From the NCBI RefSeq assembly GCF_018129065.1, contig NZ_JAAEDM010000003.1, positions 62,001-126,000 of the forward strand: a stretch of DNA of 64,000 nucleotides. Reading direction: 5' to 3'. This DNA comes from Neoroseomonas soli. GTDB taxonomy: Bacteria; Pseudomonadota; Alphaproteobacteria; Acetobacterales; Acetobacteraceae. Below are positions 1 to 64,000 of this stretch, in pieces (position 1 is the first letter of the stretch; each line of letters begins with the position of its first letter). The notes under the pieces are model-generated. The model did no database searches. It had not been told where the DNA came from and saw nothing but the letters and a program-made list of their open reading frames with translations. The position numbers and the translations under genes are program-made.

Positions 1-1
1 C

Positions 2-970
2 GACCCGGCGAACCTGCCGCACAAGGCGCGGGTGCGGCTGGGCAGCGAGGTGCTGGACCTCAACGTCTCCGCGCTGCGTGACTCGGCCGGCGGCTATGCG
101 GGCGCGATGCTTGCCTGGGCGCGGGTGACGGAGCAGGCGCGCCTTGCCGACACCTTCGAGGAGGAGGTCGGCGCAGTGGTGAATTCCGTCGCCGCCGCGG
201 CGGCGCAGCTCCAGCAGGCGGCGAGCACGCTGACGGATTCGGCGGCCGAGGCGGGGCGCGAGGCCGTCGCGGTTTCCGAGGCCGGCGCCCAGGCCAATGC
301 CGACGTGCAGGCGGTGGCCGCGGCGGCGGAGGAGATGGCGGCCTCGGTCGAGGAAATCACACGCCGCGTCTCCGAGGCCGCCGAGGTGGCGCGCCGCGCG
401 GTGGCCGAGGCCAAGGCGACCGACACCACCGTGCGTGGCCTCGCGGAAGCGGCATCGCGCATCGGCGACGTGGTCCGCCTGATCGGCGAGATCGCGGGGC
501 AGACCAACCTGCTGGCGCTCAATGCCACCATCGAGGCGGCGCGCGCGGGCGAGGCCGGCAAGGGCTTCGCCGTGGTGGCGAGCGAGGTGAAGAACCTCGC
601 CGGCCAGACCGCCAAGGCGACCGAGGAGATCGGCCGCCAGATCGCCGAGATGCAGGCCGCCACCACCCAGGCGGTGGACGCGATCCGCGCCATCGGCACC
701 ACGGTGGACCGCACCAGCGACATCGCCACCGCCATCGCCGCGGCGGTCGAGGAACAGGGTGCGACGACCCGGGAGATCGCGCGCAGCGCCTCCCAGGTCG
801 CGCAGGCCACCGACACGGTGGCCCGCAAGATCGAGGGCATCCGGGCGGCCGCCGATTCCACCGGCGGGTCGGCCGGGGCGGTGTTGCAGGCCTCGGGCGC
901 GCTGTCCGGCGATGCGGAGACGCTGCGGGCGCGGGCGGACGGCTTCCTGCGCGCCGTGCGGGTCGCCTGA
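2..970 (+). CDS. Methyl-accepting chemotaxis protein, C-terminal part (5' end outside window)
   Basis: This is the signalling end of a chemoreceptor that controls CheA kinase through CheW. The frame is open from the left edge, so the N-terminus lies outside the window. The first 40 or so visible residues resemble the end of a PAS sensor fold ([13 protein letters not shown]). The rest is a long heptad-patterned helix with the highly conserved hairpin tip [20 protein letters not shown] followed by [15 protein letters not shown]. No membrane helix is visible, so the receptor may be a soluble PAS-type one or may have its membrane part upstream. No che genes are seen here. The domain call is secure; the ligand is unknown. 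Confidence 0.93.
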
Positions 971-1002
971 TCGCGGGCGTTCCCGCCACGGCCGCCATGC
1001 CC

Positions 1003-1036
1003 GGGAGCGGTTTCCACACCGGTGGAAACCGCTCCC
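1003..1036. terminator. Strong hairpin after the chemoreceptor gene
   Basis: Perfect 15-bp inverted repeat GGGAGCGGTTTCCAC / GTGGAAACCGCTCCC with a 4-base loop, 33 bases past the receptor stop codon. There is no T-run, so it could be an intrinsic terminator of the GC-rich type or a repeat hairpin. Confidence 0.5.
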
Positions 1037-1051
1037 GCCATGTTTGGGCGG

Positions 1052-1097
1052 GCATCTTCACGCATACGGCTGATTCCAGTCGTACGCGCTCTGCTCT
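1052..1097. repeat. 46-bp palindromic intergenic repeat, copy 1
   Basis: It begins GCATCTTCAC, has TGATTCCA in the middle and ends CTGCTCT, the same frame of conserved blocks as the copy at 1156-1201. The flanks of the TGATTCCA core are imperfectly complementary (GCATACGGCT / AGTCGTACGC), so the unit can fold into a hairpin. It resembles the short dispersed palindromic repeats common between genes of alphaproteobacteria. A separate 10-bp inverted repeat TCTGGAGACG / CGTCTCCAGA (1095-1104 and 1131-1140) follows it. Confidence 0.5.
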
Positions 1098-1155
1098 GGA
1101 GACGCTCCCGTTCGCCCTGGCTCACGGCAACGTCTCCAGACCTTTGTTTTAACGA

Positions 1156-1201
1156 GCATCTTCACCCGATCAGGTGATTCCACCTGATCGGGATCTGCTC
1201 T
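1156..1201. repeat. 46-bp palindromic intergenic repeat, copy 2
   Basis: Same length and conserved blocks as the copy at 1052-1097. Here the hairpin is perfect: CCCGATCAGG / CCTGATCGGG around TGATTCCA. It lies just upstream of the asd ribosome binding site (AGGAG at 1241-1245) and of a GC-rich inverted repeat at 1203-1240. Confidence 0.5.
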
Positions 1202-1251
1202 AGACCCCCTCCGGGCGGCGCTGCGGCCGCGCGGAGGGTCAGGAGCAAGGC

Positions 1252-2283
1252 ATGGGCTACCGGGTCGCGGTCGTCGGCGCCACCGGCGCGGTGGGGCGGG
1301 AAATACTGAAGACCCTCGCCGAACGGGACTTCCCGGTGAGCGAGGTGGTGGCGCTGGCCTCAGGCCGCTCCGCCGGGGCGGAGATCTCCTTCGGCGAGAA
1401 AACCGTCCTCAAGGTGCGTGACCTGGAACGCTTCGACTTCACGGGCGTCGATGTCGCGCTGTTCTCGCCGGGGGCGGCGGTGTCTGCAATCCATGCGCCG
1501 CGGGCGGCGGCGGCGGGCTGCCTCGTCATCGACAACACGTCGCAGTTCCGCATGGAGCCGGGCGTGCCGCTGGTGGTGCCGGAGGTGAACCCGCACGCCA
1601 TCGCGAAGCGGCCGAAGAAGGGGATCATCGCCAATCCCAACTGCTCGACCATCCAGATGGTCGTCGCGCTGCACCCGCTGCACGACATCGCGAAGGTGAA
1701 GCGCGTGGTCGTGGCCACCTACCAGGCGGTCTCGGGCGCGGGGAAGGAGGCGATGGACGAGCTCTGGTCCCAGACACGCGCCGTCTTCGTCAACGACCCG
1801 CCGGTGGTCGAGCAGTTCACCAAGCCCATCGCCTTCAACGTCATCCCGCATATCGACCGCTTCATGGATGACGGCGCGACGAAGGAGGAATGGAAGATGG
1901 CGGTCGAGACGCGGAAGATCCTCGACCCCGACATCCAGGTGGTGGCGACCTGCGTGCGCGTGCCGGTGATGATTGGCCACGCGGAGGCAGTGCATGTAGA
2001 GTTCGAGCGCCCGATCACCGAACGCCAGGCGCGCGAGGCGCTGCGCGACGCGCCGGGGATCACCGTGCTCGATACCCGCGACGATGGGGGATACGCGACG
2101 CCGCTCGAGATCGCGGGGGAGGATGCGGTGTTCGTGTCCCGCATCCGGCGCGATCCTACGGTGCCGAACGGGCTGGCCTTCTGGTGCGTGGCGGACAACC
2201 TGCGCAAGGGCGCGGCGCTGAACGCGGTGCAGATCGCGGAGGAAGTGCATCGGAACGGCGTGCTGAAGGCCGGGGGAGGGTGA
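1252..2283 (+). CDS. asd: Aspartate-semialdehyde dehydrogenase
   Basis: It catalyses the NADPH-dependent reduction of aspartyl-4-phosphate to aspartate semialdehyde, the branch point to lysine, diaminopimelate, methionine and threonine. The 343-residue protein has the family's usual length. The N-terminus carries the dinucleotide motif VVGATGAVG. The catalytic cysteine is C131 in NPNCSTIQM, and the late substrate-binding segment CVRVPVMIGHAEAVHVEF is intact. The ATG is preceded by AGGAG at a good distance. The gene stands alone; the stop codon sits in the loop of a terminator hairpin. Confidence 0.97.
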   Translation: MGYRVAVVGATGAVGREILKTLAERDFPVSEVVALASGRSAGAEISFGEKTVLKVRDLERFDFTGVDVALFSPGAAVSAIHAPRAAAAGCLVIDNTSQFRMEPGVPLVVPEVNPHAIAKRPKKGIIANPNCSTIQMVVALHPLHDIAKVKRVVVATYQAVSGAGKEAMDELWSQTRAVFVNDPPVVEQFTKPIAFNVIPHIDRFMDDGATKEEWKMAVETRKILDPDIQVVATCVRVPVMIGHAEAVHVEFERPITERQAREALRDAPGITVLDTRDDGGYATPLEIAGEDAVFVSRIRRDPTVPNGLAFWCVADNLRKGAALNAVQIAEEVHRNGVLKAGGG

Positions 2284-2294
2284 ACCTCCCCGGG
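2270..2294 (+). terminator. Terminator-like hairpin over the asd stop codon
   Basis: GGGGAGG (2273-2279) pairs with CCTCCCC (2285-2291). The 5-base loop holds part of the TGA stop of asd. Similar GGGGAGG-type hairpins recur at other gene ends in this window (near 23790, 23880 and 25000). Confidence 0.4.
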
Positions 2295-2639
2295 ACTGTT
2301 CGAGAATTCGTGTCGCGGCCCCTCACTGAAGCCGAGGGAGGCATCGCAGTGCGCGACGCAACGCCGCCTCGATCCCGTCCGATGTTTCGGACCGGTGGCT
2401 GGCTGGCGCGTATCCACGGCAGGCCATGGCGCATGGCGGCCTGTTCGGCAGCCTGAAGAAGGCGCTGGCCGAACGGGGTCCGAGTGCCGAACTCGACCAT
2501 CGTCGCGACGAAGGCGAGGCGGACGGGCGAGCCAATGGCCGCAGTCGCTACAGTCCCAAGGCGGTCCTCGCCGGGAGCAGCAGGCTCGGGCTGCGGACCC
2601 GGCACGACCGGCTGGCGAATTTCGAACTGCGCCAAGCGG
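2295..2639. other. Gene-less stretch, possible degraded transposase remnant
   Basis: No intact gene is convincing here. On the plus strand one frame reads LFGSLKKALAERG (around 2441-2479) and a neighbouring frame then reads NSTIVATKARRTGEP (around 2487-2531). These fit loosely with the segment before the first catalytic aspartate in IS5-type transposases, if one frameshift is assumed. The match is by eye only and no terminal repeats were seen, so the stretch may simply be non-coding. Confidence 0.22.
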
Positions 2640-3800
2640 TCAGCGCAAATAGCCTTCAGTCAACGCCACCCAATAGGCCGCGCCGACCGGCAGGACATTC
2701 TGGTTGAAGAAATATTCGGGGTGGTGGACCATTTTTCCCGAGCCGTTGCCCAGGAAACAATAGGTGCCCTTCCGCTTCTGCAGCATGAAGGCAAAGTCTT
2801 CCGATGCAAGGAAGGACGGGCCGGGATAGATCACCTGGTCCTCGCCGAACGCCGCCTGCGCGATCCGGGCGGCCTTTTCGGTTTCGCCCGCGTCGTTGAC
2901 GAGTACCGCGCCGGGAATGCCCGCGCGGATTTCCGAAGTGCAGCCGAAAGACTCCGCCTGGTGGGCGACGATGCGGCGAATGTTGTTCAGGACCATCTCG
3001 CGGTCCTCGGGCGTGGTGGTGCGGACCGAAAAGCGCAGGATGGCGTTGTTGGCCACGACGTTGCCCGCCTTGCCGGCCAGGAACGCCCCGATGGTCACCA
3101 CTGCACGATGCGCCGGCGCCACGTTGCGCGACACGATGCTCTGGATTGCCATGACGATGGACGAGCCGGCTACGACCGGGTCGATCGTCAGTTCGGGGAT
3201 GCCGCCGTGCCCGCCCCTGCCGATGATCTCGACCTCCCAGTTGTCGACGGCTGACATCGTCTCGCCCGGGTGGAAGTAGAATTTGCCTTCCTCGAGGCCG
3301 GGGATGTTGTGCATGCCAAAGACGGCATCGACGGGGAAACGCTCGAACAGCCCATCATTGATCATGGCCGGGCCGCCTTCCATGGTTTCTTCGCCGGGCT
3401 GGAAGATCAGCCGGACCGTGCCATTGAAGTTCCTGGTCCTCGCCAGGTACTTGGCGGCACCCAACAGCATGGCGGTATGGCCGTCATGGCCGCAAAGATG
3501 TGATACGCCCTCGACGGTCGATTTATAGGGGAAATCGTTGCTTTCCTGAATTGGCAGTGCGTCGAAATCGGCGCGCAGCCCGATCGCCTTGTTGCCGTCG
3601 CCGACCTTCAGCGTGGCCACGATCCCGTATTTGCCGACGCCGGTCGCGATCTCATAAGCGCCGAAGCCCCGCAGCTGTTGCGCGATATACTCGGCGGTCC
3701 TGGCTTCGTGCATCGACAATTCAGGATTGCGATGCATGTGCTCGAGCCATTCCTTCATCGCGGCGCTGTCTTTCTCGAGTTCTTTGACGAGCGCGTTCAT
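2640..3800 (-). CDS. M20-family amidohydrolase (hippurate hydrolase-like)
   Basis: Cytoplasmic metallopeptidase of the M20D group, which removes acyl groups from amino acids or similar amides; the substrate is not clear. The 386-residue protein has the di-metal site motifs CGHDGHTAMLLGAAKYL (C103, H105) and PGEE (E137, E138), and the dimerisation domain follows. I start it at MNALVKELEK, where GGAGA precedes the ATG, rather than 15 codons upstream. An MFS transporter lies 64 bases upstream on the same strand, so the pair probably imports and hydrolyses, or hydrolyses and exports, one type of compound. Confidence 0.9.
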   Translation of the reverse strand: MNALVKELEKDSAAMKEWLEHMHRNPELSMHEARTAEYIAQQLRGFGAYEIATGVGKYGIVATLKVGDGNKAIGLRADFDALPIQESNDFPYKSTVEGVSHLCGHDGHTAMLLGAAKYLARTRNFNGTVRLIFQPGEETMEGGPAMINDGLFERFPVDAVFGMHNIPGLEEGKFYFHPGETMSAVDNWEVEIIGRGGHGGIPELTIDPVVAGSSIVMAIQSIVSRNVAPAHRAVVTIGAFLAGKAGNVVANNAILRFSVRTTTPEDREMVLNNIRRIVAHQAESFGCTSEIRAGIPGAVLVNDAGETEKAARIAQAAFGEDQVIYPGPSFLASEDFAFMLQKRKGTYCFLGNGSGKMVHHPEYFFNQNVLPVGAAYWVALTEGYLR

Positions 3801-3864
3801 GTCAGGTCTCCTGCTTTGAGGGCCGAACGCAGCCGATGTCGTCACCGCCCGGCCGGAGGCAGGG

Positions 3865-5328
3865 TCAGCCGCGACCGGCAGACTTGCCCTCGGGCACGGT
3901 GATCAGGATCGAAAAGATCGCCGCGACCAGCATCACCAGATTGGCCAGCAGCGCGAAAAAGGCCGCCTCGCGCGCGGCCAGGTTCTGCTGATTGCCGACG
4001 AATGTGATCACGCCCTCGATCCAGCGCACGCCCTCATTCTGGCCGGCAATCGCGGTGTAGATCGTGGAAGAGATCGCCACGCCGAAGGACGCGCCCAACG
4101 ACGAGGCCATCTTGTAGATGCCCGCACCGGCGCCGGCCTGGTCTTCGGGCAGGTTCGACAGCGCCGCGTCGGTCGAGGGCGTGGCGTAGAACGCCAGGCC
4201 AAGCCCGAAGAGCGAGAAGGCGATCACGGCCAGCACCGTATAGGTGCCCAGCATCAGGTTGCTCGGCATCAGCAGCACGATCGACAGGCCGACGATATAG
4301 CTGCCCCAGAGCATCGGTTTGCGCGGCCCGAAGCGCTGCAGCAGTTTCTCGCCGACGCGGATGAACGCCAGGATGGTAACGGCGTAGCCGATGGTCAGCA
4401 GGCCGGCCATTTGCGCCGTCATCGACCCGCCCTGCTGCAGCAGCAGCATGGCGACCATGATGATCCCCGCCGTTGCGTTCAGGAGCAGGTTCGAGATCGT
4501 GGCGCCGGTATAGGTCAGGTTCCGGAACAGGCGGAACTGGACGAAGGCGTTGGGGTTGCCGCTTTCAATCTTGTAGAACCAGACGCCGAAGATCACGGCC
4601 ACGGCCAGCAAGCCGAGCGAGGCGGGGCTCGTCCAGCCGAATTTCGCGCCCTGGGTCGCGAAGATCTGCAGCGCGACCATGGTCACCATGAATGTCAGGA
4701 CGCCCAGGAGGTCGAACTTGTAGCCTTCCTTCGGGGGCGCCTTGCTTTCCGGGGTGCCGCGCACCATCAGCATGCCGATCAGCGACACGACGGCACCGAT
4801 GATGAAGATCCAGCGCCAGCCGACATTCTGGGCCATGAGCCCGCCGAACAGCGCCGCAAAACCCGAGCCGCCCCACGACCCCATCGACCACAGGGAGATC
4901 GCGCGCTGGCGCTCCGCGCCGTCCCAATAGGCCTTCACCAGCGCCAGCGAGGACGGCATGACGAATGCCCCGGACAGGCCCTGAAAGATGCGGCCCAGCA
5001 TCAGGAACGTGCCGCCCATTTCGCCCGAGGGGGCCAGCCCGACCAGCAGCGAGCCGATGATCGAAAAACCAAATCCCAGTTGCAGCATCCTGACGCGGCC
5101 GACCCTGTCGGCAAGACCGCCGATGACGACGATGAAGATGCCCGAGAACAGAGCCGTGATCGATACGGCTATATTCATGAATGACTGATCGACCCGCAGG
5201 TCGTCGGCCATGGTGGGCGCGATATTCAGAGTCGTCTGGGCGAATAGCCAGAATGCCAGCACGCCGAGGATGATGCCGTACAGCAATCTGTCATTGCCGC
5301 GGTAGGTCCCTGCCGTGGTTTGCTCCAT
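3865..5328 (-). CDS. MFS transporter, DHA2-like (14 membrane helices)
   Basis: Inner-membrane proton-coupled transporter of the major facilitator superfamily. The 487 residues and helix pattern fit the 14-helix drug:proton antiporter type. The loop-2 signature is visible as GGLADRVGRVRM, and GRIFQGLSGAFVMPSSLAL covers the usual antiporter motif region. A GGAGG site precedes the ATG. It is the first gene of a two-gene operon with the M20 amidohydrolase downstream, which hints at transport of an acylated amino acid or a hydrolysis product rather than a drug. The substrate cannot be told from sequence. Confidence 0.85.
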   Translation of the reverse strand: MEQTTAGTYRGNDRLLYGIILGVLAFWLFAQTTLNIAPTMADDLRVDQSFMNIAVSITALFSGIFIVVIGGLADRVGRVRMLQLGFGFSIIGSLLVGLAPSGEMGGTFLMLGRIFQGLSGAFVMPSSLALVKAYWDGAERQRAISLWSMGSWGGSGFAALFGGLMAQNVGWRWIFIIGAVVSLIGMLMVRGTPESKAPPKEGYKFDLLGVLTFMVTMVALQIFATQGAKFGWTSPASLGLLAVAVIFGVWFYKIESGNPNAFVQFRLFRNLTYTGATISNLLLNATAGIIMVAMLLLQQGGSMTAQMAGLLTIGYAVTILAFIRVGEKLLQRFGPRKPMLWGSYIVGLSIVLLMPSNLMLGTYTVLAVIAFSLFGLGLAFYATPSTDAALSNLPEDQAGAGAGIYKMASSLGASFGVAISSTIYTAIAGQNEGVRWIEGVITFVGNQQNLAAREAAFFALLANLVMLVAAIFSILITVPEGKSAGRG

Positions 5329-5377
5329 GAAGACCTCCCATTTAAGTCAGTCTGCATGCCAGGCGCGGAAATGAGTA

Positions 5378-5392
5378 TTGATCTCGAATCAA
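5378..5392. promoter_or_regulatory. Candidate operator upstream of the MFS-amidohydrolase operon
   Basis: TTGATCTCGAATCAA is a dyad with 5-base arms around a TCGA-containing centre, 50-64 bases before the MFS start codon. Position and symmetry suit a repressor or activator site. No regulator gene is next to it, so this is only a candidate. Confidence 0.25.
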
Positions 5393-5561
5393 GGGCCCGT
5401 TGCGCACCAAGGTCGCGTCCCATCGCGACGTACAGGAGCGCCCTTGGCTCCCGATGCGGTATCAGCCGCGGCCAGTCTGCCACGGCAGGCAGGCTGATGT
5501 TGGTTAAATCGCCGAGGGGGCGAGCGTCTCAAGGCTCATGTAGCGGCGCTGGACGGCCCGT

Positions 5562-6446
5562 TTATCGGGGTTCACTCCCCGGCCTCTTCCTTCTCGGCCA
5601 GGCCAGCACCAGCCCCGCCGCCGCGATCAACGCGCACCCCGCCAGTGCCCACCCGCCGGGAAATCGCGCAAACAGCAGCGCATCCAGCCCCAGCGCGAAG
5701 ACGATCCGGGAATAGTGCCAGGGCGCGAGGCCCGAGACCTCCGCCCGCCGCACCGCCCCGGCGAGGCACAGCAGCGCCACCGTCTGCACCGCAGTGTAGA
5801 GCAGCACCAGCGCCAGCGCTGCCGCATCGGGCGCGCGCCACAGGAAGGGCATCGCCGGCCCCAGCATGACCACGCCCACCAGCGCGCCCTGGAGCGTCAC
5901 ATCGCGCTCGGTGGCGACGTCGCGGATGCGGCGCGTCAGCACCTGATACAGCGCGTAGATCAGCGCCGAGGTCACGGGCACCGCGGCGACCCAGGTGAAT
6001 AATTCACCACCCGGCCGCACCACCAGCAGCATGCCGGCGAAGCCGAGCGCCACGGCGGTCCAGCGGCGGGCGCTCACTTCCTCCCGCAGCACCAGCGCGC
6101 CCAGCACCACCAGGATGACCGGCGCGGTGAAGCCGAGCGCCGATGCCTCCGTCACCGGCACCAGCGCATAGCCGACGACCGCGACGGTGGTGGAGACGAT
6201 CAGCGCCACCGCCGCCAACCGCTGATCCCTGGCGCGCGGCGGGGAGAGCAGGCGCCGCACCGCGCCGCCCGCATCCGGCAGCCGCGGCAGCCACAGCACC
6301 GCGCCGCCCAACACGATCGCCGAGCGCAGGAAGGTGATCTGCACCGGGTCGAGCGTGGCCGAGAGCAGCTTCGCCAACGCGTAGCCCAGCGTGTAGAGCG
6401 CCGCCGCACCGAGCGTCAGCAGAATGGCGAGGACGGGCTGGCTCAC
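5562..6446 (-). CDS. EamA/DMT-family transporter
   Basis: Inner-membrane carrier of the drug/metabolite transporter superfamily with about ten predicted hydrophobic helices in two EamA repeats (residues 1-140 and 150-285). The first repeat ends LGALVLREEVSARRWTAVALGF, the usual signature before the fifth helix. The 294-residue length is normal for the family. The start is GTG. The gene is separated from the upstream MFS gene by a terminator-like hairpin, so it is probably transcribed alone. Such proteins export amino acids or other metabolites; the substrate is unknown. Confidence 0.87.
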   Translation of the reverse strand: MSQPVLAILLTLGAAALYTLGYALAKLLSATLDPVQITFLRSAIVLGGAVLWLPRLPDAGGAVRRLLSPPRARDQRLAAVALIVSTTVAVVGYALVPVTEASALGFTAPVILVVLGALVLREEVSARRWTAVALGFAGMLLVVRPGGELFTWVAAVPVTSALIYALYQVLTRRIRDVATERDVTLQGALVGVVMLGPAMPFLWRAPDAAALALVLLYTAVQTVALLCLAGAVRRAEVSGLAPWHYSRIVFALGLDALLFARFPGGWALAGCALIAAAGLVLAWPRRKRPGSEPR

Positions 6447-6548
6447 CGCAATTCCAGCCTGGCGCCCCTCCCGCGCCCGGCGCAGGTGCCGGATCCGGCC
6501 CCGCCCGGTTCGGGGGGCGCAGGGGTCTCAAGCCCTTGGCGGGAGGGT

Positions 6549-6571
6549 TCGGGAGGGCGGCGCCCTCCCGA
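6549..6571 (-). terminator. Hairpin after the second MFS gene
   Basis: TCGGGAGGGC / GCCCTCCCGA, a 10-bp stem with a 3-base loop, 12 bases past the stop codon of the minus-strand MFS gene. It has no T-run but is well placed for termination. Confidence 0.45.
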
Positions 6572-6582
6572 CGCAACCACCG

Positions 6583-7806
6583 TCACTCCGCCGCCACGGC
6601 CGAGGCCCGGCGGCTGCGCGCCTCTGCCTGGGCCGACCCGGCGCAGAGCAGCGACAGCCCGAGCAGCCCCGCCACCACCGGCAGCACCAGTTCCGGATGC
6701 CCCATGTCGATCAGGAAGCCGAGCGGCACGGGCGTGATTGCCCCACCCAGCGGCAAGCCGGAGGAGACGAAGCCGAACACCTTGCCGATCTGCCCGGGTG
6801 GCGAGGCGTCCTTCAGCATCACGTCGCGCGGGGAGCGGGAGGCGCCCATGGCCAGCCCGCCCAGTAGCGCCACGACAGGCAGTACGAATTCCGGCAGCGG
6901 CAGCAGCCCAAGCGCGAGGATCATCCCCATCGCGAAGAAGGTCAGCACCACCACGAAGCCGATGAGGTTGCGCTTGGTCGAATCCGCCACCCAGCCGCCC
7001 ACCAGCGTGCCGCCGGTCGCGCCCACCATGTAGCCGGTCAGCACCATGGAGGCGACGGCGACCGGCGTGCCCCACAGCTTGCCCAGCACCGTGATGACGA
7101 AGGCCTGGATGCCCGACCCCGCCATGGAGGACAGCAGGAAGAAGCCGAAGAACAGCAGGATGGGGCGGGAGAGCAGGATCTCGCGCCCGGATGGCTCGTC
7201 GCCGGTCTTCTTCGGCTTGGCCTGGTCGCGCAGGATGCGGCTCTGCACCAGGATCGCGGCGACCACCGGCACGCCGAGCAGGCCGACCAGCAGCAGCGCG
7301 GAGCGCCAGCCCATCAGCCCCGCGAGCAGCGCGATCATCGGCGGCGCCAGCGCGAAGCCGAGGTTGCCGGTGAAGGTGTGCAGCGCGAAGGCGCGCCCCA
7401 TGCGGGTCTTGTCGATGGACCCGGCGAGGATCGCGTAGTCCGCCGGGTGGATCACCGAATTGCCGACGCCGGACAGCACCGCCAGGGCCCAGATCGCCCA
7501 GATGCCGGGTGCGGCCGCCATGGCGGAGATCGAGAGCGCCATCAGCAGCGTGCCGCCGACCAGGAAGGGCCGCGCGCCGTGCCTGTCCACCCAGAAGCCC
7601 ACCGGCGTCTGCAGCAAGGCCGTAGTGCCGGACATCAGCGCGACGGCCAGGCCGAGTTCGGCGAAGGAGGCGCCGAATTCCTCCTGCCAGAACAGGAAGA
7701 GCGGCGGCAGGCACAGCATGTAGAAATGGGACAGGAAGTGCCCTGTCCCGATAAGGGTGATGATCCGGGCGTCCTGGCCGGTGCCGGGGGTGGGGTCGGC
7801 GCTCAT
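6583..7806 (-). CDS. MFS transporter (12-helix type)
   Basis: Inner-membrane major facilitator protein of about 407 residues. Twelve hydrophobic helices can be followed. The signature loop after helix 2 reads GFWVDRHGARPF, and the equivalent loop in the C-half reads GGWVADSTKRN. I start at MSADPTPGTG (7806), with AAGAG upstream, because the longer frame would overlap the divergent small gene at 7889. It resembles fosmidomycin-resistance-type and sugar-phosphate-like permeases, but the substrate cannot be assigned. It is divergent from the glutathionylspermidine synthase-like operon. Confidence 0.85.
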   Translation of the reverse strand: MSADPTPGTGQDARIITLIGTGHFLSHFYMLCLPPLFLFWQEEFGASFAELGLAVALMSGTTALLQTPVGFWVDRHGARPFLVGGTLLMALSISAMAAAPGIWAIWALAVLSGVGNSVIHPADYAILAGSIDKTRMGRAFALHTFTGNLGFALAPPMIALLAGLMGWRSALLLVGLLGVPVVAAILVQSRILRDQAKPKKTGDEPSGREILLSRPILLFFGFFLLSSMAGSGIQAFVITVLGKLWGTPVAVASMVLTGYMVGATGGTLVGGWVADSTKRNLIGFVVVLTFFAMGMILALGLLPLPEFVLPVVALLGGLAMGASRSPRDVMLKDASPPGQIGKVFGFVSSGLPLGGAITPVPLGFLIDMGHPELVLPVVAGLLGLSLLCAGSAQAEARSRRASAVAAE

Positions 7807-7888
7807 CTCGGCACTCTTGCGAAACACCTCACAACGCTGCGCGCAGGGCGCTTCCGCGTCAACGGCGGGCATGCCTAACATCACCTTC

Positions 7889-8230
7889 ATGAGAATGGCG
7901 CGGACCGTCACGCTGGTGCTGCTGGGAGGGGGCGTCGTCCTGGGCGGCGCGTCGATGCTCGGCGGCGGGTCCGGTGCGCGGGCCCGCGAATGCCAGGAAG
8001 CGCGCGCAGCCAACCGCCCGGATGCGGAGCAGATCTGCGCCGCGGCACGGTCATCCTCCTACCGCTCGGGCGGCGGGTCCTGGTTCTTCGGGCGGACGGG
8101 CGGCAGCAGCGGCATGCGGACCGGCGTGGCTCTGGCGGGGGCGAGTGGCTTCCGCGCCAGCCCCGGCGCCTCCTCGCGCGGGGGCTTCGGCTCGACCTCG
8201 CGCGGCTTCTTCTCCTCCTCGGGGTCCTGA
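7889..8230 (+). CDS. Small exported glycine/serine-rich protein (DUF1190-like position)
   Basis: About 113 residues. The N-terminus is basic and hydrophobic (MRMARTVTLVLLGGGVVLGG), fitting a signal peptide or anchor. The tail is full of Gly, Ser and Phe (GGFGSTSRGFFSSSGS). Its place directly before a glutathionylspermidine synthase-like gene and a DUF350 gene matches the E. coli ygiB-ygiC arrangement, where YgiB is a DUF1190 protein; similarity beyond position and the Ser-rich tail is weak. An ATG at 7871 (MPNITF) is an alternative start. Four bases separate it from the next gene. Confidence 0.6.
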   Translation: MRMARTVTLVLLGGGVVLGGASMLGGGSGARARECQEARAANRPDAEQICAAARSSSYRSGGGSWFFGRTGGSSGMRTGVALAGASGFRASPGASSRGGFGSTSRGFFSSSGS

Positions 8231-8234
8231 GCGG

Positions 8235-9353
8235 GTGGAACGGCGAAGGCTGGAACCGCGGGCCGACCGGCAGGAGCGCGCGCACCGCATGGGCTTCGCC
8301 TTCGCCGAGATCGAGGGCGAACCCTATTGGGACGAAAGCGCCTTCTACCGCTTCACCGAGGCGGAAGTGGACACGCTGGAAGCCGCCACCGCCGAGATCG
8401 AACGGATCAGCCGCGAGGCCGTGGACCACGCGGTGCGCAACGGGCTGAACGGCCCGCTCGGTATCCCGGATGGCGCCTGGCGAATCGTCACGAAATCCTG
8501 GGAGGCGCGGGAGCCTTCCCTCTATGGCCGGCTGGACCTGCGCTGGGACGGGACCGGCGCGCCGAAGCTGCTGGAATACAATGCCGACACGCCCACCGCG
8601 CTGTTCGAGGCCGCGGTGGTGCAGTGGGAATGGCTGCAATGCCTCGATGACGGGCGCGGGCCGGAACTGCACGACCAGTTCAACGGGCTGCACGAGGCGC
8701 TGATCGAGGCCTGGCGCGGCCTCCGCCTGCCGCCCCGGGTGCATTTCTGCTGCGACGCCGCGAGCATCGAGGACCACGGCACGGTGGACTACCTGCGCGA
8801 CACCGCGATGCAGGCCGGGCTCGATGCGCCCTTCCTGGCCATGGAGGAGATCGGCTGGAACGGGCGGGAGTTCACCGACCTCGACGAGCAGCCGATCGCG
8901 GCAATGTTCAAGCTCTACCCCTGGGACTGGCTGCTGCGGGAACAGTTCGGGGCGAACATCCCGAAGGCATCGACGCGCTGGATCGAGCCCGCCTGGCGGC
9001 TGATCCCGGCGAGCAAGGCCTTCCTCTCGCTGCTCTGGCACCTGTTCCCGGACCACCCGAACCTGCTCGCGGCGCATCTGGAGCCCGGGAAGACCGGCAA
9101 GCCCGAGATCGCCAAGCCGCTCTGGGGGCGGGAGGGGTCGAACATCTCCGCCCCCGGAATCGAGACCGACGGGCCCTACGGCGACCAGCCGCGGGTCTGG
9201 CAGGAATATGCGGAACTGCCGGTCTTCGGCGGGCGCTATCCGGTGCTCGGGTCCTGGATCATCGCCGGGGAGGCGCGCGGCCTCGGCATCCGGGAAGACG
9301 CGACGCCGGTGACGCGCGATTCGAGCCGCTTCGTGCCGCATCTCTTCGACTGA
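8235..9353 (+). CDS. Glutathionylspermidine synthase-like ATP-grasp ligase (YgiC/YjfC family)
   Basis: About 372 residues, close to the 386 of E. coli YgiC. The N-terminus reads GFAFAEIEGEPYWDESAFYRF, the family's opening signature, and the C-terminal ATP-grasp part contains GREGSNIS and LGSWIIAGEARGLGIRED. I choose the GTG at 8235, four bases after the upstream stop, because the preceding basic helix (RRRLEPRADRQERA) is also conserved in the family. It lacks the amidase domain of true GspS, so it probably joins a peptide to an amine but does not hydrolyse it. The operon partner DUF350 suggests a role at the envelope. Confidence 0.85.
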   Translation: MERRRLEPRADRQERAHRMGFAFAEIEGEPYWDESAFYRFTEAEVDTLEAATAEIERISREAVDHAVRNGLNGPLGIPDGAWRIVTKSWEAREPSLYGRLDLRWDGTGAPKLLEYNADTPTALFEAAVVQWEWLQCLDDGRGPELHDQFNGLHEALIEAWRGLRLPPRVHFCCDAASIEDHGTVDYLRDTAMQAGLDAPFLAMEEIGWNGREFTDLDEQPIAAMFKLYPWDWLLREQFGANIPKASTRWIEPAWRLIPASKAFLSLLWHLFPDHPNLLAAHLEPGKTGKPEIAKPLWGREGSNISAPGIETDGPYGDQPRVWQEYAELPVFGGRYPVLGSWIIAGEARGLGIREDATPVTRDSSRFVPHLFD

Positions 9354-9365
9354 GGGGGACACCGT

Positions 9366-9770
9366 ATGACCAGCCTCGCCACCCTGCCCGGCTTCCTGAC
9401 GCATTTCATCGCCGGCATCGCGTTGGTCTGGCTCGGTGCCTGGATCTACTGCCGGATCACGCCGCAGGACGAGGTCGGGCTGATCCGCCAAGGCAACACC
9501 GCGGCCGCCATCGCGCTGGCCGGGGCGGTGATCGGGCTGGCGATCCCGGTGGGTGCCTCGGTGTCCAATTCGGCGAACCTGCTGGACGCGGCGGTGTGGG
9601 GCGTGGTGGCGCTGCTGGCGCAGCTCATCTGCTTCTTCGTCGTGACGCGCCTGCTCGGACCCGGCTGGCGGGAGGCGATGGAACGGCGCGCCGAGGTGGC
9701 AGGCTCGATCATGAAGGCCGGGGTGTCGATCGCGGTCGGCATCGTCAACGCGGCGGCCATGAGCACGTAG
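9366..9770 (+). CDS. DUF350 membrane protein (YjfL-like)
   Basis: 134 residues with four hydrophobic segments arranged as two similar halves (AGIALVWLGAWIYCRI… and GVVALLAQLICFFVVTRLL), the usual DUF350 layout. GGGGG precedes the ATG 12 bases after the ligase gene, so both are co-transcribed. DUF350 proteins sit beside YgiC-type ligases in many proteobacteria; their molecular role is not established. A hairpin follows the gene. Confidence 0.82.
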   Translation: MTSLATLPGFLTHFIAGIALVWLGAWIYCRITPQDEVGLIRQGNTAAAIALAGAVIGLAIPVGASVSNSANLLDAAVWGVVALLAQLICFFVVTRLLGPGWREAMERRAEVAGSIMKAGVSIAVGIVNAAAMST

Positions 9771-9793
9771 TTTCTCGCCCTCCAACGCCGGGC

Positions 9794-9811
9794 GCCGGCC
9801 ATCCGGCCGGC
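9794..9811 (+). terminator. Hairpin after the DUF350 gene
   Basis: GCCGGCC / GGCCGGC with an ATCC loop, 24 bases past the stop codon. It is short and lacks a T-run; a possible end for the ligase operon. Confidence 0.33.
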
Positions 9812-9931
9812 TTGGCTTCGCCGGACTTCCGGCGGGCCGCCGTCGCGGCCTCCGCGCTGCGCGCCGCGGTGCCTGATGTCCCCGGACGCCGGGAGCCGGC
9901 CGGGCCGCCTTCGCAACCGCCACGCGGAAAT

Positions 9932-9961
9932 TTGACGCTCCGCCGCGCGGCGCCATACATA
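9932..9961 (+). promoter_or_regulatory. Candidate sigma-70 promoter of the sdh operon
   Basis: TTGACG (9932-9937) and TACATA (9956-9961) are separated by 18 bases, 64 bases before the sdhC start. The -35 element matches five of six consensus bases, the -10 only three. It is the best candidate in the 254-base gap. Confidence 0.4.
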
Positions 9962-10024
9962 GAGCCACGCAAAGGCCGGCCCCCGTCCGGGATGGGGCAA
10001 ACGGCCGTCTGGAGTTTCGGACCC

Positions 10025-10471
10025 ATGTCCAAGATCACCGACGCGCGGGAGGCCGTGATGGTCGGCCGCCGGTCGGACGGCACCCTCGTCCGCCGCCCGC
10101 TCTCGCCGCATCTGCAGGCCTACGACATGATGCAGATGACGAGCGCGCTCTCCATCACGCACCGCATCACCGGCACGGTCTGGTCGATCGGCCTGGTGTT
10201 CCTGGTCTGGTGGCTGTGTGCGGCCGCCGCCGGCGAATCGGCCTTCAACGCGGTGCAGTGGGTGCTGGGGTCCTTCCTCGGCGTCATCGGGCTGATGGGC
10301 CTGACGGCCGCGGCCTGGTACCACACGCTGGCGGGCATCCGGCACCTCTACTGGGATTCGGGGCGCGGCTACGACCTGCCGACGACCTACCTCACCGGCC
10401 GGGCGGTGCTGATCGGCACCGCGGCGCTGACCGCGCTGACCTGGCTGATCATGCTGATCACCTGGATCTGA
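10025..10471 (+). CDS. sdhC: Succinate dehydrogenase cytochrome b556 subunit
   Basis: Membrane anchor of respiratory complex II that helps hold heme b and the quinone site. 148 residues with three hydrophobic helices. The N-terminus RPLSPHLQAYDMMQMTSALSITHRITG carries the family signature RPLSPHLxxY…SxxHRxTG, and H in WYHTLAGIRHLYWD is the expected heme ligand. The ATG at 10025 is chosen because this signature starts only 27 codons in; the upstream open frame is not conserved. First gene of sdhCDAB. Confidence 0.94.
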   Translation: MSKITDAREAVMVGRRSDGTLVRRPLSPHLQAYDMMQMTSALSITHRITGTVWSIGLVFLVWWLCAAAAGESAFNAVQWVLGSFLGVIGLMGLTAAAWYHTLAGIRHLYWDSGRGYDLPTTYLTGRAVLIGTAALTALTWLIMLITWI

Positions 10472-10475
10472 GACC

Positions 10476-10868
10476 ATGGCCGAGCCCACGATCCGTACCC
10501 TCCGTTCCCCGCTCGGCCGCGTTCGCGGCCTCGGGTCCGCCAAGGGCGGCACGCATCACTGGTGGATGCAGCGCGTCACCTCCATCGCGCTGCTGCCGCT
10601 GACGATCTGGCTGATCTTCTCGCTGGCACGCATGCCGGACAGCACCTGGCAGGAGGCGACGGCCTGGATCGGCCGGCCGTTCAACGCCGTGCTGCTGCTG
10701 GCCTTCCTCGCCGCCGCCTTCCACCACGCGGCGAACGGCTTGCAGGAAGTGATCGAGGACTACGTCCGCGGCGAGATGGCGCGCGTCGGCACGCTGCTCG
10801 CGGTGAAGGGCGTCTGCGCGCTGCTGTGGATCGCCTCGACGCTGGCGGTGCTGCGCATCGCGATCTGA
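10476..10868 (+). CDS. sdhD: Succinate dehydrogenase hydrophobic membrane anchor subunit
   Basis: 130 residues with three membrane helices. It pairs with SdhC to bind heme b and ubiquinone. The opening [30 protein letters not shown] is the alphaproteobacterial SdhD signature, and [18 protein letters not shown] contains the histidines expected near the heme. It starts four bases after sdhC, so translation is probably coupled. Confidence 0.93.
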
Positions 10869-10945
10869 CGCGACGCGGCTGGACTGAGGACATCGCGGGC
10901 CGGAGGGCATATTCCCCGCCGCGCGGAAAGAACGAGACGGAAGCG

Positions 10946-12757
10946 ATGAACGCGATCAGCAAGCCTTCCAACGGCGCCTACCGCATCGTCGATCACACCT
11001 ATGACGTGGTGGTGGTCGGCGCGGGCGGTGCGGGGCTGCGCGCCACCTTCGGCATGGGTGCGGCCGGCCTCAAGACCGCCTGCATCACCAAGGTCTTCCC
11101 CACGCGGTCCCACACCGTCGCCGCGCAGGGCGGCGTCAGCGCCGCGCTCGGCAACATGGGCGAGGATGATTGGCGCTGGCACATGTACGACACCGTGAAG
11201 GGGTCGGACTGGCTGGGCGACCAGGACGCCATCGAATACATGTGCCGCGAGGCCGTTCCGTCGATCCTCGAGCTGGAACACTACGGCATGCCGTTCAGCC
11301 GGACCGAGGACGGCAAGATCTACCAGCGCCCCTTCGGCGGCCATATGAAGCATTACGGCAAGGAGCCGGCGATGCGCGCCTGCGCCGCCGCCGACCGCAC
11401 CGGCCATGCGATGCTGCACACGCTGTACCAGCAGTCGCTGAAGCATAACTGCGAGTTCTTCGTCGAGTATTTCGCCCTCGACCTCATCATGGACGATGAG
11501 GGTGCGTGCCGCGGCGTGATGGCGTGGTGCCTGGAAGATGGCTCGATCCATCGCTTCCGCGCGCAGACGACGGTGCTCGCGACGGGCGGCTATGGCCGCG
11601 CCTATTTCTCCTGCACCTCGGCGCATACCTGCACGGGCGATGGCGGCGGGATGGTCCTGCGCGCCGGCCTGCCGCTGCAGGACAACGAGTTCGTGCAGTT
11701 CCACCCGACCGGCATCTATGGCTCGGGCTGCCTCGTCACCGAAGGCGCCCGCGGCGAGGGCGGATACCTCACCAACTCCGAGGGCGAGCGCTTCATGGAG
11801 CGCTACGCGCCGACAGCGAAGGACCTGGCGTCGCGCGACGTCGTCTCCCGCGCGATGTCGATGGAGATCCGCGAAGGGCGCGGCGTGGGTCCGCACAAGG
11901 ACCACATCCACCTGCATCTCGAGCATCTCGGCGCCGACATCCTGCATGAGCGGCTGCCGGGCATTTCCGAGACAGTGAAGATCTTCGCCGGCGTGGACGT
12001 GACGAAGGAGCCGATCCCGATGCTCCCGACCGTCCACTACAACATGGGCGGCATCCCGACGAACATCCACACCGAGGTGCTGAACCCGACCGCCCAGGAC
12101 CAGGACAGGGTCGTCCCGGGCCTGATGGCCGTGGGCGAGGCCGCCTGCGTGTCCGTGCACGGCGCCAACCGCCTCGGCACCAACTCGCTGCTCGACCTCG
12201 TGGTGTTCGGCCGCGCCGCCGCGCTTCGCGCCGCCGAGACGGTCAAGCCCGGCGCGACCCAGGCGCCGTTGCCGCCCAAGGCCGGCGAGGCGTCGCTCGA
12301 CCGCTTCGACCGCGTACGCAACGCGAAGGGCGATACTTCGGTCTCCGAACTGCGGCTGAACATGCAGCGCACCATGCAGACGCACGCCGCGGTGTTCCGC
12401 ACCTCCGAACTGCTGCGCGAGGGCGTGGAGAAGATGGACAAGGTCGCCGCCGGTTACAGCGGCATCAAGATCGCCGACCGCTCGCTGGTCTGGAACAGCG
12501 ACCTTATGGAGGCGCTGGAACTGGACAACCTGCTCGGCAACGCGCTGACGACCATCCATGGTGCCGAGGCGCGCAAGGAATCCCGCGGCGCCCACGCGCA
12601 GGAGGACTACCCCGAGCGCGACGACCAGAACTGGATGAAGCACACCCTGGCGCGCGTGGACGACAACTACGCCGTCAGCCTCGACTACCGCGACGTGAAG
12701 ATGCGCACTCTGACCAACGAAGTGCAGGTCTTCCCGCCGAAGCCGCGCGTGTACTGA
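10946..12757 (+). CDS. sdhA: Succinate dehydrogenase flavoprotein subunit
   Basis: Catalytic subunit of complex II, oxidising succinate to fumarate with covalent FAD. 603 residues, the normal length. The dinucleotide motif is [12 protein letters not shown] (residues 22-33). H56 in [17 protein letters not shown] is the histidine that carries [24 protein letters not shown] and the late [19 protein letters not shown] are intact. The start [10 protein letters not shown] has GACGGAAG upstream; the longer open frame through sdhD is not used. It lies 77 bases after sdhD. Confidence 0.97.
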
Positions 12758-12832
12758 GGAACCGGGCCGTCCGATCGCTGGAGGGGCGAAGGCCCCGGAG
12801 GCGTGAATCGGCCGGCCGAAAGGGATATCGAG

Positions 12833-13615
12833 ATGGCCACCTTCACGCTTCCGAAGAACTCCACGATCGGCGAGGGCAAGACCTATCGCGCCCCGGCCGG
12901 CGCGAAGAACGTCAAGTCGTTCAAGATCTACCGCTGGGACCCGGATGCGGGCGCCAATCCGCGCACCGACACCTACGAGATCGACCTCGACCAGTGCGGC
13001 CCGATGGTCCTGGACGCGCTGATCAAGATCAAGAACGAGGTGGACACCACGCTGACCTTCCGGCGGTCCTGCCGCGAGGGCATCTGCGGGTCCTGCGCGA
13101 TGAACATCGACGGGCTGAATCACCTCGCCTGCCTCAAGCCGATCGAGGAAGTGAAGGGCGACGTCCGCATCTCCCCGCTGCCGCACATGCCGGTGGTGAA
13201 GGACCTGGTGCCGGACCTGTCGCAGATCTACGCGCAGCTGCGTTCGATCGAGCCCTGGCTGAAGTCCGAGACGCCGCCGCCGCCCGATGGCGAGCGCCTG
13301 CAGTCGAAGGAAGAACGCGCGAAGCTCGACGGGCTGTGGGAGTGCATCCTGTGCTTCTGCTGCTCGACCGCCTGCCCGTCCTACTGGTGGAACGGCGACC
13401 GCTACCTCGGCCCGGCAGTGCTGCTCCAGGCCTATCGCTGGATCTCGGACAGCCGCGACGAAGCGACGGGCGAGCGGCTCGATGCGCTCGAGGATCCGTT
13501 CAAGCTCTATCGCTGCCACACGATCATGAACTGCACCCGGACCTGCCCGAAGGGGCTGAACCCGGCGCAGGCGATCGGCGAGATCAAGAAGCTGATGGTC
13601 GAGCGCCAGGGCTGA
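12833..13615 (+). CDS. sdhB: Succinate dehydrogenase iron-sulfur subunit
   Basis: Carries electrons from FAD to quinone through three clusters. 260 residues. The 2Fe-2S ligands are C80, C85, C88 and C100 ([17 protein letters not shown]…HLAC). The 4Fe-4S and 3Fe-4S ligands are in [16 protein letters not shown] (from C171) and in [27 protein letters not shown] is chosen as the start because AAAGGGA lies upstream, rather than MNRPAER ten codons earlier. Last gene of sdhCDAB. Confidence 0.96.
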
Positions 13616-13631
13616 CCCTGGCGCCGCGGCG

Positions 13632-15284
13632 GTGACGGACGATCCGCCATCGCCCGACCCGGCGGAGATCGCCGGGCTTGTCGCGCGCCACGCACCTGGC
13701 GCGCGTCGGTTTCTCTCCTGGCAGGCGGGCGCCTCCGTCGCCCATCTGCTGCAGGCCGCCCGGCGCGGCCGGCCCGACTGGGTCATGGGCATCGAGGCGA
13801 GCGAGGCCGCCCTCGAGTCCCTCCTCCCGCTTCTCCCCGCCGATCCCTGCCTGCACCTGCGCGCGCATCCGCCGCTGGAGCCGCCGCCGCCCGACCGGTC
13901 GCATCCGCTCCAGCGCCCGGCCCGCCACGGCCTGCGCGCCGATGTGGTCCTGCTGCCCGGGCCCGGCCGGCTGATCGGCGCGCGCGCGGCGCTCGGCGTC
14001 CTGGCGCCGGAGGGCGTGGTGCTGCTCTCCCACCTGCCGGCAGGCGAGGACCCCGCCATCCTGCTCCCGGCCTATCAGGTGCTCGAACGCGGCCCGGGCC
14101 TGACCGTCCTGCGCCCACGCCGCCCGCCACCGCCCCCGGCGCCGCGCCCACCGGGCCGCCACGCCATCATCGTGCTGGTGGTGGGCGACCAGACGGAGGC
14201 GGAATGGGAGATCACCGGCCCTTCCGTCACTGCCTACGCGGCCTCGATCGGGGCCGAACTGCACGTGCTGCGCGACGGCCGCGGCCTGCCCACCAACAGC
14301 CTGAAGTCGGTCGCGCTCGACGTGGCGCGGGACTGCGACCGCTTCATGCTGATGGATGCCGACATCCTGGTCCGGCCGCATTGCCCGGATCTCTTCGCCA
14401 TGGTCCCGCCCGAGGCGGTCGGCGCCTATCCCGAGGGCCTGCACTTCAACCGCAGCCCGATGATCGAGGCGGCGATGGCGATGCACCACGTCCCGCCCCT
14501 CACGCCGCGCGACTACTTCAATGCCGGCGTGATGGTGTTCTCCCGCGCGCATCTCGAATTGGTCGCGGCGCTGGGGCGCGGGACCGTCGCCGGGCTGCTG
14601 GCGGAACAGGATACGCTGGTCGCGCTGCGCCAGCGGCTCGGCATTCCGCTTCACCGGCTGACACCGGAATTCAACCTGATCGCCGGCGGGCGGCACCTCG
14701 CGGACTGGCGCTGCGGCTGGATGCTGCACACGGCGGGCTCGCCCAAGACCGGCTACCGCCGCCGCACCGCCTGGCAGCGGGAGGCGCTGCCCGAGGGCGA
14801 GGTCTGGACCCCCGCCCCTCTCCCCGGCCGCGCCCTGCGGCTGCCGCACATGCAGGCCCAGGCGGCGCGGCTGGCAGGGCAGGAAGCGCATGTCCTCGAC
14901 CCGGACGTGATGGACTTCGCCATGCCGCGGGGCATGCCGCGCATCATGCCATCCGGCGTCGCCGCAGCCTGGATCGCGGCCGGGCCGGGCCGGGCCGAGC
15001 CGGCCGCGACCGGGCGGATCGAACGCCCGGCGCCGGGCCGCTGGCGCCTGTGCTTCGTGCCCGTGCCGGGGGAAGCGCGGCCCCGCTGCGGCTTCGTCGC
15101 ACGCCTGCCCGGCCTGGCGGCGCCCCTGTTGGCCGGCGTGGTGGACACGGCGCGCGAGGTCACGCTGGATGTTCCGCCGGACGCAGCGGCGCTCGAGATC
15201 GGCCTGACCGCCGGGGCGCAGGACGCCGCCCTGGCCGGATTGCTGCTGCTGCGCCCGGCGCCGGGGATTCCGGCGACGGATTGA
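13632..15284 (+). CDS. Putative glycosyltransferase with an extra N-terminal domain
   Basis: About 550 residues from a GTG start, 16 bases after sdhB. From about residue 175 the sequence looks like a GT-A (GT8-like) nucleotide-sugar transferase: RHAIIVLVVGD, a DxD motif in RFMLMDADILV, then DYFNAGVMVFS and LLAEQDTLVAL. The first 170 residues differ; VVLLPGPGRLIGARAALGVLAPEGVVLL reads like the second half of a Rossmann fold of a methyltransferase type, but no SAM-binding glycine motif is clear. The C-terminus is Pro/Ala-rich. No sugar operon is nearby and the acceptor is unknown. Placement after sdhB may only reflect read-through. Confidence 0.7.
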   Translation: MTDDPPSPDPAEIAGLVARHAPGARRFLSWQAGASVAHLLQAARRGRPDWVMGIEASEAALESLLPLLPADPCLHLRAHPPLEPPPPDRSHPLQRPARHGLRADVVLLPGPGRLIGARAALGVLAPEGVVLLSHLPAGEDPAILLPAYQVLERGPGLTVLRPRRPPPPPAPRPPGRHAIIVLVVGDQTEAEWEITGPSVTAYAASIGAELHVLRDGRGLPTNSLKSVALDVARDCDRFMLMDADILVRPHCPDLFAMVPPEAVGAYPEGLHFNRSPMIEAAMAMHHVPPLTPRDYFNAGVMVFSRAHLELVAALGRGTVAGLLAEQDTLVALRQRLGIPLHRLTPEFNLIAGGRHLADWRCGWMLHTAGSPKTGYRRRTAWQREALPEGEVWTPAPLPGRALRLPHMQAQAARLAGQEAHVLDPDVMDFAMPRGMPRIMPSGVAAAWIAAGPGRAEPAATGRIERPAPGRWRLCFVPVPGEARPRCGFVARLPGLAAPLLAGVVDTAREVTLDVPPDAAALEIGLTAGAQDAALAGLLLLRPAPGIPATD

Positions 15285-15390
15285 TTGCCTCGGCGCGCCA
15301 TTCCGGGGGATGCACCCGGCGCCTTCTGTGCCAGCATGAGCCCATCCGGCCGCAAGACGCCGACCCCAGGAAACGCCGAGGAGAACCCCC

Positions 15391-16989
15391 ATGCCCCGCA
15401 CGACGCCCCGCGCCCGCCGACCAGCCCACGCCATTGCAGGCCTCGTGGCGGTGGCGAGCCTCCTGGCGGCGCCGGCACTCGCCCAGACGCTGACCATCGG
15501 CTCGGGCGCCCCGGTCACCACGATCGACCCGCATTTCCACAATGTCGGGCCGAACAACGCGCTGACCATGCACATCTTCGACCGGCTGGTGGAACGCGAC
15601 GCGCGGGCGCGGCCGCATCCCTCGCTGGCGGAATCCTGGCGCGTCGTCTCCGACACGGTGTGGGAGTTCAAGCTGCGCCGGGGCGTCACCTGGCACGACG
15701 GCAAGCCCTTCACCGCCGACGACGTGGTCTTCACCTTCTCCCGCGTGCCGAACGTGGCGAACAGCCCGGGCGGGTTCCAGGGCTTCCTGCGCGCGATCGA
15801 GCGGGTGGAGGTGGTGGACCCGCACACCATCCGGCTGCACACGCGCGCGCCGCATCCGCTGATGCCGCTCGACCTCGCCTCGGTCTCGATCATCGCGCGC
15901 CATGCCGCGGAAGGCATGGGGACGGAGGACTTCAACACCGGCCGCGCCGCGGTGGGCACCGGGCCGTATCGCCTGGTCGCCTACCGTTCCGGCGACCGCA
16001 TCGAGATGGCGCGCAACGACGCGTATTTCGGCGGCGCCGAGCCCTGGGCGCGGGTGAACTACCGCATCGTCAACAATGACGGCGCGCGCACGGCGGCGCT
16101 GCTCGCCGGCGACCTCGACCTGATCGAGCAGGTGCCGACCTCCGACCTCGCGCGGCTGCGGCGCGACCCACGCATCACCGTCACCGAGATCCCGTCGCTG
16201 CGCACCGTCTACATGGCGCCGGACTATTCGCGGGACGGCAACACGCCGCTCGTCACCGACAATGCCGGCCAGCCGCTGCCGGTGAACCCGTTCAAGGACG
16301 CGCGCGTGCGCCGCGCGCTGTCGATGGCGATCAACCGCGACGCGCTGGTCGAGCGCGTGATGGAAGGTGCCGCCACCGCCACCGCGCAATGGCTGCCCGA
16401 AGGCGCCTTCGGCTACAACCCGCGCGTCCGCCCGCGCGCCTACGACCCGGATGGCGCGAAGCGGCTGCTCGCGGAAGCGGGCTATCCGGACGGCTTCCGC
16501 ATCACGCTGAACACGCCGAACGACCGCTGGCCGAATGATTCCCGCCTCGCGCAGGCGGTGGCGCAGATGTGGACGCGCATCGGCGTGCGCACGCAGGTGG
16601 ATGCGGCACCCTGGACGGCCTTCGTGCCGCGCCGCGCGCGGATCGAATACGCGATGCAGATCGGCGCCTGGGGCAGCAGCACCGGGGAGGCCTCGAACTT
16701 CCTCGTCAACACGGTGGCCACCAACAACCGCCAGCGGCTGACCGGGGCGAACAACAATGCGCGCTTCTCGGGCCCGGCCTTCGACGATCTCGCCGCGCGC
16801 GGCTCCGCCACGCTCGACGACGAGCGGCGCGAGGCGATCTGGCACGAGGCGACGGCGCTCTATGCCGAGCAGGAGCCGCTGATCCAGCTCGTGCAGTACG
16901 TGAACACCTGGGCGGTGCGGCGCGGCCTGACGCACGACCCGCGGATGGACGAGCGGACGATCGCGATGGGCGTGCGGCCGGCGCGTTGA
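15391..16989 (+). CDS. ABC transporter substrate-binding protein, family 5 (peptide/opine/nickel type)
   Basis: Periplasmic binding protein of 532 residues. A twin-arginine-containing signal peptide (MPRTTPRARRPAHAIAGLVA… ending near ALAQ) is followed by the family opening TIDPHFHNVGPNNALTMHIFDRLV and by FKLRRGVTWHDGKPFTADDVVFTF, the SBP_bac_5 signature. GAGGAG precedes the ATG. No permease or ATPase genes are adjacent, so it is an orphan that probably serves a transporter encoded elsewhere. The ligand is not predictable. Confidence 0.92.
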   Translation: MPRTTPRARRPAHAIAGLVAVASLLAAPALAQTLTIGSGAPVTTIDPHFHNVGPNNALTMHIFDRLVERDARARPHPSLAESWRVVSDTVWEFKLRRGVTWHDGKPFTADDVVFTFSRVPNVANSPGGFQGFLRAIERVEVVDPHTIRLHTRAPHPLMPLDLASVSIIARHAAEGMGTEDFNTGRAAVGTGPYRLVAYRSGDRIEMARNDAYFGGAEPWARVNYRIVNNDGARTAALLAGDLDLIEQVPTSDLARLRRDPRITVTEIPSLRTVYMAPDYSRDGNTPLVTDNAGQPLPVNPFKDARVRRALSMAINRDALVERVMEGAATATAQWLPEGAFGYNPRVRPRAYDPDGAKRLLAEAGYPDGFRITLNTPNDRWPNDSRLAQAVAQMWTRIGVRTQVDAAPWTAFVPRRARIEYAMQIGAWGSSTGEASNFLVNTVATNNRQRLTGANNNARFSGPAFDDLAARGSATLDDERREAIWHEATALYAEQEPLIQLVQYVNTWAVRRGLTHDPRMDERTIAMGVRPAR

Positions 16990-17037
16990 TCGGCGAGCGA
17001 GGGGACGGCACCTGCCATCCCCTCGCCCCCTGTCGGA

Positions 17038-17451
17038 TCAGTCCTTCAGATCGGCGGGCACGATGCCGCCATTCTCCGCGACCTTCCGCATGACCTGCTT
17101 GTGCAGCCACACGTTCATCGTCGCGGAATCACTCGTGTCGCCCGTATAGCCGAGCTCCGTCGCCAGTTCCTTCCGCGCGGCCAGGCCGCTGTCGAGGTCG
17201 AGAAGCTTCATCAGGTCCACGATCGAGGTGCGCCAGTTGAGCTTCTGGCCTGCCGCGGCGGCACGCTCGTTCATGACCTTCTCGAGGTCGACCTGGTTCA
17301 TCGCGGCCGCCGCGGGGGCGGCGGAGGCCGGAGCCGCCGCGCCCCCCGTCGCGGCCGGCGCGGCGGCACCGGCCTTCGAAGCCTCTGCCGCTTCCGCGGC
17401 CTCGGCAGGGCGCCCCAGGATGCGGGAGAATATGCGGCCGAGCATGCTCAT
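17038..17451 (-). CDS. DUF3597 family protein
   Basis: 137 residues. After a short amphipathic start (MSMLGRIFSRILGR) and an Ala/Pro-rich linker, residues 50-137 form the DUF3597 domain (LNWRTSIVDLMKLLDLDS…RKELATELGYTGD…MNVWLHKQVMRKVAENGG). The fold is small and helical and resembles LysM-associated stress proteins by position only; its function is unknown. AAGGAAC lies upstream. It points toward the peptide-binding protein gene, with a 48-base convergent gap. Confidence 0.85.
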   Translation of the reverse strand: MSMLGRIFSRILGRPAEAAEAAEASKAGAAAPAATGGAAAPASAAPAAAAMNQVDLEKVMNERAAAAGQKLNWRTSIVDLMKLLDLDSGLAARKELATELGYTGDTSDSATMNVWLHKQVMRKVAENGGIVPADLKD

Positions 17452-17593
17452 CGCTTGCAGTTCCTTTCCGATCCTCCGGTGTCAGGCGCCCACGGGACGC
17501 GAGACCATCCGTTCCTCACCCTAGCCACCGAAGGGGTCTCGCACCGATCACGCCTCCGTGCTCAGGGACGGTTCGGAAATGCCGATGCCGGCC

Positions 17594-17624
17594 TTCGGAA
17601 TGCACCGAACCGCCGCATTCCGAA
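17594..17624 (-). terminator. Hairpin after priA
   Basis: TTCGGAATGC / GCATTCCGAA, a perfect 10-bp stem with an 11-base loop, 9 bases past the priA stop codon on the minus strand. Confidence 0.45.
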
Positions 17625-17632
17625 CCGGCGGC

Positions 17633-19855
17633 TCAGAGGAACCCCACCGGGTCCACGTCCACCTGCACCCGGACGTTGTTCGGCACCTCCACCTTCGCGA
17701 GCCATTCCTCGAGCAGCGGCTGCACCGCGATGTCCCGTCGCGTCTTCAGCAGCAGCCGCCGCCGGTGCCGCCCGCGCAGGATGGCGAGCGGCGCCGGGGC
17801 GGGGCCGAGCACCTCCACCCCCTCCCCGCCCGGCGCGGCGAGGCCGAGGTCCCGCGCGGCGCGATCGGCGGCGCGCTCATCCTCGGAACTGACGATCAGC
17901 GCGGCGAGGCGCCCGAAGGGCGGCCAGTGGCCGGGGCGGCGGCCGTCGGCCTCGGCCGCCATGAAGGCGTCGAGGTCGTTGGAGACCAGCGCCTGCATCA
18001 CCGGATGCTCGGGCGTGAAGGTCTGCAGCAGCACGCGGCCGGGGCGTTCCTCCCGCCCCGCGCGGCCGGCGACCTGGTGCAGCAGTTGCACGGTGCGCTC
18101 GGACGCGCGCAGGTCGCCGCCCGCCAACCCGAGATCCGCATCCACCACGCCGACCAGCGTCAGGTGCGGGAAGTGCCAACCCTTGGCGACGATCTGCGTT
18201 CCGATGATGAGATCCACCTGCCGGTCCTGGATCGCCTGCGCCGCGGCCGCCGCGGCGGCGGGTCCGGGGATGCTGTCGCTCGCCATCACCAGCAGCCGCG
18301 CATCGGGCCAGAGGTCCTTGGCCTCCTCCAGCACGCGCTCGACGCCTGGGCCGATCGGCACGGTCGAATGCGCCGCGCCGCATTCCGGGCAGGATTCCGG
18401 GATCGCTTCGACATGGCCGCAATGGTGGCATTGCAGGCGGCGGGCGGCGCGGTGCTCGACCAGCCATGCGGTGCAGTTGGGGCAGCGCAGGCGATGGCCG
18501 CAGGCGCGGCAGAGCGTCATCGGCGCATAGCCGCGACGATTGAGGAACAGCATCGCCTGTTCCCCGCGCGCCAGGGTTTCCGTGACCGCCGCGACGAGCG
18601 GCGGCGAGAGGAAGCGGCCGCGCTCGGGCGGGTCCCGGCGCAGGTCCACCGCCTCCACCGCCGGTAGCTCGGCCCCGCCGTGGCGCGCCGGCAAATGCAG
18701 CGCGGCATAGCGCCCGGTCTGCGCATTGGTCGCGCTTTCCAGCGAGGGTGTGGCGCTGACCAGCACGCAGGCCGCCTGCGACAGCCGCGCGCGCACCACC
18801 GCCATGTCGCGCGCGTGGTAGACGACGCCTTCCTCCTGCTTGAAGGCGGTCTCGTGCTCCTCGTCCACCACGATCACGCCGAGGTCCGGGAAGGGCAGGA
18901 ACAGCGCGGATCGGGCGCCGACCACCACCGGCGCCTCCCCTTCCGCGACGGCGCGCCAGGTCTCCCGCCGCGTGCGGGACGTCAGTTCCGAATGCCACAG
19001 CGCCGGGGCGGCGCCGAAACGGGTGCGGAAGCGCTCCAGCCATTGCGAGGAGAGCGCGATCTCCGGCAGCAGCACCAGCGCCTGGCGGCCCTGGCGCAAG
19101 GCTTCGGCGATGGCCTCGTAATAGACCTCGGTCTTGCCGGAGCCGGTCACGCCGGTCAGCAGCGTGGTGGCGAAGGCGCGGCGGGCGACGGAAGCCTTCA
19201 GCGCATCCGCCGCCTCCTGCTGTTCCGGGCGCAGTTCGGGGCCGGGGCGGTCCGCGTCGGGCGGGGCGAAGCGCGGGCGGCGCGGCAGCAGGGCGGGCTC
19301 GATCAGCCCGGCATCGGCCATGCCGCGCAGCACGGCGGGGGCGACGCCGGCCGCTTCGGCCAGTTCCCCGCCGGCGCGGGCGGCGCCGTCGGCCAGCACA
19401 TCCAGCACCCGTCGGCGCATCGGCGTGATGCGCACGCCTTCCGGCGGTGCCGCGGCCTTGCGCCAGCCGGATTGCGGCGCCGGCGCCTCGAGCGCCGAGG
19501 GCGCGCTCATGGCCATCCGCAGCACGGCGCCGGGCGGGCTCAGCGTATAGGCGGCGACCCAGTCCACGAAGCGGCGCAGCACCGGCGTCATCGGCGGCGC
19601 GTCGAGCACCGCGATCACGTTGCGCAGCCGCTTCTCGGGCAGGCCGGGGTCCGTGTCCCCGTCCCAGGCGACGCCGACCACCTCCCGCCCGCCGAGCGGC
19701 ACCGCGACGAAGGCGCCCGGCGTCACCGCGAGCCCTTCCGGGATGCGATAATCATAGGCACTTGCCAAAGGCAGCGGCAGCAGAACGCGAAGTCGTGGCA
19801 GCGGCGCAACAGACCCTGCTGCGGCGCACAAGCGCGTTCTTTTCCCCTCGGCCAT
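17633..19855 (-). CDS. priA: Primosomal replication protein N' (helicase PriA)
   Basis: 3'-to-5' DNA helicase that restarts collapsed replication forks by loading DnaB. 740 residues, the usual length. Residues 20-110 form the 3'-DNA-binding domain. Walker A is GVTGSGKT (235-242) and Walker B is DEEH (331-334). Eight zinc-binding cysteines lie in [13 protein letters not shown] and [17 protein letters not shown]. The ATG overlaps nothing and is divergent from fsa across a 73-base region with a perfect palindrome. Confidence 0.96.
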
Positions 19856-19882
19856 CGTCTATAGCGTCACCTGGATCACGGT

Positions 19883-19898
19883 CCGGAAGCGCTTCCGG
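19883..19898. promoter_or_regulatory. Perfect palindrome between priA and fsa
   Basis: CCGGAAGCGCTTCCGG is a fully symmetric 16-mer in the 73-base divergent gap, 31 bases before the fsa start and 28 before that of priA. It could be an operator serving both genes. The regulator is unknown. Confidence 0.35.
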
Positions 19899-19928
19899 CC
19901 GCAGGTTGCTGCTGGAAGGTTTCCCACC

Positions 19929-20585
19929 ATGAAATTCTTCGTCGATACCGCCGAGGTCGCCGAGATACGCTCCCTTGCCGAGGCCGGCCTCGTGGACGGC
20001 GTCACCACCAACCCCTCCCTGGTCGCCAAGTCAGGCCGCGACTTCAAGGAGGTCATCGCGGAGATCTGCGCCATCACCCCCGGTCCCGTCAGCGCCGAGG
20101 TCACCGCCACCGATGCCGCCGGCATGATCGCCGAGGGCAAGGTGCTGCGGACCATCGCGCCGAACGTGGCGGTGAAGGTGCCGCTGACGGAAGCGGGCCT
20201 GGTCGCGTGCCGGACCCTGGCGAACGAGGGCGCGATGGTCAACGTCACCCTCTGCTTCAGCCCGGCGCAGGCGCTGCTGGCTGCCAAGGCGGGCGCGACC
20301 TTCATCTCCCCCTTCGTGGGCCGGCTCGACGACATCTCGACCGACGGCATGCGGCTGATCGCGGACATCGTCCAGATCTACCGCAATTACCCGAACCTGA
20401 AGACCGAGGTGCTGGTCGCCTCCGTCCGCCATCCGATCCACCTGATCGAGGCGGCGAAGATGGGCGCCCATGTCGCCACCCTTCCGCCGAACGTGATCCG
20501 GATGCTGCTGAAGCACCCGCTCACCGACCGCGGCCTGGAGGCCTTCCTGGCCGACTGGAAGAAGACGGGGCAATCCATCCTGTGA
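19929..20585 (+). CDS. fsa: Transaldolase-like fructose-6-phosphate aldolase
   Basis: Small class I aldolase of the TalC/MipB type, acting on fructose 6-phosphate or as a short transaldolase in the pentose phosphate pathway. 218 residues. [14 protein letters not shown] is the family opening. The Schiff-base lysine is K83 in [29 protein letters not shown] and [10 protein letters not shown] are conserved substrate-site segments. GGAAGG precedes the ATG. The stop codon overlaps the next start (GTGA), and xerC follows, the usual alphaproteobacterial arrangement. Aldolase versus transaldolase activity cannot be separated by eye. Confidence 0.92.
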
Positions 20586-21265
20586 ACGATCACCTCCCCG
20601 CCCCGGACGTCCTTGCGGACCTCCCGGCGGAGGAGGTCGAAGCCTTCCTGCTCGCCCATCCGGGCTTCCTCGCGGAACGCCCGGACCTCTACCGCGCCCT
20701 CGTGCCGCCGCGCCGGCTGCACGGGGAGCGCCTGGCCGACCACATGGCCGCGATGCTCGATGCCGAGCGCAACCGCGCCCGCACGCTCGAGGCCGAGATG
20801 CGCGCGGCGGCAGAGGCCGGACGCGCCGGGTCGGGGCTGAACATGCGCGTCCGCCTCGCCGTCCTCGCGCTGATGCGCGCGCATGACGTGCTGGAGGCGG
20901 TCACGCAGGAGGTCCCGGCCCTGCTCGGCGTCGAGACCTGCACCCTGGCCTCCGAGCCGCTCTGCGCCCCCCTGTTCTCCAGCCGCCCGCCCGGCGTGCT
21001 GCCCCTGCCCTCGGGCGCCATCGCCCGGCTGATCGGCCGTGGACGCGACGCGGTGGTGCGGTCCCACCCCACCGACACCGAGATGCTGCATGCCGAGGCC
21101 GCGCCCCTGGTGGTGCGGGACGCGCTGGCCCGCGTGCCGCTGCCCGCCGGCCCGCCGATGCTGATCGCCCTCGGCGCGCGGGACCCGGCCGCCCTGCCCG
21201 CCCGGCAGACCGTCCCGGTGCTGGCCTTCCTTGGCCGCGCGGTCGCGGCCGCCCTGTCGCGCTGA
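20582..21265 (+). CDS. DUF484 family protein (GAF-like)
   Basis: 227 residues starting at a GTG that overlaps the fsa stop. The N-terminus ([22 protein letters not shown]) and the following coiled segment [12 protein letters not shown] are typical of DUF484, and a GAF-like fold follows. DUF484 genes almost always lie next to xerC, as here, with one base between the two genes. Its role is unknown. Confidence 0.88.
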
Positions 21266-21266
21266 G

Positions 21267-22199
21267 ATGACCGGCGATCAGGCGCGCGCCGCCTGGCTCG
21301 ATTGGCTGGCGCGGGAGCGGCGGGCGAGCCCCAACACCCTCGAAGCCTATGGCCACGATGCGGCGGAGTTCCTGGGCTTCCTCACGCGACACCTGGGCGG
21401 GGAGCCGGACCTCGCGGCGCTCGGCGAACTTCGCCCGGCGGATCTGCGCGCCTTCCTCGCCGAGCGGGCGGCGAAGGGGGATTCCACCGCGACGCGCGCG
21501 CGGCGGCTGGCCGCCATCCGCGGCTTCCTGCGCTTCCTGACGCGGCGGCACGGCATGGCGGCGCTGCCCCTCGGGGCCCTGCGGGGGCCGCGGCCAAAGG
21601 CGCCCATACCACGCGCCCTGACGGCGGAAGCCGCGCGCAGCATCGTCACCGAGGCGGGCGACATCTACGACCCCGGGCGCCACGAACGCGCGCCCCTTCA
21701 GGCGGCGCGCGACGTGGCGCTGTTCAGCCTGCTCTACGGCGCCGGGCTCCGCATTTCGGAAGCCCTGGCGCTGAACCTCGCCGACGCCCCGCTGCCAGGC
21801 CGGGAGGCGGCGCTGCGCGTCATGGGCAAGGGCAGCAAGGAGCGCCTGGTGCCGGTGCTGCCGGCGGTGCGCGCGGCGGTCGCGGACTACCTGAAGCATC
21901 GCGGCCGGGGCGCGCCAGCGGAACCGCTCTTCATCGGGGCGCGCGGCAAGCGGCTCGATCCCGCGGTGGCGCAGCGGTCATTGCGGGAGTTCCGTCGTCT
22001 CGCCGGCCTGCCCGAGCACGCGACGCCGCATGCGCTGCGACATTCCTTCGCGACGCACCTGCTCGGCGGCGGGGCGGACCTGCGCGCCATCCAGGAACTG
22101 CTGGGGCATGCGAGCCTGTCGACCACCCAGCGCTACACGGCGGTGGATGCGGCGGGGCTGCTCGCGACCTGGAAGAAGGCGCATCCGCGCGCGGGCTGA
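21267..22199 (+). CDS. xerC: Tyrosine recombinase XerC
   Basis: Resolves chromosome dimers at dif together with XerD. 310 residues. The catalytic set is complete: R162 (GAGLRISEAL), K188 (MGKGSKERLVPV), H255 and R258 (PHALRHSFATHLL), H281 (LGHASLSTTQ) and Y290 (QRYTAVD). The N-terminal SAM-like DNA-binding domain begins WLDWLARERRASPNTLEAY. I use the ATG at 21267, one base after the DUF484 stop. The operon setting favours XerC over XerD. Confidence 0.93.
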   Translation: MTGDQARAAWLDWLARERRASPNTLEAYGHDAAEFLGFLTRHLGGEPDLAALGELRPADLRAFLAERAAKGDSTATRARRLAAIRGFLRFLTRRHGMAALPLGALRGPRPKAPIPRALTAEAARSIVTEAGDIYDPGRHERAPLQAARDVALFSLLYGAGLRISEALALNLADAPLPGREAALRVMGKGSKERLVPVLPAVRAAVADYLKHRGRGAPAEPLFIGARGKRLDPAVAQRSLREFRRLAGLPEHATPHALRHSFATHLLGGGADLRAIQELLGHASLSTTQRYTAVDAAGLLATWKKAHPRAG

Positions 22200-22290
22200 C
22201 GCATCGCGCGCTACCGCCTGCCTGCCGCGTCATGCATCATGGCCGCGCCGTGAAGCGTCCGCAGCGAGGCGCGCGGCCGGATGGAATCTC

Positions 22291-23781
22291 ATGTTCGAAG
22301 CGGCCGAACTCGACCACAAGGTCAGCAAGCAGGACTACGCGAAGGAGGAACCGGAACTCCGCCGCGCGCTGCTCCAGGCGCAGCGCGACCTCGGCAGCCA
22401 GCGCCGCTTCCCGGTGCTGGCCCTGATCGCCGGCGTCGAGGGGGCGGGCAAGAGCGAGACCGTCCACCTGCTGAACGAATGGCTGGACCCGCGCTTCATC
22501 GAGGTGAACGGCTTCGGCCTGCCCACAGAGGAAGAGGCGGCGCATCCGCCCATGTGGCGCTTCTGGCGCGCCCTGCCGCCCAAGGGGCGCATCGGCGTCT
22601 TCTTCGGCGCCTGGCACACCTTGCCGATCCTGCAGCGCGTGATGGGCAACCTCTCCGCCGGGGACTTCGCCGCGCGGATGGAGGAGATCATGCGCCTCGA
22701 GCGCATGCTCGCGCAGGAAGGCGTGCTGCTGCTGAAATACTGGTTCCACCTGTCGAAAGGCGCGCAGAAGAAGCGCATCAAGGCGCTGGAGAAGGACAAG
22801 GAGACCTCCTGGAAGGTCACCCGCTACGACCGCAAGCTGTTCGAGCACTACGACGATTTCATCGAGGTCTGCGAACCCTTCATCCGCGAGACCTCGACCG
22901 GCGAGGCGCCCTGGACCGTGGTGCCGGGGGCGGATGAGCGGTATCGCGCGCTCTTCGTCGGCCGGCACCTGCTGGGGGCGCTGCGGGCGCGCTTGGATGC
23001 GCCTGCCCCCGCCGCGCCGGCGAAGCCCGCGGAATCGGCGCCCGCTGCGCCCGGCCAGATCAACGTCATCCGCGCGCTGACGCTGAAGCAGGAGATGTCG
23101 CGCGAGGACTACGAGAAGGAACTCGCCGAGGCGCAGGGCCGCCTCGCGCGCGCCACGCGGCACAAGCGCTACGGCGATATCAGCGTCATCGGGGTGTTCG
23201 AGGGCAATGACGCCGCGGGCAAGGGCGGCGCGGTGCGCCGGCTCGCCGCGGCGCTCGACCCGCGCGCCTACCGCATCGTGCCGGTCGCCGCGCCGACGGA
23301 GGAGGAACGCGCCCAGCCCTATCTCTGGCGCTTCTGGCGCCATGTTCCGCGGCCGGGGCGCGTGACCATCTTCGACCGCTCCTGGTACGGCCGCGTGCTG
23401 GTGGAACGGGTGGAGGGCTTTGCCGCCGAACCCGACTGGCGCCGCGCCTATGGCGAGATCAACGATTTCGAGGAACAGCTCGTCACCCACGGCGCCGTGG
23501 TGGCGAAGTTCTGGCTCGCCATCAGCAAGGACGAGCAGCACCGCCGCTTCAAGGACCGCGAGGCGACCGCCTTCAAGCAGCACAAGATCACCGAGGAAGA
23601 CTGGCGCAACCGCGAGAAGTGGGACGCCTACGAGGCGGCGGTCTGCGAGATGGTGGAACGCACCTCCACCCACATGGCGCCATGGACGCTGGTGGAGGCG
23701 GACAACAAGCTGCACGCGCGGGTGAAGGTGATCCGCACGCTGGCGGATGCGGTCGAGGAAGGGTTGAAAAGGGCGAAGTAA
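22291..23781 (+). CDS. pap: Polyphosphate kinase 2, two-domain type (polyphosphate:AMP phosphotransferase)
   Basis: Transfers phosphate from polyphosphate to a nucleotide; two-domain PPK2 proteins of this kind act mainly on AMP to make ADP. 496 residues with two tandem PPK2 domains. The first has GVEGAGKS (residues 48-55), FWRALPPKGRIGVFFGAWH and a lid RMLAQEG. The second, from about residue 265, has GNDAAGKGGAVRRL, FWRHVPRPGRVTIFDRSWYGRVLVERV and an HRRFKDRE lid. In the first domain the DRSWY motif is replaced by GAWH, so the C-terminal domain is probably the active one, as in known Pap enzymes. Transcribed alone. Confidence 0.92.
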   Translation: MFEAAELDHKVSKQDYAKEEPELRRALLQAQRDLGSQRRFPVLALIAGVEGAGKSETVHLLNEWLDPRFIEVNGFGLPTEEEAAHPPMWRFWRALPPKGRIGVFFGAWHTLPILQRVMGNLSAGDFAARMEEIMRLERMLAQEGVLLLKYWFHLSKGAQKKRIKALEKDKETSWKVTRYDRKLFEHYDDFIEVCEPFIRETSTGEAPWTVVPGADERYRALFVGRHLLGALRARLDAPAPAAPAKPAESAPAAPGQINVIRALTLKQEMSREDYEKELAEAQGRLARATRHKRYGDISVIGVFEGNDAAGKGGAVRRLAAALDPRAYRIVPVAAPTEEERAQPYLWRFWRHVPRPGRVTIFDRSWYGRVLVERVEGFAAEPDWRRAYGEINDFEEQLVTHGAVVAKFWLAISKDEQHRRFKDREATAFKQHKITEEDWRNREKWDAYEAAVCEMVERTSTHMAPWTLVEADNKLHARVKVIRTLADAVEEGLKRAK

Positions 23782-23787
23782 GGTCGT

Positions 23788-23826
23788 GGGAGGAGAACCT
23801 CCCCCGAGCCCCCTCCCTTCTTTGTC
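23788..23826 (+). repeat. 39-bp intergenic repeat, copy 1
   Basis: GGGAGGAGAACCTCCCCCGA and the following bases to TTTGTC recur at 24990-25028 with one mismatch. GGAGG and CCTCC inside it form a small stem, so it may act as a terminator unit for pap. Confidence 0.6.
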
Positions 23827-23829
23827 AGG

Positions 23830-23852
23830 GCGCATCGCCGATGGCGATGCGC
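23830..23852. terminator. Hairpin between convergent pap and the Bug gene
   Basis: GCGCATCGCC / GGCGATGCGC with a GAT loop, in the middle of the 127-base convergent gap. An inverted, diverged copy of the neighbouring 39-bp repeat lies at about 23866-23905, so the whole gap is roughly symmetric and could stop transcription from both sides. Confidence 0.45.
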
Positions 23853-23908
23853 GAAGTATCCAAAAAAGGAGGGGGGATTCGGGGGGAGTTCACTCCCCCC
23901 GACCTTCG

Positions 23909-24907
23909 TCACTCCACCCGTACGTTGGCCGTGCGGATCACCTCGCCCCAGCGCTCGACCTCGGCGCGCAGGAACGCGCCGGTCGCGGCGGGCGGGCGGC
24001 CTTCCACCACGAAGCCGAGATCCTGCAACCGCCGCGTCATCGTGGGTTCGCGCACGATGGCGTGGACCTCGCGCGCGATGCGCTCGGTGATGGCGTCCGG
24101 CGTGCGCGCGGGCGCGAGCAGCATGCACCAGGAACTGGCAACGAAATCCGGCAGCCCGGCCTCGATCACCGTCGGCAGGTCCGGCGCGAAGTCGGGACGC
24201 GTCGCGGTGGCGATGCCGAGGGGGCGCACAGTCCCCGCCTCGAACTGCGGCTTCAGCGTCGAGTAGGTGTCGAACATCAGGCCGATATTGCCGGCCATCA
24301 GGTCCTGCAGCGCGGGCTGCGTGCCGCGATAGGGCACGTGCTCCATGCGCAGCCCGGTGCGCAGTTGCAGCTGCTCCATCGCGAGATGCGCCGTAGCCCC
24401 GATTCCGCTCGACCCGTAGTTCACGCGGCCCGGCCGCGCGCGGATATGGTCCATGAAGCCGCGCAGGTTCTCGGCCGGCACGTGCTTGCTGCCGGCGAGC
24501 ACCAGCGGCGCCTGCACCACCAGGCTGACCGGCGCGAAGGAAGCCAGCGCGTCGAAGGGCATCTTGCCCGCCTGCAGCGTCGCGTTGGCGGCATGGGCGG
24601 GCAGCACCATCACCAGGGTGTAGCCGTCGGCCGGCGACGACGCGGCGGCGGCGGCGCCGACGATGCTGTTGGCGCCGGGACGGTTCTCCACCACCACCGG
24701 CTGGCCGAGCACGCGCGAGAGCGGCTCCGCCACCAGGCGCGTCGCGATGTCGGTGGTGCCGCCGGGCGTGTAGGGCACGATGATGCGCAGCGGGCGCGTC
24801 GGCCATTCCTGCGCCTTCGCACCGCGCGCGGCGAAAGGAAGCGCGCCGGCAAGCGCGAGCGCCACGCGGCGGGACAAGGCGCGCGCGCGCGCAGTCTGGG
24901 TCGTCAT
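23909..24907 (-). CDS. Tripartite tricarboxylate transporter receptor (Bug family)
   Basis: Periplasmic solute-binding protein of the Bug/TctC type, 332 residues. The signal peptide spans the first 32 residues or so, ending near GAKAQ. The mature start is the family hallmark WPTRPLRIIVPYTPGGTTDIATRL, and VENRPGANSIVGAAAAA follows. No tctA or tctB membrane genes are near, which is common because many such receptors are orphans. The ligand is probably a carboxylate but cannot be specified. Confidence 0.93.
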   Translation of the reverse strand: MTTQTARARALSRRVALALAGALPFAARGAKAQEWPTRPLRIIVPYTPGGTTDIATRLVAEPLSRVLGQPVVVENRPGANSIVGAAAAASSPADGYTLVMVLPAHAANATLQAGKMPFDALASFAPVSLVVQAPLVLAGSKHVPAENLRGFMDHIRARPGRVNYGSSGIGATAHLAMEQLQLRTGLRMEHVPYRGTQPALQDLMAGNIGLMFDTYSTLKPQFEAGTVRPLGIATATRPDFAPDLPTVIEAGLPDFVASSWCMLLAPARTPDAITERIAREVHAIVREPTMTRRLQDLGFVVEGRPPAATGAFLRAEVERWGEVIRTANVRVE

Positions 24908-24989
24908 GGGCGTTTCCCCGGATGTGTTCGTTGTGGCTTGCCGGGCAGTCTATTGGGTTCGGGCGGGGGGACAAGCAGGGGCAGGTCGG

Positions 24990-25028
24990 GGGAGGAGAAC
25001 CTCCCCCGAGCCCCCTCCCTTCCTTGTC
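24990..25028 (+). repeat. 39-bp intergenic repeat, copy 2
   Basis: It differs from the copy at 23788-23826 at one base (TTCCTT for TTCTTT). It lies between the endonuclease V stop codon and the Bug start codon, both minus-strand genes. Confidence 0.6.
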
Positions 25029-25043
25029 GATGGGCGCCGTGCG

Positions 25044-25730
25044 TCAGGTGCGGAGGCGGGCGACATTGGCCGCGTCGTGCGCGGCGCGGATCGCGGTGGG
25101 CAGGCGCCGGCCGCGCGTGGCGCCGAGCACGATGGCCACGGCGGTCTCCAGCGACACGCGATGGCCGGTCGAGACATAGACCGGCCGCGCCCCGCGCCGC
25201 GTGCGCAGCGCCGTGCCGATGCGCGCGCCCTTCCACATCAACGGCACGGTGTCGCCGGGCTCGGGTCCGGGCTCGCCCTCCCCGACCAGCAGCGACTTCG
25301 CGACGCCGATGGTCGGCACGCCGAACACCAGGCCAAGATGACAGGCAACGCCGAAGCCGCGCGGATGCGCCACCCCATGGCCGTCCACCAGGATCACCTC
25401 CGGCCTGACCGCCAGGCGCGACCAGCAGGCGAGCAGCGGCGGCACCTCCCGGAAGGCGAGATAGCCAGGCACATAGGGGAAATCCGCACGGCGCGATTCC
25501 GTCGCCGTCGCCAGCACCGCATCGGCGGAGGCATCCAGCGCCACCAGCGCGGCATGGACCATCTTCGCCGGGTCGAAGCGCGTGTTGCTGACATCCGCGC
25601 CGCCGAGCCGCGCGATGCGGGGCGGCAGGTCGTCCTCCGCCACGAGCCGCGCTGCCATCTCCGCCTGTGCGGCGCGGGCTTCGGGGATGTCGCGCGGGTG
25701 AAGCCAGTAGTGCGGAACGTCCGGGACCAT
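25044..25730 (-). CDS. nfi: Endonuclease V (deoxyinosine 3'-endonuclease)
   Basis: Cleaves DNA, and often RNA, one base 3' of deaminated adenine (inosine). 228 residues from the ATG at 25730; a GTG five codons upstream is equally possible. The catalytic acidic set is visible as D46 in GGADVSNTRF, E95 in PYVPGYLAFREVPPLL and D116 in VILVDGHGVAHPR. The segment GVACHLGLVFGVPTIGVAKSLL is the family's next conserved block. It appears to be transcribed on its own. Confidence 0.92.
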   Translation of the reverse strand: MVPDVPHYWLHPRDIPEARAAQAEMAARLVAEDDLPPRIARLGGADVSNTRFDPAKMVHAALVALDASADAVLATATESRRADFPYVPGYLAFREVPPLLACWSRLAVRPEVILVDGHGVAHPRGFGVACHLGLVFGVPTIGVAKSLLVGEGEPGPEPGDTVPLMWKGARIGTALRTRRGARPVYVSTGHRVSLETAVAIVLGATRGRRLPTAIRAAHDAANVARLRT

Positions 25731-25805
25731 GGGGCAGAGTGACACGCGCCGCCGCCGCTCAGAACCGGCGCTGACGGCAGGGCAGCGCGGCGCGCAGCCC
25801 TGCCC

Positions 25806-26747
25806 TCACGCGGCACCCCGCATGGCCGGGACCAGCAGGCCGACATTGTGGCGGAACATCGCCTCGTAGTCGGGCGCCGGTCCACCCGGGGGCGAGAGGG
25901 CATCGGCGAAGAGCCGGCCGCCCACCTGGACCCCGGCCTCCGCGGCCAGGCGGCGCAGCGTGGCGGGATTGGCCATGTTCTCGAGGAAGACGGCGGTGAT
26001 GCGCTGTTCGCGGATCTGGCGGATCAGCCGTCCGACCTCGGCGGCCGAGGGCTCGCCCTCGGTCGAGACGCCCTGCGGCGCGAGAAAGGTGACGCCGTAG
26101 GCAGCTGCGAAGTAGCCGAAGGCGTCATGGCTGGTGACGACCTTGCGCTGCGCCTCCGGCACCGTCGCGATCTGCGCGCGGACCCAGGAATCCAGCGCGG
26201 CGAGGCGCGCGAGCTGGGTCTCGGCATTGCGCCGGTACGTCTCCTCCCCCGCCGGGTCGGCCGTGATCAGTGCCGCGGCAATGGTACGGAGATAGGCTTG
26301 GCCATGGCGAAGGTCCTGCCAGGCATGCGGGTCGGGCACCAGGCGCGGACCGGCGCCGGACTGCTGGCGGCGCGCGGCGGGGCCGTGTTCGTGCCGATGC
26401 GCTTCCATGCTGCGCGGAGCGATGCCGTCGGTCGCGGTAACGACCGTGCCGGCGCCGCCGGCCGAGCGCAGCAGCCGGTCGATCCAGGCATCGAAGCCGA
26501 GGCCGTTGCGCACGACCAGCCGCGCACCGCGCAGCGCCACGGCATCGGAGGGGCGCGGCTGGAAGGCATGGGCATCGACATCCGGCCCGGCGATGGTGCG
26601 CAGCGCGATCCGCTCGCCGCCGATCCGCCCCACCATGTCGCCCAGGATCGAGAAGGATGCGACGACGGACAGGCGGTCATTCGCCTCGGCGGCGGCGTGG
26701 CCGGCCAGGAGAAGCGCCGGCAGGGCGAGGAGCGGGCGACGGTTCAC
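25806..26747 (-). CDS. znuA: Metal ABC transporter substrate-binding protein (zinc/manganese type)
   Basis: Periplasmic metal-binding protein of cluster A-1, 313 residues. The start is GTG with AAGGA upstream. A signal peptide ends near GHAAAEAND. Metal ligands expected for the family are present: H60 (GPDVDAHAFQP), the histidine in PDPHAWQD, the one in TSHDAFGYFA, and the aspartate in GGRLFADALSP. A short His-containing loop (EAHRHEHG) supports zinc. A Zur-like palindrome covers the upstream region. The permease and ATPase genes are not next to it. Zinc is favoured over manganese by the loop and the operator. Confidence 0.87.
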   Translation of the reverse strand: MNRRPLLALPALLLAGHAAAEANDRLSVVASFSILGDMVGRIGGERIALRTIAGPDVDAHAFQPRPSDAVALRGARLVVRNGLGFDAWIDRLLRSAGGAGTVVTATDGIAPRSMEAHRHEHGPAARRQQSGAGPRLVPDPHAWQDLRHGQAYLRTIAAALITADPAGEETYRRNAETQLARLAALDSWVRAQIATVPEAQRKVVTSHDAFGYFAAAYGVTFLAPQGVSTEGEPSAAEVGRLIRQIREQRITAVFLENMANPATLRRLAAEAGVQVGGRLFADALSPPGGPAPDYEAMFRHNVGLLVPAMRGAA

Positions 26748-27180
26748 GGGCCGTGTCCTTGGAATGTTATACTATACCGATATCGCCATCCTTCCGGCGC
26801 CGCAAGCCGACCGGCGTGGAGCCTCTGCCATTCGCCCGGCTCGTCGCAGCCGCCCCGGGCGGTTGGTGCCGCGCGCATCGTCGTCGCATCGGGTGCTGCA
26901 TGCTGACCGGGGCGGGGCCTTGGCATTCGGCGGCCTGCCGACCCGCTCCGTTCTCGCCGCGGACTTCGCGCGCAAGACACGCGCGCGGCTTCCTGGTGGG
27001 CAGGACCTGCCCTCGCCACGCCTGCCACGCCAGCGGCTGGTTCCAGCCGCATGCGACCGGCCCCAGTGTCCCGATTCCGAAATCCTGCGGACTTCATTCT
27101 CAGGCCACTAGCCTTTGTCTTGAGTGGCCTGCTTGTTCGCTTCGTTCGCTGGAAATCCAGCGAGCGAAGCGGGCAGGACA
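26748..27180. other. Gene-less stretch between znuA and the CxxC protein
   Basis: About 430 bases without a convincing gene. The left end has the Zur-like box; the right end has a 118-base palindromic element. The middle contains open frames on both strands, but their composition is that of chance GC-rich frames and I recognise no motif. Confidence 0.4.
26763..26781 (-). promoter_or_regulatory. Zur-like operator upstream of znuA
   Basis: AATGTTATACTATACCGAT is an imperfect dyad centred on C26772. The left half TGTTATA is the Zur/Fur-type half-site; the right half TATACCGA is weaker. It lies 16-34 bases before the start codon, so Zur binding would block transcription when zinc is plentiful. 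It is also the most AT-rich spot in the region. Confidence 0.55.
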
Positions 27181-27182
27181 CT
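27065..27182. repeat. Palindromic element with 7-bp terminal inverted repeats
   Basis: AGTGTCC at 27065-27071 is inverted at 27176-27182 (GGACACT). Inside, 27123-27182 forms a long imperfect hairpin: TCGCTGGA / TCCAGCGA at the tip, CGCTTCG / CGAAGCG below, then CCTGC / GCAGG and AGTG / CACT. GGCCACT (27103-27109) also pairs with AGTGGCC (27123-27129). It abuts the stop codon of the next minus-strand gene. It could be a MITE-like remnant or a terminator. Confidence 0.4.
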
Positions 27183-27933
27183 AGCCCCGGCCGAAGAGCC
27201 GCCGGAGCCAGCCCAACATCCCCCAGCCCGGCGGGTCCTTGCGCTGGTGCGTCACATGCGGCCGGCGGGAGGGCGGCGGCAGGGCGCTCGCGACCGTGTG
27301 CCGGCCGAGATCCCGCGCCGCGACCAGCCGACGCTCGAGGGCGATGACCTGGCCCACCGCCTCGGGCGGCGAGAGGGCGGCGAGTTCGGCCGCGGTCGCC
27401 TCCGCATCCTCCCAGGCCTCGGCGCGGCGCAGCGCGTCCACCACGCGCACGGTCTGCTCGGCATCGAGCGGCGGGCCGCTGCGCCACAGCGCCACCGCTT
27501 CCTGCCGCCAGGCGCGCGAGAGGTCGGCCCGGCCGCCGTCGTCGGCGACCCAGGCGGCCTGCAGCGTCGCCTCGGCCGCGGCGTGCAGCGCGCCGGTCTC
27601 CTCGAGCACGAGGGCCCAGGCGAGGAAGCGGCGGGCGAGCGCCGGATGGGACGAATCCTGCAGCAGCGCGCGGAAGGGCGCCGCCGAGACGGCCGCCGCC
27701 GCGGCCGGATGCGCCTTGGCGATGGACGGCGCCGCGTAGCCGCAATGCGGGCACTGCTGCAGCCAGCGCGCCATGGTCGAGCGCACCGGCTCGCCCGGCC
27801 GCAGGTCGAGGTCCGGTGCCTGTTCGGGCGGCGGCGGGCGGAACGGGGCCTGGCGGCTCTCGCGCCCGCAGACGCCGCAGGTGACCAGCCCGGCGGCGGC
27901 GGAACGAGGAGAGGTGGAGGGCGTCTCGGCCAT
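27181..27933 (-). CDS. Conserved protein with CxxC and CPxCGY motifs (DUF2225-like)
   Basis: 250 residues. The N-terminus has two probable zinc-binding pairs, CGVCGRES near residue 18 and CPHCGYAAPS near residue 61. Residues 85-200 are helical and repeat-like (LARRFLAWALVLEETGALHAAAEATLQAAW…), resembling TPR. The C-terminus ends in a short amphipathic stretch, GMLGWLRRLFGRG. This layout fits DUF2225-like proteins of unknown function. It is divergent from pip across 102 bases. Confidence 0.7.
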   Translation of the reverse strand: MAETPSTSPRSAAAGLVTCGVCGRESRQAPFRPPPPEQAPDLDLRPGEPVRSTMARWLQQCPHCGYAAPSIAKAHPAAAAAVSAAPFRALLQDSSHPALARRFLAWALVLEETGALHAAAEATLQAAWVADDGGRADLSRAWRQEAVALWRSGPPLDAEQTVRVVDALRRAEAWEDAEATAAELAALSPPEAVGQVIALERRLVAARDLGRHTVASALPPPSRRPHVTHQRKDPPGWGMLGWLRRLFGRG

Positions 27934-28035
27934 GGAAGCGTCATCCTAGACGAGAAACGCCGGCGCCGGAATCCGACATCCCGAAGCGGCGTTGGGCCAT
28001 TGCACCGCCGCGCCGGGTTGGGCACATGTGCGGCC

Positions 28036-28983
28036 ATGCCGCGCGGAGATCTCTTTCCCGATATAGCGCCCTACGAGACCGGCCTGCTGCCGCTCTCGGG
28101 CGGCCACGTCATGTATTGGGAGCAGGTCGGCAACCCGCGCGGCCAGCCGGTGCTGTTCCTGCACGGGGGGCCGGGCGCGGGGGCGGGGGCGGTGCATCGC
28201 CGCTTCTTCGACCCCGGCCATTGGCGCGTCGTGATCTTCGACCAGCGCGGCGCAGGGCGGTCCCGTCCGCTCGGCGAATTGCGGGAGAACACCACGCCGC
28301 ACCTGGTGTCCGACATCGAGGCGCTGCGCCGCTTCCTCGGCATCGAGCGCTGGCTGCTCTTCGGCGGGTCCTGGGGGTCCACGCTGGCGCTGGCCTATGC
28401 GCAGGAGCATCCGGAACGGGTGACGGGCTGCGTGCTGCGCGGCGTCTTCCTCGGCCGCAGGGCGGAGGTGGAGTGGTTCCTCGCCGGCCTACGCCGCGTC
28501 TTCCCCGATGCCTGGGCAGCCTTCGCCGAGCACGTGCCGGAATCGGAACGGGACGACCTGCTCGGCGCCTATCTGAAGCGGCTTTGCCATCCCGACCCGG
28601 CGGTGCACCTGCCGGCGGCGCGCGCCTGGAGCCAGTACGAGGGGTCGTGCTCGACCCTGCTGCCCTCCCCCGAGACGGTGGCATCCTTCGCGCAGGACCG
28701 TTCGGCACTGGGGCTGGCGCGGATCGAGGCACACTATTTCGCCCATGACCTGTTCCTGCCGCCGGAAGGGCTGCTGGGTCACATCGGCCGCGTCGCCAAT
28801 ATCCCGGCGGAGATCGTGCAGGGCCGCTACGACATGGTCTGCCCGCCCGAGACCGCCTTCGAGCTGGCCGCCGCCTGGCCGGGCGCTCGGCTGACCGTGG
28901 TGCCGGATGCCGGGCATTCGGCGCTGGAGCCGGGGGTGCGGACGGCGTTGGTCTCGGCGGTGGAGCGGTTCCGGCGGCGCTGA
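28036..28983 (+). CDS. pip: Proline iminopeptidase
   Basis: Alpha/beta hydrolase of family S33 that removes N-terminal proline from peptides. 315 residues, the family's length. The oxyanion loop is FLHGGPGAGA, and the nucleophile is S112 in FGGSWGSTLALAYAQEHP. The acid is the aspartate in QGRYDMVCPP and the base is the histidine in DAGHSALEPG. I start at MPRGDLFPDIAPYETG, the conserved opening, instead of the much longer open frame upstream. The tRNA-Arg gene follows 25 bases after the stop. Confidence 0.95.
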   Translation: MPRGDLFPDIAPYETGLLPLSGGHVMYWEQVGNPRGQPVLFLHGGPGAGAGAVHRRFFDPGHWRVVIFDQRGAGRSRPLGELRENTTPHLVSDIEALRRFLGIERWLLFGGSWGSTLALAYAQEHPERVTGCVLRGVFLGRRAEVEWFLAGLRRVFPDAWAAFAEHVPESERDDLLGAYLKRLCHPDPAVHLPAARAWSQYEGSCSTLLPSPETVASFAQDRSALGLARIEAHYFAHDLFLPPEGLLGHIGRVANIPAEIVQGRYDMVCPPETAFELAAAWPGARLTVVPDAGHSALEPGVRTALVSAVERFRRR

Positions 28984-29008
28984 ACGCGTGTTATAGGGGC
29001 GGCGGTGG

Positions 29009-29085
29009 GTCCCCGTAGCTCAGCAGGATAGAGCACAGGATTCCTAATCCTGGGGCCGTGAGTTCGAATCTCGCCGGGGACGCCA
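29009..29085 (+). tRNA. tRNA-Arg (anticodon CCT)
   Basis: 77 bases including an encoded CCA. The acceptor stem GTCCCCG / CGGGGAC is perfect. The anticodon arm is CAGGA-TTCCTAA-TCCTG, with the anticodon CCT in the loop centre. The T arm contains GTTCGAATC. Foreign-looking DNA begins directly after it, and tRNA genes are frequent integration sites. I did not find a second copy of its 3' end inside the window. Confidence 0.96.
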
Positions 29086-29448
29086 CTTCCACTTCTCCCA
29101 ACCATGCTCTTGGCCGGATCGCCTCGCCGTACGGCGCAGATAGCCCGCGGTTTTCGTGGACCGGCTGGAGGACGCGAGGGCGGAACGCGGGCTGGATAGA
29201 CCCCTCTCCGGGCCGTTTCTCTCCAAACCTGGCGACTTGGGCGATGACCCAGCCAGACTGAATACCAAGAAAATCCTGGGGCTTCTGAGGCAGAAACGCG
29301 GCGGAGTTGGAGCGACGCATGCCCCTGCGCTCGGTGCTTCAGCAATCCCCCGAAACCACAACCAGTCCAACCCACCGGCCCTACTCGGCCGAGCGCAAGG
29401 GATTTACTCTGGGCCAGCTTACTCTTGGCCAGCATGCCTCCGCTCAGT
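29086..29448. other. Gene-less stretch between tRNA-Arg and the defence operon
   Basis: About 360 bases of mixed composition and lower GC than the chromosome to the left. Open frames that run back over the tRNA are artefacts. I see no intact gene and no clear repeat. It is probably the junction of the inserted element. Confidence 0.4.
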
Positions 29449-31287
29449 CTATGTCGAAGGAGGTGGCCAGATAGCGATGGCATGCTGGAGAAGGCACGTT
29501 CCTCGGGCCTCGATCTTCTCCTCGTTCCAACCGTCCTCGTTATCGTGAACAAGATTGTAATTGAGACGCAATATGCTGTGGCTATGCAGCCCCGCCCGCT
29601 TCGACTTTCCGGCGGGAGATGTCGCAAGCCACGGTGCATTCGAAAGGGACGGATTCAGTTTCTTAGTGACGAGAGTCAGATTGCCAATCGTGTGCAGAAG
29701 TGCATTACGACGATCCTTCGCAGAAATTAGATCCTGGGCAGGCGGCAGCGGCCAGTGGTCTTCCCACGACTGCGGCATTACATGTTCGATTTGCAACTTC
29801 TCGTCGGTCAGGGTGACTGCCTCGCTGAATTGCGAGTGTAGGCGCGCCTCAATCGCGAGAAGCATCATGCGAAGGCGTGGACGGGTCAGCCGCCTGTAGA
29901 GCGGCTCAGACAACCAAGCCTTCTTGAATTCCGCGTCTCCGGGCCAGCGCGAACCCTCAGCCTGCGACTTCCCGAGGAACTGCCGTACGACGGGAGCAAC
30001 AGGATCAGAATTCGGCGTCTGCGCTGCGGCCGCAAGCAGGTCCACGAAGAACGTCGTATACGCGCGCGTATCAAGATCACACACCATTCGGCGAACAAGG
30101 AAAGATTCAAGTGCTTCGACGACGGCCGTGGTGTCACCGTCATTGGTGACTGGCCGTCCAAAGAGCCAGAGGAAGAACGGCGTCAGCGAGACGACGTCCA
30201 TCGCCTTCAAGCGCCGAAGAGAAGTCCCAATGCGCCCGGGCTCATCCGCCTCGTCGACGCGGCGGAACCCGGCTGCATGCTTCCGGATATCCTCCAGCCG
30301 GGCAACGGGATTGGTGGTCAACCCATCGGCAGCACCAATTGGAGGCAGGTCCTCACGTGCTTGTAGATCGAGGAATTCTGAATAGAGGTGAGTCGCCGAT
30401 ACTGGCCGCCGAAGATGGAGCGTCAGGTAGTTGGCGAGGTAGGTATCGATGCGCGCGCGCGCGGCATGGCCACGCCCAGCCTCCTTCCGCCAATAAATGT
30501 GGTCGCTATCGAACGCATGCCACGTCGAAGCGTAGAGCTGTTCGATGTTGCCATGCAGGCCGCGTCTCTCTACCTCGCGAAGCAGCCAGTTCTTCACAAG
30601 GTCGGCGGGCAGCAGAGGCGTGCCACGCGCATTCAGCGTTTCAAAGATGACCTGCGCCTCGTCGGTCTGGTCCAGGTCGAGGACGACGCACTTCAGTCGC
30701 TGATTGAGCGTCACGAAGAGTGCGTCCCGTGCCTGGCCCGGCGAGGGTGCATGGGCTGCCAGCCACGATGAGAGTTGCGCGTAGAAGTAGCGGTAGGCGT
30801 CTGGCAGCAGGCCTCCGACGCCAGTCAAATCGGCGGGTGATGCCGCCTGCATTACAAGTCGGTACGCCTCGCGGTCGACATTCGTAGGCAGAACCTTGAA
30901 CGTCTGCTCCTCATCGACGGCGCCAATCGCGTGATTGCGCAGCATCGAAGCGAGTTGGAGGGCGCGCTGCTGTTCTCCGATCGCGGTAAAGCTGTCTTGG
31001 GCGGCCTTCAACAGGAGCTGCAGCGTCGTGAGTCGCTGCTGCCCATCAATCACGTCACGGCGTTCTGGATACGACTGGGTCGGCACCTTTTCCAGGACGA
31101 TCGAGCCAAGAAAGTGCGGAGGCGGACTGACACCCGCGCGGGCAGCATCTGCAAGTCGGCAGACGTCGGCCCAGAGCGGCTCCCATTGCGCCTTCTCCGT
31201 CCAGACGTATGGCCGCTGGAACAGCGGCACCGTATATCTGCGAGGCAAACCAAAAATGTCCGAGATGGTAGCGTAGCTGGTTTGCAT
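29449..31287 (-). CDS. DUF262 and DUF1524 (HNH) domain protein, GmrSD-like
   Basis: 612 residues. The N-terminal DUF262 domain has PLFQRPYVWTEKAQWEPLW and the ParB/sulfiredoxin-fold motif DVIDGQQRLTTL (residues 78-89), which in the GmrS part of type IV enzymes binds and hydrolyses NTP. The C-terminal DUF1524 domain has the HNH-type sequence LQIEHVMPQSWEDHW, then IGNLTLVTKKLNPSLSN. This domain pair is that of GmrSD-type endonucleases that cut modified phage DNA. It is the last gene of a five-gene minus-strand operon, 60 bases after the GIY-YIG gene, so it may be the effector nuclease of that operon rather than an independent type IV enzyme. Confidence 0.85.
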   Translation of the reverse strand: MQTSYATISDIFGLPRRYTVPLFQRPYVWTEKAQWEPLWADVCRLADAARAGVSPPPHFLGSIVLEKVPTQSYPERRDVIDGQQRLTTLQLLLKAAQDSFTAIGEQQRALQLASMLRNHAIGAVDEEQTFKVLPTNVDREAYRLVMQAASPADLTGVGGLLPDAYRYFYAQLSSWLAAHAPSPGQARDALFVTLNQRLKCVVLDLDQTDEAQVIFETLNARGTPLLPADLVKNWLLREVERRGLHGNIEQLYASTWHAFDSDHIYWRKEAGRGHAARARIDTYLANYLTLHLRRPVSATHLYSEFLDLQAREDLPPIGAADGLTTNPVARLEDIRKHAAGFRRVDEADEPGRIGTSLRRLKAMDVVSLTPFFLWLFGRPVTNDGDTTAVVEALESFLVRRMVCDLDTRAYTTFFVDLLAAAAQTPNSDPVAPVVRQFLGKSQAEGSRWPGDAEFKKAWLSEPLYRRLTRPRLRMMLLAIEARLHSQFSEAVTLTDEKLQIEHVMPQSWEDHWPLPPAQDLISAKDRRNALLHTIGNLTLVTKKLNPSLSNAPWLATSPAGKSKRAGLHSHSILRLNYNLVHDNEDGWNEEKIEARGTCLLQHAIAIWPPPST

Positions 31288-31347
31288 GGGTCTGTATCGT
31301 GATCCGCGTGTCTCTGATGCCTAGCTTCTACCAACTGCCGTGCGGTC

Positions 31348-32538
31348 TCATCGCATTCGCAACCGGGCCGAGGTTGGATCGTACACATAGGCCGTGATCG
31401 TCCCGTCCTTGATGCGTTCCACGGCTTCGTCGATCGCGAACAAGGGTACCAGGAACCATTCACGTGGGGTCACCGGGTTGCCGAAGCGATCCTTGATCTC
31501 GATCTCCAGCCGCGCGGGGCCGAAGACGCGGTGGATCAGGTTCTCAAGCTTCGTCTGACTGATGTTGAACAACTTGTAAGTGGCGACGACTTCGACGTCG
31601 GCCATGAGGAACGTCGGCTGCAGCCTGGCGCCCGCAATGCGCTGCGCGACATCAAGCGTCGTCACGCCAATCTTGTGCACCACCTCGCGGTTTGCCACGA
31701 CAAGAGGGTGATCCGACTTGCTACGCAGGACGTAGATCGTACCGCTGGCCTCATCGCCATGCTCCCGTTCACCAGAGAATAGCGGGCCAGCTACGGGGTC
31801 TGTTATCCGGCGCCCCGCGTCGTCCTTGTTGAGCGCGCGTTGAAGCGAGCGCATCAGCATGTTGCTCTGGGTGCCATTGTCGAAGATCACACGCAGGCGC
31901 GCATCGGTCCGGCCCTGGGGGGTCGTGTAAGTCTCACCTGCCTCGGCCACATAGGCCTTCTGGCCGCCGACGATGAACCACGCTCCTGCCCTGATCTCCG
32001 CCTTGAGTTCGAACGGACGTGTTTGTCGGATGCCGGCTTCGAGGTCCTTCTGCACCTGCTGAAACAGGGGCTTGAAGGTGGCGAAGTCTTCGCACTTCTC
32101 GCGGTTCGCGATCTCTTCGGCCTCTCGCCGTTCCGTCGCTGTCCGCACATGCCGCAGTTCCCTTACGCCGCCTTCTGGCGGCGCATCGACGCCAAGCTGC
32201 GCCAACAGCTCATCATCGTTGACTTCGTCCGAGCCAGCGACCCCTGCGAGCGCGGCGCCCGAGAGCAACTGCTGATGGTCCAGTGGGATGAGCAGCTCCA
32301 GCGCCTCCGGGAGTCCCCGCAGCCGATCGAGGCGAACGGCGTAGATACGTTCGAAGATATCGCGGTCATCCCCGTGCTGCGGCGGGCGGCCATGCTCATC
32401 AACGAAGCGCTGGATTTCTTCGAAACCCGCGATGATCCGCTCCTCGCGTGGGGTACGGGTACCCTGCCGTTTCGTCTCAACCTCGACGCCAAGCTCCTCC
32501 AGGAGGGCGTCATCCTCGTCGGTAAACGCCTTAGCCAC
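31348..32538 (-). CDS. GIY-YIG (T5orf172-type) domain protein
   Basis: 396 residues with a GTG start. Residues 1-180 are charged and helical. The C-terminal part (about 266-350) fits the T5orf172 branch of GIY-YIG nucleases: GTIYVLRS, then HKIGVTTLDVAQRIAGARLQ with R300, and finally KLENLIHRVF with E332. The fold normally cuts DNA with one metal. The gene overlaps the helicase stop by 8 bases, so the two are translationally coupled. The N-terminal part is unassigned. Confidence 0.78.
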   Translation of the reverse strand: MAKAFTDEDDALLEELGVEVETKRQGTRTPREERIIAGFEEIQRFVDEHGRPPQHGDDRDIFERIYAVRLDRLRGLPEALELLIPLDHQQLLSGAALAGVAGSDEVNDDELLAQLGVDAPPEGGVRELRHVRTATERREAEEIANREKCEDFATFKPLFQQVQKDLEAGIRQTRPFELKAEIRAGAWFIVGGQKAYVAEAGETYTTPQGRTDARLRVIFDNGTQSNMLMRSLQRALNKDDAGRRITDPVAGPLFSGEREHGDEASGTIYVLRSKSDHPLVVANREVVHKIGVTTLDVAQRIAGARLQPTFLMADVEVVATYKLFNISQTKLENLIHRVFGPARLEIEIKDRFGNPVTPREWFLVPLFAIDEAVERIKDGTITAYVYDPTSARLRMR

Positions 32539-34585
32539 GCGCCGCCTCCGCCTTCATGCGGGCAAGGAAGGCCACGCCTTCTGCCATTCGCTTTTCCCAC
32601 GCATCCGGCGAGGTGATCGACGGAAGGCGGCCGCGCTCCTGCTTGAACTTCAGGGCCCGCTTCGCCAGGTCGCGCGCCTCCTCCGGCGTCATCGTCACCC
32701 GCTTCGCGTTGATGACGGCCTGGACCTCCTTCAGGCTCTCCTCGCTCATGGTCTTCGCGAGGATGGAGTATGCCTCTCCGAAGGGGTTGATGCTGTCGAT
32801 GAGGTCGATGTCGAGGTCGCGGACATTCATGGCAATGAACTTCCGAACGCCATCGACGAAAGCCGTGTTGGCGGTCTTTTCGCCGTCATCGTCGCTGCTG
32901 CCGGAGGCCACCTCTTTCGCCTTCTGGGTCAGGTTGAGGGCGGCGATCGCGTGCTGCCGCACGGCTTCCTGGTCCTCATCGTCTAACTCGGGGTAGCGAT
33001 CCTTGATGATCTTGCCCATGCGGACTTGGGTCAGCTCCTCAGGCACCATCTCCGGGTCAAACAGGCCGCGCTCGACTGCGGTCTTGTCCTGCACGAAGGC
33101 CGCAATGACCTCGTTCAGGTCCTGCTTGCAGATTCGGGTGGCCTCCTCGCTCTTAGGCTCGGCCAGCCCCTTTATCTCGATCTCGAACTTGCCCTGTTCC
33201 TGGTTGAAGCCGACGTTGCACTTGTTGGCGTCGTATCCGCCCTCGCCATAGTCGAAGCCCGGTGTGGGGCCGCTATCGACAGCCTTCGGCTTGAACTCGA
33301 AACGCGGGGCGAGGACCTGCTCCATCAGCAGGCTCGCGGCGATCGCCTTCAGCGTGTCGTTGACCGCCTCTGTCACGGCCTGCTCGGAGGCATCCGGCTC
33401 CGCAATCAGGTTGGTGAAGCGAGCGCGGGTCTTGCCGGGCGCGTCCCGTGTGGCGCGGCCGATGATCTGGACGATCTCAGTCAGGCTCGATCGGTAGCCG
33501 ACTGTCAGGGCGTGCTCACACCAGATCCAGTCGAACCCCTCCTTCGCCATACCGAGCGCGATGATGATGTCCACATGATCGCGGTTGTTCTTCTGGGCGG
33601 GGTCCTTCAGCGCAGCCGAGACACGGTCCCGCTTCGTCGGCTCGTCATCCACCAGGTCGGCGATGCGCAGCAGGCGGCCTTCCGGTGTGCGCACAAGCTG
33701 GAAGCCCGTTGTGGGGTCCAGGCCCTCCCACGTCCCGAGCTCCTCGATGATGTGCTCGACCTCTCGGTGTTTGTCCTTCGTGCTCTCCCGCGAGTTGACG
33801 TTCGGAATATGGACGATGGTCTTCTCGGCCGGGTCTAGCACCTTGAGGATGTCGTCGCTGTAGGCGCCCGAGTAGAAGAAGTAGCCAATATCTAGCTTCT
33901 TCAGGTGCTCATAGCCGTTGAGCTGCTCATAGTAGGTGTAGGTGACGGTTTCGAACTTGGCTTCGTCCTGCGGCGCGAGCACGGCTTCGGCGTCGCCGCG
34001 AAAGTAGGAGCCGGTCATCGCCACGACGTGGACCCGGTCGCGGACGATGAACTGGCCGAGATGCAGGCCGAGCTTGTTGTCGGGGTTGGCGGAGACGTGG
34101 TGGAACTCGTCCACCGCGATCAGGCGATCGTCGAAGGCCTCCACGCCGAACCGCTCGACGGCAAAGCGAAAGGTGGCATGCGTGCACACCAGCACCTTGT
34201 CGGTGCTCTGGAGGAAGGCACCGACCGAGTTGACCTTGCCGCCATCCGTGCCCGGGGCGTTGCAGAGGTTCCACTTCGGGGCGACCTGCCAGTCGGCCCA
34301 GAAGCCAAACTTCGTCAGCGGCTCATCGGCAAAGCTGGACCCGATCGACTTCTCAGGCACCACGATGATTGCCTGCCGGAGGCCCTGGTTGTTGAGCTTG
34401 TCGAGGGCGATGAACATCAGCGCGCGGCTCTTTCCCGAGGCGGGCGGCGACTTGATCAGCAGGTACTGTTCGCCCCGCTTCTCGTAGGCGCGCTCCTGCA
34501 TCGGACGCATGCCGAGAGCATTGGCCTTGGTCGAGCCTCCATTGCGGCTGTAGGAGACGGAGACAGACGGGACGGATGTCGTCAT
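32531..34585 (-). CDS. SF2 DEAD/DEAH-type helicase (restriction-like)
   Basis: 684 residues from the ATG at 34585, which overlaps the previous stop (ATGA). Walker A is SPPASGKSR (46-54) and motif II is DEFH (159-162). The C-terminal RecA fold has IIALGMAKEGFDWIWCEHAL and QIIGRATRDAPGK as motifs V and VI. The last 250 residues are acidic and helical with no known domain. It resembles ResIII-type translocases of type I and ISP restriction enzymes, but here the methyltransferase is a separate gene. In the operon it probably provides the ATP-driven translocation step. Confidence 0.85.
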   Translation of the reverse strand: MTTSVPSVSVSYSRNGGSTKANALGMRPMQERAYEKRGEQYLLIKSPPASGKSRALMFIALDKLNNQGLRQAIIVVPEKSIGSSFADEPLTKFGFWADWQVAPKWNLCNAPGTDGGKVNSVGAFLQSTDKVLVCTHATFRFAVERFGVEAFDDRLIAVDEFHHVSANPDNKLGLHLGQFIVRDRVHVVAMTGSYFRGDAEAVLAPQDEAKFETVTYTYYEQLNGYEHLKKLDIGYFFYSGAYSDDILKVLDPAEKTIVHIPNVNSRESTKDKHREVEHIIEELGTWEGLDPTTGFQLVRTPEGRLLRIADLVDDEPTKRDRVSAALKDPAQKNNRDHVDIIIALGMAKEGFDWIWCEHALTVGYRSSLTEIVQIIGRATRDAPGKTRARFTNLIAEPDASEQAVTEAVNDTLKAIAASLLMEQVLAPRFEFKPKAVDSGPTPGFDYGEGGYDANKCNVGFNQEQGKFEIEIKGLAEPKSEEATRICKQDLNEVIAAFVQDKTAVERGLFDPEMVPEELTQVRMGKIIKDRYPELDDEDQEAVRQHAIAALNLTQKAKEVASGSSDDDGEKTANTAFVDGVRKFIAMNVRDLDIDLIDSINPFGEAYSILAKTMSEESLKEVQAVINAKRVTMTPEEARDLAKRALKFKQERGRLPSITSPDAWEKRMAEGVAFLARMKAEAARG

Positions 34586-34995
34586 GCAGGCAGCCTGTAT
34601 TCGGAGAGGTAGGTAATGGCCCAGGCGGGCGGGCTGGGCCAACTTCGCTGACCATGCTGATGCCAGGTGACGCTGTCGGCCCCAATCAGGCCGCTCCGCT
34701 CAAGGTGGGTCACCAGGCCGTCGTGGTCGTACAGATACAGGTCGTCGCCGTGCAGGAAGGCGATGTGGACGCCTTTGCCGAGGTACTTGCGATCGATCAC
34801 CAGTCGCCCTTTGAGCTGCACCTTCAGGAAGGTTTCGCCGTCAATGTGGATTGCGATGAAGTCCGCCCCCTGCCAATCGTCCGTTAGGCGGATGCTATTG
34901 AAGCCGTAGTCAGCAAGCCGCGCAGCGACCTTCTGAAAGTTGTAGTTCTCCTTCTGACGCGAGTTCAGGGCGTCATAGGCGATGCGGCCGTACAT
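34582..34995 (-). CDS. Small PD-(D/E)XK-like protein
   Basis: 137 residues, beginning one base after the methyltransferase stop and overlapping the helicase start by 4 bases. The central part reads DDWQGADFIAIHIDGETFLKVQLKGRLVID. GADFIA followed by VQLKGR fits the D…QxK pattern of PD-(D/E)XK nucleases with a Q in place of E. The family is not one I can name. Its place between methyltransferase and helicase suggests it supplies the cleavage domain that the methyltransferase lacks. The assignment is by motif only. Confidence 0.55.
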   Translation of the reverse strand: MYGRIAYDALNSRQKENYNFQKVAARLADYGFNSIRLTDDWQGADFIAIHIDGETFLKVQLKGRLVIDRKYLGKGVHIAFLHGDDLYLYDHDGLVTHLERSGLIGADSVTWHQHGQRSWPSPPAWAITYLSEYRLPA

Positions 34996-34996
34996 A

Positions 34997-37747
34997 TCAG
35001 GCCGCCACCTTCTTGGTGATTTTGGTGTAGAGCTCGAAAAGCTTCTCCAGGCGCTCAGTGTCGTTCTTGAAACGACGGCCGATGTAGATGCGCTCCAGCA
35101 CCTCGTCATTGCGATCGTGGGCGGCGCGGAGGTCGACAGGCATGGCATCCGGGTCGTAGAGGTCGGCGATGGTCGCCGGGAAATGAGCCTCTCTGGCCAG
35201 AAGGATGTCCTCGGCACAGACGGAAAGGTCGACCTTGTTTTTCTCAGTAAGAGTCGGGACGGGAAAGGTGTTCCAACCCAAAGTGTTAGAGTAGCGCAAC
35301 CGGGTTTCGAGCTTCCCACAAACGGCCATTGCCCACACAAGGTGCAAACGGGATGCGACGAGTGCAAGGTTCCACATTTCCGCATCATACATTGCGAACA
35401 AGAGATCGCTCGGTATTGCCCGACCATTGAGAAGGTCGACCGGGATGTATGGCCTACGTTCAGAAGACACCTTGGCGATCGCGATACAATGCTCTGTCGA
35501 GCGTCCTGCAATTTGCACAAACCGATGCGGTTTCTGCGCAAATTCGCGGGTGGACTGAGCGTCACTCTTTAGGCGGCTCTCCTTCACTCGCTCCAAGACG
35601 CCCGAAAGGAAAGGGTGCTCCTCGGCTAGCTTTGCATCATCATCATCAATCCAGATGCACCACCTAAGCTTCCCATTGATCATTTCTTCGGACCCATAGT
35701 AAGGACGGATGTAAGCCGCGACATCAGGGTACTCAATCAGAGTTTGGCGGCGCTCATCTCCGCCGAGAATTAGGTTTCCGCCGTCCCGAGGCATATTGCC
35801 AAATAGCATCAGCGCAGCACTTGAGATTGGGCGCCGCATCTGTTCAATGATGATGTTTGGTCCTGCAACCAGATAAGCATTAATGTAATTTACTTTTCGT
35901 TCGATCTGATTTCCGAGCTCGTCTGTATAAAACAATCTCCTGGTCGGCGGGGGCGATGCCGAGATGCCTACGATGCATACGGTCACGCCGGCGTTGTTGC
36001 TGGCCAGGTTCGCCCACCGAAAGGAGGTGTGCGCAAACGCTATCTCACTGCCTGTTTGGAATATCGCAGGCCATAAAATGGGCACTTGGAGTCCCTGGCA
36101 TATCGAATTCGTGGTTACGAAGGCTGATGTCGCCCGTGTGTGCCTCCCGTACTCGGCCGCCTTCATCATCCAGCCCGCAACATAGTCGACTGACTTCCAG
36201 CCTTTTGTGCGCGGAGAGAAGATTTTCTCAAGTTCCTCCTTCTGTTCAGTAGATTGCCATTTACTGCCAAGATAAGGCGGGTTTCCGCAGATGTACGTCT
36301 CCCCACCTTGATTGTCGAAATCAATTTGGGCTTGGTCCATCGGCGTGCTGAAGAGGTCGTCCGCTTTCAGCTTCACGCCAGTCCCCGTCGGTGGGCAGAT
36401 GCTTAGCCAGTCTAGCGTTAGCGCATTGCCGCAGGTGATCCAGTTCTCCGATCGCAACGGAAGGAAATCCTGTAGCGCCTCTTTCTGGCCGCGGTAGACC
36501 ACGTCGCACTGATACTCGGCGATGATGAGCGCGAGGCGTGCGATCTCGGCCGGGAAGTCGCGGATCTCAATCCCTCGGAAGTTGGTGACAGGGATTTCCG
36601 TCCGCCGGTCCGCCTCGCCGCGGCGTTTGTTGATCTCAGCCTCGATCGCCCGCATCTCTTTGTAGGCGATCACCAGGAAATTGCCCGAGCCGCAGGCGGG
36701 GTCGAAGACCCTGATCCTTGCCATGCGGTTCCGCAGGTTCAGCAGCTTGCGGGGGTTCCCCCCCGCCTCTTCAAGCTTCTCCCGCAGATCGTCGAGGAAC
36801 AGCGGGTTCAGCACCTTTAGGATGTTCGGCACGCTCGTGTAGTGCATGCCGAGCGCGCCGCGCTCCTCATCCTCGGCGACGGCCTGGATCATTGACCCGA
36901 AGATGTCCGGGTTGATCCTCTTCCAGTCCAGGCTGCCGATATGCAGCAGGTAGGATCGCGCGATCCTGCTGAAGCGTGGAACGTCCGGGCTGCCGGAGAA
37001 CAGGCCGCCATTCACGTAGGGGAACTGATCCGCCCAACGGGGAATGCCGGCTGCCGCCCGGTCGGCGATCTTGACGTTCATCGCCCGGAAGATGGTGCTG
37101 ATCACCTCATGCGTGTTCGAGGAGTCCGAGGCGCTCATCGTCTGCACCGTCGAGGTGAAGAGCAGCGGCCGGCAGAAGATGTCGGTGTCCTCCGCGAAGA
37201 AGCAGAAGATCAGCCGTGCCATGAAGTGATTCATGTCCGGCCGCCGGGCCGCCGTGCCCCACTCCGGGTTCTCCTTGAGCAGCTGCACGTAGAGCCGGTT
37301 TAGACGGCCCGTTGCCTTGATGTCGAAAGAGCTCTCCCGGATCTGCTTGACGGTCGTGATGCCCGCCAGCGGGAGAAAGAAGCCGAAGTGGTCTGGGAAC
37401 TCGCGGTAGGTGCAGGCGACCGTCTCGCCGCTCGCCAGATCCTCGGCCTCGAAGCTGTCGCCGTCCGTGGCGAGGATAAACTTCGCCTTCCCGCGCGCCG
37501 TCGCTGGGCTCGCCTTCAGGGCTTGCAGCGTTGCCGTGACCTGGCCGGGGTCGCAGGTCGCGATGTGGATGTTGTTGGTCTGCAAGACGCCGCCGAGGTC
37601 GGACTTGTTCGATGCCCCGCTGCGGAGCCGCTTCAGCGTGGTGTCCTTGTTTCCGAAGGCCGCCAGGAAGGCATAGGGAAACTCCGCCCGATCGAAGGGC
37701 TGCTCAGCCAGCGCAGAGACGGCTTCTTCGATTTCAACTGCGTTCAT
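34997..37747 (-). CDS. MmeI-like N6-adenine DNA methyltransferase
   Basis: 916 residues from the ATG at 37747. The methyltransferase core has motif I DPACGSGNF (349-357) and the catalytic NPPY (489-492). The middle (about 170-340) fits the helical spacer of MmeI-type proteins and the region from 600 onward fits their target-recognition and C-terminal parts. The N-terminal 130 residues have the family's FGFFLPLAGI, but I see no D…ExK nuclease motif, so it should methylate but not cut. It heads an operon with a small nuclease-like protein, a helicase and two more nucleases. GC is visibly lower than the flanking chromosome. Confidence 0.88.
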   Translation of the reverse strand: MNAVEIEEAVSALAEQPFDRAEFPYAFLAAFGNKDTTLKRLRSGASNKSDLGGVLQTNNIHIATCDPGQVTATLQALKASPATARGKAKFILATDGDSFEAEDLASGETVACTYREFPDHFGFFLPLAGITTVKQIRESSFDIKATGRLNRLYVQLLKENPEWGTAARRPDMNHFMARLIFCFFAEDTDIFCRPLLFTSTVQTMSASDSSNTHEVISTIFRAMNVKIADRAAAGIPRWADQFPYVNGGLFSGSPDVPRFSRIARSYLLHIGSLDWKRINPDIFGSMIQAVAEDEERGALGMHYTSVPNILKVLNPLFLDDLREKLEEAGGNPRKLLNLRNRMARIRVFDPACGSGNFLVIAYKEMRAIEAEINKRRGEADRRTEIPVTNFRGIEIRDFPAEIARLALIIAEYQCDVVYRGQKEALQDFLPLRSENWITCGNALTLDWLSICPPTGTGVKLKADDLFSTPMDQAQIDFDNQGGETYICGNPPYLGSKWQSTEQKEELEKIFSPRTKGWKSVDYVAGWMMKAAEYGRHTRATSAFVTTNSICQGLQVPILWPAIFQTGSEIAFAHTSFRWANLASNNAGVTVCIVGISASPPPTRRLFYTDELGNQIERKVNYINAYLVAGPNIIIEQMRRPISSAALMLFGNMPRDGGNLILGGDERRQTLIEYPDVAAYIRPYYGSEEMINGKLRWCIWIDDDDAKLAEEHPFLSGVLERVKESRLKSDAQSTREFAQKPHRFVQIAGRSTEHCIAIAKVSSERRPYIPVDLLNGRAIPSDLLFAMYDAEMWNLALVASRLHLVWAMAVCGKLETRLRYSNTLGWNTFPVPTLTEKNKVDLSVCAEDILLAREAHFPATIADLYDPDAMPVDLRAAHDRNDEVLERIYIGRRFKNDTERLEKLFELYTKITKKVAA

Positions 37748-38110
37748 CACACCCCCCCAGCGCCGGCTGCCCCGATCGCCACCGCTGCACAATTGATAGT
37801 ATGATGAACCATGCATCTCGTCACCGCGGCAACGGCTGCGCCCCACGGCTGGGGCTTCGACGTGCTTGCAGAGACAATGGGGCTTTGCGGTCTGGACGCG
37901 TCAACGCGCCCAGCATGACGAGTTCACCCGTCTTGGCATGTTGTCCCGATCGGTAAAGTGCGAGAGTTTCGCCCAGCCGACATCGGACTGTCACATTATT
38001 GTTGTGGTGCCGCGCCCGGCCCCATTCCCGGGCCTTTGCATGGCGCTGGCATTTCTCGGGTCCCAGAGGCCGAGATCATATGTTGCGAGCGTGCCGCGAG
38101 GAACGGATCG
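37748..38110. other. Gene-less stretch upstream of the methyltransferase
   Basis: About 360 bases with no recognised gene. The left part holds the probable promoter of the defence operon. Short open frames here have no conserved look. Confidence 0.4.
37796..37824 (-). promoter_or_regulatory. Candidate promoter of the defence operon
   Basis: On the minus strand GTGACG and TACTAT are spaced by 17 bases, with the -10 element about 49 bases before the methyltransferase ATG. Four of six bases match consensus in each box. Confidence 0.35.
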
Positions 38111-38425
38111 ATGCAGCCCAAACTCCGTACGGCCAGAATGACGGTTTACCTGGCCGACGGCGAACCATCATTCACGGAAGAATGCCACGTCCGTCTCAAC
38201 CCCTCAACGAATGGCCTGGAGGTAATCTACACCGATCACAATGGACAGGAGGTCGCTTACCAGGGCGCCGAGCGCGGCCCGGGTCACTGGCGGCTCCGCT
38301 GCCCTCAGAACGGCGGGGAGGCAAGCCTGCACGCCTTTCCAGGGTCGCTGATTTACGAAGGCTGGTGGGTCGAATGCGGCATTGAAGGAATGTGGCGCAT
38401 AGCCATTGATGCAGAATCAGAATAA
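38111..38425 (+). CDS. Hypothetical small protein
   Basis: About 104 residues (MQPKLRTARMTVYLADGEPS…). It is mostly beta-like, with regularly spaced Gly and Trp (GPGHWRLRCPQNGG, YEGWWVECGIEGMWRI), so it could be a small beta-sandwich. I do not recognise the family. ATG at 38138 is an alternative start. It lies alone between the defence operon and the recombinase operon, pointing against the latter, with a 54-base convergent gap. It may be a stand-alone cargo gene. Confidence 0.5.
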   Translation: MQPKLRTARMTVYLADGEPSFTEECHVRLNPSTNGLEVIYTDHNGQEVAYQGAERGPGHWRLRCPQNGGEASLHAFPGSLIYEGWWVECGIEGMWRIAIDAESE

Positions 38426-38479
38426 TCCCTTTCGGCCGCGAAGCGAAGCACGCCATTCCATCCCGTGCCGCTTCGAGCA

Positions 38480-38887
38480 CTACCGCTGGCGTTGCGCGCA
38501 AAGGGCCGACTGCCGCTGTTCCCACCCCGTCGGCGAACCGGCCAGCAGCGTTGGCAGCCCCAACCCCTCCGGCTGCCGCCCATCCAGCACCGCCTCGACG
38601 ATGTCCGGCGCCAGCAAGGTCAGCTTCAGCAGGCGCGCGACATAGGACCGATCTACCCCCTCGGCGGCGGCCAGTTCGCGGATCGACGCGTACCGCCCGT
38701 CCTCCAGCATCCGCCGCCACCGGAACGCCCGCGCCAGCGCCTTCAGCAGGGCTGGGTCGCCGCTGGTGGTCTCCACGCCCGGTCTGTCCTGGCCGGCCCG
38801 CACCGGCGCCCCGTCCGGCCCGAAGATCTGCTTCCGTCCGCCGCGGCGCCGGATGGTCATCGGCACCACCACCGTAACGCTGGTCAT
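38480..38887 (-). CDS. Helix-turn-helix protein of the recombinase operon
   Basis: 135 residues. Residues 60-115 form a ParB/KorB-like helix-turn-helix (YASIRELAAAEGVDRSYVARLLKLTLLAPDIVEAVLDG). The start overlaps the recombinase stop (ATGA). This small DNA-binding partner commonly follows serine recombinases of this type in alphaproteobacterial prophages. It may act as an accessory or directionality factor, which is inferred from position. Confidence 0.78.
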   Translation of the reverse strand: MTSVTVVVPMTIRRRGGRKQIFGPDGAPVRAGQDRPGVETTSGDPALLKALARAFRWRRMLEDGRYASIRELAAAEGVDRSYVARLLKLTLLAPDIVEAVLDGRQPEGLGLPTLLAGSPTGWEQRQSALCAQRQR

Positions 38888-40218
38888 GCTGCGATCGCCT
38901 CCCGCGGCGGCTTCGCCGCCATGTCCCGCGCCAGCCCGGCGAGCCCCTCCAGGTTCAGCCGAATCTCGGCGCCCGCCTCGGTGACCATCACGCGCTCGAC
39001 CAGCAGCCGCACGATGCGCTCCTGCTCGCCGGGGAATAGTTCGTCCCAGAGCGGATCCAGCCGCTCGAGCGCGTCACGGACCTCTGCCTCGGTCAGATCG
39101 GGCGCCTCCTCCCGCGCCGCACGCCACGTGCCGACGATGACCTCCGGCTGGCGCAGCAGCGCGCGGACCTGCGCCAGCACCAGCCCCTCGATCTCCCCGG
39201 CCGGCAGGCGCCGGAGCGGCGCGTCGTCCGCCCCGCCCTGCAGCACCGCCTGGCTGACGTAGTACCGGTAGAGCCGCCCCTTCTTCCGCGTGTGGGTCGG
39301 CGACATCGCCCGCCCGTCTGGCCCGAACAGCAGGCCGCGCAGCAGTGCCGGCGCGGTGGCGCGGTTCTTCGCCGCGCGGGCGCGCGGGCTCTCGACCATG
39401 ATGGCGTGCACCCGGTCCCACAGCTCCCGCGAGATGATGGCGGCGTGCTCACCGGGATAGGACGTCCCCTTGTGCACCGCCTCGCCGAGAAACGTCCGGT
39501 TCACCAGCAGCTTGTAGACGGCCCCCTTGTCGAAGGGCCGGCCGGTCTTGGTGACGAGGCCCTCGGCGCGGAGGACGGGCAGCAGCCGCGTCGCGGATCC
39601 GATTTCGGCAAAGCCCTCGAACACCCGCCGCACCGTCGCGGCGCCGGCCTCGTCCACCACCAGCTTGCGGTTCTCGACCCGATAGCCGAGCGGCACCGGC
39701 CCGCCCATCCACATGCCCCGCGCGCGCGAGGCGGCGATCTTGTCGCGTACGCGCTCGCCGATGATCTCCCTTTCATACTGCGCGAAGCTCAGCAGGATGT
39801 TCAGCGTGAGCCGGCCCATGCTGGTGGTGGTATTAAAGCTCTGAGTGACAGCAACAAACGTGACCTCGTTGTCGTCGAAGGTCTGCACCAGCTTGGCGAA
39901 GTCCATCAGCGAGCGGGACAGGCGATCAATTTTATAACAGACGATGACGTCAATCAGGCCGGCCTCAATATCGGCCAGCAATCGCTTCAATGCGGGGCGA
40001 TCGAGCGTGCCGCCCGACACGCCGCCATCATCGTAGCGATCGTGCACCAGCACCCAGCCCTCGGAGCGCTGCGACGAGATGAAGGCCTCGCACGCGGCCC
40101 GCTGCGCGTCGAGCGAGTTGAACTCCTTCTCCAGCCCCTCGTCAGTGGACTTCCGCGTGTAGACGGCGCAGCGGAGCTTGCGGATCTTCGCCGGCATGGC
40201 GGTGTCGCGGCGGGTCAT
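38884..40218 (-). CDS. Large serine recombinase (prophage integrase)
   Basis: 444 residues from the ATG that overlaps the upstream stop. The catalytic resolvase domain opens with RCAVYTRKSTDEGLEKEFNS, with nucleophile S24, and has VCYKIDRLSRSLMDF. A recombinase domain (about 190-290) and a basic segment with RKKGRLYRYYVS follow; the usual zinc-ribbon cysteines of that last region are missing. It should integrate and excise the prophage. Serine integrases do not usually choose tRNA genes, so its link with the tRNA-Arg 8.8 kb to the left is uncertain. Confidence 0.92.
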   Translation of the reverse strand: MTRRDTAMPAKIRKLRCAVYTRKSTDEGLEKEFNSLDAQRAACEAFISSQRSEGWVLVHDRYDDGGVSGGTLDRPALKRLLADIEAGLIDVIVCYKIDRLSRSLMDFAKLVQTFDDNEVTFVAVTQSFNTTTSMGRLTLNILLSFAQYEREIIGERVRDKIAASRARGMWMGGPVPLGYRVENRKLVVDEAGAATVRRVFEGFAEIGSATRLLPVLRAEGLVTKTGRPFDKGAVYKLLVNRTFLGEAVHKGTSYPGEHAAIISRELWDRVHAIMVESPRARAAKNRATAPALLRGLLFGPDGRAMSPTHTRKKGRLYRYYVSQAVLQGGADDAPLRRLPAGEIEGLVLAQVRALLRQPEVIVGTWRAAREEAPDLTEAEVRDALERLDPLWDELFPGEQERIVRLLVERVMVTEAGAEIRLNLEGLAGLARDMAAKPPREAIAA

Positions 40219-40706
40219 GCGCCGGGCTTCCGCAAGCCAAAGAACACCCATCCGTTCCAGCGCGTGCCGGTGATGGCGCGGGCGATGGCGGAGAGCGACT
40301 GGTAGGGACGGCCCTGGCATTCGTATCCGTCGCGGGTAACGGTGACGACGTGCTCGACGCCCTGGTACTCGCGGATCAGCCGCGTGCCGGCGATCGGGCG
40401 CTGCTCGTGGCGGATGCGGCGCAGGGTGATATTCCGGCCGTCAAACTGCTCGCCCAACGCCTCCAGCCGCGCCAGCGTCTCAGGCTTCAGGCCGCCATAG
40501 GCGAGCTCCTGGATGCGGTATGCGAGGCGGCTCTCCAGGAAGCGCCGATTATAGGGCGGCGGCTCGGTCCCGAAGAGGCTGCGCCATTCGGCCTTCAACT
40601 CGCCGATCGGCATGCCCGGCAGCGCGGCGAGGCGCGCCGGCACGTCCGGCTTCGGGATGGCGGTTACTATCGTCGTCGAGGTGCTGTTTGGCTTCGCGCG
40701 GGTCAT
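40215..40706 (-). CDS. DUF2924 family protein
   Basis: 163 residues. LPGMPIGELKAEWRSLFGTEPPPYNRRFLESRLAYRIQELAYGG is the DUF2924 signature, and the C-terminus has GTRLIREYQGVEHVVTV and the basic GRPYQSLSAIARAITGTRWNGWVFFGL, a DNA-binding-like module. It sits directly before a serine recombinase in many alphaproteobacterial prophages, as here, with 4-base overlaps on both sides. A role in recombination is inferred from this constant association. Confidence 0.85.
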   Translation of the reverse strand: MTRAKPNSTSTTIVTAIPKPDVPARLAALPGMPIGELKAEWRSLFGTEPPPYNRRFLESRLAYRIQELAYGGLKPETLARLEALGEQFDGRNITLRRIRHEQRPIAGTRLIREYQGVEHVVTVTRDGYECQGRPYQSLSAIARAITGTRWNGWVFFGLRKPGA

Positions 40707-40909
40707 GCGTCTCCCTTTCTCCTGGGGTTCGCACGAAGGCGCTGGCCGGGGACGGAGTGTAGGCGAACCACGCTCTCACCGTCGGCCGCGGGCGCGACTT
40801 CCTCGGCAGCGCGCCTCCTCAGCCGCAGCAGGCCGCGGGCAAGGAGGTCGCAGACCTCGCGGAGATGGGGCGGGAGATGGGCGTTGATGGGACGGTCGTC
40901 ACGCTGCAT
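40703..40909 (-). CDS. Small protein heading the recombinase operon
   Basis: 68 residues (MQRDDRPINAHLPPHLREVCDLLARGLLRLRRR…). It is helical, with many Arg. The ATG and the overlap of its stop with the DUF2924 start (ATGA) indicate a real gene, and I recall the same arrangement in related prophages. No function can be given. Confidence 0.65.
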   Translation of the reverse strand: MQRDDRPINAHLPPHLREVCDLLARGLLRLRRRAAEEVAPAADGESVVRLHSVPGQRLRANPRRKGDA

Positions 40910-40953
40910 GGCGTGACAATACGAATCGTTGATCGCTGCGGGGAGTGCTGATT

Positions 40954-40964
40954 TGTAGCGCTAC
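40954..40964. promoter_or_regulatory. GTAGCGCTAC palindrome, candidate repressor site
   Basis: TGTAGCGCTAC lies 45 bases upstream of the recombinase operon. TGTAGCGCT also occurs at 42589-42597 in front of the prophage repressor gene, so one regulator could bind both. Confidence 0.35.
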
Positions 40965-40985
40965 GCCACGCTCTGGCCAGCCGCC

Positions 40986-41708
40986 TCAGGCGACCGAGAC
41001 ATCCGGCGGTAGGATCACCACCCGTGCACCGATCGGAACGCGCTGGTAGAGGTCGATGATGTCCTGGTTGATCAGCCGGACGCAGCCCGCCGAAGCCATG
41101 GTGCCGATGGTCCAGGGCTCGACCGTGCCGTGCAGGCGGTAATAGGTGTCGACGCCGGCCTGGTAGAGGTAGAGCGCCCGTGCGCCGAGGGGATTGCGGC
41201 CGCCGCCCGGCACGCCGTCGCGGAACGGGCCGTAACGCTGCGGATCGCGCCGGACCATGTCGGGCGTCGGGCGCCAATTCGGCCAGGCGGCCTTGCGCTC
41301 GACATAGGCTTCGCCCGTGAGGTTGAAGGCCTCGTCCCGGCCAACGGCGATGCCGTAGCGCATGGCGCGGCGGCCCTCGAGGGCCAGGTAGGCGTAGCGG
41401 GCGGCCGTATCGACGACGATGGTCCCCGGCTCGTCGTCGCGCGAATAGGCAACCTCGCGACGGAGGAACCGCGGATCGATGCGCCGAAGGTTCACCGCGG
41501 GGATCCAAAAGCGGTCGGTGGTGATCGCCCCGTAGATCCGACGGTAGTCGGGCTCAGCCGCCGGCACGGCCGCGGGCGGCGGCTCCGGCGCGACGGCCTC
41601 AGCCTGCGGCGCTGACGGGTGCCGCGACGGCTGCGGCGCCTCGGACGACGCACACGCCGCGAGCAGGCCAGGCAGGCTGGCGACAAGGCTCCTTCGGCTA
41701 ACCCTCAT
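40986..41708 (-). CDS. L,D-transpeptidase (YkuD/ErfK), lipoprotein
   Basis: 240 residues. The N-terminus MRVSRRSLVASLPGLLAACA holds a lipobox LAAC with C19, so it should be lipidated at the envelope. A Pro/Ala linker follows. The YkuD domain has the catalytic H193 (RLHGTVEPW) and C209 in IGTMASAGCVRLINQD. Such enzymes make 3-3 cross-links or attach proteins to peptidoglycan. It lies between the integrase operon and the phage repressor, so it is element cargo or a lysogenic conversion gene rather than part of the chromosomal core. Confidence 0.88.
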   Translation of the reverse strand: MRVSRRSLVASLPGLLAACASSEAPQPSRHPSAPQAEAVAPEPPPAAVPAAEPDYRRIYGAITTDRFWIPAVNLRRIDPRFLRREVAYSRDDEPGTIVVDTAARYAYLALEGRRAMRYGIAVGRDEAFNLTGEAYVERKAAWPNWRPTPDMVRRDPQRYGPFRDGVPGGGRNPLGARALYLYQAGVDTYYRLHGTVEPWTIGTMASAGCVRLINQDIIDLYQRVPIGARVVILPPDVSVA

Positions 41709-41799
41709 CGATCGTCCGGAATCCCCTGGGCGGCATCGAGCCTGCTTGGACTAAGTCAACGATACCGGCGGCGCCGATGTCCACAGGAGCGGCCGTGGC

Positions 41800-42576
41800 C
41801 TAAGCGCCGACCTGCCGCCCGAGCCAAATCACCCGCCCGATGACATGGACGTCCTCAGCGCTCAGGCCGCGCTGCGGCTGATAGGCGGGGTTGTCCGACA
41901 GCACGCTGAGCCGCGGCGGCCGCCCCAGTTCCACCTGCACCCGCTTCACCTGCAGGCCGTTGCCGGTGCGGATGACGTAGATCCCGTCCTTGTCCCCCGG
42001 CTGGTTCTGCCGGAAGTCCACCAGCACCGTGTCGCCGGTGCGAAGCGTCGGCTCCATGGAGTCCCCATCCACCGAGATCACCGCCAGCTGGTCGAGCGGC
42101 GCGGTGGTGACCGTGCGGACCCACTCCTCCCGGAAGGCGATGCGATAGACGACCGCCTCCCGGTCGATCTCCTGGCCAGGACCGGCTGAGGCGCGGGCGT
42201 CATAGACGGGCAGCAGCGCCCAGTTGTCGCCGCCCATGCTGATCACCTCGGCCCCGACCGGGCCGGTGTAGGAGGTGGGCGGCCGGGGCGGCGTCGCCTT
42301 GCGTCGCACCCGCTGGCCGAGCACCGCCGCGGCTTCCTCCGGGGTGTTGATGGCGATGCCCGCGTCGCCGGCCTCCTTGCCGAACAGCAGCATCTGCCAG
42401 GTGATGCCGAGGGGCACGGCGAGCTCGCGCGCCGCCCGCGCCGTGAGCGGCCGACGGCCACTCTCATAGGCGCGGTAGGTCGCCTCCGGCACGCCGGCGA
42501 GACGGGCCAATTCGGCCCCTGAATCAATGCCCTTGGCTTCGCGAAAGCGGCGGAGGCGGTCTGCGGTGGATTCCAT
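41800..42576 (-). CDS. Prophage repressor, XRE helix-turn-helix with S24 peptidase domain
   Basis: 258 residues from MESTADRLRRFREAKG. The N-terminal helix-turn-helix is SGAELARLAGVPEATYRAYESGRRPL. The C-terminal S24 domain has catalytic S173 in SVDGDSMEPTL and K211 in GLQVKRVQ, with a possible Ala-Gly cleavage bond at 131-132 (ASAGPG). It should keep lysogeny and be inactivated by RecA-stimulated self-cleavage after DNA damage. It faces the Cro-like gene across a 100-base operator region. The longer frame upstream is not used. Confidence 0.92.
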   Translation of the reverse strand: MESTADRLRRFREAKGIDSGAELARLAGVPEATYRAYESGRRPLTARAARELAVPLGITWQMLLFGKEAGDAGIAINTPEEAAAVLGQRVRRKATPPRPPTSYTGPVGAEVISMGGDNWALLPVYDARASAGPGQEIDREAVVYRIAFREEWVRTVTTAPLDQLAVISVDGDSMEPTLRTGDTVLVDFRQNQPGDKDGIYVIRTGNGLQVKRVQVELGRPPRLSVLSDNPAYQPQRGLSAEDVHVIGRVIWLGRQVGA

Positions 42577-42676
42577 GGCGCTGCAATATGTAGCGCTTTC
42601 TTCGCGATTGTGTAGCAGGTTTCTGCATATACAAACAGTCTTGTTTGCGTGCCGCGACGGAGCGTATCTGTCCGGC
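42577..42676. promoter_or_regulatory. Prophage operator region between repressor and Cro-like gene
   Basis: This AT-richer gap holds the dyad CAAACA-GTCT-TGTTTG (42632-42647) and TGTAGC twice (42589-42594 within TGTAGCGCT, and 42611-42616 within TGTAGCAGG). It must contain the divergent promoters for lysogenic and early genes. Which site binds which regulator cannot be told. Confidence 0.55.
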
Positions 42677-42970
42677 ATGCCCGACCGCATCGCCCTCCGC
42701 AAACGGCCCGCCGAACCGGCACGCCCGGCGCTGTCGCCCGCGCTCCCGCCGCCCAAGAGCTTCGCCGAGGTGATCGCCCTCTGGCCGAACGCCAGCGACC
42801 TCGCCGCCCTGCTCGACGTCGAGGCGGTCACCGTCCGCGCCTGGCGTCGCCGCGGGATCCCCGCCCGCTACTGGGCCGCGGTCGCCGAGGCGGCGCGTTT
42901 CAGTGGCCGTCCGGTCGATGAACGCCTGCTCGCTGAACTCGGCTCCCTCCGGAGGTATCGCCATGCATGA
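42677..42970 (+). CDS. Cro-like helix-turn-helix protein (carph-isopro type)
   Basis: 97 residues. KSFAEVIALWPNASDLAALLDVEAVTVRAWRRRGIPARYWAAV matches the small Cro-like family with the xPSDLA…V.VW..RGIP.RYW pattern. It is divergent from the S24 repressor and opens the early operon, as expected for a Cro. The next gene begins inside its last codons. Confidence 0.8.
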   Translation: MPDRIALRKRPAEPARPALSPALPPPKSFAEVIALWPNASDLAALLDVEAVTVRAWRRRGIPARYWAAVAEAARFSGRPVDERLLAELGSLRRYRHA

Positions 42971-43328
42971 TCGCCTCACGCATCCCGCAGCGTCTGCTGC
43001 AGCGCCCCTGCCTGACACCGTGCTCCCACTCGGCGCGGCGCCCTTCATCGCCTGGGCGATCAATGCGCTGCCGGGCGATCGCGCCATCTACTGGCAGGGC
43101 CATATCGCCCGCGACGCCTGGCCGGTGATGGGTCGGCTGCGGCCGCGCGACTGCCGGGCGCTGACCGAGACCGCCCGTCTCGCCCTGCGCCTGGCCGAGG
43201 ATGGCTACCTCCGCCTGGTGCAGCACCGGCTCGGGACGCACGACTACGCCTATGTCGCCATCGCGCGCCGCATGTCGCCGGCGCGGCGCGCGCGGCGGCT
43301 GACGCTCCCCATCGCGGAAGCCGCGTGA
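42963..43328 (+). CDS. Hypothetical phage early protein
   Basis: 121 residues (MHDRLTHPAASAAAP…). The C-terminal half is a helical, winged-helix-like stretch (RPRDCRALTETARLALRLAEDGYLRLVQHRLGTHDYAYVAIARR), ending very basic. GGAGG lies upstream, inside the Cro-like gene. Both neighbours overlap it. No family recognised. Confidence 0.65.
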   Translation: MHDRLTHPAASAAAPLPDTVLPLGAAPFIAWAINALPGDRAIYWQGHIARDAWPVMGRLRPRDCRALTETARLALRLAEDGYLRLVQHRLGTHDYAYVAIARRMSPARRARRLTLPIAEAA

Positions 43329-43777
43329 TGGGCAAGCCGTCCCGCGACAAGGGCCTGCGCCGCGAGCGCGCCATCGTCGAACTGCACGTGAAGTGCGGCA
43401 TCCCCGCCGAGCGCGTCCCGCTCTCCGGCGCGTCGCACTATCGCGGCAACGGCGCCGACATCGACATCTACGCCCGCGGCGCGACCGGGCCGCCGCTGAC
43501 CGCCGAGGTCAAGGCGCGCGGTGACGGCAACGGCTTCAAGACGCTGCTGCGCTGGCTCGGCTCCCATGACGCGCTGTTCCTCTGGCAGGACCGCCAGGCG
43601 CCGATCGTCGTCATCCCCATGCATGTCTGGCTTGAGGTGCTCGGCCTGATCAACCGTACGGCGGGCGGCACCGGCAGCATCCAGCAGGAGCCTGACGCGG
43701 ACACGCCGCGGCAGCAGGCCCGCGCGGCGGCCGAGCATGGCCGTCCCCATGACGCTATCGCGGAGCGTGCGGCATGA
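43328..43777 (+). CDS. PD-(D/E)XK nuclease, Holliday-junction-resolvase-like
   Basis: 149 residues, beginning at the ATG that overlaps the previous stop. The motif set E…GADIDIYA…TAEVKARG is that of Hjc-like or VRR-NUC-like nucleases: an early Glu in RRERAIVELH, then Asp, then ExK. RWLGSHDALFLWQDRQAPIVVIP follows, as in resolvases. It probably processes branched DNA in phage replication or recombination. The exact type is not settled. Confidence 0.72.
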   Translation: MGKPSRDKGLRRERAIVELHVKCGIPAERVPLSGASHYRGNGADIDIYARGATGPPLTAEVKARGDGNGFKTLLRWLGSHDALFLWQDRQAPIVVIPMHVWLEVLGLINRTAGGTGSIQQEPDADTPRQQARAAAEHGRPHDAIAERAA

Positions 43778-44535
43778 ACGGCTTCGCACAACACGGCCTC
43801 GATCACCTCTCGGCCACCAGCCTCAACCTCTACGCGGCCGAACCGGCGCTTTGGGTAGTGGAAAAGCTGCTGCATCGGCGGGCGCCGGTGGGTTGCGCCG
43901 CGTATCGCGGCATCGCGGCGGAGCATGGCGTCAGCCTCGGCCTGTTCGATCCCGCGCTCTCCATGGAGGACTGCCAGGCGGCAGCGCTGGCCGAATTCGA
44001 CCGCCTCGCCGCGCTGTCCGCCGATCCGAACCGCGGCAAGGAGCGCGAGCCCATTCCCGGCATCGTCGCCACCGCGCTGGTGGAGCTGCGCCAATACGGC
44101 CCGCCAACCCCACCGCCGGAGGGGCAGCGCCAGCATCGCGTCGAGGTCACCCTGCCGGACGTGCCGGTGCCGCTGATCGGCTACCAGGACTTCGTCTGGG
44201 ACGCGCACGGCATCGTCCTCGACCTCAAGACCCAGCTGCGCCTGGCCTCCGAGATCAGCCCCGCCCATGCGCGACAGGGAGCGGTCTATGTCGCTGGCAC
44301 CAACCGCGAGATGCGCTTCTGCTACGCGACGCCCAAGAAGGTCGCGGTCTACGCGCTGCAGGACCCGGCCGCGCCTCTCGCCGTGCTGCGCGAGGTCGCG
44401 CTCCGCCTCGAGCGCTTCCTGCGCCTGTCGCGCGATCCGCAGGAACTCGCTGGGCTGCTCTGCCCCGACTTCGAGAGCTTCTGGTGGTCCGCCCCCGAGG
44501 CCCGCGCACTGGGGAGGGAGGTCTATGGCTACTGA
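43774..44535 (+). CDS. RecB-like PD-(D/E)XK exonuclease
   Basis: 253 residues overlapping the previous gene by 4 bases. The opening HLSATSLNLYAAEPALWVVEKLL and RGIAAEHGVSLGL form the PDDEXK_1 helical N-part, and the active site is PLIGYQDFVWDAHGIVLDLKTQ (D…DLK). YATPKKVAVYAL and the C-terminal Cys are in the usual place, but an iron-sulfur cluster is unlikely because too few cysteines are visible. It may be the phage recombination exonuclease. Confidence 0.8.
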   Translation: MNGFAQHGLDHLSATSLNLYAAEPALWVVEKLLHRRAPVGCAAYRGIAAEHGVSLGLFDPALSMEDCQAAALAEFDRLAALSADPNRGKEREPIPGIVATALVELRQYGPPTPPPEGQRQHRVEVTLPDVPVPLIGYQDFVWDAHGIVLDLKTQLRLASEISPAHARQGAVYVAGTNREMRFCYATPKKVAVYALQDPAAPLAVLREVALRLERFLRLSRDPQELAGLLCPDFESFWWSAPEARALGREVYGY

Positions 44536-44659
44536 CCTCCGCCCCACGCCGCGGCGGCGCTGGCGACCGTCCCTGATCCCGCTCGAGTTGCTGGCGGCGA
44601 CGCTGCACTGGGCCGGGCTGTGGGCGCTCGCCCTGCTCGTCCTGTCGCTGATCGCCTGA
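44525..44659 (+). CDS. Small single-helix membrane protein
   Basis: 44 residues (MATDLRPTPRRRWRPSLIPL…). It is basic at the front, with one hydrophobic helix (LLAATLHWAGLWALALLVLSLIA). It overlaps the end of the exonuclease gene by 11 bases. Function unknown. Confidence 0.5.
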   Translation: MATDLRPTPRRRWRPSLIPLELLAATLHWAGLWALALLVLSLIA

Positions 44660-44722
44660 CGCGTCCGGCGCTGCGCGCCCGCCGCACCTGGCGCGCGTCA
44701 CCCCCACCGAGAGGATAGGCCC

Positions 44723-45445
44723 ATGGCCCTCGGCCTGAACACCAGCACCAGCGGTGCCGACTTCGTCCCCCACATCCGCTACGACGCGCGCGCCGGCCGC
44801 ATGTTCCGCGCCGACCGCGCCCAGGCCGCCGACGGCCGGTGGGAAACCACCCTGGTCGACATCACCAGTCCGCCGCCGCAGTTCCTGATGGATCTCGCGC
44901 AGATCGAGATCGGCTGGCTGTCCTATACCGGCGGCACCCCGGATCTGCGGCTGGTGCCCTTCGGCGCGGCCCTGCCGCCGCAGCCGAGCAAGGACCACCG
45001 CCAGGGCTTTCGGGTGCGGGTGTTCGCCCCGAAGCTGCTCGGCGGCCTGCGCGAATTCGCCTCCTCGGCCAAGGTGGTGATCGCGGCGATGGACGCGCTG
45101 CACAGCACCTATGAGGCGGCGCCGGAGCGCGGCCAGGGGATGGTGCCGGTGGTGACCTTCGCAGGCACCTCGCCGGTGGTGAGCAAGGGGCCGCAGGGCA
45201 GCAGCACCAACTATGCGCCGGTGTTCCGCATCGAGAAATGGGTGGCGCGCCCGGCCGATCTGCCGATCGGTGCGCTGCCCGGGGCGCAGGACACCACCGC
45301 GGCGGCTTCGCCCGCCGCAGCTGCGCCCGCCCCAACGGCATCTGTCCCTGCAGCGCCGCCCCGGCACGTGCCGCCGCCGGTCTCGGTCGCGGCGCCGCCG
45401 GTGACGGTGGCGCCCGCGCTGGTGACGCACGACACCGAGTTCTGA
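44723..45445 (+). CDS. Phage early protein, candidate single-strand DNA-binding protein
   Basis: 240 residues. GAGAGGA precedes the ATG. The first 175 residues contain beta-like segments and the conserved-looking GFRVRVFAPKLLGGLREFASSAKVVIAAMD and STNYAPVFRIEKW. Then comes a Pro/Ala-rich flexible linker and the acidic tip THDTEF. A folded domain plus a flexible tail ending in acidic residues and Phe is the layout of SSB proteins. Its place before the primase-helicase gene supports a replication role. No homologue can be named, so this is inference. Confidence 0.5.
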   Translation: MALGLNTSTSGADFVPHIRYDARAGRMFRADRAQAADGRWETTLVDITSPPPQFLMDLAQIEIGWLSYTGGTPDLRLVPFGAALPPQPSKDHRQGFRVRVFAPKLLGGLREFASSAKVVIAAMDALHSTYEAAPERGQGMVPVVTFAGTSPVVSKGPQGSSTNYAPVFRIEKWVARPADLPIGALPGAQDTTAAASPAAAAPAPTASVPAAPPRHVPPPVSVAAPPVTVAPALVTHDTEF

Positions 45446-45449
45446 GCCG

Positions 45450-47696
45450 ATGGACGGGACGGCGAGCCAGGTGCAGCGCGACGGCGACGGGCTGATCTGC
45501 CCGCTGCCAGACGCGCTGCGCGCGCTCGCCGCCCGGCCGCATTGGGTGATCTGGCGCTGGACCGAGCCGACCGACGGCCGCAAGCCCGACAAGCCGCTGT
45601 TTCGCGCCGGCGATCCCTGGCGCCACGCCTCAACCCAGGAGCCTGCCTCCTGGGACAGTTTCGCCGCTGCCATGGGCGCGGTCGCCGCCGGCGAGGCGGA
45701 CGGCGCCGGCTATGTGCTGCGCGACGATGCGGCGCACATCTTTCTCGATCTCGATGCCTGCCGCGATCCCGTCACCGGCGCGCTGACGGACTGGGCGCAA
45801 CGGCTGGTGGAGGAGGCCGACAGCTACACCGAGGTCACGCCCTCCGGACGGGGGCTCCGCATCATCGGGCTGAACGAGAGCCTGAGCGCCCCGATCCATC
45901 GCCGCGTCGCCATGCCGGAGGGTGGCAGCGTCGAGATCTTTCACCGCTGCCCGCGCTACGTCACCGTCTCCGGCCGCCTGCTGCGGGAGGCACCCGACGC
46001 GCTGCGGCCGATCTGCGACGTCGCCGCCGACCTGCTGCTGCTGGCGCAGCCGGCATCCCCCGCCACCGTGGGTCACACGGATGGCCCGCCCGCACCGCGC
46101 TCGCATCCGGACGCCGCCGCCTCGGCCGACGACATCGCCGCCGCACTGGCGCAGATCCCCAATGCCGACCTGCCCTGGGACGAGTGGTCGCGCATCGGCA
46201 TGGCGGTGTGGCGTGCCTCGGGCGGCAGCGCCGCGGGCCTCGCCGCCTGGACGGCCTGGTCCGCGAAGTCATCGAAGCATCAGGACGCCGCCTGCGCCGA
46301 ACGTTGGCAGCACTGGTTCCGCAGCCCGCCGGATCGAATCGGCTTTGCCTCGCTGTATCGCCTCGCCCGGCTGGCGAACCCGCTCTGGGTCAAGCCGTCG
46401 CTGGTCGCAGCGCGCACGCCCGCCTCGGCGCCGCAGGTGGGCGGACAGGTCGCCGGACAGGGCGCGCATGCGGATTGGGAGGGCGACGTCGCGGCGCCAC
46501 AGGTCTCCACGCCCCGCGGCGCCCAGGGCGCGACCACAGCGGACCTCGTCGCCACGCCCTTCGACCCCGCCGAGTTCGCCAGCCTGGCGCCGCGCGAATG
46601 GGTCTATGGCCATTTCCTGATCCGCCGCTTTGTCTCCGTCCTTGGCGCCCCGGGCGGCACCGGCAAGACCGCCTACGCCATCGGCGTCGCCCTCTCTGTC
46701 GCGCTCGGCCGCCCCCTGGTCGAGGAGCCGGTGCACAGCCCGGGCCGCGCCTGGATCTACAACCTGGAAGACCCGCGCGACGAACTGCTCCGTCGCGTAC
46801 AGGCCGCCCTGATCGCGCACCGCATCCCGCCGAGCGATCTCGCCGGGCGCCTGTTCCTCGACAGCGGCCGCGAGCAGCCGCTGATCCTCGCTACCCGTCT
46901 GCCGGACGGCAGCACCGTCGCCACGCCGCTGGTGGACGCGCTGATCGCCGAGCTCACCCGCCGCCAGGTGCGGCTGCTAGTCGTCGATCCCTTCGTGAAG
47001 TCGCATCGCCTCGAGGAGAACCGCAACGACCAGGTCGACTTCGCCGCCACGCTGTGGTCGCGCGTTGCCGACGCCGCCGGCTGCGCCGTGCTGCTGGTGC
47101 ATCACTTCCGGAAAGGGGGCATCGCCGGTGACGCCGATGCGTTCCGCGGCGCCTCCGCGCTGGTCGATGCGGCGCGCGCGGCGGTCGCGCTGCGCGCCAT
47201 GGACGAGAAAGAAGCCGAGCGCTTCGGCATCGACGAAGACGAGCGCTGGTTCTTCGTCCGCGCCGATAACGCCAAGCTGAACCTCGCGCCGCGCCCGCTC
47301 GACGCGACCTGGCTGCAGCTGCGCTCGATCACGCTGCCGAACGGCGACCACGTCCAGGCCGTCGCGCGGTGGCGCCCTGCCTCGGTGTTCAAGGACCTCA
47401 CGCTCGCGGCCTCGGCCGACCTGATCGAGCAGCTCGGTTCCCCCCGCGATGATGGTGAGCGCTGGTCCGCGCGCCCGCAGGACAGCGATCGCTGGGCGGG
47501 CACCCTCATTACCAGCGTCGTCGGCTGCACCGAGGAGCAGGCCCGCACGATCCTGGCTGGCTACCTGAAAGGCCAGGCCCTTCGGATCGTCGACTACCAG
47601 AGCCCGAAGCAGCGCAAGGCGCGCAAGGGGCTCGAACACGACCCGCAGGCCGTCGCCGGCATGCGGCTTCACGCACAGGAGGAAAACGACGCATGA
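45450..47696 (+). CDS. Phage primase-helicase (Prim-Pol, PriCT-2 and RepA-like AAA domains)
   Basis: 748 residues. Residues 20-145 resemble an archaeo-eukaryotic Prim-Pol with the acidic motif FLDLDACRDP (about 100-109) and YTEVTPSGRGLRII. Residues 220-300 fit PriCT-2 (LPWDEWSRIGMAVWRASGG…AERWQHW). The C-terminal part is a RepA-like ATPase with GAPGGTGKT (about 399-407) and LLVVDPFVKSH (about 509). One protein should thus prime and unwind during phage replication. It starts four bases after the candidate SSB gene and is followed by coupled small genes with a repeat array. Confidence 0.9.
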   Translation: MDGTASQVQRDGDGLICPLPDALRALAARPHWVIWRWTEPTDGRKPDKPLFRAGDPWRHASTQEPASWDSFAAAMGAVAAGEADGAGYVLRDDAAHIFLDLDACRDPVTGALTDWAQRLVEEADSYTEVTPSGRGLRIIGLNESLSAPIHRRVAMPEGGSVEIFHRCPRYVTVSGRLLREAPDALRPICDVAADLLLLAQPASPATVGHTDGPPAPRSHPDAAASADDIAAALAQIPNADLPWDEWSRIGMAVWRASGGSAAGLAAWTAWSAKSSKHQDAACAERWQHWFRSPPDRIGFASLYRLARLANPLWVKPSLVAARTPASAPQVGGQVAGQGAHADWEGDVAAPQVSTPRGAQGATTADLVATPFDPAEFASLAPREWVYGHFLIRRFVSVLGAPGGTGKTAYAIGVALSVALGRPLVEEPVHSPGRAWIYNLEDPRDELLRRVQAALIAHRIPPSDLAGRLFLDSGREQPLILATRLPDGSTVATPLVDALIAELTRRQVRLLVVDPFVKSHRLEENRNDQVDFAATLWSRVADAAGCAVLLVHHFRKGGIAGDADAFRGASALVDAARAAVALRAMDEKEAERFGIDEDERWFFVRADNAKLNLAPRPLDATWLQLRSITLPNGDHVQAVARWRPASVFKDLTLAASADLIEQLGSPRDDGERWSARPQDSDRWAGTLITSVVGCTEEQARTILAGYLKGQALRIVDYQSPKQRKARKGLEHDPQAVAGMRLHAQEENDA

Positions 47697-47971
47697 GGAA
47701 GCCTCTCAGCCTGCCGGGTCAGCCGACCATCGGCGGGGTCGCCTTTGTTCAGCATCAGCGCTTTGAGTGCGTCGAAATCCGGCCGCACACCACGCGCGAC
47801 GGCCGCCATATCGAGCTGACGCGCTGGCTCGGTCACTGCACCGACTGCGGCGCGCCGTTCGATCTCGTCACGCCACGTCGCGCAGGTGCTGTCCGCGTCG
47901 ATCGGCGCCGCTGTGCGGAGCACCGCGATCCCAAGCGCCGGGTCAAGGTGCTGGCGGGAGCAGAGGCATGA
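47693..47971 (+). CDS. Small zinc-ribbon-like phage protein
   Basis: 92 residues overlapping the primase-helicase stop by 4 bases. CTDCGAPF and a later RRRCAEH suggest a partial zinc ribbon. It is beta-like and basic. Function unknown; perhaps DNA binding. Confidence 0.65.
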   Translation: MRKPLSLPGQPTIGGVAFVQHQRFECVEIRPHTTRDGRHIELTRWLGHCTDCGAPFDLVTPRRAGAVRVDRRRCAEHRDPKRRVKVLAGAEA

Positions 47972-48240
47972 GGCCGCTCGCGGATATCTGCGCCACTGCC
48001 CTGCGCCACTGGCGCAGCACTGGCGCAGTGGCGCGGCGACCGGTTGCCGGGGAGGGCTGCGCCTCTGCGCCACTGACCTGGCCCATGCCCTCATGCCCCT
48101 TAGGGGGCATGGGGCAGTGGCGCAGTGGCGCAGCCCGGACCGGTGGGGCAGCGGCGCAAGATCCCCAGCAGTTTGGAGAGCACGGGCGGCCATCCAGTGG
48201 CGCAGCAGCAGCGCACACCATCACGGAGACGAGGGCATGA
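47968..48240 (+). CDS. Small ORF overlying the inverted-repeat array
   Basis: 90 residues, with 4-base overlaps (ATGA) on both sides, so it is probably translated. Its sequence is low in complexity because most of it overlies repeated CTGCGCCACTG units and a hairpin. It may be a real small protein, or a coupling frame that lets ribosomes cross an origin-like region. No family recognised. Confidence 0.45.
   Translation: MRPLADICATALRHWRSTGAVARRPVAGEGCASAPLTWPMPSCPLGGMGQWRSGAARTGGAAAQDPQQFGEHGRPSSGAAAAHTITETRA
47988..48205. repeat. Symmetric iteron-like array, candidate phage replication origin
   Basis: Three exact copies of CTGCGCCACTG (47988, 48001 and 48065) face three exact copies of its complement CAGTGGCGCAG (48115, 48123 and 48195). 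Near-copies lie at 48026 and 48149, and ACTGGCGCAG is repeated at 48008 and 48019. At the centre is a hairpin at 48092-48111. The array is therefore a large dyad, right after the primase-helicase gene, as expected of an initiator-binding origin. Confidence 0.6.
48092..48111. repeat. Hairpin at the centre of the repeat array
   Basis: CATGCCCC / GGGGCATG with a TTAG loop, placed between the forward and the reversed copies of the 11-bp unit. Confidence 0.6.
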
Positions 48241-48848
48241 TGTCAGGGGCTACTGATCGCTCGGCCACCGCTATGGCCGTCCAGGGCCTGGTGCAGTCGG
48301 TCGATGCGTTGACCGACGCCATCGAGCGCAAGTGGGGCGTGGGCCGGCTGCGCCTGCTGGTCGAGGACGGGCTGCGCGAGCGGTTCGATCGGCAATGGGC
48401 GAAGTGGCAGGCGGCCTATGGCGCGCAGGACCTCGATGCCGTGCGCGCCCATTCCGAGGCGATGCGGCGCGCCTGGGCCGCCATGGACACCGCCGCGCTG
48501 GCCGCCGGCCACCAGCCCCTGGCGCCGGAGGTCTGGGAGACGCGGATGCCGGACGGCGTCGTGCTGGCCATCGTCCGCACCCTGCCCGAGGCGCAGGCGC
48601 TGGCGCGCGATGGCCGCGACCGCGAGGTGTGGACGCTCGACGAGGTGGGCCGCGTCATCTGCGCCTGGGAGGGGCGGCACTGGGTCGATGCCATCCACCA
48701 GCATTTCCCCGGCTCGCGCATCGAGGCGCTGCGCCTGACGCCGCGCGGCGGCGAGTTCGACTGGTCGCGCGGGGACGCGATCCCGTTCGGCCACGAGACG
48801 GGCGACACGCATGCCTACACCCCGATCCGGCGGAGGGCCGGCGCATGA
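48237..48848 (+). CDS. Hypothetical phage protein
   Basis: 203 residues. CGGAGA lies upstream, and the start overlaps the previous stop by 4 bases. Residues 15-85 are helical (VQSVDALTDAIERKWGVGRLRLLVEDGLRERFDRQWAKW). The C-half is more beta-like (REVWTLDEVGRVICAWEGRHWVDAIHQHFPG). I recognise the type as recurring in alphaproteobacterial prophages but can give no function. Confidence 0.7.
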   Translation: MMSGATDRSATAMAVQGLVQSVDALTDAIERKWGVGRLRLLVEDGLRERFDRQWAKWQAAYGAQDLDAVRAHSEAMRRAWAAMDTAALAAGHQPLAPEVWETRMPDGVVLAIVRTLPEAQALARDGRDREVWTLDEVGRVICAWEGRHWVDAIHQHFPGSRIEALRLTPRGGEFDWSRGDAIPFGHETGDTHAYTPIRRRAGA

Positions 48849-49072
48849 GGCTGCCTGGTGCTCCCCGTCCGCCGCGCTCGTCGCTCGACCTCGCCCGCAG
48901 CCCAACCAACGACGCGGAGGTGAACGCGATGCGGGCCGCGGCCTGGCACCGGCTCGGCGTCGTCGCGATCCCGGTCGACGAGATCACCGATCCCTGGCTG
49001 CGGCAGGCGATCACCAACGAGGCCAATCGCCGCTGGGGGCGGCGCGATGGAGGCAGCAGCCATGGCCGCTAA
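48845..49072 (+). CDS. Small hypothetical phage protein
   Basis: 75 residues, overlapping both neighbours. VVAIPVDEITDPWLRQAITNEANRRWGRR is helical and basic at its end. No family recognised. Confidence 0.6.
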   Translation: MRLPGAPRPPRSSLDLARSPTNDAEVNAMRAAAWHRLGVVAIPVDEITDPWLRQAITNEANRRWGRRDGGSSHGR

Positions 49073-49616
49073 GCGGAGGACGAAGCGCCCGGCGACGCCG
49101 CGTGAGGATCTGTCGGAGCCTTCGAAGTGGCGGCTGCAGCATGGCCCGGTGGGCGAGCCCGTGCGCGAGGCGGATCCCGAGACCGGGCTGCCGGTCGTGC
49201 ATCGCCGCACGGTCGACACCCTCGGCCAGATGCTGGCCAACGGCACCATCACGCAGGAGATGCACGATGCGGGCGCGGTGTTCCGCCGGCAGTTCCGCGT
49301 TGCAGCGCTCGATCAGCTGCGCGCCATGCCGCTGCTCCGTCTGCCGGGTGGCTCAGGGGACCGGCTCACTGAGCGGCAGGCCAAGGCGCGCATGGAGGCG
49401 GCCGATGCCGTCACCGCCCTGGGTGGCTTCGACAGCGCGGCGGGCTCGATCGTCTGGCATGTGGTCGGCCTCGAGTGCTCGGTGCGCGAATGGGCGCAGC
49501 GTCAGGGCTGGGGTGGGCGCAGCGTCGGGCACGCCCAGGCGCAGGGGATGCTGGTGGCAGCGTTGGGCGTGCTGGCGGTGATCTACGGCTTCAAGCCAAG
49601 GAGCAGGGCTGCATAA
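49047..49616 (+). CDS. Phage regulator-like protein (resembles DUF6456)
   Basis: 189 residues. The C-terminal part (GGFDSAAGSIVWHVVGLECSVREWAQRQGWGG…AQGMLVAALGVLAVIYGF) resembles DUF6456-type helix-turn-helix domains, in which REWAQRQGW is the recognition segment. These are found in late-gene or gene-transfer-agent regulators, so a role in turning on late genes is possible. ATG at 49062 is an alternative start. It overlaps the preceding gene by 26 bases. Confidence 0.6.
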   Translation: MEAAAMAAKRRTKRPATPREDLSEPSKWRLQHGPVGEPVREADPETGLPVVHRRTVDTLGQMLANGTITQEMHDAGAVFRRQFRVAALDQLRAMPLLRLPGGSGDRLTERQAKARMEAADAVTALGGFDSAAGSIVWHVVGLECSVREWAQRQGWGGRSVGHAQAQGMLVAALGVLAVIYGFKPRSRAA

Positions 49617-49696
49617 TGTTGTCGTCTGTCAGCTTGACGACCTAACCTCGGGTTGAAGAACCTCGCTCTCGGCGAGGCATACTTGGTCGGGACGCC

Positions 49697-50869
49697 ATGA
49701 ATCGCTTCATTCCGTCGATCCTACTCGCAGGTTTCCTAAGCCTACCGCTCGCTGCCTGGAGCCAAGCACCTGGCAGCCCTGGGCCGACCGTCGGCACCGA
49801 GCTCAGCGACACATTCGCCGCGGACCTCGCGCTTGTTCGGACGCAGATCGCTGAGGCCGAGCGGGATCTTACGTCGGCGCCGGGCGGTCTGCTGGGCGAC
49901 CTGACGCGCGTCCGGATCGGTGTCTACCGCTTGACCGAGGCGCTGCTGGAGCATCGTGCTGCAGTGGCGGCGACAGCAGTGTCCGTGCCTGGTGTTCTGA
50001 CCGCCCCAGATCCTGCACGAATCGCCCGTGCTGAGGCCGAGGTGGCGGCGGCTCGGGAGCGCGTCGCTGCGGCCATGGCACAGGCGAGCCAGTCGGGGGG
50101 CATGATTGGCATACTTGCCCTGACAACGCTCGCCACAGAGAGGCAGGCGTTGGCGCTCGCCGAACTCGCAGCCGTCTCGGCTCGACAAGGATTCGCTTTG
50201 GCGCCACCGGCGAGCGGCGGGGGTTCCACTACTCAGCCCGCCGCATCCGCCCCTACCGCAGATATCCCCGGCACATCAGAAGCCGACGATCGAGCGCCCG
50301 ACGCGCCGAGAAGCCGAGCGCTCCCGGCAGCAGAGCGTCGCACCCTCCAGAGCTTGGGTTACAGCGTCGAGGACGACTGGGCATTCCTTTCCTCGCGATC
50401 CCGGATGGACGATACGCCGCAAGCGCATGGTCGCACGCAGGCCTTGGAGGATTTCTATACGAACCGCGACGCACGAGCGTTGTTGGTCGCCTGCGTCGAG
50501 GGTGAGACGCGGCTCTACGTCGATGTGCAGAAGTACCTTCTGACAGACTACCAGCGACGCACGGTGCGGGTGACGTACCGCATCGATCAGCGGGCGCCAG
50601 TCACAGTGAACTGGGGGACGTCGACGTCGGGCCGCGCGACGGGCTTGTGGGGGCGAGATGCGATACCGTTGATCCGCGCCTTACTAGACGGTGAGGAATT
50701 GCTGCTGCGTGTCGTCGAGCAGAACAACCAGCAGCACCAGATGACGTTCTCGCTCAAGGGCTTCCGACAAGCTGCACAGGCGGTCGCCGAGGCGTGTCGC
50801 TGGTCCCTGCAAGCGCCGGCGCCGGCGTCAGGGCAGCAACCCCGACCTGCAGGTGCTCAAAGGCGATAA
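49697..50869 (+). CDS. Exported cargo protein with a C-terminal VasI-like domain
   Basis: 390 residues with a clear signal peptide (MNRFIPSILLAGFLSLPLAA…). Residues 30-165 are Ala-rich and helical, probably coiled coil. The C-terminal 130 residues (LLVACVEGETRLYVDVQKYLL…TYRIDQRAPVTVNWGTSTSG…LKGFRQAAQAVAEACRW) resemble the VasI-like domain, a small beta-rich fold with a Cys pair. GC is lower than in its neighbours, and it is not part of the phage's coupled operon, so it looks like a moron acting in the periplasm. Function unknown. Confidence 0.6.
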   Translation: MNRFIPSILLAGFLSLPLAAWSQAPGSPGPTVGTELSDTFAADLALVRTQIAEAERDLTSAPGGLLGDLTRVRIGVYRLTEALLEHRAAVAATAVSVPGVLTAPDPARIARAEAEVAAARERVAAAMAQASQSGGMIGILALTTLATERQALALAELAAVSARQGFALAPPASGGGSTTQPAASAPTADIPGTSEADDRAPDAPRSRALPAAERRTLQSLGYSVEDDWAFLSSRSRMDDTPQAHGRTQALEDFYTNRDARALLVACVEGETRLYVDVQKYLLTDYQRRTVRVTYRIDQRAPVTVNWGTSTSGRATGLWGRDAIPLIRALLDGEELLLRVVEQNNQQHQMTFSLKGFRQAAQAVAEACRWSLQAPAPASGQQPRPAGAQRR

Positions 50870-50991
50870 CCGATCTGGCATCGCAAGCGGCTATGGATCG
50901 CTGTTACAATTCACCGTCTGGCGGCGCGGAATCCGCATCTCGTAGACTCTTCCCACGATGACGAAGTGCGGGCGCAGCCCGGCACGACAGA

Positions 50992-51015
50992 CGCCCGGAG
51001 CCCACAGCCCGGGCG
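50992..51015 (+). terminator. Hairpin before the HNH gene
   Basis: CGCCCGG / CCGGGCG with a 10-base loop, followed by CTTTGCGTT. A plausible terminator for the exported-protein gene, just upstream of the HNH gene. Confidence 0.4.
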
Positions 51016-51039
51016 CTTTGCGTTGATGGGGTGAGCGGG

Positions 51040-51348
51040 ATGGCGAGGCTGCGCATGCTGTCGACGCGCATCGCCCGCCACGACACCCGCACCGCGCTGC
51101 CGCCTCCGAAGCAGCCTGACCCGCACTACGCCTCCACCGCGCATCGCGACTGGCGCGCTGCCGTACTCACCCGCGCCGGCCACGCCTGCCAGCGTTGCGG
51201 TCGCCGCGGCGTGCGGCTCTACGCCGACCACATCGTCGAAATGCGCGACGGTGGTGCCGCGCTCGACGTGACGAACGGCCAGACTCTGTGCGGTGCCTGC
51301 CACACGACCAAGACCGTCGCCGTCCGCGCCGCACGCATGGCGCGCTGA
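51040..51348 (+). CDS. HNH endonuclease (phage packaging type)
   Basis: 102 residues from the ATG; a GTG three codons earlier is possible. It has the zinc pair C50/C53 (ACQRCGRRG), H64 in YADHIVEMRDGG, N79 in NGQTLCGACH and the second zinc pair C84/C87. Small HNH proteins near the terminase often help cut concatemers during packaging in HK97-like phages, which fits the late genes that follow. Confidence 0.85.
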   Translation: MARLRMLSTRIARHDTRTALPPPKQPDPHYASTAHRDWRAAVLTRAGHACQRCGRRGVRLYADHIVEMRDGGAALDVTNGQTLCGACHTTKTVAVRAARMAR

Positions 51349-51465
51349 CCCCGCGCCCGCTGCCGATGGGGAGGGGGGGATCGGATCTCTGGCGCCTTGG
51401 GGCGCCCCTCCGCGACGGGGGACACGCGGGGATTTTTCCCTCCCTAAAAATGGTGGAGTTCACGC

Positions 51466-52926
51466 ATGCAGCGAGCCTGGCCGGCCGATGCGGTCGAGCG
51501 GCGCCCGGTGGCCTCGCTGCTGCCCTACGCCCGCAATGCGCGCACCCACAGCGAGGCGCAGGTGGCGCAGATCGCCGCCGCCATCCGCGAATGGGGCTGG
51601 ACCGTGCCGGTGCTGGTGGACGAGGCCGGGCAACTGATCGCCGGCCACGGCCGTGTGCTGGCGGCGAAGGCCCTCGGCCTGCTCGACGTGCCGGCGATGG
51701 TGGCGCGCGGCTGGTCCGAGGCCGACAAGCGCGCCTACGCGCTGGCGGACAACAAGCTGACGCTCAATGCCGGTTGGGATGCCGACCTGCTCAAGGGGGA
51801 GCTGTTCGAGCTGCGCTCAGAGGGCTTCGACCTCGGGCTGATCGGCTTCGGCGCGGACGAGGTGGCGGGGCTGCTTGGCGATCTCGCGGATGTCGCGGCC
51901 GCGGATACGGGGGAGTTGGGGGACGCATCCGGCGGCGGTTCCGGCATCGGAGTTGGTGGTGACGCCGAGGGGGACGAGGATCCCGCCGACGCCGAGCCGG
52001 TGCCGCCGCGCCAGGCCGTCGCTCGCCCCGGCGATCTCTGGCTGCTGGGCGAGCATCACCTGCTCTGCGGCGACAGCACCGACCCCGCCTGCGTCGCCCG
52101 CGTGCTGGGCGGGGACCGCGCCGCGCTGCTCTTCACCAGCCCGCCCTATGGCAACCAGCGCGCCTACACCACCGGGGGCATTTCGGATTGGGATGCGCTG
52201 ATGCGGGGCGTGTTCCAGCACCTCCCCGCCATCCTCGCCGAGGACGGCCAGGCGTTGGTGAACCTCGGCCTGATCCATCGCGACGGGGAGTGGCAGCCCT
52301 ATTGGCAGGGCTGGGTGGAATGGATGCGCGCGCAGGGCTGGCGGCGGTTCGGGCTGTACGCCTGGGATCAGGGGCCAGGCCTGCCGGGAGACTGGAACGG
52401 CCGACTGGCGCCGGCCTTCGAGCTGGTGTTCCACTTCAACCGAAAGTCCCGCCAGCCGAACAAGATCATCCCCTGCAAATGGGCGGGGACGGAGAACAAG
52501 GGCAGCGGGCTGCGCGCCGCGGATGGCGAGGTGAAAGCCTACACTCATGCCGGCCTGCCGGTGCAGGAGATGCGCATCCCGGACAGCGTGCTGCGCATCA
52601 CTCGCCACAAGGGCCGGGGCATCGAGACTGAGCACCCGGCAGTGTTCCCGGTGGCACTACCGGAGCTCCTGCTGCAGAGCTACGCCAATCTGGGCGATGC
52701 GGTGTTCGAGCCCTTCGCTGGCTCCGGCACCACGATCCTGGCCGGGCAGCGCACGGGGCGGAAGGTCAGGGCGATCGAGCTCGCGCCGGCCTATGTCGAC
52801 CTTGCCATCGCCCGCTACCGGATGGTGTTCCCCGAGCTGAGGGTCACGCTGGACGGGGACGGCCGGGACTACGACGCCGTCGCCGCCGAGCGCGCTGCCG
52901 CGCAGGAGCCCGCCCGTGCAGCCTGA
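51466..52926 (+). CDS. ParB-domain DNA methyltransferase 1 (SPPY)
   Basis: 486 residues. The N-terminal ParB/sulfiredoxin domain (VASLLPYARNARTHSEAQVAQIAAAIREWGWTVPVLVDE, with LIAGHGRVLAAKALG) is followed by a linker and a type II adenine/cytosine-N4 methyltransferase with SPPYGNQR as motif IV and FEPFAGSGTT as motif I. SPPY is more usual in N4-cytosine enzymes. The phage may use it to protect its DNA from restriction. It is a diverged tandem copy of the next gene, which overlaps it by 11 bases. Confidence 0.9.
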   Translation: MQRAWPADAVERRPVASLLPYARNARTHSEAQVAQIAAAIREWGWTVPVLVDEAGQLIAGHGRVLAAKALGLLDVPAMVARGWSEADKRAYALADNKLTLNAGWDADLLKGELFELRSEGFDLGLIGFGADEVAGLLGDLADVAAADTGELGDASGGGSGIGVGGDAEGDEDPADAEPVPPRQAVARPGDLWLLGEHHLLCGDSTDPACVARVLGGDRAALLFTSPPYGNQRAYTTGGISDWDALMRGVFQHLPAILAEDGQALVNLGLIHRDGEWQPYWQGWVEWMRAQGWRRFGLYAWDQGPGLPGDWNGRLAPAFELVFHFNRKSRQPNKIIPCKWAGTENKGSGLRAADGEVKAYTHAGLPVQEMRIPDSVLRITRHKGRGIETEHPAVFPVALPELLLQSYANLGDAVFEPFAGSGTTILAGQRTGRKVRAIELAPAYVDLAIARYRMVFPELRVTLDGDGRDYDAVAAERAAAQEPARAA

Positions 52927-54178
52927 TCTGCGCGTGGAGATGCTGCCGACCGCGCTGCTGGCGCCCTATGCCGCGAATGCCCGGCAGCACCCGGAGGCGC
53001 AGGTGCAGCAGCTGGCCGCATCGATCCGCGAGTTCGGCTTCAACGTGCCGGTGCTGGTCGATGATGCGAGCGTGCTGATCGCCGGCCATGGCCGCGTGCT
53101 TGCGGCGAAGGCGCTCGGGCTTTCCTCCATCCCTGCGATCCGGCTCGGGCATCTGACCGAGGCGCAGGCCAAGGCCTATCGGCTGGCCGACAACCAGCTG
53201 GCGCTGAATTCCACCTGGGACGAGGGACTGCTGGCCGGTGAGTTGCGCGGCCTGCTCGACGCCGAGTTCGACCTTGGGCTGATCGGCTTCGATGCCTTAA
53301 CGCTGGATCGCCTGCTGGCCGGCCCCGCGGAGGACGAGACCGGCGGTTCCGATCCCGACGCGCCAGCGCCGGAGCCGCCATCCTTCCCCGTGTCACGCCC
53401 CGGCGATCTGTGGATCCTCGGCCGGCATCGGCTGCTGTGCGGTAATGCCACCAACGCGCAGGACGTCGCGCGGGTGCTCGACGGCGCGAAACCGCATCTG
53501 ATGGTCAGCGATCCGCCTTATGGGGTGGAGTACGACCCCTCCTGGCGGAACGAGGCCGGTGTGTCGTCCACCGCGCGCAGGGGGAAGGTCGCGAATGACG
53601 ACCGCGCCGACTGGCGGGAGGCCTGGGCGCTGTTCCCGGGCGACGTCGCCTATGTCTGGCACGCCGGCGTGCACGCCCGCACCGTCATCGACAGCCTCGG
53701 GGCCGCCGGCTTCCAGATCCGCAGCCAGATCATCTGGGCCAAGCCGCGCTTCGTGCTGGGGCGCGGCGACTACCACTGGCAGCACGAGCCCTGCCTCTAC
53801 GCGGTGCGCAAGGGTGCCACCGGCCACTGGCAGGGGGCGCGCGACCAGGCGACGCTGTGGTCGATCGGCTTCGGCGGCGACGAAGATGCCGAGACCATCC
53901 ACGGCACACAGAAGCCGGTCGAGTGCATGCGTCGGCCGGTCGTCAACAACAGCGCGGTCGGCGATGCGGTGTACGAACCCTTCGCGGGATCGGGCACCAC
54001 CATCATCGCCGCGGAGACCAGCGCGCGGCGCTGCTACGCGATGGAGATCGATCCTCGGTACGTCGATGTCGCCGTGCTGCGCTGGCAGGCCCTGACGGGC
54101 AAGGCGGCGGTGCTCGCAGGTGAGGATCGGACCTTCAAGGACATGGCCGCTGCACGCCACACGGCCGACGTGGCCTGA
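52916..54178 (+). CDS. ParB-domain DNA methyltransferase 2 (DPPY)
   Basis: 420 residues with a GTG start. Same plan as the gene before it: ParB domain (LLAPYAANARQHPEAQVQQLAASIREFGFNVPVLVDD), then the methyltransferase with DPPYGVEY as motif IV and YEPFAGSGTTIIAAE as motif I. DPPY suggests N6-adenine. THWQ-type recognition segments differ between the two, so they probably methylate different sites. Together they may give two modifications to the phage genome. Confidence 0.9.
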   Translation: MQPDLRVEMLPTALLAPYAANARQHPEAQVQQLAASIREFGFNVPVLVDDASVLIAGHGRVLAAKALGLSSIPAIRLGHLTEAQAKAYRLADNQLALNSTWDEGLLAGELRGLLDAEFDLGLIGFDALTLDRLLAGPAEDETGGSDPDAPAPEPPSFPVSRPGDLWILGRHRLLCGNATNAQDVARVLDGAKPHLMVSDPPYGVEYDPSWRNEAGVSSTARRGKVANDDRADWREAWALFPGDVAYVWHAGVHARTVIDSLGAAGFQIRSQIIWAKPRFVLGRGDYHWQHEPCLYAVRKGATGHWQGARDQATLWSIGFGGDEDAETIHGTQKPVECMRRPVVNNSAVGDAVYEPFAGSGTTIIAAETSARRCYAMEIDPRYVDVAVLRWQALTGKAAVLAGEDRTFKDMAAARHTADVA

Positions 54179-54228
54179 CCCGCGCTTTGGGCTCGGAGGC
54201 AGTGCGGCCCTGGGGTAGCCTCACGAAC

Positions 54229-54657
54229 ATGGTGGACCCCTTCGATCTCGAACGCTTCGTCCAGGCGCAGGAAGAGGTGATGCCCGCGGTCAGGCGCGAG
54301 CTGGCTGCGGGCGATAAGCAAACGCATTGGATGTGGTTCGTGTTTCCGCAGTTGCGTGCGCTCGGCCGGAGCGGGACCGCGCAGCGCTATGGAATCGCCT
54401 CGCTTGCCGAGGCGCGGGCCTATCTGGCGCATCCGCTCCTCGGACCACGGCTGGTGGACTGCACAAGGCTGGTGCTGGCCGTTGACGGACGCACTGTCCA
54501 TGAGATCTTCGGCAGTCCCGATGATCTGAAGTTCCGTTCGTCGATGACCCTGTTTGCCGCGGCCGATCCGGCGGCCACCGTCTTCACGGATGCCCTGGCG
54601 AAGTACTTCGGTGGGGCGCCGGATCCGCGCACCGTCGAGCTGCTGGCGCAGCCCTGA
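54229..54657 (+). CDS. DUF1810 family protein
   Basis: 142 residues starting MVDPFDLERFVQAQ, the family's conserved opening. THWMWFVFPQLRALGRSGTAQRYGIASLAEARAYLAHPLLG is diagnostic of DUF1810 (YfiA/calpastatin-like annotation in databases). The role is unknown. It may be a later acquisition, because DUF1810 is usually chromosomal. It follows the methyltransferases on the same strand. Confidence 0.85.
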   Translation: MVDPFDLERFVQAQEEVMPAVRRELAAGDKQTHWMWFVFPQLRALGRSGTAQRYGIASLAEARAYLAHPLLGPRLVDCTRLVLAVDGRTVHEIFGSPDDLKFRSSMTLFAAADPAATVFTDALAKYFGGAPDPRTVELLAQP

Positions 54658-54719
54658 CACAGCGACACCGCCGCCTGCACCGGCAGGCGGCGGTGCTCTG
54701 CTGCGATCCGGTCGCGACG

Positions 54720-55604
54720 TCAGTCGGTGACCGCGTAGACGCTGTAGGACCCGCGGGCACCTTCTTTGTTCGGCCCGACCTGGCGCACCCGCTCCAGCAC
54801 CGTGACCTCGATGCCCTTCTTCTTCAGCCCGGCGAAGAACCCGCGCACCGTGTGTTGCGCCCAGCCGGTGGCCTCGGCGACCTGCGCCACCGTCGCCCCC
54901 TCGGGGCGGCGCAGCAGGGCGAGCACTGCCTCCTGCTTCGTACCCTCGCGCGGCTTGGGCAGCGCGCCCGGCTCCCGTGGCGGACGACCCGGCTTCGTGG
55001 CGAGGGCGGCGCGCAGGGCATCGATCGCGGTCGGCAGGTCGGTGCGCATGTTCGCGTCGTCATCCCAGGCATCGAGGACGCGCTGCGCGGCGGCACGCAG
55101 GGTGGGGCTCGGCGTCGGGCGCGGGGTAGCGAGGGCCTGGTCCAGTAGGGCCAACTCCTCCGCCAGGGGCGCGCCCTGGGCCGGGTCGGCTGGCGCCGCG
55201 GGGGTGTCGTGCGCGGGCGCCTCCTCTTCGCCCGTCCGCGCCGTGTCGCCAACCGTGGCCGGCTCACCGTTCTCGTCCCCGTCGATGAGGCGGGGATCCA
55301 CCCCGTTGCGCTCATCCCGCGGGCGGGTGTCCTCGACTTCCTCCGTCTCGCCCGCCGGTTCGACGCCGATCGCGCGCAGTCCCGCGTCGGTGATGCGCAA
55401 CAGCCGGGTCCGGCCGTCGATCTGCCAGGCGTCCCGCGCGGCGTAGGCGCTCGCGTGCTCGTCGCGGACCAGCCCCTGCTTGATCAGGGACTTCGCCACC
55501 GTCTGCCGCGCCGCGGCCGGCAGTCGCTCGGGCGGGACGGCCAGCCGATCGTCGCGCTGGCTCCCCTGGCTGAGGATGATGCGCTGGGTGTCGGAGAGTT
55601 TCAT
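54720..55604 (-). CDS. DUF3489 domain protein
   Basis: 294 residues. CAGGAGCC precedes the ATG. The N-terminal 75 residues are a winged-helix-like part (LSDTQRIILSQGSQRDD…KSLIKQGLV). The middle is acidic and disordered. The C-terminus holds the DUF3489 domain GTKQEAVLALLRRPEGATVAQVAEATGWAQHTVRGFFAGLKKKG, a helix-turn-helix. It is probably a regulator. It runs against the late operon. Confidence 0.82.
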   Translation of the reverse strand: MKLSDTQRIILSQGSQRDDRLAVPPERLPAAARQTVAKSLIKQGLVRDEHASAYAARDAWQIDGRTRLLRITDAGLRAIGVEPAGETEEVEDTRPRDERNGVDPRLIDGDENGEPATVGDTARTGEEEAPAHDTPAAPADPAQGAPLAEELALLDQALATPRPTPSPTLRAAAQRVLDAWDDDANMRTDLPTAIDALRAALATKPGRPPREPGALPKPREGTKQEAVLALLRRPEGATVAQVAEATGWAQHTVRGFFAGLKKKGIEVTVLERVRQVGPNKEGARGSYSVYAVTD

Positions 55605-55699
55605 CGTCGGGCTCCTGGTTCGGCACCCGAGGCTCCGGGTGCTACCAGCCCGAGCCCCGCCGGCTCCTGCCGGGCGGGGCGGCGCGGGAGGGGCGCGCG

Positions 55700-55924
55700 C
55701 TATGCGGCGTGCTCACCGCGCTTGAAGTAGGCGTCGGTCACCCGGCGCATCTGCTCCGTGTAGAATTCGAGGTCGCCGACCTTGCCCCAGAGCACCGCCT
55801 CGGGATCGGCGCCGAAGTGGTCGGCGGACATGCGCTGCAGGTCGGCGAGCAGGGCATCGAACTCCGCCTTCTTCGCCAGGAAGGCAGCCAGGCTCCGCTG
55901 CTGGTTGGCTTCGCGCTTGGTCAT
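55700..55924 (-). CDS. Small hypothetical phage protein
   Basis: 74 residues (MTKREANQQRSLAAFLAKKAEF…). GGAGACC precedes the ATG. Helical; the second half reads MSADHFGADPEAVLWGKVGDLEFYTEQMRRVTDAYF. It pairs with the DUF3489 gene on the minus strand. Function unknown. Confidence 0.65.
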   Translation of the reverse strand: MTKREANQQRSLAAFLAKKAEFDALLADLQRMSADHFGADPEAVLWGKVGDLEFYTEQMRRVTDAYFKRGEHAA

Positions 55925-56090
55925 CGTGGTCTCCGTCCTCTGCGTCGCGTGACGGACCATTCGCGCTGAGCCGCGCCCGAGCCAAGCCAATCGCGTGCTC
56001 ATGATGTTGCTCAGTTCAGCGCGATCCGATCATCTCGTGACGCCGCGGCGCCACGCCACCAGGGAGCCGCGCATCGCGGCGCTGCACCCC

Positions 56091-56489
56091 ATGCCCCGCA
56101 AGCCCGGCCGCCCGGCCTACGTTCCCACCGAGAAGGACCGCGCCACCGTCAAGACGATGTCCGCCTTCGGCATCCCGGACTACGAGATCGCCCGCGTGAT
56201 CGCGCTCGACCCCAAGACGCTGCGCAAGCACTTCTGGACCGAGCTCGAGGTCGGCCATGTCGAGGCCAACGCGAAGGTCGCCGCCTCCCTGTTCAAGAAG
56301 GCGACCGGCGACGGCCGCGAGGCAGTGGTGGCGGCGATCTTCTGGCTGAAGTGCCGCGCCGGCTGGCGCGAGCGTCCCGCCACGGATGATCTCGGCAAGA
56401 AGGAGCAGCGCGCCCTCGAGGCGGAGACCGCCGAGCGCGGTACCTCATGGGAGAGCCTGCTCGAACCGGCGAGCATCCGGCTGCAGTGA
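56091..56489 (+). CDS. Terminase small subunit-like protein
   Basis: 132 residues from MPRKPGRPAYV. Residues 8-50 are a helix-turn-helix (DRATVKTMSAFGIPDYEIARVIALDPKTLRKHF). The rest is helical (VAASLFKKATGDGREAVVAAIFWLKCRAGWRE), as in small subunits that bind the phage pac/cos site. The stop overlaps the large-subunit start (GTGA), which supports the role. Confidence 0.78.
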   Translation: MPRKPGRPAYVPTEKDRATVKTMSAFGIPDYEIARVIALDPKTLRKHFWTELEVGHVEANAKVAASLFKKATGDGREAVVAAIFWLKCRAGWRERPATDDLGKKEQRALEAETAERGTSWESLLEPASIRLQ

Positions 56490-58126
56490 CGGCTTGGTCG
56501 CTGGCCTGCCCCGATTGGATCGCACGGATCCAGGCCGGCAGGACGCTCGTGCCTGACCTGCCCCTGCTCAAGGGCGAGGCCGAGCGGGCGGTCACCATCT
56601 TCAATCGGCTGCGGTTGCCGGATGTGCCGGGCCGGCCGCCGCTATCCACCGCCGGTGGCGATTGGCAGCGCGACATCGTCCGCGCGCTGTTCGGCTCCTG
56701 GGACGGCACCGAGCGGCACATCCGCGAGATCTTCGCCCTGGTTCCCAAGAAGAACGCCAAGACCACCGCCGGCGCGGCGATCATGGTGACCGCCCTGCTA
56801 ATGAACCGCCGCCCGCGGGCCGAGTTCATCATCGTCGCGCCAACGCAGGACGTCTCCGATCTCGCCTATCGCCAGGCGGTCGGCATGATCGAGGCCGACG
56901 CTGTGCTGGCGGCGAAGTTCCATGTGCAGGAACACCTCAAGCGCATCACCTACCGGCCGACCAACGCCTTCCTCAAGGTGAAGTCCTTCGATCCGAAGAT
57001 CGTTACCGGCACCAAGCCGGCGGGGATCCTGCTCGATGAGCTGCATGTCATTGCCGAGGCGCCGGACGCTGACCGGGTCATCGGCCAGATCCGCGGCGGG
57101 CTGATCTCCCAGCCTGAGGGGTTCCTGATCACCATCACCACCCAGTCGGAGCGCCCGCCCTCCGGCGTGTTTCGCGCCGAGCTGATGAAGGCCAGAAAGG
57201 TGCGGGACGGCATCCTGCAGGCGCCGATCCTGCCGGTGCTCTACGAGTTCCCGCCCGAGGTCGAATGGAGGGACCCGGCCAATTGGAAGATGGTCACGCC
57301 GAATGATGGCCGCTCCATCACCGTCGCGCGCCTGATCCCCGACTATCGCGCCGCGGTCGAGGCCGGAGAGGAGGAGCTCCGACGCTGGGCGTCACAGCAC
57401 CTCAACGTCGAGATCGGCCTCGCGCTGCTGTCGGATGCCTGGGCCGGCGCCGAGCATTGGGAGCCGCAGGCGGATCCCGATTTGACTCTGGATCAGCTGC
57501 TGCGCCGCGCCGACGTCGTCACCATTGGCATCGATGGTGGCGGGCTGGACGACCTGCTCGGCCTGTCGGTGATCGGCCGCGATGCCATCACGCGCGACTG
57601 GCTGCTGTGGTCGCGCGCCTGGGCGCATCCGGTGGTGCTGGAGCGGCGGAAGTCGGAGGCGGCCCGGCTGACGGACTTCGCCCGCGACGGCGACCTGCGC
57701 ATCGTTGGGCGCCTCGGCGAGGATTTGGAGGAAGTCGCTGACCTGGTCGCCGACATCGATCGCGCCGGGCTGCTGCACGCCGTGGGTCTGGACCCGGTGG
57801 GCATCGGCGGCATCGTCGATGCGATGGCCGAGCGGCACATCACGGGCGATCGGGTCGTCGGCATCCCACAGGGCTGGCGGATCAGTGGCGCGATCAAGAC
57901 GCTGGAGCGCAAGCTGGCCGACGGGACGCTGTGGCATCCCGGCCAGGCGCTGATGGCGTGGTGCGTCGGCAATGCGCGGGTCGAGCCGCGCGGCAACGCG
58001 ATCACCATCACCAAGCAGGCGGCGGGCAAGGCGAAGATCGACCCGCTGGTGGCGGCGTTCAATGCAGCGGAGTTGATGTCGCGGAACCCGGAGGCGCGGT
58101 CGGCGCCGGCCGTCTTCGTGATTTGA
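56486..58126 (+). CDS. Terminase large subunit
   Basis: ATP-driven DNA packaging motor and nuclease, 546 residues from the GTG that overlaps the previous stop. The ATPase has a Walker A-like LVPKKNAKTT (about 85-94) and Walker B ILLDELH (about 181-187). The nuclease domain starts near 347 with IGIDGGGLDDLLGLSV. It is of the HK97/phage terminase_1 type. The ATG at 56447, inside the small-subunit gene, is an alternative start. An unrelated AIPR gene follows on the opposite strand before the portal gene. Confidence 0.93.
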   Translation: MTAWSLACPDWIARIQAGRTLVPDLPLLKGEAERAVTIFNRLRLPDVPGRPPLSTAGGDWQRDIVRALFGSWDGTERHIREIFALVPKKNAKTTAGAAIMVTALLMNRRPRAEFIIVAPTQDVSDLAYRQAVGMIEADAVLAAKFHVQEHLKRITYRPTNAFLKVKSFDPKIVTGTKPAGILLDELHVIAEAPDADRVIGQIRGGLISQPEGFLITITTQSERPPSGVFRAELMKARKVRDGILQAPILPVLYEFPPEVEWRDPANWKMVTPNDGRSITVARLIPDYRAAVEAGEEELRRWASQHLNVEIGLALLSDAWAGAEHWEPQADPDLTLDQLLRRADVVTIGIDGGGLDDLLGLSVIGRDAITRDWLLWSRAWAHPVVLERRKSEAARLTDFARDGDLRIVGRLGEDLEEVADLVADIDRAGLLHAVGLDPVGIGGIVDAMAERHITGDRVVGIPQGWRISGAIKTLERKLADGTLWHPGQALMAWCVGNARVEPRGNAITITKQAAGKAKIDPLVAAFNAAELMSRNPEARSAPAVFVI

Positions 58127-58337
58127 TCGCGGTAGACCGCTTTGCGCGGTCTGCCGACGTTCGCGCCGCGTTTGCTGTCGCGTACGGCTGCTCTCGCAGC
58201 AACGGTCTTAGCTGGGTCATCCCCGCTACTTGGTTGTGCTGCCCGAACTCCTGAGCGGCAAGGCTACCGTCCGGATCCGAAGTCGGGCAGCCCAGCGCCG
58301 GCACGGCGGGTAGGCCGCCGTGCTCCGTCCCCTCCCA

Positions 58338-60026
58338 CTAAGGCGAAGGCATCTCCCGGCTAACCGCCGCCAGCTTCGCTTGGTTCTTGAACAATTGAGC
58401 CAGATAAGCGCCGGGATACAATCTGTTAGCAGCCTCTGCAGTGGCCGCGACGGCGCGCGCGACGAGCGCGAAAACGTCCTGTTCCGATGGGATCGGGTAG
58501 GGCGCGCCCACGCCAGAGGACAGCGGAAGTGAGCGATACACGTGGTGTGCGATAAAGCGGTTGCCGTGGACGGCGAACCCTCGATCTCGGCCGTCAAGGG
58601 TCGATTGAAGGGTCTGTAGAGCGGAATCGATCATGCGCATCACGCGAACATGCCGCCAGAGCAGCGTGCTCGACGTGCCCGCGTTGAACAGCGCCTTGTA
58701 GGGCGCCTTCTCAGTGTTGTCCCACAGCCTTCCAATCTCGCGCTTCGCCTGCGTGGACATGGCGAGGTCGGCGCTCGCACATGCGAGGGCGACGGTCGCC
58801 TCCTCGAGATCGAAGGTGGTAGCGTTCCTAACCACCGCCTCGCCCGACTTGAAGTGATAGAGGACGCCCTCCAACCCCAATTCCATGCGGAGCCGCTCCT
58901 GCTCGGGATCGAGGGCCACGAAATCCCGCCGCGTGATCTGGTTCTGCGTGTTAGTAGCTTTCGTGATCGCAGCGGAAAGCGCCTGCCCCTCCGGCCCGTC
59001 CACCGAAATGAAGCGCGCCTGCACCCGAGCCCTCTGCACAGCTGCAGGGTTCTTACCGTGAGCCGTGGCGATGGAACCGGCCGTCTGGGCGCCGTTAACG
59101 ATGGCCGCCCCGTGGCAGACGATGAACACGGTTTTCCCTGCGCCCGCGGAGAGCCGCCGCTCGATGCGCTGGCACACGACCGTGAGGCCGTTGTTGTAGT
59201 GCCAGAAGTGTTCCGGCTCGTTGAGCAGCGTGTTGAGCAGGCCAGAGTTCACGTCCATGTCTGTCCCAAGGAAGCGCCGGATGTTGGGTTCGACAAGCTG
59301 CGGGTAATGCTTGGACCACCAGCCCGCGACATGCTCGGCCTCTACCTGCCCATAGACAGCGAATGGCCCTTCCACCTGCCCATACTCGTGGAGCAGAACT
59401 TCCAACGCGATGGGCTCGCCCCGCGTGCCCTGCACCACCATCCCGTAGATGTCGCTCTGCCGCAGCACTCTGAGGGACAGGAGGTCCTCTGCTGCCTCAT
59501 CCTTCCAGTCGTTGAACTTGCTGAGGCATTCATCAAGCACCCGCTCCGGCTCGGGGGCGAGCGGCTCCTGTCCCGTATAGATGGGCACGAGAACGTAGCT
59601 GGCTTTGTCCGCGAGCATGGCCTCTTCGACCATCGCCATTTTGGCCTTTGCTTTGTCGTTGAAGCTTTCAGCACGCTGGTCGACTAGATCGCGGAAGCCC
59701 TGCACGAGCTTCGACGCGTCGGCAACGTCGAGCGACCCGTGCCCGTCGCCAAACCATTTGGCCTGCACGATGTAGAGGGTGCGGGTGGCGCGGTCGTAGT
59801 GCAGGGCGTCCACCCCGTTGTCCCCGGCCCCATCCGTGACTGCCGCCGCTGCGTGCTCGGGTTCGAGACCAGCCAGTTGTGCGACAGCGAAAGCCGCCAA
59901 GGCGCGCGACAGCAGCACCTTCTCGCGGTCGGCTTCCTGCAGGTTGGCCACGTCGCGAAGGTCGATCAGGCCCTTGTAGCTGCGGAGAAGGAAACCCTTG
60001 ATCTGGTTTACGTGCAGGAGGCTCAT
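58338..60026 (-). CDS. AIPR-family abortive phage infection protein
   Basis: 562 residues. The N-terminal domain has GDNGVDAL (D73) and YIVQAKW (Q88, K90), a Mrr-like PD-(D/E)XK pattern. The AIPR core has NIRRFLGTDMDVNSGLLNTL, FWHYNNGLTVVCQRI and AAIVNGAQTAGSIATA, and TKATNTQNQITRRDF follows. AIPR proteins give resistance to phages, probably by nucleic-acid attack. It lies on the minus strand between terminase and portal, in a lower-GC stretch, and does not belong to the packaging operon, so it is defence cargo of the prophage. Confidence 0.88.
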   Translation of the reverse strand: MSLLHVNQIKGFLLRSYKGLIDLRDVANLQEADREKVLLSRALAAFAVAQLAGLEPEHAAAAVTDGAGDNGVDALHYDRATRTLYIVQAKWFGDGHGSLDVADASKLVQGFRDLVDQRAESFNDKAKAKMAMVEEAMLADKASYVLVPIYTGQEPLAPEPERVLDECLSKFNDWKDEAAEDLLSLRVLRQSDIYGMVVQGTRGEPIALEVLLHEYGQVEGPFAVYGQVEAEHVAGWWSKHYPQLVEPNIRRFLGTDMDVNSGLLNTLLNEPEHFWHYNNGLTVVCQRIERRLSAGAGKTVFIVCHGAAIVNGAQTAGSIATAHGKNPAAVQRARVQARFISVDGPEGQALSAAITKATNTQNQITRRDFVALDPEQERLRMELGLEGVLYHFKSGEAVVRNATTFDLEEATVALACASADLAMSTQAKREIGRLWDNTEKAPYKALFNAGTSSTLLWRHVRVMRMIDSALQTLQSTLDGRDRGFAVHGNRFIAHHVYRSLPLSSGVGAPYPIPSEQDVFALVARAVAATAEAANRLYPGAYLAQLFKNQAKLAAVSREMPSP

Positions 60027-60511
60027 TTCGATCTCGGACGGCGGTGTGCACGCTTAGAATAGCAGGCCGCCGACGCCCGCACACGGTAGCGGGCAGACGC
60101 CTTCCCTCCAGGGGTTAAGTCTTTGGACCGTGAGCGGCGATGGCTGCGACCTTCTCCGCTAGGTGAGGCCTCCGGTGGCAGAGAGGGCACAGCACGGCGA
60201 GGTCGTCCAGAGTCGTGTCGCTGTACCTCGGGAAGCGGCGCACGGTCATGCGCCTCGCGCCTCGCGCCGCGCTCGATCTCGAACCGCGCGCCCCTGTGGG
60301 CGGGGCACCAGCGTCGGCACCTCCCGACGGACCAGAAACTGCCGGCACGGCGGAGGTTGGGAGTCCGCTCTGGGTCGTAAGCGGCCCCTGCTGAGCGGCT
60401 TACCCGGCCAGGACTGGCCGTTCACGTCACCGCGTAAATGGGGCATGGCATGTCGCATGAACTTTGCCGGACTGATTCCGGCTCGGGCACCGACGCGCGT
60501 ACCCCTCACTG
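60027..60511. other. Stretch between the AIPR gene and the portal gene, mostly gene-less
   Basis: About 485 bases. Apart from the HNH remnant at 60115-60249 I see no gene. It is likely the left-over junction from insertion of the AIPR gene. The open frames that enter the portal gene are not in its frame. Confidence 0.4.
60115..60249 (-). pseudogene. HNH endonuclease remnant
   Basis: 44 residues (MTVRRFPRYSDTTLDDLAVL…). The block VRRFPRYSDTTLDDLAVLCPLCHRRPHL is the end of an HNH domain (N/D-D-L-x-V-L-C-xx-CH), but the first Cys pair and His are missing. An upstream frame on the same strand reads CRQFLVRREVPTLVPRP and may be more of the broken gene. HNH genes commonly sit beside AIPR or terminase genes. 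Confidence 0.35.
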
Positions 60512-61936
60512 ATGCCCAATCTACTCGGCAGCCTCGCCCGTCTCTGGCGGGAACGGAAAGCCGCGACCTTCGCGCCGCGCTTCTGGGAGGCGCTGCGCCC
60601 GCCCGCGAAGTCCGGCGCCACGGTCAATGCCACCTCCGCTCTGGAATGCACCACCGCGCTCGCCTGCGTGCAGGCCATCGCCTGCGGCGTCGCCATGCTG
60701 CCGCTCGACATCTACCGCCCGCGCGCGGGCGGCGGCCGCGACGTCGCGACGGACGAGCCGCTGTGGGAGTTCTTCGCCGGCCAGCCGAACGAATGGCAGA
60801 CCTGGCCCGAGTGGATCGAGACCACGCTGATGCACGCCGTGCTGTGCGGCGACGGCATCTCCTTCATCAACCGCCCGAACCCCAGGGGGCCGATCCGTGA
60901 GCTGATCCCGCTGGTACCCGGCAGCGTGTCGGTGGAGCAGCGCCAGGGCTACGATCTCGCCTATCACCTGGTCCTCGCTGACGGTCGCAGCCTGACGGTC
61001 GGCCGTGAGCAGGTGTTCCACCTGCGGGCGCCGTCGTGGAATGCCTATTCCGGCCTCGACGCCACCAAGCTGGCCCGCGAGGCGATCGGCCTCGCCTTGG
61101 CCACCGAGGAAGCTCACGCGCGCCTGCACGCCAATGGCGCCCGCCCCGGCGGCATCCTCACCACCGAGCAGCGGCTGACCCGCGAGCAGGTCGATGAACT
61201 CCGCGCCGCCTGGCAGCAGACCCAGGGTGGGCTGTCCAACGCTATGCGCACCGCGGTGCTGTCCTCCGGCCTGAGATGGGAGCCGATGGGCATGACCGGC
61301 GTCGATGCCCAGCACATCGAGACCCGGCGCTTCCAGATCGAGGAGATCTGCCGCGCTTTCGGGGTCTACCCGGCGATGGTCGGCCATTCGGACAAGGCCT
61401 CGACCTATGCCTCGGCGGAGCAGTTCTTCATCGCCAATGTCGTCTACTCGCTCGGCCGCTGGACTCGCCGCTTCGAAGAGCGGATCCGCGTCGACCTGAT
61501 GACGCGCGAAGAGCGGCAGCGCCGGCTCTACGCGAAGTTCTCGCTGCAGGCGCTGATGCGCGGCGACGCCCGCACCCGGTCGGATTTCTACAGCGCGCTG
61601 ATCACCCTCGGCGTGCTGACGCGCAACGAGGCCCGCGCGCTGGAGGAGCTGAACCCGCTGCCCGGCCTCGATGAACCGCTGCGGCCGCTGAACCTGGCGA
61701 CCCAGGCCGAGGCCAAGGCCGCCCTCGCGGCGAAGCAGGCGCCGCCTGCGTCGGCTCCTTCACCAGATGCCGAGGGCAAGGCGGCGGCGATCGCCGCGGT
61801 GGCGCGCGTCATCGGCGCCGACGACCCCGCCCTGGAATTGAAGATCGGCCGGATCCTGTCGGCGGCCAACGAGGCCCGCATCCGCGGCGCCCGTGATGCG
61901 CTGGATACGGTCCTCTCCCAGCTGGAGACCCCATGA
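60512..61936 (+). CDS. Phage portal protein (HK97 family)
   Basis: 474 residues. The dodecameric portal through which DNA enters the head. VNATSALECTTALACVQAIACGVAMLPLDIYR, then RARLHANGARPGGIL… and ETRRFQIEEICRAFGVYPAMVGHSDKASTYASAEQFF are the standard HK97 portal blocks. The C-terminus is Ala-rich. The ribosome binding site is weak. The stop overlaps the protease start (ATGA). Confidence 0.94.
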   Translation: MPNLLGSLARLWRERKAATFAPRFWEALRPPAKSGATVNATSALECTTALACVQAIACGVAMLPLDIYRPRAGGGRDVATDEPLWEFFAGQPNEWQTWPEWIETTLMHAVLCGDGISFINRPNPRGPIRELIPLVPGSVSVEQRQGYDLAYHLVLADGRSLTVGREQVFHLRAPSWNAYSGLDATKLAREAIGLALATEEAHARLHANGARPGGILTTEQRLTREQVDELRAAWQQTQGGLSNAMRTAVLSSGLRWEPMGMTGVDAQHIETRRFQIEEICRAFGVYPAMVGHSDKASTYASAEQFFIANVVYSLGRWTRRFEERIRVDLMTREERQRRLYAKFSLQALMRGDARTRSDFYSALITLGVLTRNEARALEELNPLPGLDEPLRPLNLATQAEAKAALAAKQAPPASAPSPDAEGKAAAIAAVARVIGADDPALELKIGRILSAANEARIRGARDALDTVLSQLETP

Positions 61937-62601
61937 TGCGGCATCGTGGCGATATCCGCGCCCGCTTCGAGGTGAAGTCGGTCGCCGCCGACACCGGCGC
62001 CTTCGAGGGCTACGGCGCCGTGTTCGACGTGGTCGACACCTATCGCGACGTTATCCTCCCCGGCGCCTTCGCCGAGACGCTCGCCGAACACGCCCGCCGC
62101 GGCACCGCGCCCCGCATGCTGTGGTTCCACGACCCCGGCAAGGCGATCGGCGCCTGGTCAGAATTCCGCGAGGACGAGCGCGGCCTGTATTGCGCGGGCC
62201 AGCTCGCTCTCGACCATCCCGATGGCCAGAAGGCCTACGGCACCCTGCGCGGCGACGGCGCGATGGACCTGTCCATCGGCTACACCGCCATGCTGTTCGA
62301 GGTCGACCGCGCCGCCGAGCTGCGCCGCCTCAAGACCATCTGGCTGGACGAGGTGTCGCTGGCCCCGCGCGGCCATGGCGTGAACCCCGCCGCGGTGGTG
62401 ACCGACTTCAAGGCCCGCGTGGCGGGCATCCAGACCATCCGAGACTTCGAGGATTTCCTGCGGGAGGCAGGGTTCTCGCGTGACCGCGCCAAGGCGATTG
62501 CCTCGCGCGGCTTCAAGGCCAGTGCCGACCCTCGGGAGGAGGACGCAACGGCCGATGTGCTCGCCGGCATCCGCCGGCTGCAGCAGATCCTCCAATCCTG
62601 A
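61933..62601 (+). CDS. HK97-type prohead protease
   Basis: 222 residues; cleaves scaffold and capsid during head maturation. FEGYGAVFDVVDTYRDVILPGAFAETL is the family opening. The catalytic His is H66 (LWFHDPG) and Ser is S114 (MDLSIGY). It is coupled to the portal gene by a 4-base overlap and lies 11 bases before the capsid gene. Confidence 0.92.
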   Translation: MMRHRGDIRARFEVKSVAADTGAFEGYGAVFDVVDTYRDVILPGAFAETLAEHARRGTAPRMLWFHDPGKAIGAWSEFREDERGLYCAGQLALDHPDGQKAYGTLRGDGAMDLSIGYTAMLFEVDRAAELRRLKTIWLDEVSLAPRGHGVNPAAVVTDFKARVAGIQTIRDFEDFLREAGFSRDRAKAIASRGFKASADPREEDATADVLAGIRRLQQILQS

Positions 62602-62612
62602 CGGGATACCCC

Positions 62613-63911
62613 ATGGACACCGATGTGAAGGAGGCCCTCGACGGCCTCGGCCGTGCCTTCGAGGAATTCAAGGCGACCAACGACAACCGCCTGGACGAAC
62701 TCGCCCGCAAGGGCAGCGCCGACGTGCTGCTGGAGGAAAAGCTCCAGCGCGTGAACACCGCCCTCGACCAGTTCGAGACGCTGAACCAGCGGCTGACCAA
62801 GGCCGAGCTCGAGGCCAAGGCTGGCCGGGAAGCGGCCGATGGCTCGAAGGAGGCACTGGAGCGGATCGAGACCCGGCTGAACCGCCCCGGCATGGGCTCG
62901 GGCGACCGCCAGGCCGAGCTCAAGGCAAGGGTGAACACCTGGGCCCGGGCAGTGATCAATGCCCACACGCTCGGCGTGCCGAACCTCACCGCCGACCAGC
63001 AGAAGGCCCTCTCGGACGTCGCCGCCGAGCACAAGGCGATGTCGATCGCCGACGACACCACCGGCGGCTATCTCGCCCCGTCCGAATACGTGCGCGAGAT
63101 CATCAAGGGCGTGACCGAGATGAGCCCGGTGCGCTCCTTGGCCCGGGTGCGGGGGACCTCCTCGAAGTCGATCATGCTGCCGAAGCGCACCGGCCAGTTC
63201 GCCGCTCGGCGCGTCTCCGAGCAGGGGACGCGTACCGAGACCCCCGGCCTGGCCTACGGGATGATCGAGATCACCGCGCCGGAGGTCTACGCGCTGGTCG
63301 ACATCTCGCAGCACAACCTGGAGGACAGCGCCTACGACCTCGAGAGCGAGATCCGCGCCGAGGCGGTCGAGCAGTTCGCGGTCAAGGAGGGGCAGGAATT
63401 TGTCGGCGGCTCCGGCGTCGGCGAGGCGGAGGGCATCCTCACCAATGCCGACATCGCCTTCACCCCCTCGGGCTCCGCGGCGACCATCGCCGATGCCGAG
63501 GGCCAGGGGAACGGGCTGATCACGCTCTTCCATGCCCTCAAGACGGCCTACGCCCGGAACGCGGTCTGGACGCTGAACCGGGTGACGCTGGGCTCGGTGC
63601 GCAAGCTCAAGGACGCCGACAAGAACTACGTCTGGATGCCGGGTCTGGCGAACGGGGTGCCGAACACCATCCTCGGCGCGCCCTATGTCGAATGCCCCGA
63701 CATGCCGAACGAGGGTGCCGACGCCTTCCCGATCGCCTTCGGCGACTTCCGGCGCGGCTATGTGATCGTGGATCGCATCGCCATGACGATGCTGCGCGAT
63801 CCCTTCACCCAGGCGACCAGCGGCAATGTGCGGTTCCTGTTCCGCCGGCGCATGGGCGGCGCGGTCGTGCTCGCCGAGAGCATGCGCAAGTTGAAGTGCG
63901 CCGCAGCATGA
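62613..63911 (+). CDS. HK97-type major capsid protein
   Basis: 432 residues. The first 115 form a helical delta (scaffold) domain (FEEFKATNDNRLDELARKG…). The capsid fold follows: DDTTGGYLAPSEYVREIIKGVTEMSPVRSLARV, then ISQHNLEDSAYDLESEIRAEAVEQFAVKEGQEFV and GSGVGEAEGILTNADI. GGGATA precedes the ATG. The protease would remove the N-terminal domain. It ends complete; the remaining 89 bases of the window hold no gene but end in AAAGG, a likely ribosome binding site for the next one. Confidence 0.95.
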   Translation: MDTDVKEALDGLGRAFEEFKATNDNRLDELARKGSADVLLEEKLQRVNTALDQFETLNQRLTKAELEAKAGREAADGSKEALERIETRLNRPGMGSGDRQAELKARVNTWARAVINAHTLGVPNLTADQQKALSDVAAEHKAMSIADDTTGGYLAPSEYVREIIKGVTEMSPVRSLARVRGTSSKSIMLPKRTGQFAARRVSEQGTRTETPGLAYGMIEITAPEVYALVDISQHNLEDSAYDLESEIRAEAVEQFAVKEGQEFVGGSGVGEAEGILTNADIAFTPSGSAATIADAEGQGNGLITLFHALKTAYARNAVWTLNRVTLGSVRKLKDADKNYVWMPGLANGVPNTILGAPYVECPDMPNEGADAFPIAFGDFRRGYVIVDRIAMTMLRDPFTQATSGNVRFLFRRRMGGAVVLAESMRKLKCAAA

Positions 63912-64000
63912 CCGCCGGGCCCGCGTAGCCGGCATCGGCCGCGCGGGCCGCCGCTGCGGTTATCCACACACTTCACCATTCCATCAACGCAACTGAAAGG

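What the first reader, a model, noticed from the sequence alone, without database searches (positions are those of the whole stretch)
29449..37747. Compact five-gene operon of a methyltransferase, a small nuclease-like protein, a helicase, a GIY-YIG protein and a DUF262/HNH protein
Seen: five minus-strand genes with 1- to 8-base overlaps or short gaps, lower GC than the chromosome, next to a tRNA and a prophage. Known: MmeI-like methyltransferases, ResIII-like helicases, GIY-YIG, PD-(D/E)XK and GmrSD-type DUF262/DUF1524 proteins all occur in restriction and anti-phage systems. Inference: they act as one system in which methylation marks self DNA, the helicase translocates, and one or more of three nucleases cuts. 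I do not recognise this order as type I, ISP, BREX, DISARM or Dnd.
Basis: partly seen in the sequence, partly recalled or inferred. Interest (0 to 1): 0.78.

Follow-up and report, generated by a model that had tools for sequence, protein, structure and literature searches.

The report
DnmA-YeeB-YeeC restriction operon with swappable inserts
The five genes are a known but poorly understood restriction-like trio (DNA methylase, helicase, nuclease) plus one small nuclease-like gene in a slot that other bacteria fill with other genes, and one probably independent defence gene behind it.

Summary
The five genes are real and lie where reported, but they are not one new five-part system. Three (MmeI-type methyltransferase, DEAD/ResIII helicase, GIY-YIG gene) are the published DnmA-YeeB-YeeC cluster. 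Around 80 helicase relatives in genomes, the methyltransferase lies upstream in 76 and the GIY-YIG gene downstream in 79; the misses are at contig ends. Relatives of this DUF262/DUF1524 protein were found beside none of 80 genome, 43 viral and 18 plasmid loci; a profile search found other DUF262 proteins at 3 of the 141, in other positions. It is best read as a neighbouring type IV-like gene.

The small protein has a predicted PD-(D/E)XK fold and sits in a variable slot between methyltransferase and helicase: empty in 28 of 76 genome loci, holding ORFs of about 15 families in 48. Synonymous divergence between close relatives is mosaic: low in the methyltransferase N-terminal half, near saturation across its target-recognition region, low again through helicase and GIY-YIG. 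The trio therefore looks like a fixed translocase-nuclease backbone with exchangeable specificity and accessory parts. My searches found no description of the slot. Activity was not tested.

The parts
34997..37747 (-). DnmA/YeeA-type adenine methyltransferase: MmeI_N, helical spacer, MTase domain (NPPY at residues 489-492), TRD (629-833), C-terminal domain; the N-terminal nuclease motif appears degenerate
   Evidence: Pfam; PADLOC REase_MTase_IIG 956 bits; MmeI structure 5hr4 E 7.7e-139; motif columns in 76 aligned sequences
35198..36397 (-). Variable zone 1: methyltransferase residues about 451-850 (end of catalytic domain plus TRD), synonymous divergence near saturation between close relatives
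   Evidence: sliding pS in 13 pairs of relatives; projected onto the window, not measured in it
34582..34995 (-). Small protein (137 aa) with predicted PD-(D/E)XK fold, in the accessory slot; D45, Q60, K62 conserved
   Evidence: alignment A3; AlphaFold model pLDDT 82.5; Foldseek to I-Ssp6803I and Hjc
34582..34996 (-). Variable zone 2: accessory slot between methyltransferase stop and helicase start
32531..34585 (-). YeeB-type superfamily 2 DEAD/ResIII helicase, backbone gene
   Evidence: Pfam; alignment A1; genome scan
31348..32538 (-). YeeC-type GIY-YIG (T5orf172/MUG113) protein, backbone gene; Y269, K289, G291, R300, E332 conserved in both alignments, H336 in the first and nearly so in the second
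   Evidence: Pfam; alignments A2 and A5
29449..31287 (-). DUF262/DUF1524 GmrSD-family protein (VIDGQQR motif present translation); tail neighbour, probably an independent type IV-like gene
   Evidence: Pfam; PADLOC Orf5 and mREase_IV; neighbourhood counts
29009..29085 (+). tRNA-Arg(CCT), border at which the acquired DNA begins
   Evidence: ARAGORN; relatives

Best explanation
This is a DnmA-YeeB-YeeC operon, a type I-like restriction-modification system built from an MmeI-family methyltransferase whose own nuclease motif appears lost, an SF2 helicase and a separate GIY-YIG nuclease. Proposed action (inferred): the methyltransferase reads its site through the TRD and methylates an adenine on self DNA; on unmodified DNA it licenses the helicase, which translocates and delivers the GIY-YIG nuclease to cut. 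Shown here by comparison: helicase, GIY-YIG gene and the methyltransferase N-terminal half form a backbone, while two zones are replaced between close relatives, the TRD region and a slot just before the helicase. In this window the slot holds a small PD-(D/E)XK-fold protein, read as an optional accessory nuclease. The DUF262/DUF1524 gene is read as an independent modification-dependent (GmrSD-like) enzyme in a tail position where other loci often carry a same-strand gene, several of them defence genes.
For: Trio synteny: methyltransferase 76 and GIY-YIG 79 of 80 genome loci, 34 and 40 of 43 viral contigs. Published cluster and type I-like proposal: passages of PMC7261158 and PMC9973331. MmeI homology. 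In 76 aligned methyltransferases (genome, plasmid and window together) position 56 is Q in 72 and position 58 is N in 62, while the NPP of NPPY is N 76, P 76, P 73. Helicase and GIY-YIG residues conserved. Slot: of 76 genome loci with a methyltransferase, 48 filled and 28 empty (recounted); families. Mosaic divergence: mean pS 0.32-0.46 over methyltransferase residues 1-400, 0.78-0.80 over 451-800, 0.23-0.40 over the helicase, in 13 pairs. Homology of pairs with unlike slots begins at the helicase start, and pieces of helicase start lie inside the slots of L065, L004 and L079. The window's DUF262 protein beside the trio: 0 of 80, 0 of 43, 0 of 18 by tblastn.
Against: In B. [quoted passage not shown] only Vibrio crassostreae deletions of dnmA and yeeB are reported, second-hand in PMC9973331, to raise sensitivity to some phages. 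No activity was measured here. The YeeC model was poor (pTM 0.37) and the 50 PDB matches listed show no GIY-YIG enzyme; its nuclease call rests on Pfam and residues. Slot content is partly inherited with the backbone: the nearest helicase neighbour shares the slot class in 24 of 61 loci against 9.8 expected. DUF262-type proteins do adjoin the trio in 3 of 141 loci, and two relatives of this DUF262 protein follow other methyltransferase operons (L105, L133), so a functional link is not excluded. In single pairs the left edge of the divergent zone varies widely (for example L058/L089 is already high from residue 151).
Confidence: 0.72

Rival explanations
1. All five genes form one integrated defence system with three nucleases acting together.
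For: Tight packing, same strand, shared low GC; DUF262-type proteins adjoin the trio in 3 of 141 loci at other positions; relatives of this DUF262 protein follow two other methyltransferase operons (L105, L133).
Against: No tblastn match to the window's DUF262 protein beside the trio in 80 genome, 43 viral and 18 plasmid loci; small gene in 8 of 80, 1 of 43 and 0 of 18; slot and tail carry unrelated families elsewhere.
Confidence: 0.13
2. The trio is a decayed restriction relic whose methyltransferase survives as a gene regulator, as proposed for B. subtilis.
For: Negative phage and transformation tests in B. subtilis (passages).
Against: Here the three reading frames and the motifs checked are intact; in the 18 non-identical close pairs listed helicase pN is 0.004-0.042 against pS 0.07-0.55, which means purifying selection on the helicase; the genes also lie on plasmids and viral contigs.
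Confidence: 0.15
3. The mosaic pattern is only a difference in rate: the TRD evolves fast and the helicase slowly, without exchange.
For: Median TRD identity to the window is 0.44 against 0.82 for the helicase; alignment error in the TRD can inflate pS there.
Against: Synonymous sites, not only amino acids, jump from about 0.35-0.46 to about 0.79 inside one gene, and near-identical backbones carry non-homologous slot genes (of 15 non-identical pairs with helicase identity of at least 95%, 8 differ in slot content, 3 share part, 4 are the same; pairs share members).
Confidence: 0.1

Closest known systems
DnmA(YeeA)-YeeB-YeeC of Bacillus subtilis and Vibrio crassostreae (PMC7261158, PMC9973331; passages seen)
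   Same: Families and order of methyltransferase, helicase and GIY-YIG gene; MmeI-like methyltransferase reported there to lack the N-terminal nuclease motif
   Different: Here an extra gene sits between methyltransferase and helicase and a GmrSD gene follows; the passages I read mention only an 'uncharacterized protein family' found throughout the dnmA neighbourhood, perhaps another member in some bacteria
Type I restriction operons with linked ORFs (rlo and mlo genes; PrrC in EcoprrI)
   Same: Accessory genes embedded in the operon (passages of PMC5183652 and PMC3874165); RhuM with a 4-base overlap after subunit M, and AlbA_2 between subunits S and R, on two plasmids picked because the listing named restriction genes there; both families also occupy this slot
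   Different: No HsdS or HsdR here; specificity lies in the methyltransferase and the nuclease is a separate GIY-YIG protein
MmeI, type IIL/IIG restriction-modification enzyme
   Same: Full-length methyltransferase architecture
   Different: MmeI cuts by itself; this branch appears to have lost the motif and has separate helicase and nuclease genes
GmrSD/BrxU type IV enzymes
   Same: DUF262 and DUF1524 domains, DGQQR pocket motif (PMC10952713 passages)
   Different: Applies only to the tail gene, which is not a conserved part of the trio

Membership tests
DnmA-YeeB-YeeC cluster | MmeI-like methyltransferase, SF2 helicase and T5orf172/GIY-YIG gene in this order on one strand | tested here: met
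   synteny in relatives. Not compared directly with the B. subtilis sequences
DnmA-YeeB-YeeC cluster | Methyltransferase lacks the N-terminal PD-ExK motif of MmeI | tested here: inconclusive
   In 76 aligned sequences the region reads D50 ... Q56-x-N58 (Q 72, N 62 of 76), but the alignment to MmeI starts only at residue 83 and the place of the MmeI motif is recalled
DnmA-YeeB-YeeC cluster | Site-specific m6A methylation | not testable with these tools
   Needs a methylome
Type I restriction-modification | HsdM, HsdS and HsdR subunits | tested here: not met
   No HsdS or HsdR among the Pfam matches or the PADLOC rows shown for the five proteins (PADLOC lists capped at 25 of 31 for two proteins)
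Type IIL/IIG (MmeI-like) | Methyltransferase and endonuclease in one polypeptide | tested here: inconclusive
   Methyltransferase architecture met; nuclease motif appears lost
BREX, DISARM, Dnd | Own marker genes (PglX with PglZ; drmA, drmB; dnd genes) | tested here: not met
   Five genes only: the methyltransferase matches DrmMI at 102.6 bits and PglX at up to 26 bits against 956 for type IIG; NCBIfam BREX and dnd scores of 19-29 bits lie far below cut-offs of 400-900. The rest of the window was not scanned for these markers
GmrSD type IV enzyme (tail gene) | DUF262 and DUF1524 domains | tested here: met
   PF03235 117.8 bits and PF07510 91 bits, both above cut-off. Substrate not testable here
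PD-(D/E)XK nuclease (small gene) | Core fold plus D ... (D/E/Q)-x-K residues | tested here: met
   Predicted model and Foldseek; D45 and K62 invariant and Q60 nearly so in 17 sequences. No Pfam match; activity not tested

The most novel reading that the evidence does not exclude
The small PD-(D/E)XK protein, whose best solved match is the homing endonuclease I-Ssp6803I, is a mobile nuclease that cuts slots lacking it and so drives replacement of slot contents; the slot would be a homing-type exchange site that lets one fixed translocase-nuclease backbone collect accessory genes, with the recurring boundary at the helicase start as the repair edge.
Probability: 0.1. Interest if true: 0.75.

Novelty: new variant of a known kind. 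Interest (0 to 1): 0.52.

Why it matters
It remains barely characterised, and the PADLOC profiles clearly name only its methyltransferase, as type IIG. A slot that holds many different accessory genes gives a ready list of candidate partners, and the slot families shared with type I operons suggest a common accessory pool for restriction systems. The mosaic makes a direct test possible: one backbone with swapped TRDs and slot genes.

Tried and rejected
Considered and rejected: one five-gene system; BREX, DISARM and Dnd. In the 2026 BREX survey PMC12839542 the terms GIY-YIG, T5orf172, MmeI, YeeB, DUF262 and RhuM do not occur in the main text. Repeats from the tRNA end in the window: none found. 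The YeeC fold gave pTM 0.37 and no useful PDB match. PDB sequence search gave nothing for the helicase and, for the DUF262 protein, four acetyltransferase hits and one weak DUF262 hit. Phage records: 3 with a helicase match, none over 80% of it. Viral relatives of the small protein: 1 of 27 pattern stretches. Literature on a slot in this cluster: searches; I saw listings with the beginnings of abstracts, several capped (20 of 104, 20 of 26, 20 of 7,003, 10 of 601 and 12 of 198), so absence from print is not proven. The papers cited as Makarova 2011 and Morgan 2009 are not held.

Limits. The 80 genome loci are the best 80 of 555 relatives, all 79-96% identical in the helicase, so the counts describe this branch. 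The 18 plasmid loci were picked by me from 264 records. The 13 pS pairs share members and were picked for close helicases; the low pS of the methyltransferase N-terminal half was not selected for. Dropped before the domain and distance comparisons: loci whose gene match was in several pieces, covered under 93% or contained stops; 62 of 81 (80 genome loci and the window) remained for the three-gene comparison, and 61, with L091 removed as a duplicate of L054. Slot and tail ORFs were called mechanically; about 15 slot families leaves out two of 17 clusters (both in L092) as probably not genes. The tail count is an upper bound: the ORF called in L003 conflicts with an annotated integrase on the other strand. 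Of the DUF262 relatives fetched, neighbours were looked at in L105, L106, L107, L133 and, for one neighbour, L135; L136 was only listed as ORFs, and L134 and L137-L140 were not followed up.

Changed on checking: I had written that the small gene shares a base with the methyltransferase stop (there is one base between), that DrmMI was a weak match, and that no DUF262 protein adjoins the trio elsewhere; the last led to and moved the five-gene rival from 0.10 to 0.13.

Full report
What is there. Five minus-strand ORFs lie at the stated place with tight spacing; only the last gene, DUF262, stands apart, by 60 bases. GC is 60.7% against about 70% on either side. The cluster begins just beyond the 3' end of tRNA-Arg(CCT). 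The stretch left of and including the tRNA matches over most of its length in 33 of 35 same-genus genomes, the window's own counted, and in the tRNA part alone in 2. In 19 relatives fetched, homology stops at the tRNA end in 16 (one by contig end) and 210-236 bases further on in 3. A serine recombinase, a CI-like repressor and a primase follow on the far side.

What the genes are. Pfam gives the complete MmeI set for the methyltransferase, DEAD/ResIII for the helicase, T5orf172/MUG113 for the fourth gene and GmrSD_N/GmrSD_C for the fifth; the small gene has no match. PADLOC names the methyltransferase as type IIG and gives no match for the small gene or the GIY-YIG gene. The best solved match for the methyltransferase is MmeI, E 7.7e-139.

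The known core. Passages of PMC9973331 and PMC7261158 describe dnmA-yeeB-yeeC: a methyltransferase related to MmeI without the nuclease motif, followed by a helicase and a T5orf172/GIY-YIG gene, suggested earlier to be type I-like, inactive in the B. subtilis tests made, but reported, second-hand, to affect phage sensitivity in Vibrio crassostreae. Our three genes match in family and order.

How general. The methyltransferase lies upstream on the same strand in 76 and GIY-YIG downstream in 79. The 4 without a methyltransferase have at most 1.1 kb of contig upstream, and the one without GIY-YIG is cut at its contig end. In 43 viral contigs the figures are 34 and 40; the 9 without a methyltransferase have under 1 kb of contig upstream; of the 3 without GIY-YIG one has 96 bases left and two have a truncated helicase match. 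tblastn with the window's DUF262 protein finds nothing in the 80 genome, 18 plasmid and 43 viral loci. A profile made from 13 DUF262 proteins finds 3 in these 141 loci: L026 in the slot, and L061 and L162 just upstream of the methyltransferase, the last two being GmrSD_N-AlbA_2 fusions. None lies behind GIY-YIG. The small protein is found in 8 of 80 genome loci, 1 of 43 viral contigs and 0 of the 18 plasmid loci; a direct plasmid search gave 7 records, two of them Paracoccus plasmids with methyltransferase or helicase annotation under the match.

The slot. Of the 76 genome loci with a methyltransferase, the distance to the helicase is under 120 bases in 28; in 48 it is larger and holds ORFs that cluster into about 15 families once two doubtful ORFs of L092 are left out. 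Pfam names: AlbA_2 with HATPase, YhcG/DUF1016, RhuM, BrnT, DUF559, PIN, GmrSD_N, and weak T5orf172 and NgoFVII matches; other families have no name. In viral contigs the gap exceeds 150 bases in 11 of 34. Two of these families also sit inside type I operons: RhuM after subunit M with a 4-base overlap (L185) and AlbA_2 between subunits S and R (L186); these two were picked because the listings named restriction genes there. Linked ORFs in type I loci are in print (PMC5183652 passage; PrrC in a PMC3874165 passage). I did not find such a slot described for dnmA-yeeB-yeeC (searches and their limits under Tried and rejected).

A mosaic backbone. In 13 pairs with similar helicases (pairs share members), the mean synonymous difference per 50-codon block is 0.32-0.46 over methyltransferase residues 1-400, 0.55 at 401-450, 0.78-0.80 over 451-800, 0.71 and 0.62 in the last two blocks, 0.23-0.40 along the helicase and 0.30-0.39 along GIY-YIG. 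The left edge varies by pair. In some pairs (L065/L079 0.14, L060/L073 0.28) the last methyltransferase block returns to a low value, so TRD and slot can be exchanged separately. In 9 pairs with unlike slots, one of them the window and L021, DNA identity is about 10-50% upstream of the helicase, 37-57% in the 30-base block over its start, 60-87% over codons 7-16 and 73-97% over codons 17-26. This marks where shared sequence begins; on its own it does not prove a crossover there. In L065/L079, which share the second slot gene family, shared sequence begins further upstream. L065, L004 and L079 hold a 37-residue piece of helicase start at the junction of their two slot genes (73%, 46% and 46% identical to the window), which looks like the scar of one front inserted before an older one. 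Of 15 non-identical pairs with helicase identity of at least 95%, slot content is the same in 4, partly shared in 3 and different in 8. Against a free-for-all, the nearest helicase neighbour shares the slot class in 24 of 61 loci, more than the 9.8 expected, so slots are inherited for a while.

The small gene. Nine sequences gave a model with pLDDT 82.5 and pTM 0.76. The best PDB matches are chains of the homing endonuclease I-Ssp6803I (E 9e-5, TM about 0.5, but rmsd 6.8) and archaeal Hjc resolvases (E 2e-3 and up, TM 0.4-0.5, mostly rmsd near 3): a PD-(D/E)XK fold, with D45 and K62 invariant in 17 sequences. Away from the trio it lies 10 bases after a type ISP enzyme (L104), beside a DNA topoisomerase subunit gene (L129) and in places without a relative of this methyltransferase (L102, L103, L130, L131). 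Two copies stand in tandem in the slot of L132. It may be an accessory nuclease or a mobile one; I cannot decide.

The tail. Of 93 loci (plasmid, genome, window) with at least 700 bases after GIY-YIG, 35 including the window have a same-strand ORF within 120 bases; this is an upper bound, since ORFs were called mechanically. Ten of these ORFs were scanned with Pfam: AAA_13, reverse transcriptase (two), HATPase, SIR2, AAA_15 with OLD-type TOPRIM, MazG_C and SMEK, and none named in two. Of four scanned with PADLOC, three are named (DRT3a, SIR2, PDC-S06) and one is not. The DUF262 gene fits this pattern of tail neighbours. Two of its relatives follow other methyltransferase operons (L105; L133); L106 and L107 do not directly follow one, and the one neighbour of L135 scanned is an enolase-like enzyme.

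How it works. Inferred, not shown: site methylation by DnmA, translocation by YeeB from unmodified sites, cutting by YeeC. The apparent loss of the MmeI nuclease motif and the intact helicase and GIY-YIG residues fit this. The exchange zones would let a lineage change specificity and accessory genes without losing the engine. Whether the window's copy is active is unknown.

Noticed in passing
L065, L004, L079 (slot between methyltransferase and helicase): A 37-residue piece resembling the helicase N-terminus lies at the junction of the two slot genes, apparently a scar of an earlier exchange.
   Followed up: partly
L061:4913-7150 and L162:2545-4788: DUF262-AlbA_2 fusion proteins directly upstream of the methyltransferase of the trio, joining two domain types that elsewhere occur as separate slot or tail genes.
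   Followed up: partly
L132:9413-10572: Two tandem copies of the small PD-(D/E)XK gene in one slot; the match of the second is stretched over extra residues.
   Followed up: no
L034, L036, L038 (after GIY-YIG): ORFs of one cluster, a reverse transcriptase (DRT3a by PADLOC, scanned for L034 only), overlap the GIY-YIG stop by 8 bases in three genomes.
   Followed up: partly
L133:2960-11997: Run of a large Eco57I/DrmMI-like methyltransferase, a protein with LmuB matches (E 2e-17), a DUF262 relative and an HNH_2 protein.
   Followed up: partly
L105:1-7838: A DUF262 relative, annotated as two ORFs, directly follows a DUF3780/DUF1156/PLD anti-phage operon.
   Followed up: no
L101 (Thioclava plasmid p6): Remnant locus: the methyltransferase match lacks its middle, the small gene remains and the helicase match is partial. 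Described only.
   Followed up: no
window 32531-34585 and plasmid relatives: Several plasmid relatives of the helicase are annotated 'pseudomurein-binding repeat-containing protein', apparently from a marginal PMBR match (25.3 bits against a cut-off of 24.9): a misleading label.
   Followed up: no
window 29090-29321: This stretch after the tRNA is shared with 3 of 19 fetched same-genus relatives, perhaps related elements at the same tRNA.
   Followed up: no
G000 contig C53, 29411-29853: A second, partial copy (90% identical) of the region at the end of the hydrolase gene and the tRNA start exists elsewhere in the same genome.
   Followed up: no
window 38480-47696: Serine recombinase with a 135-aa partner, CI-like repressor and primase, consistent with a prophage next to the operon.
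   Followed up: partly
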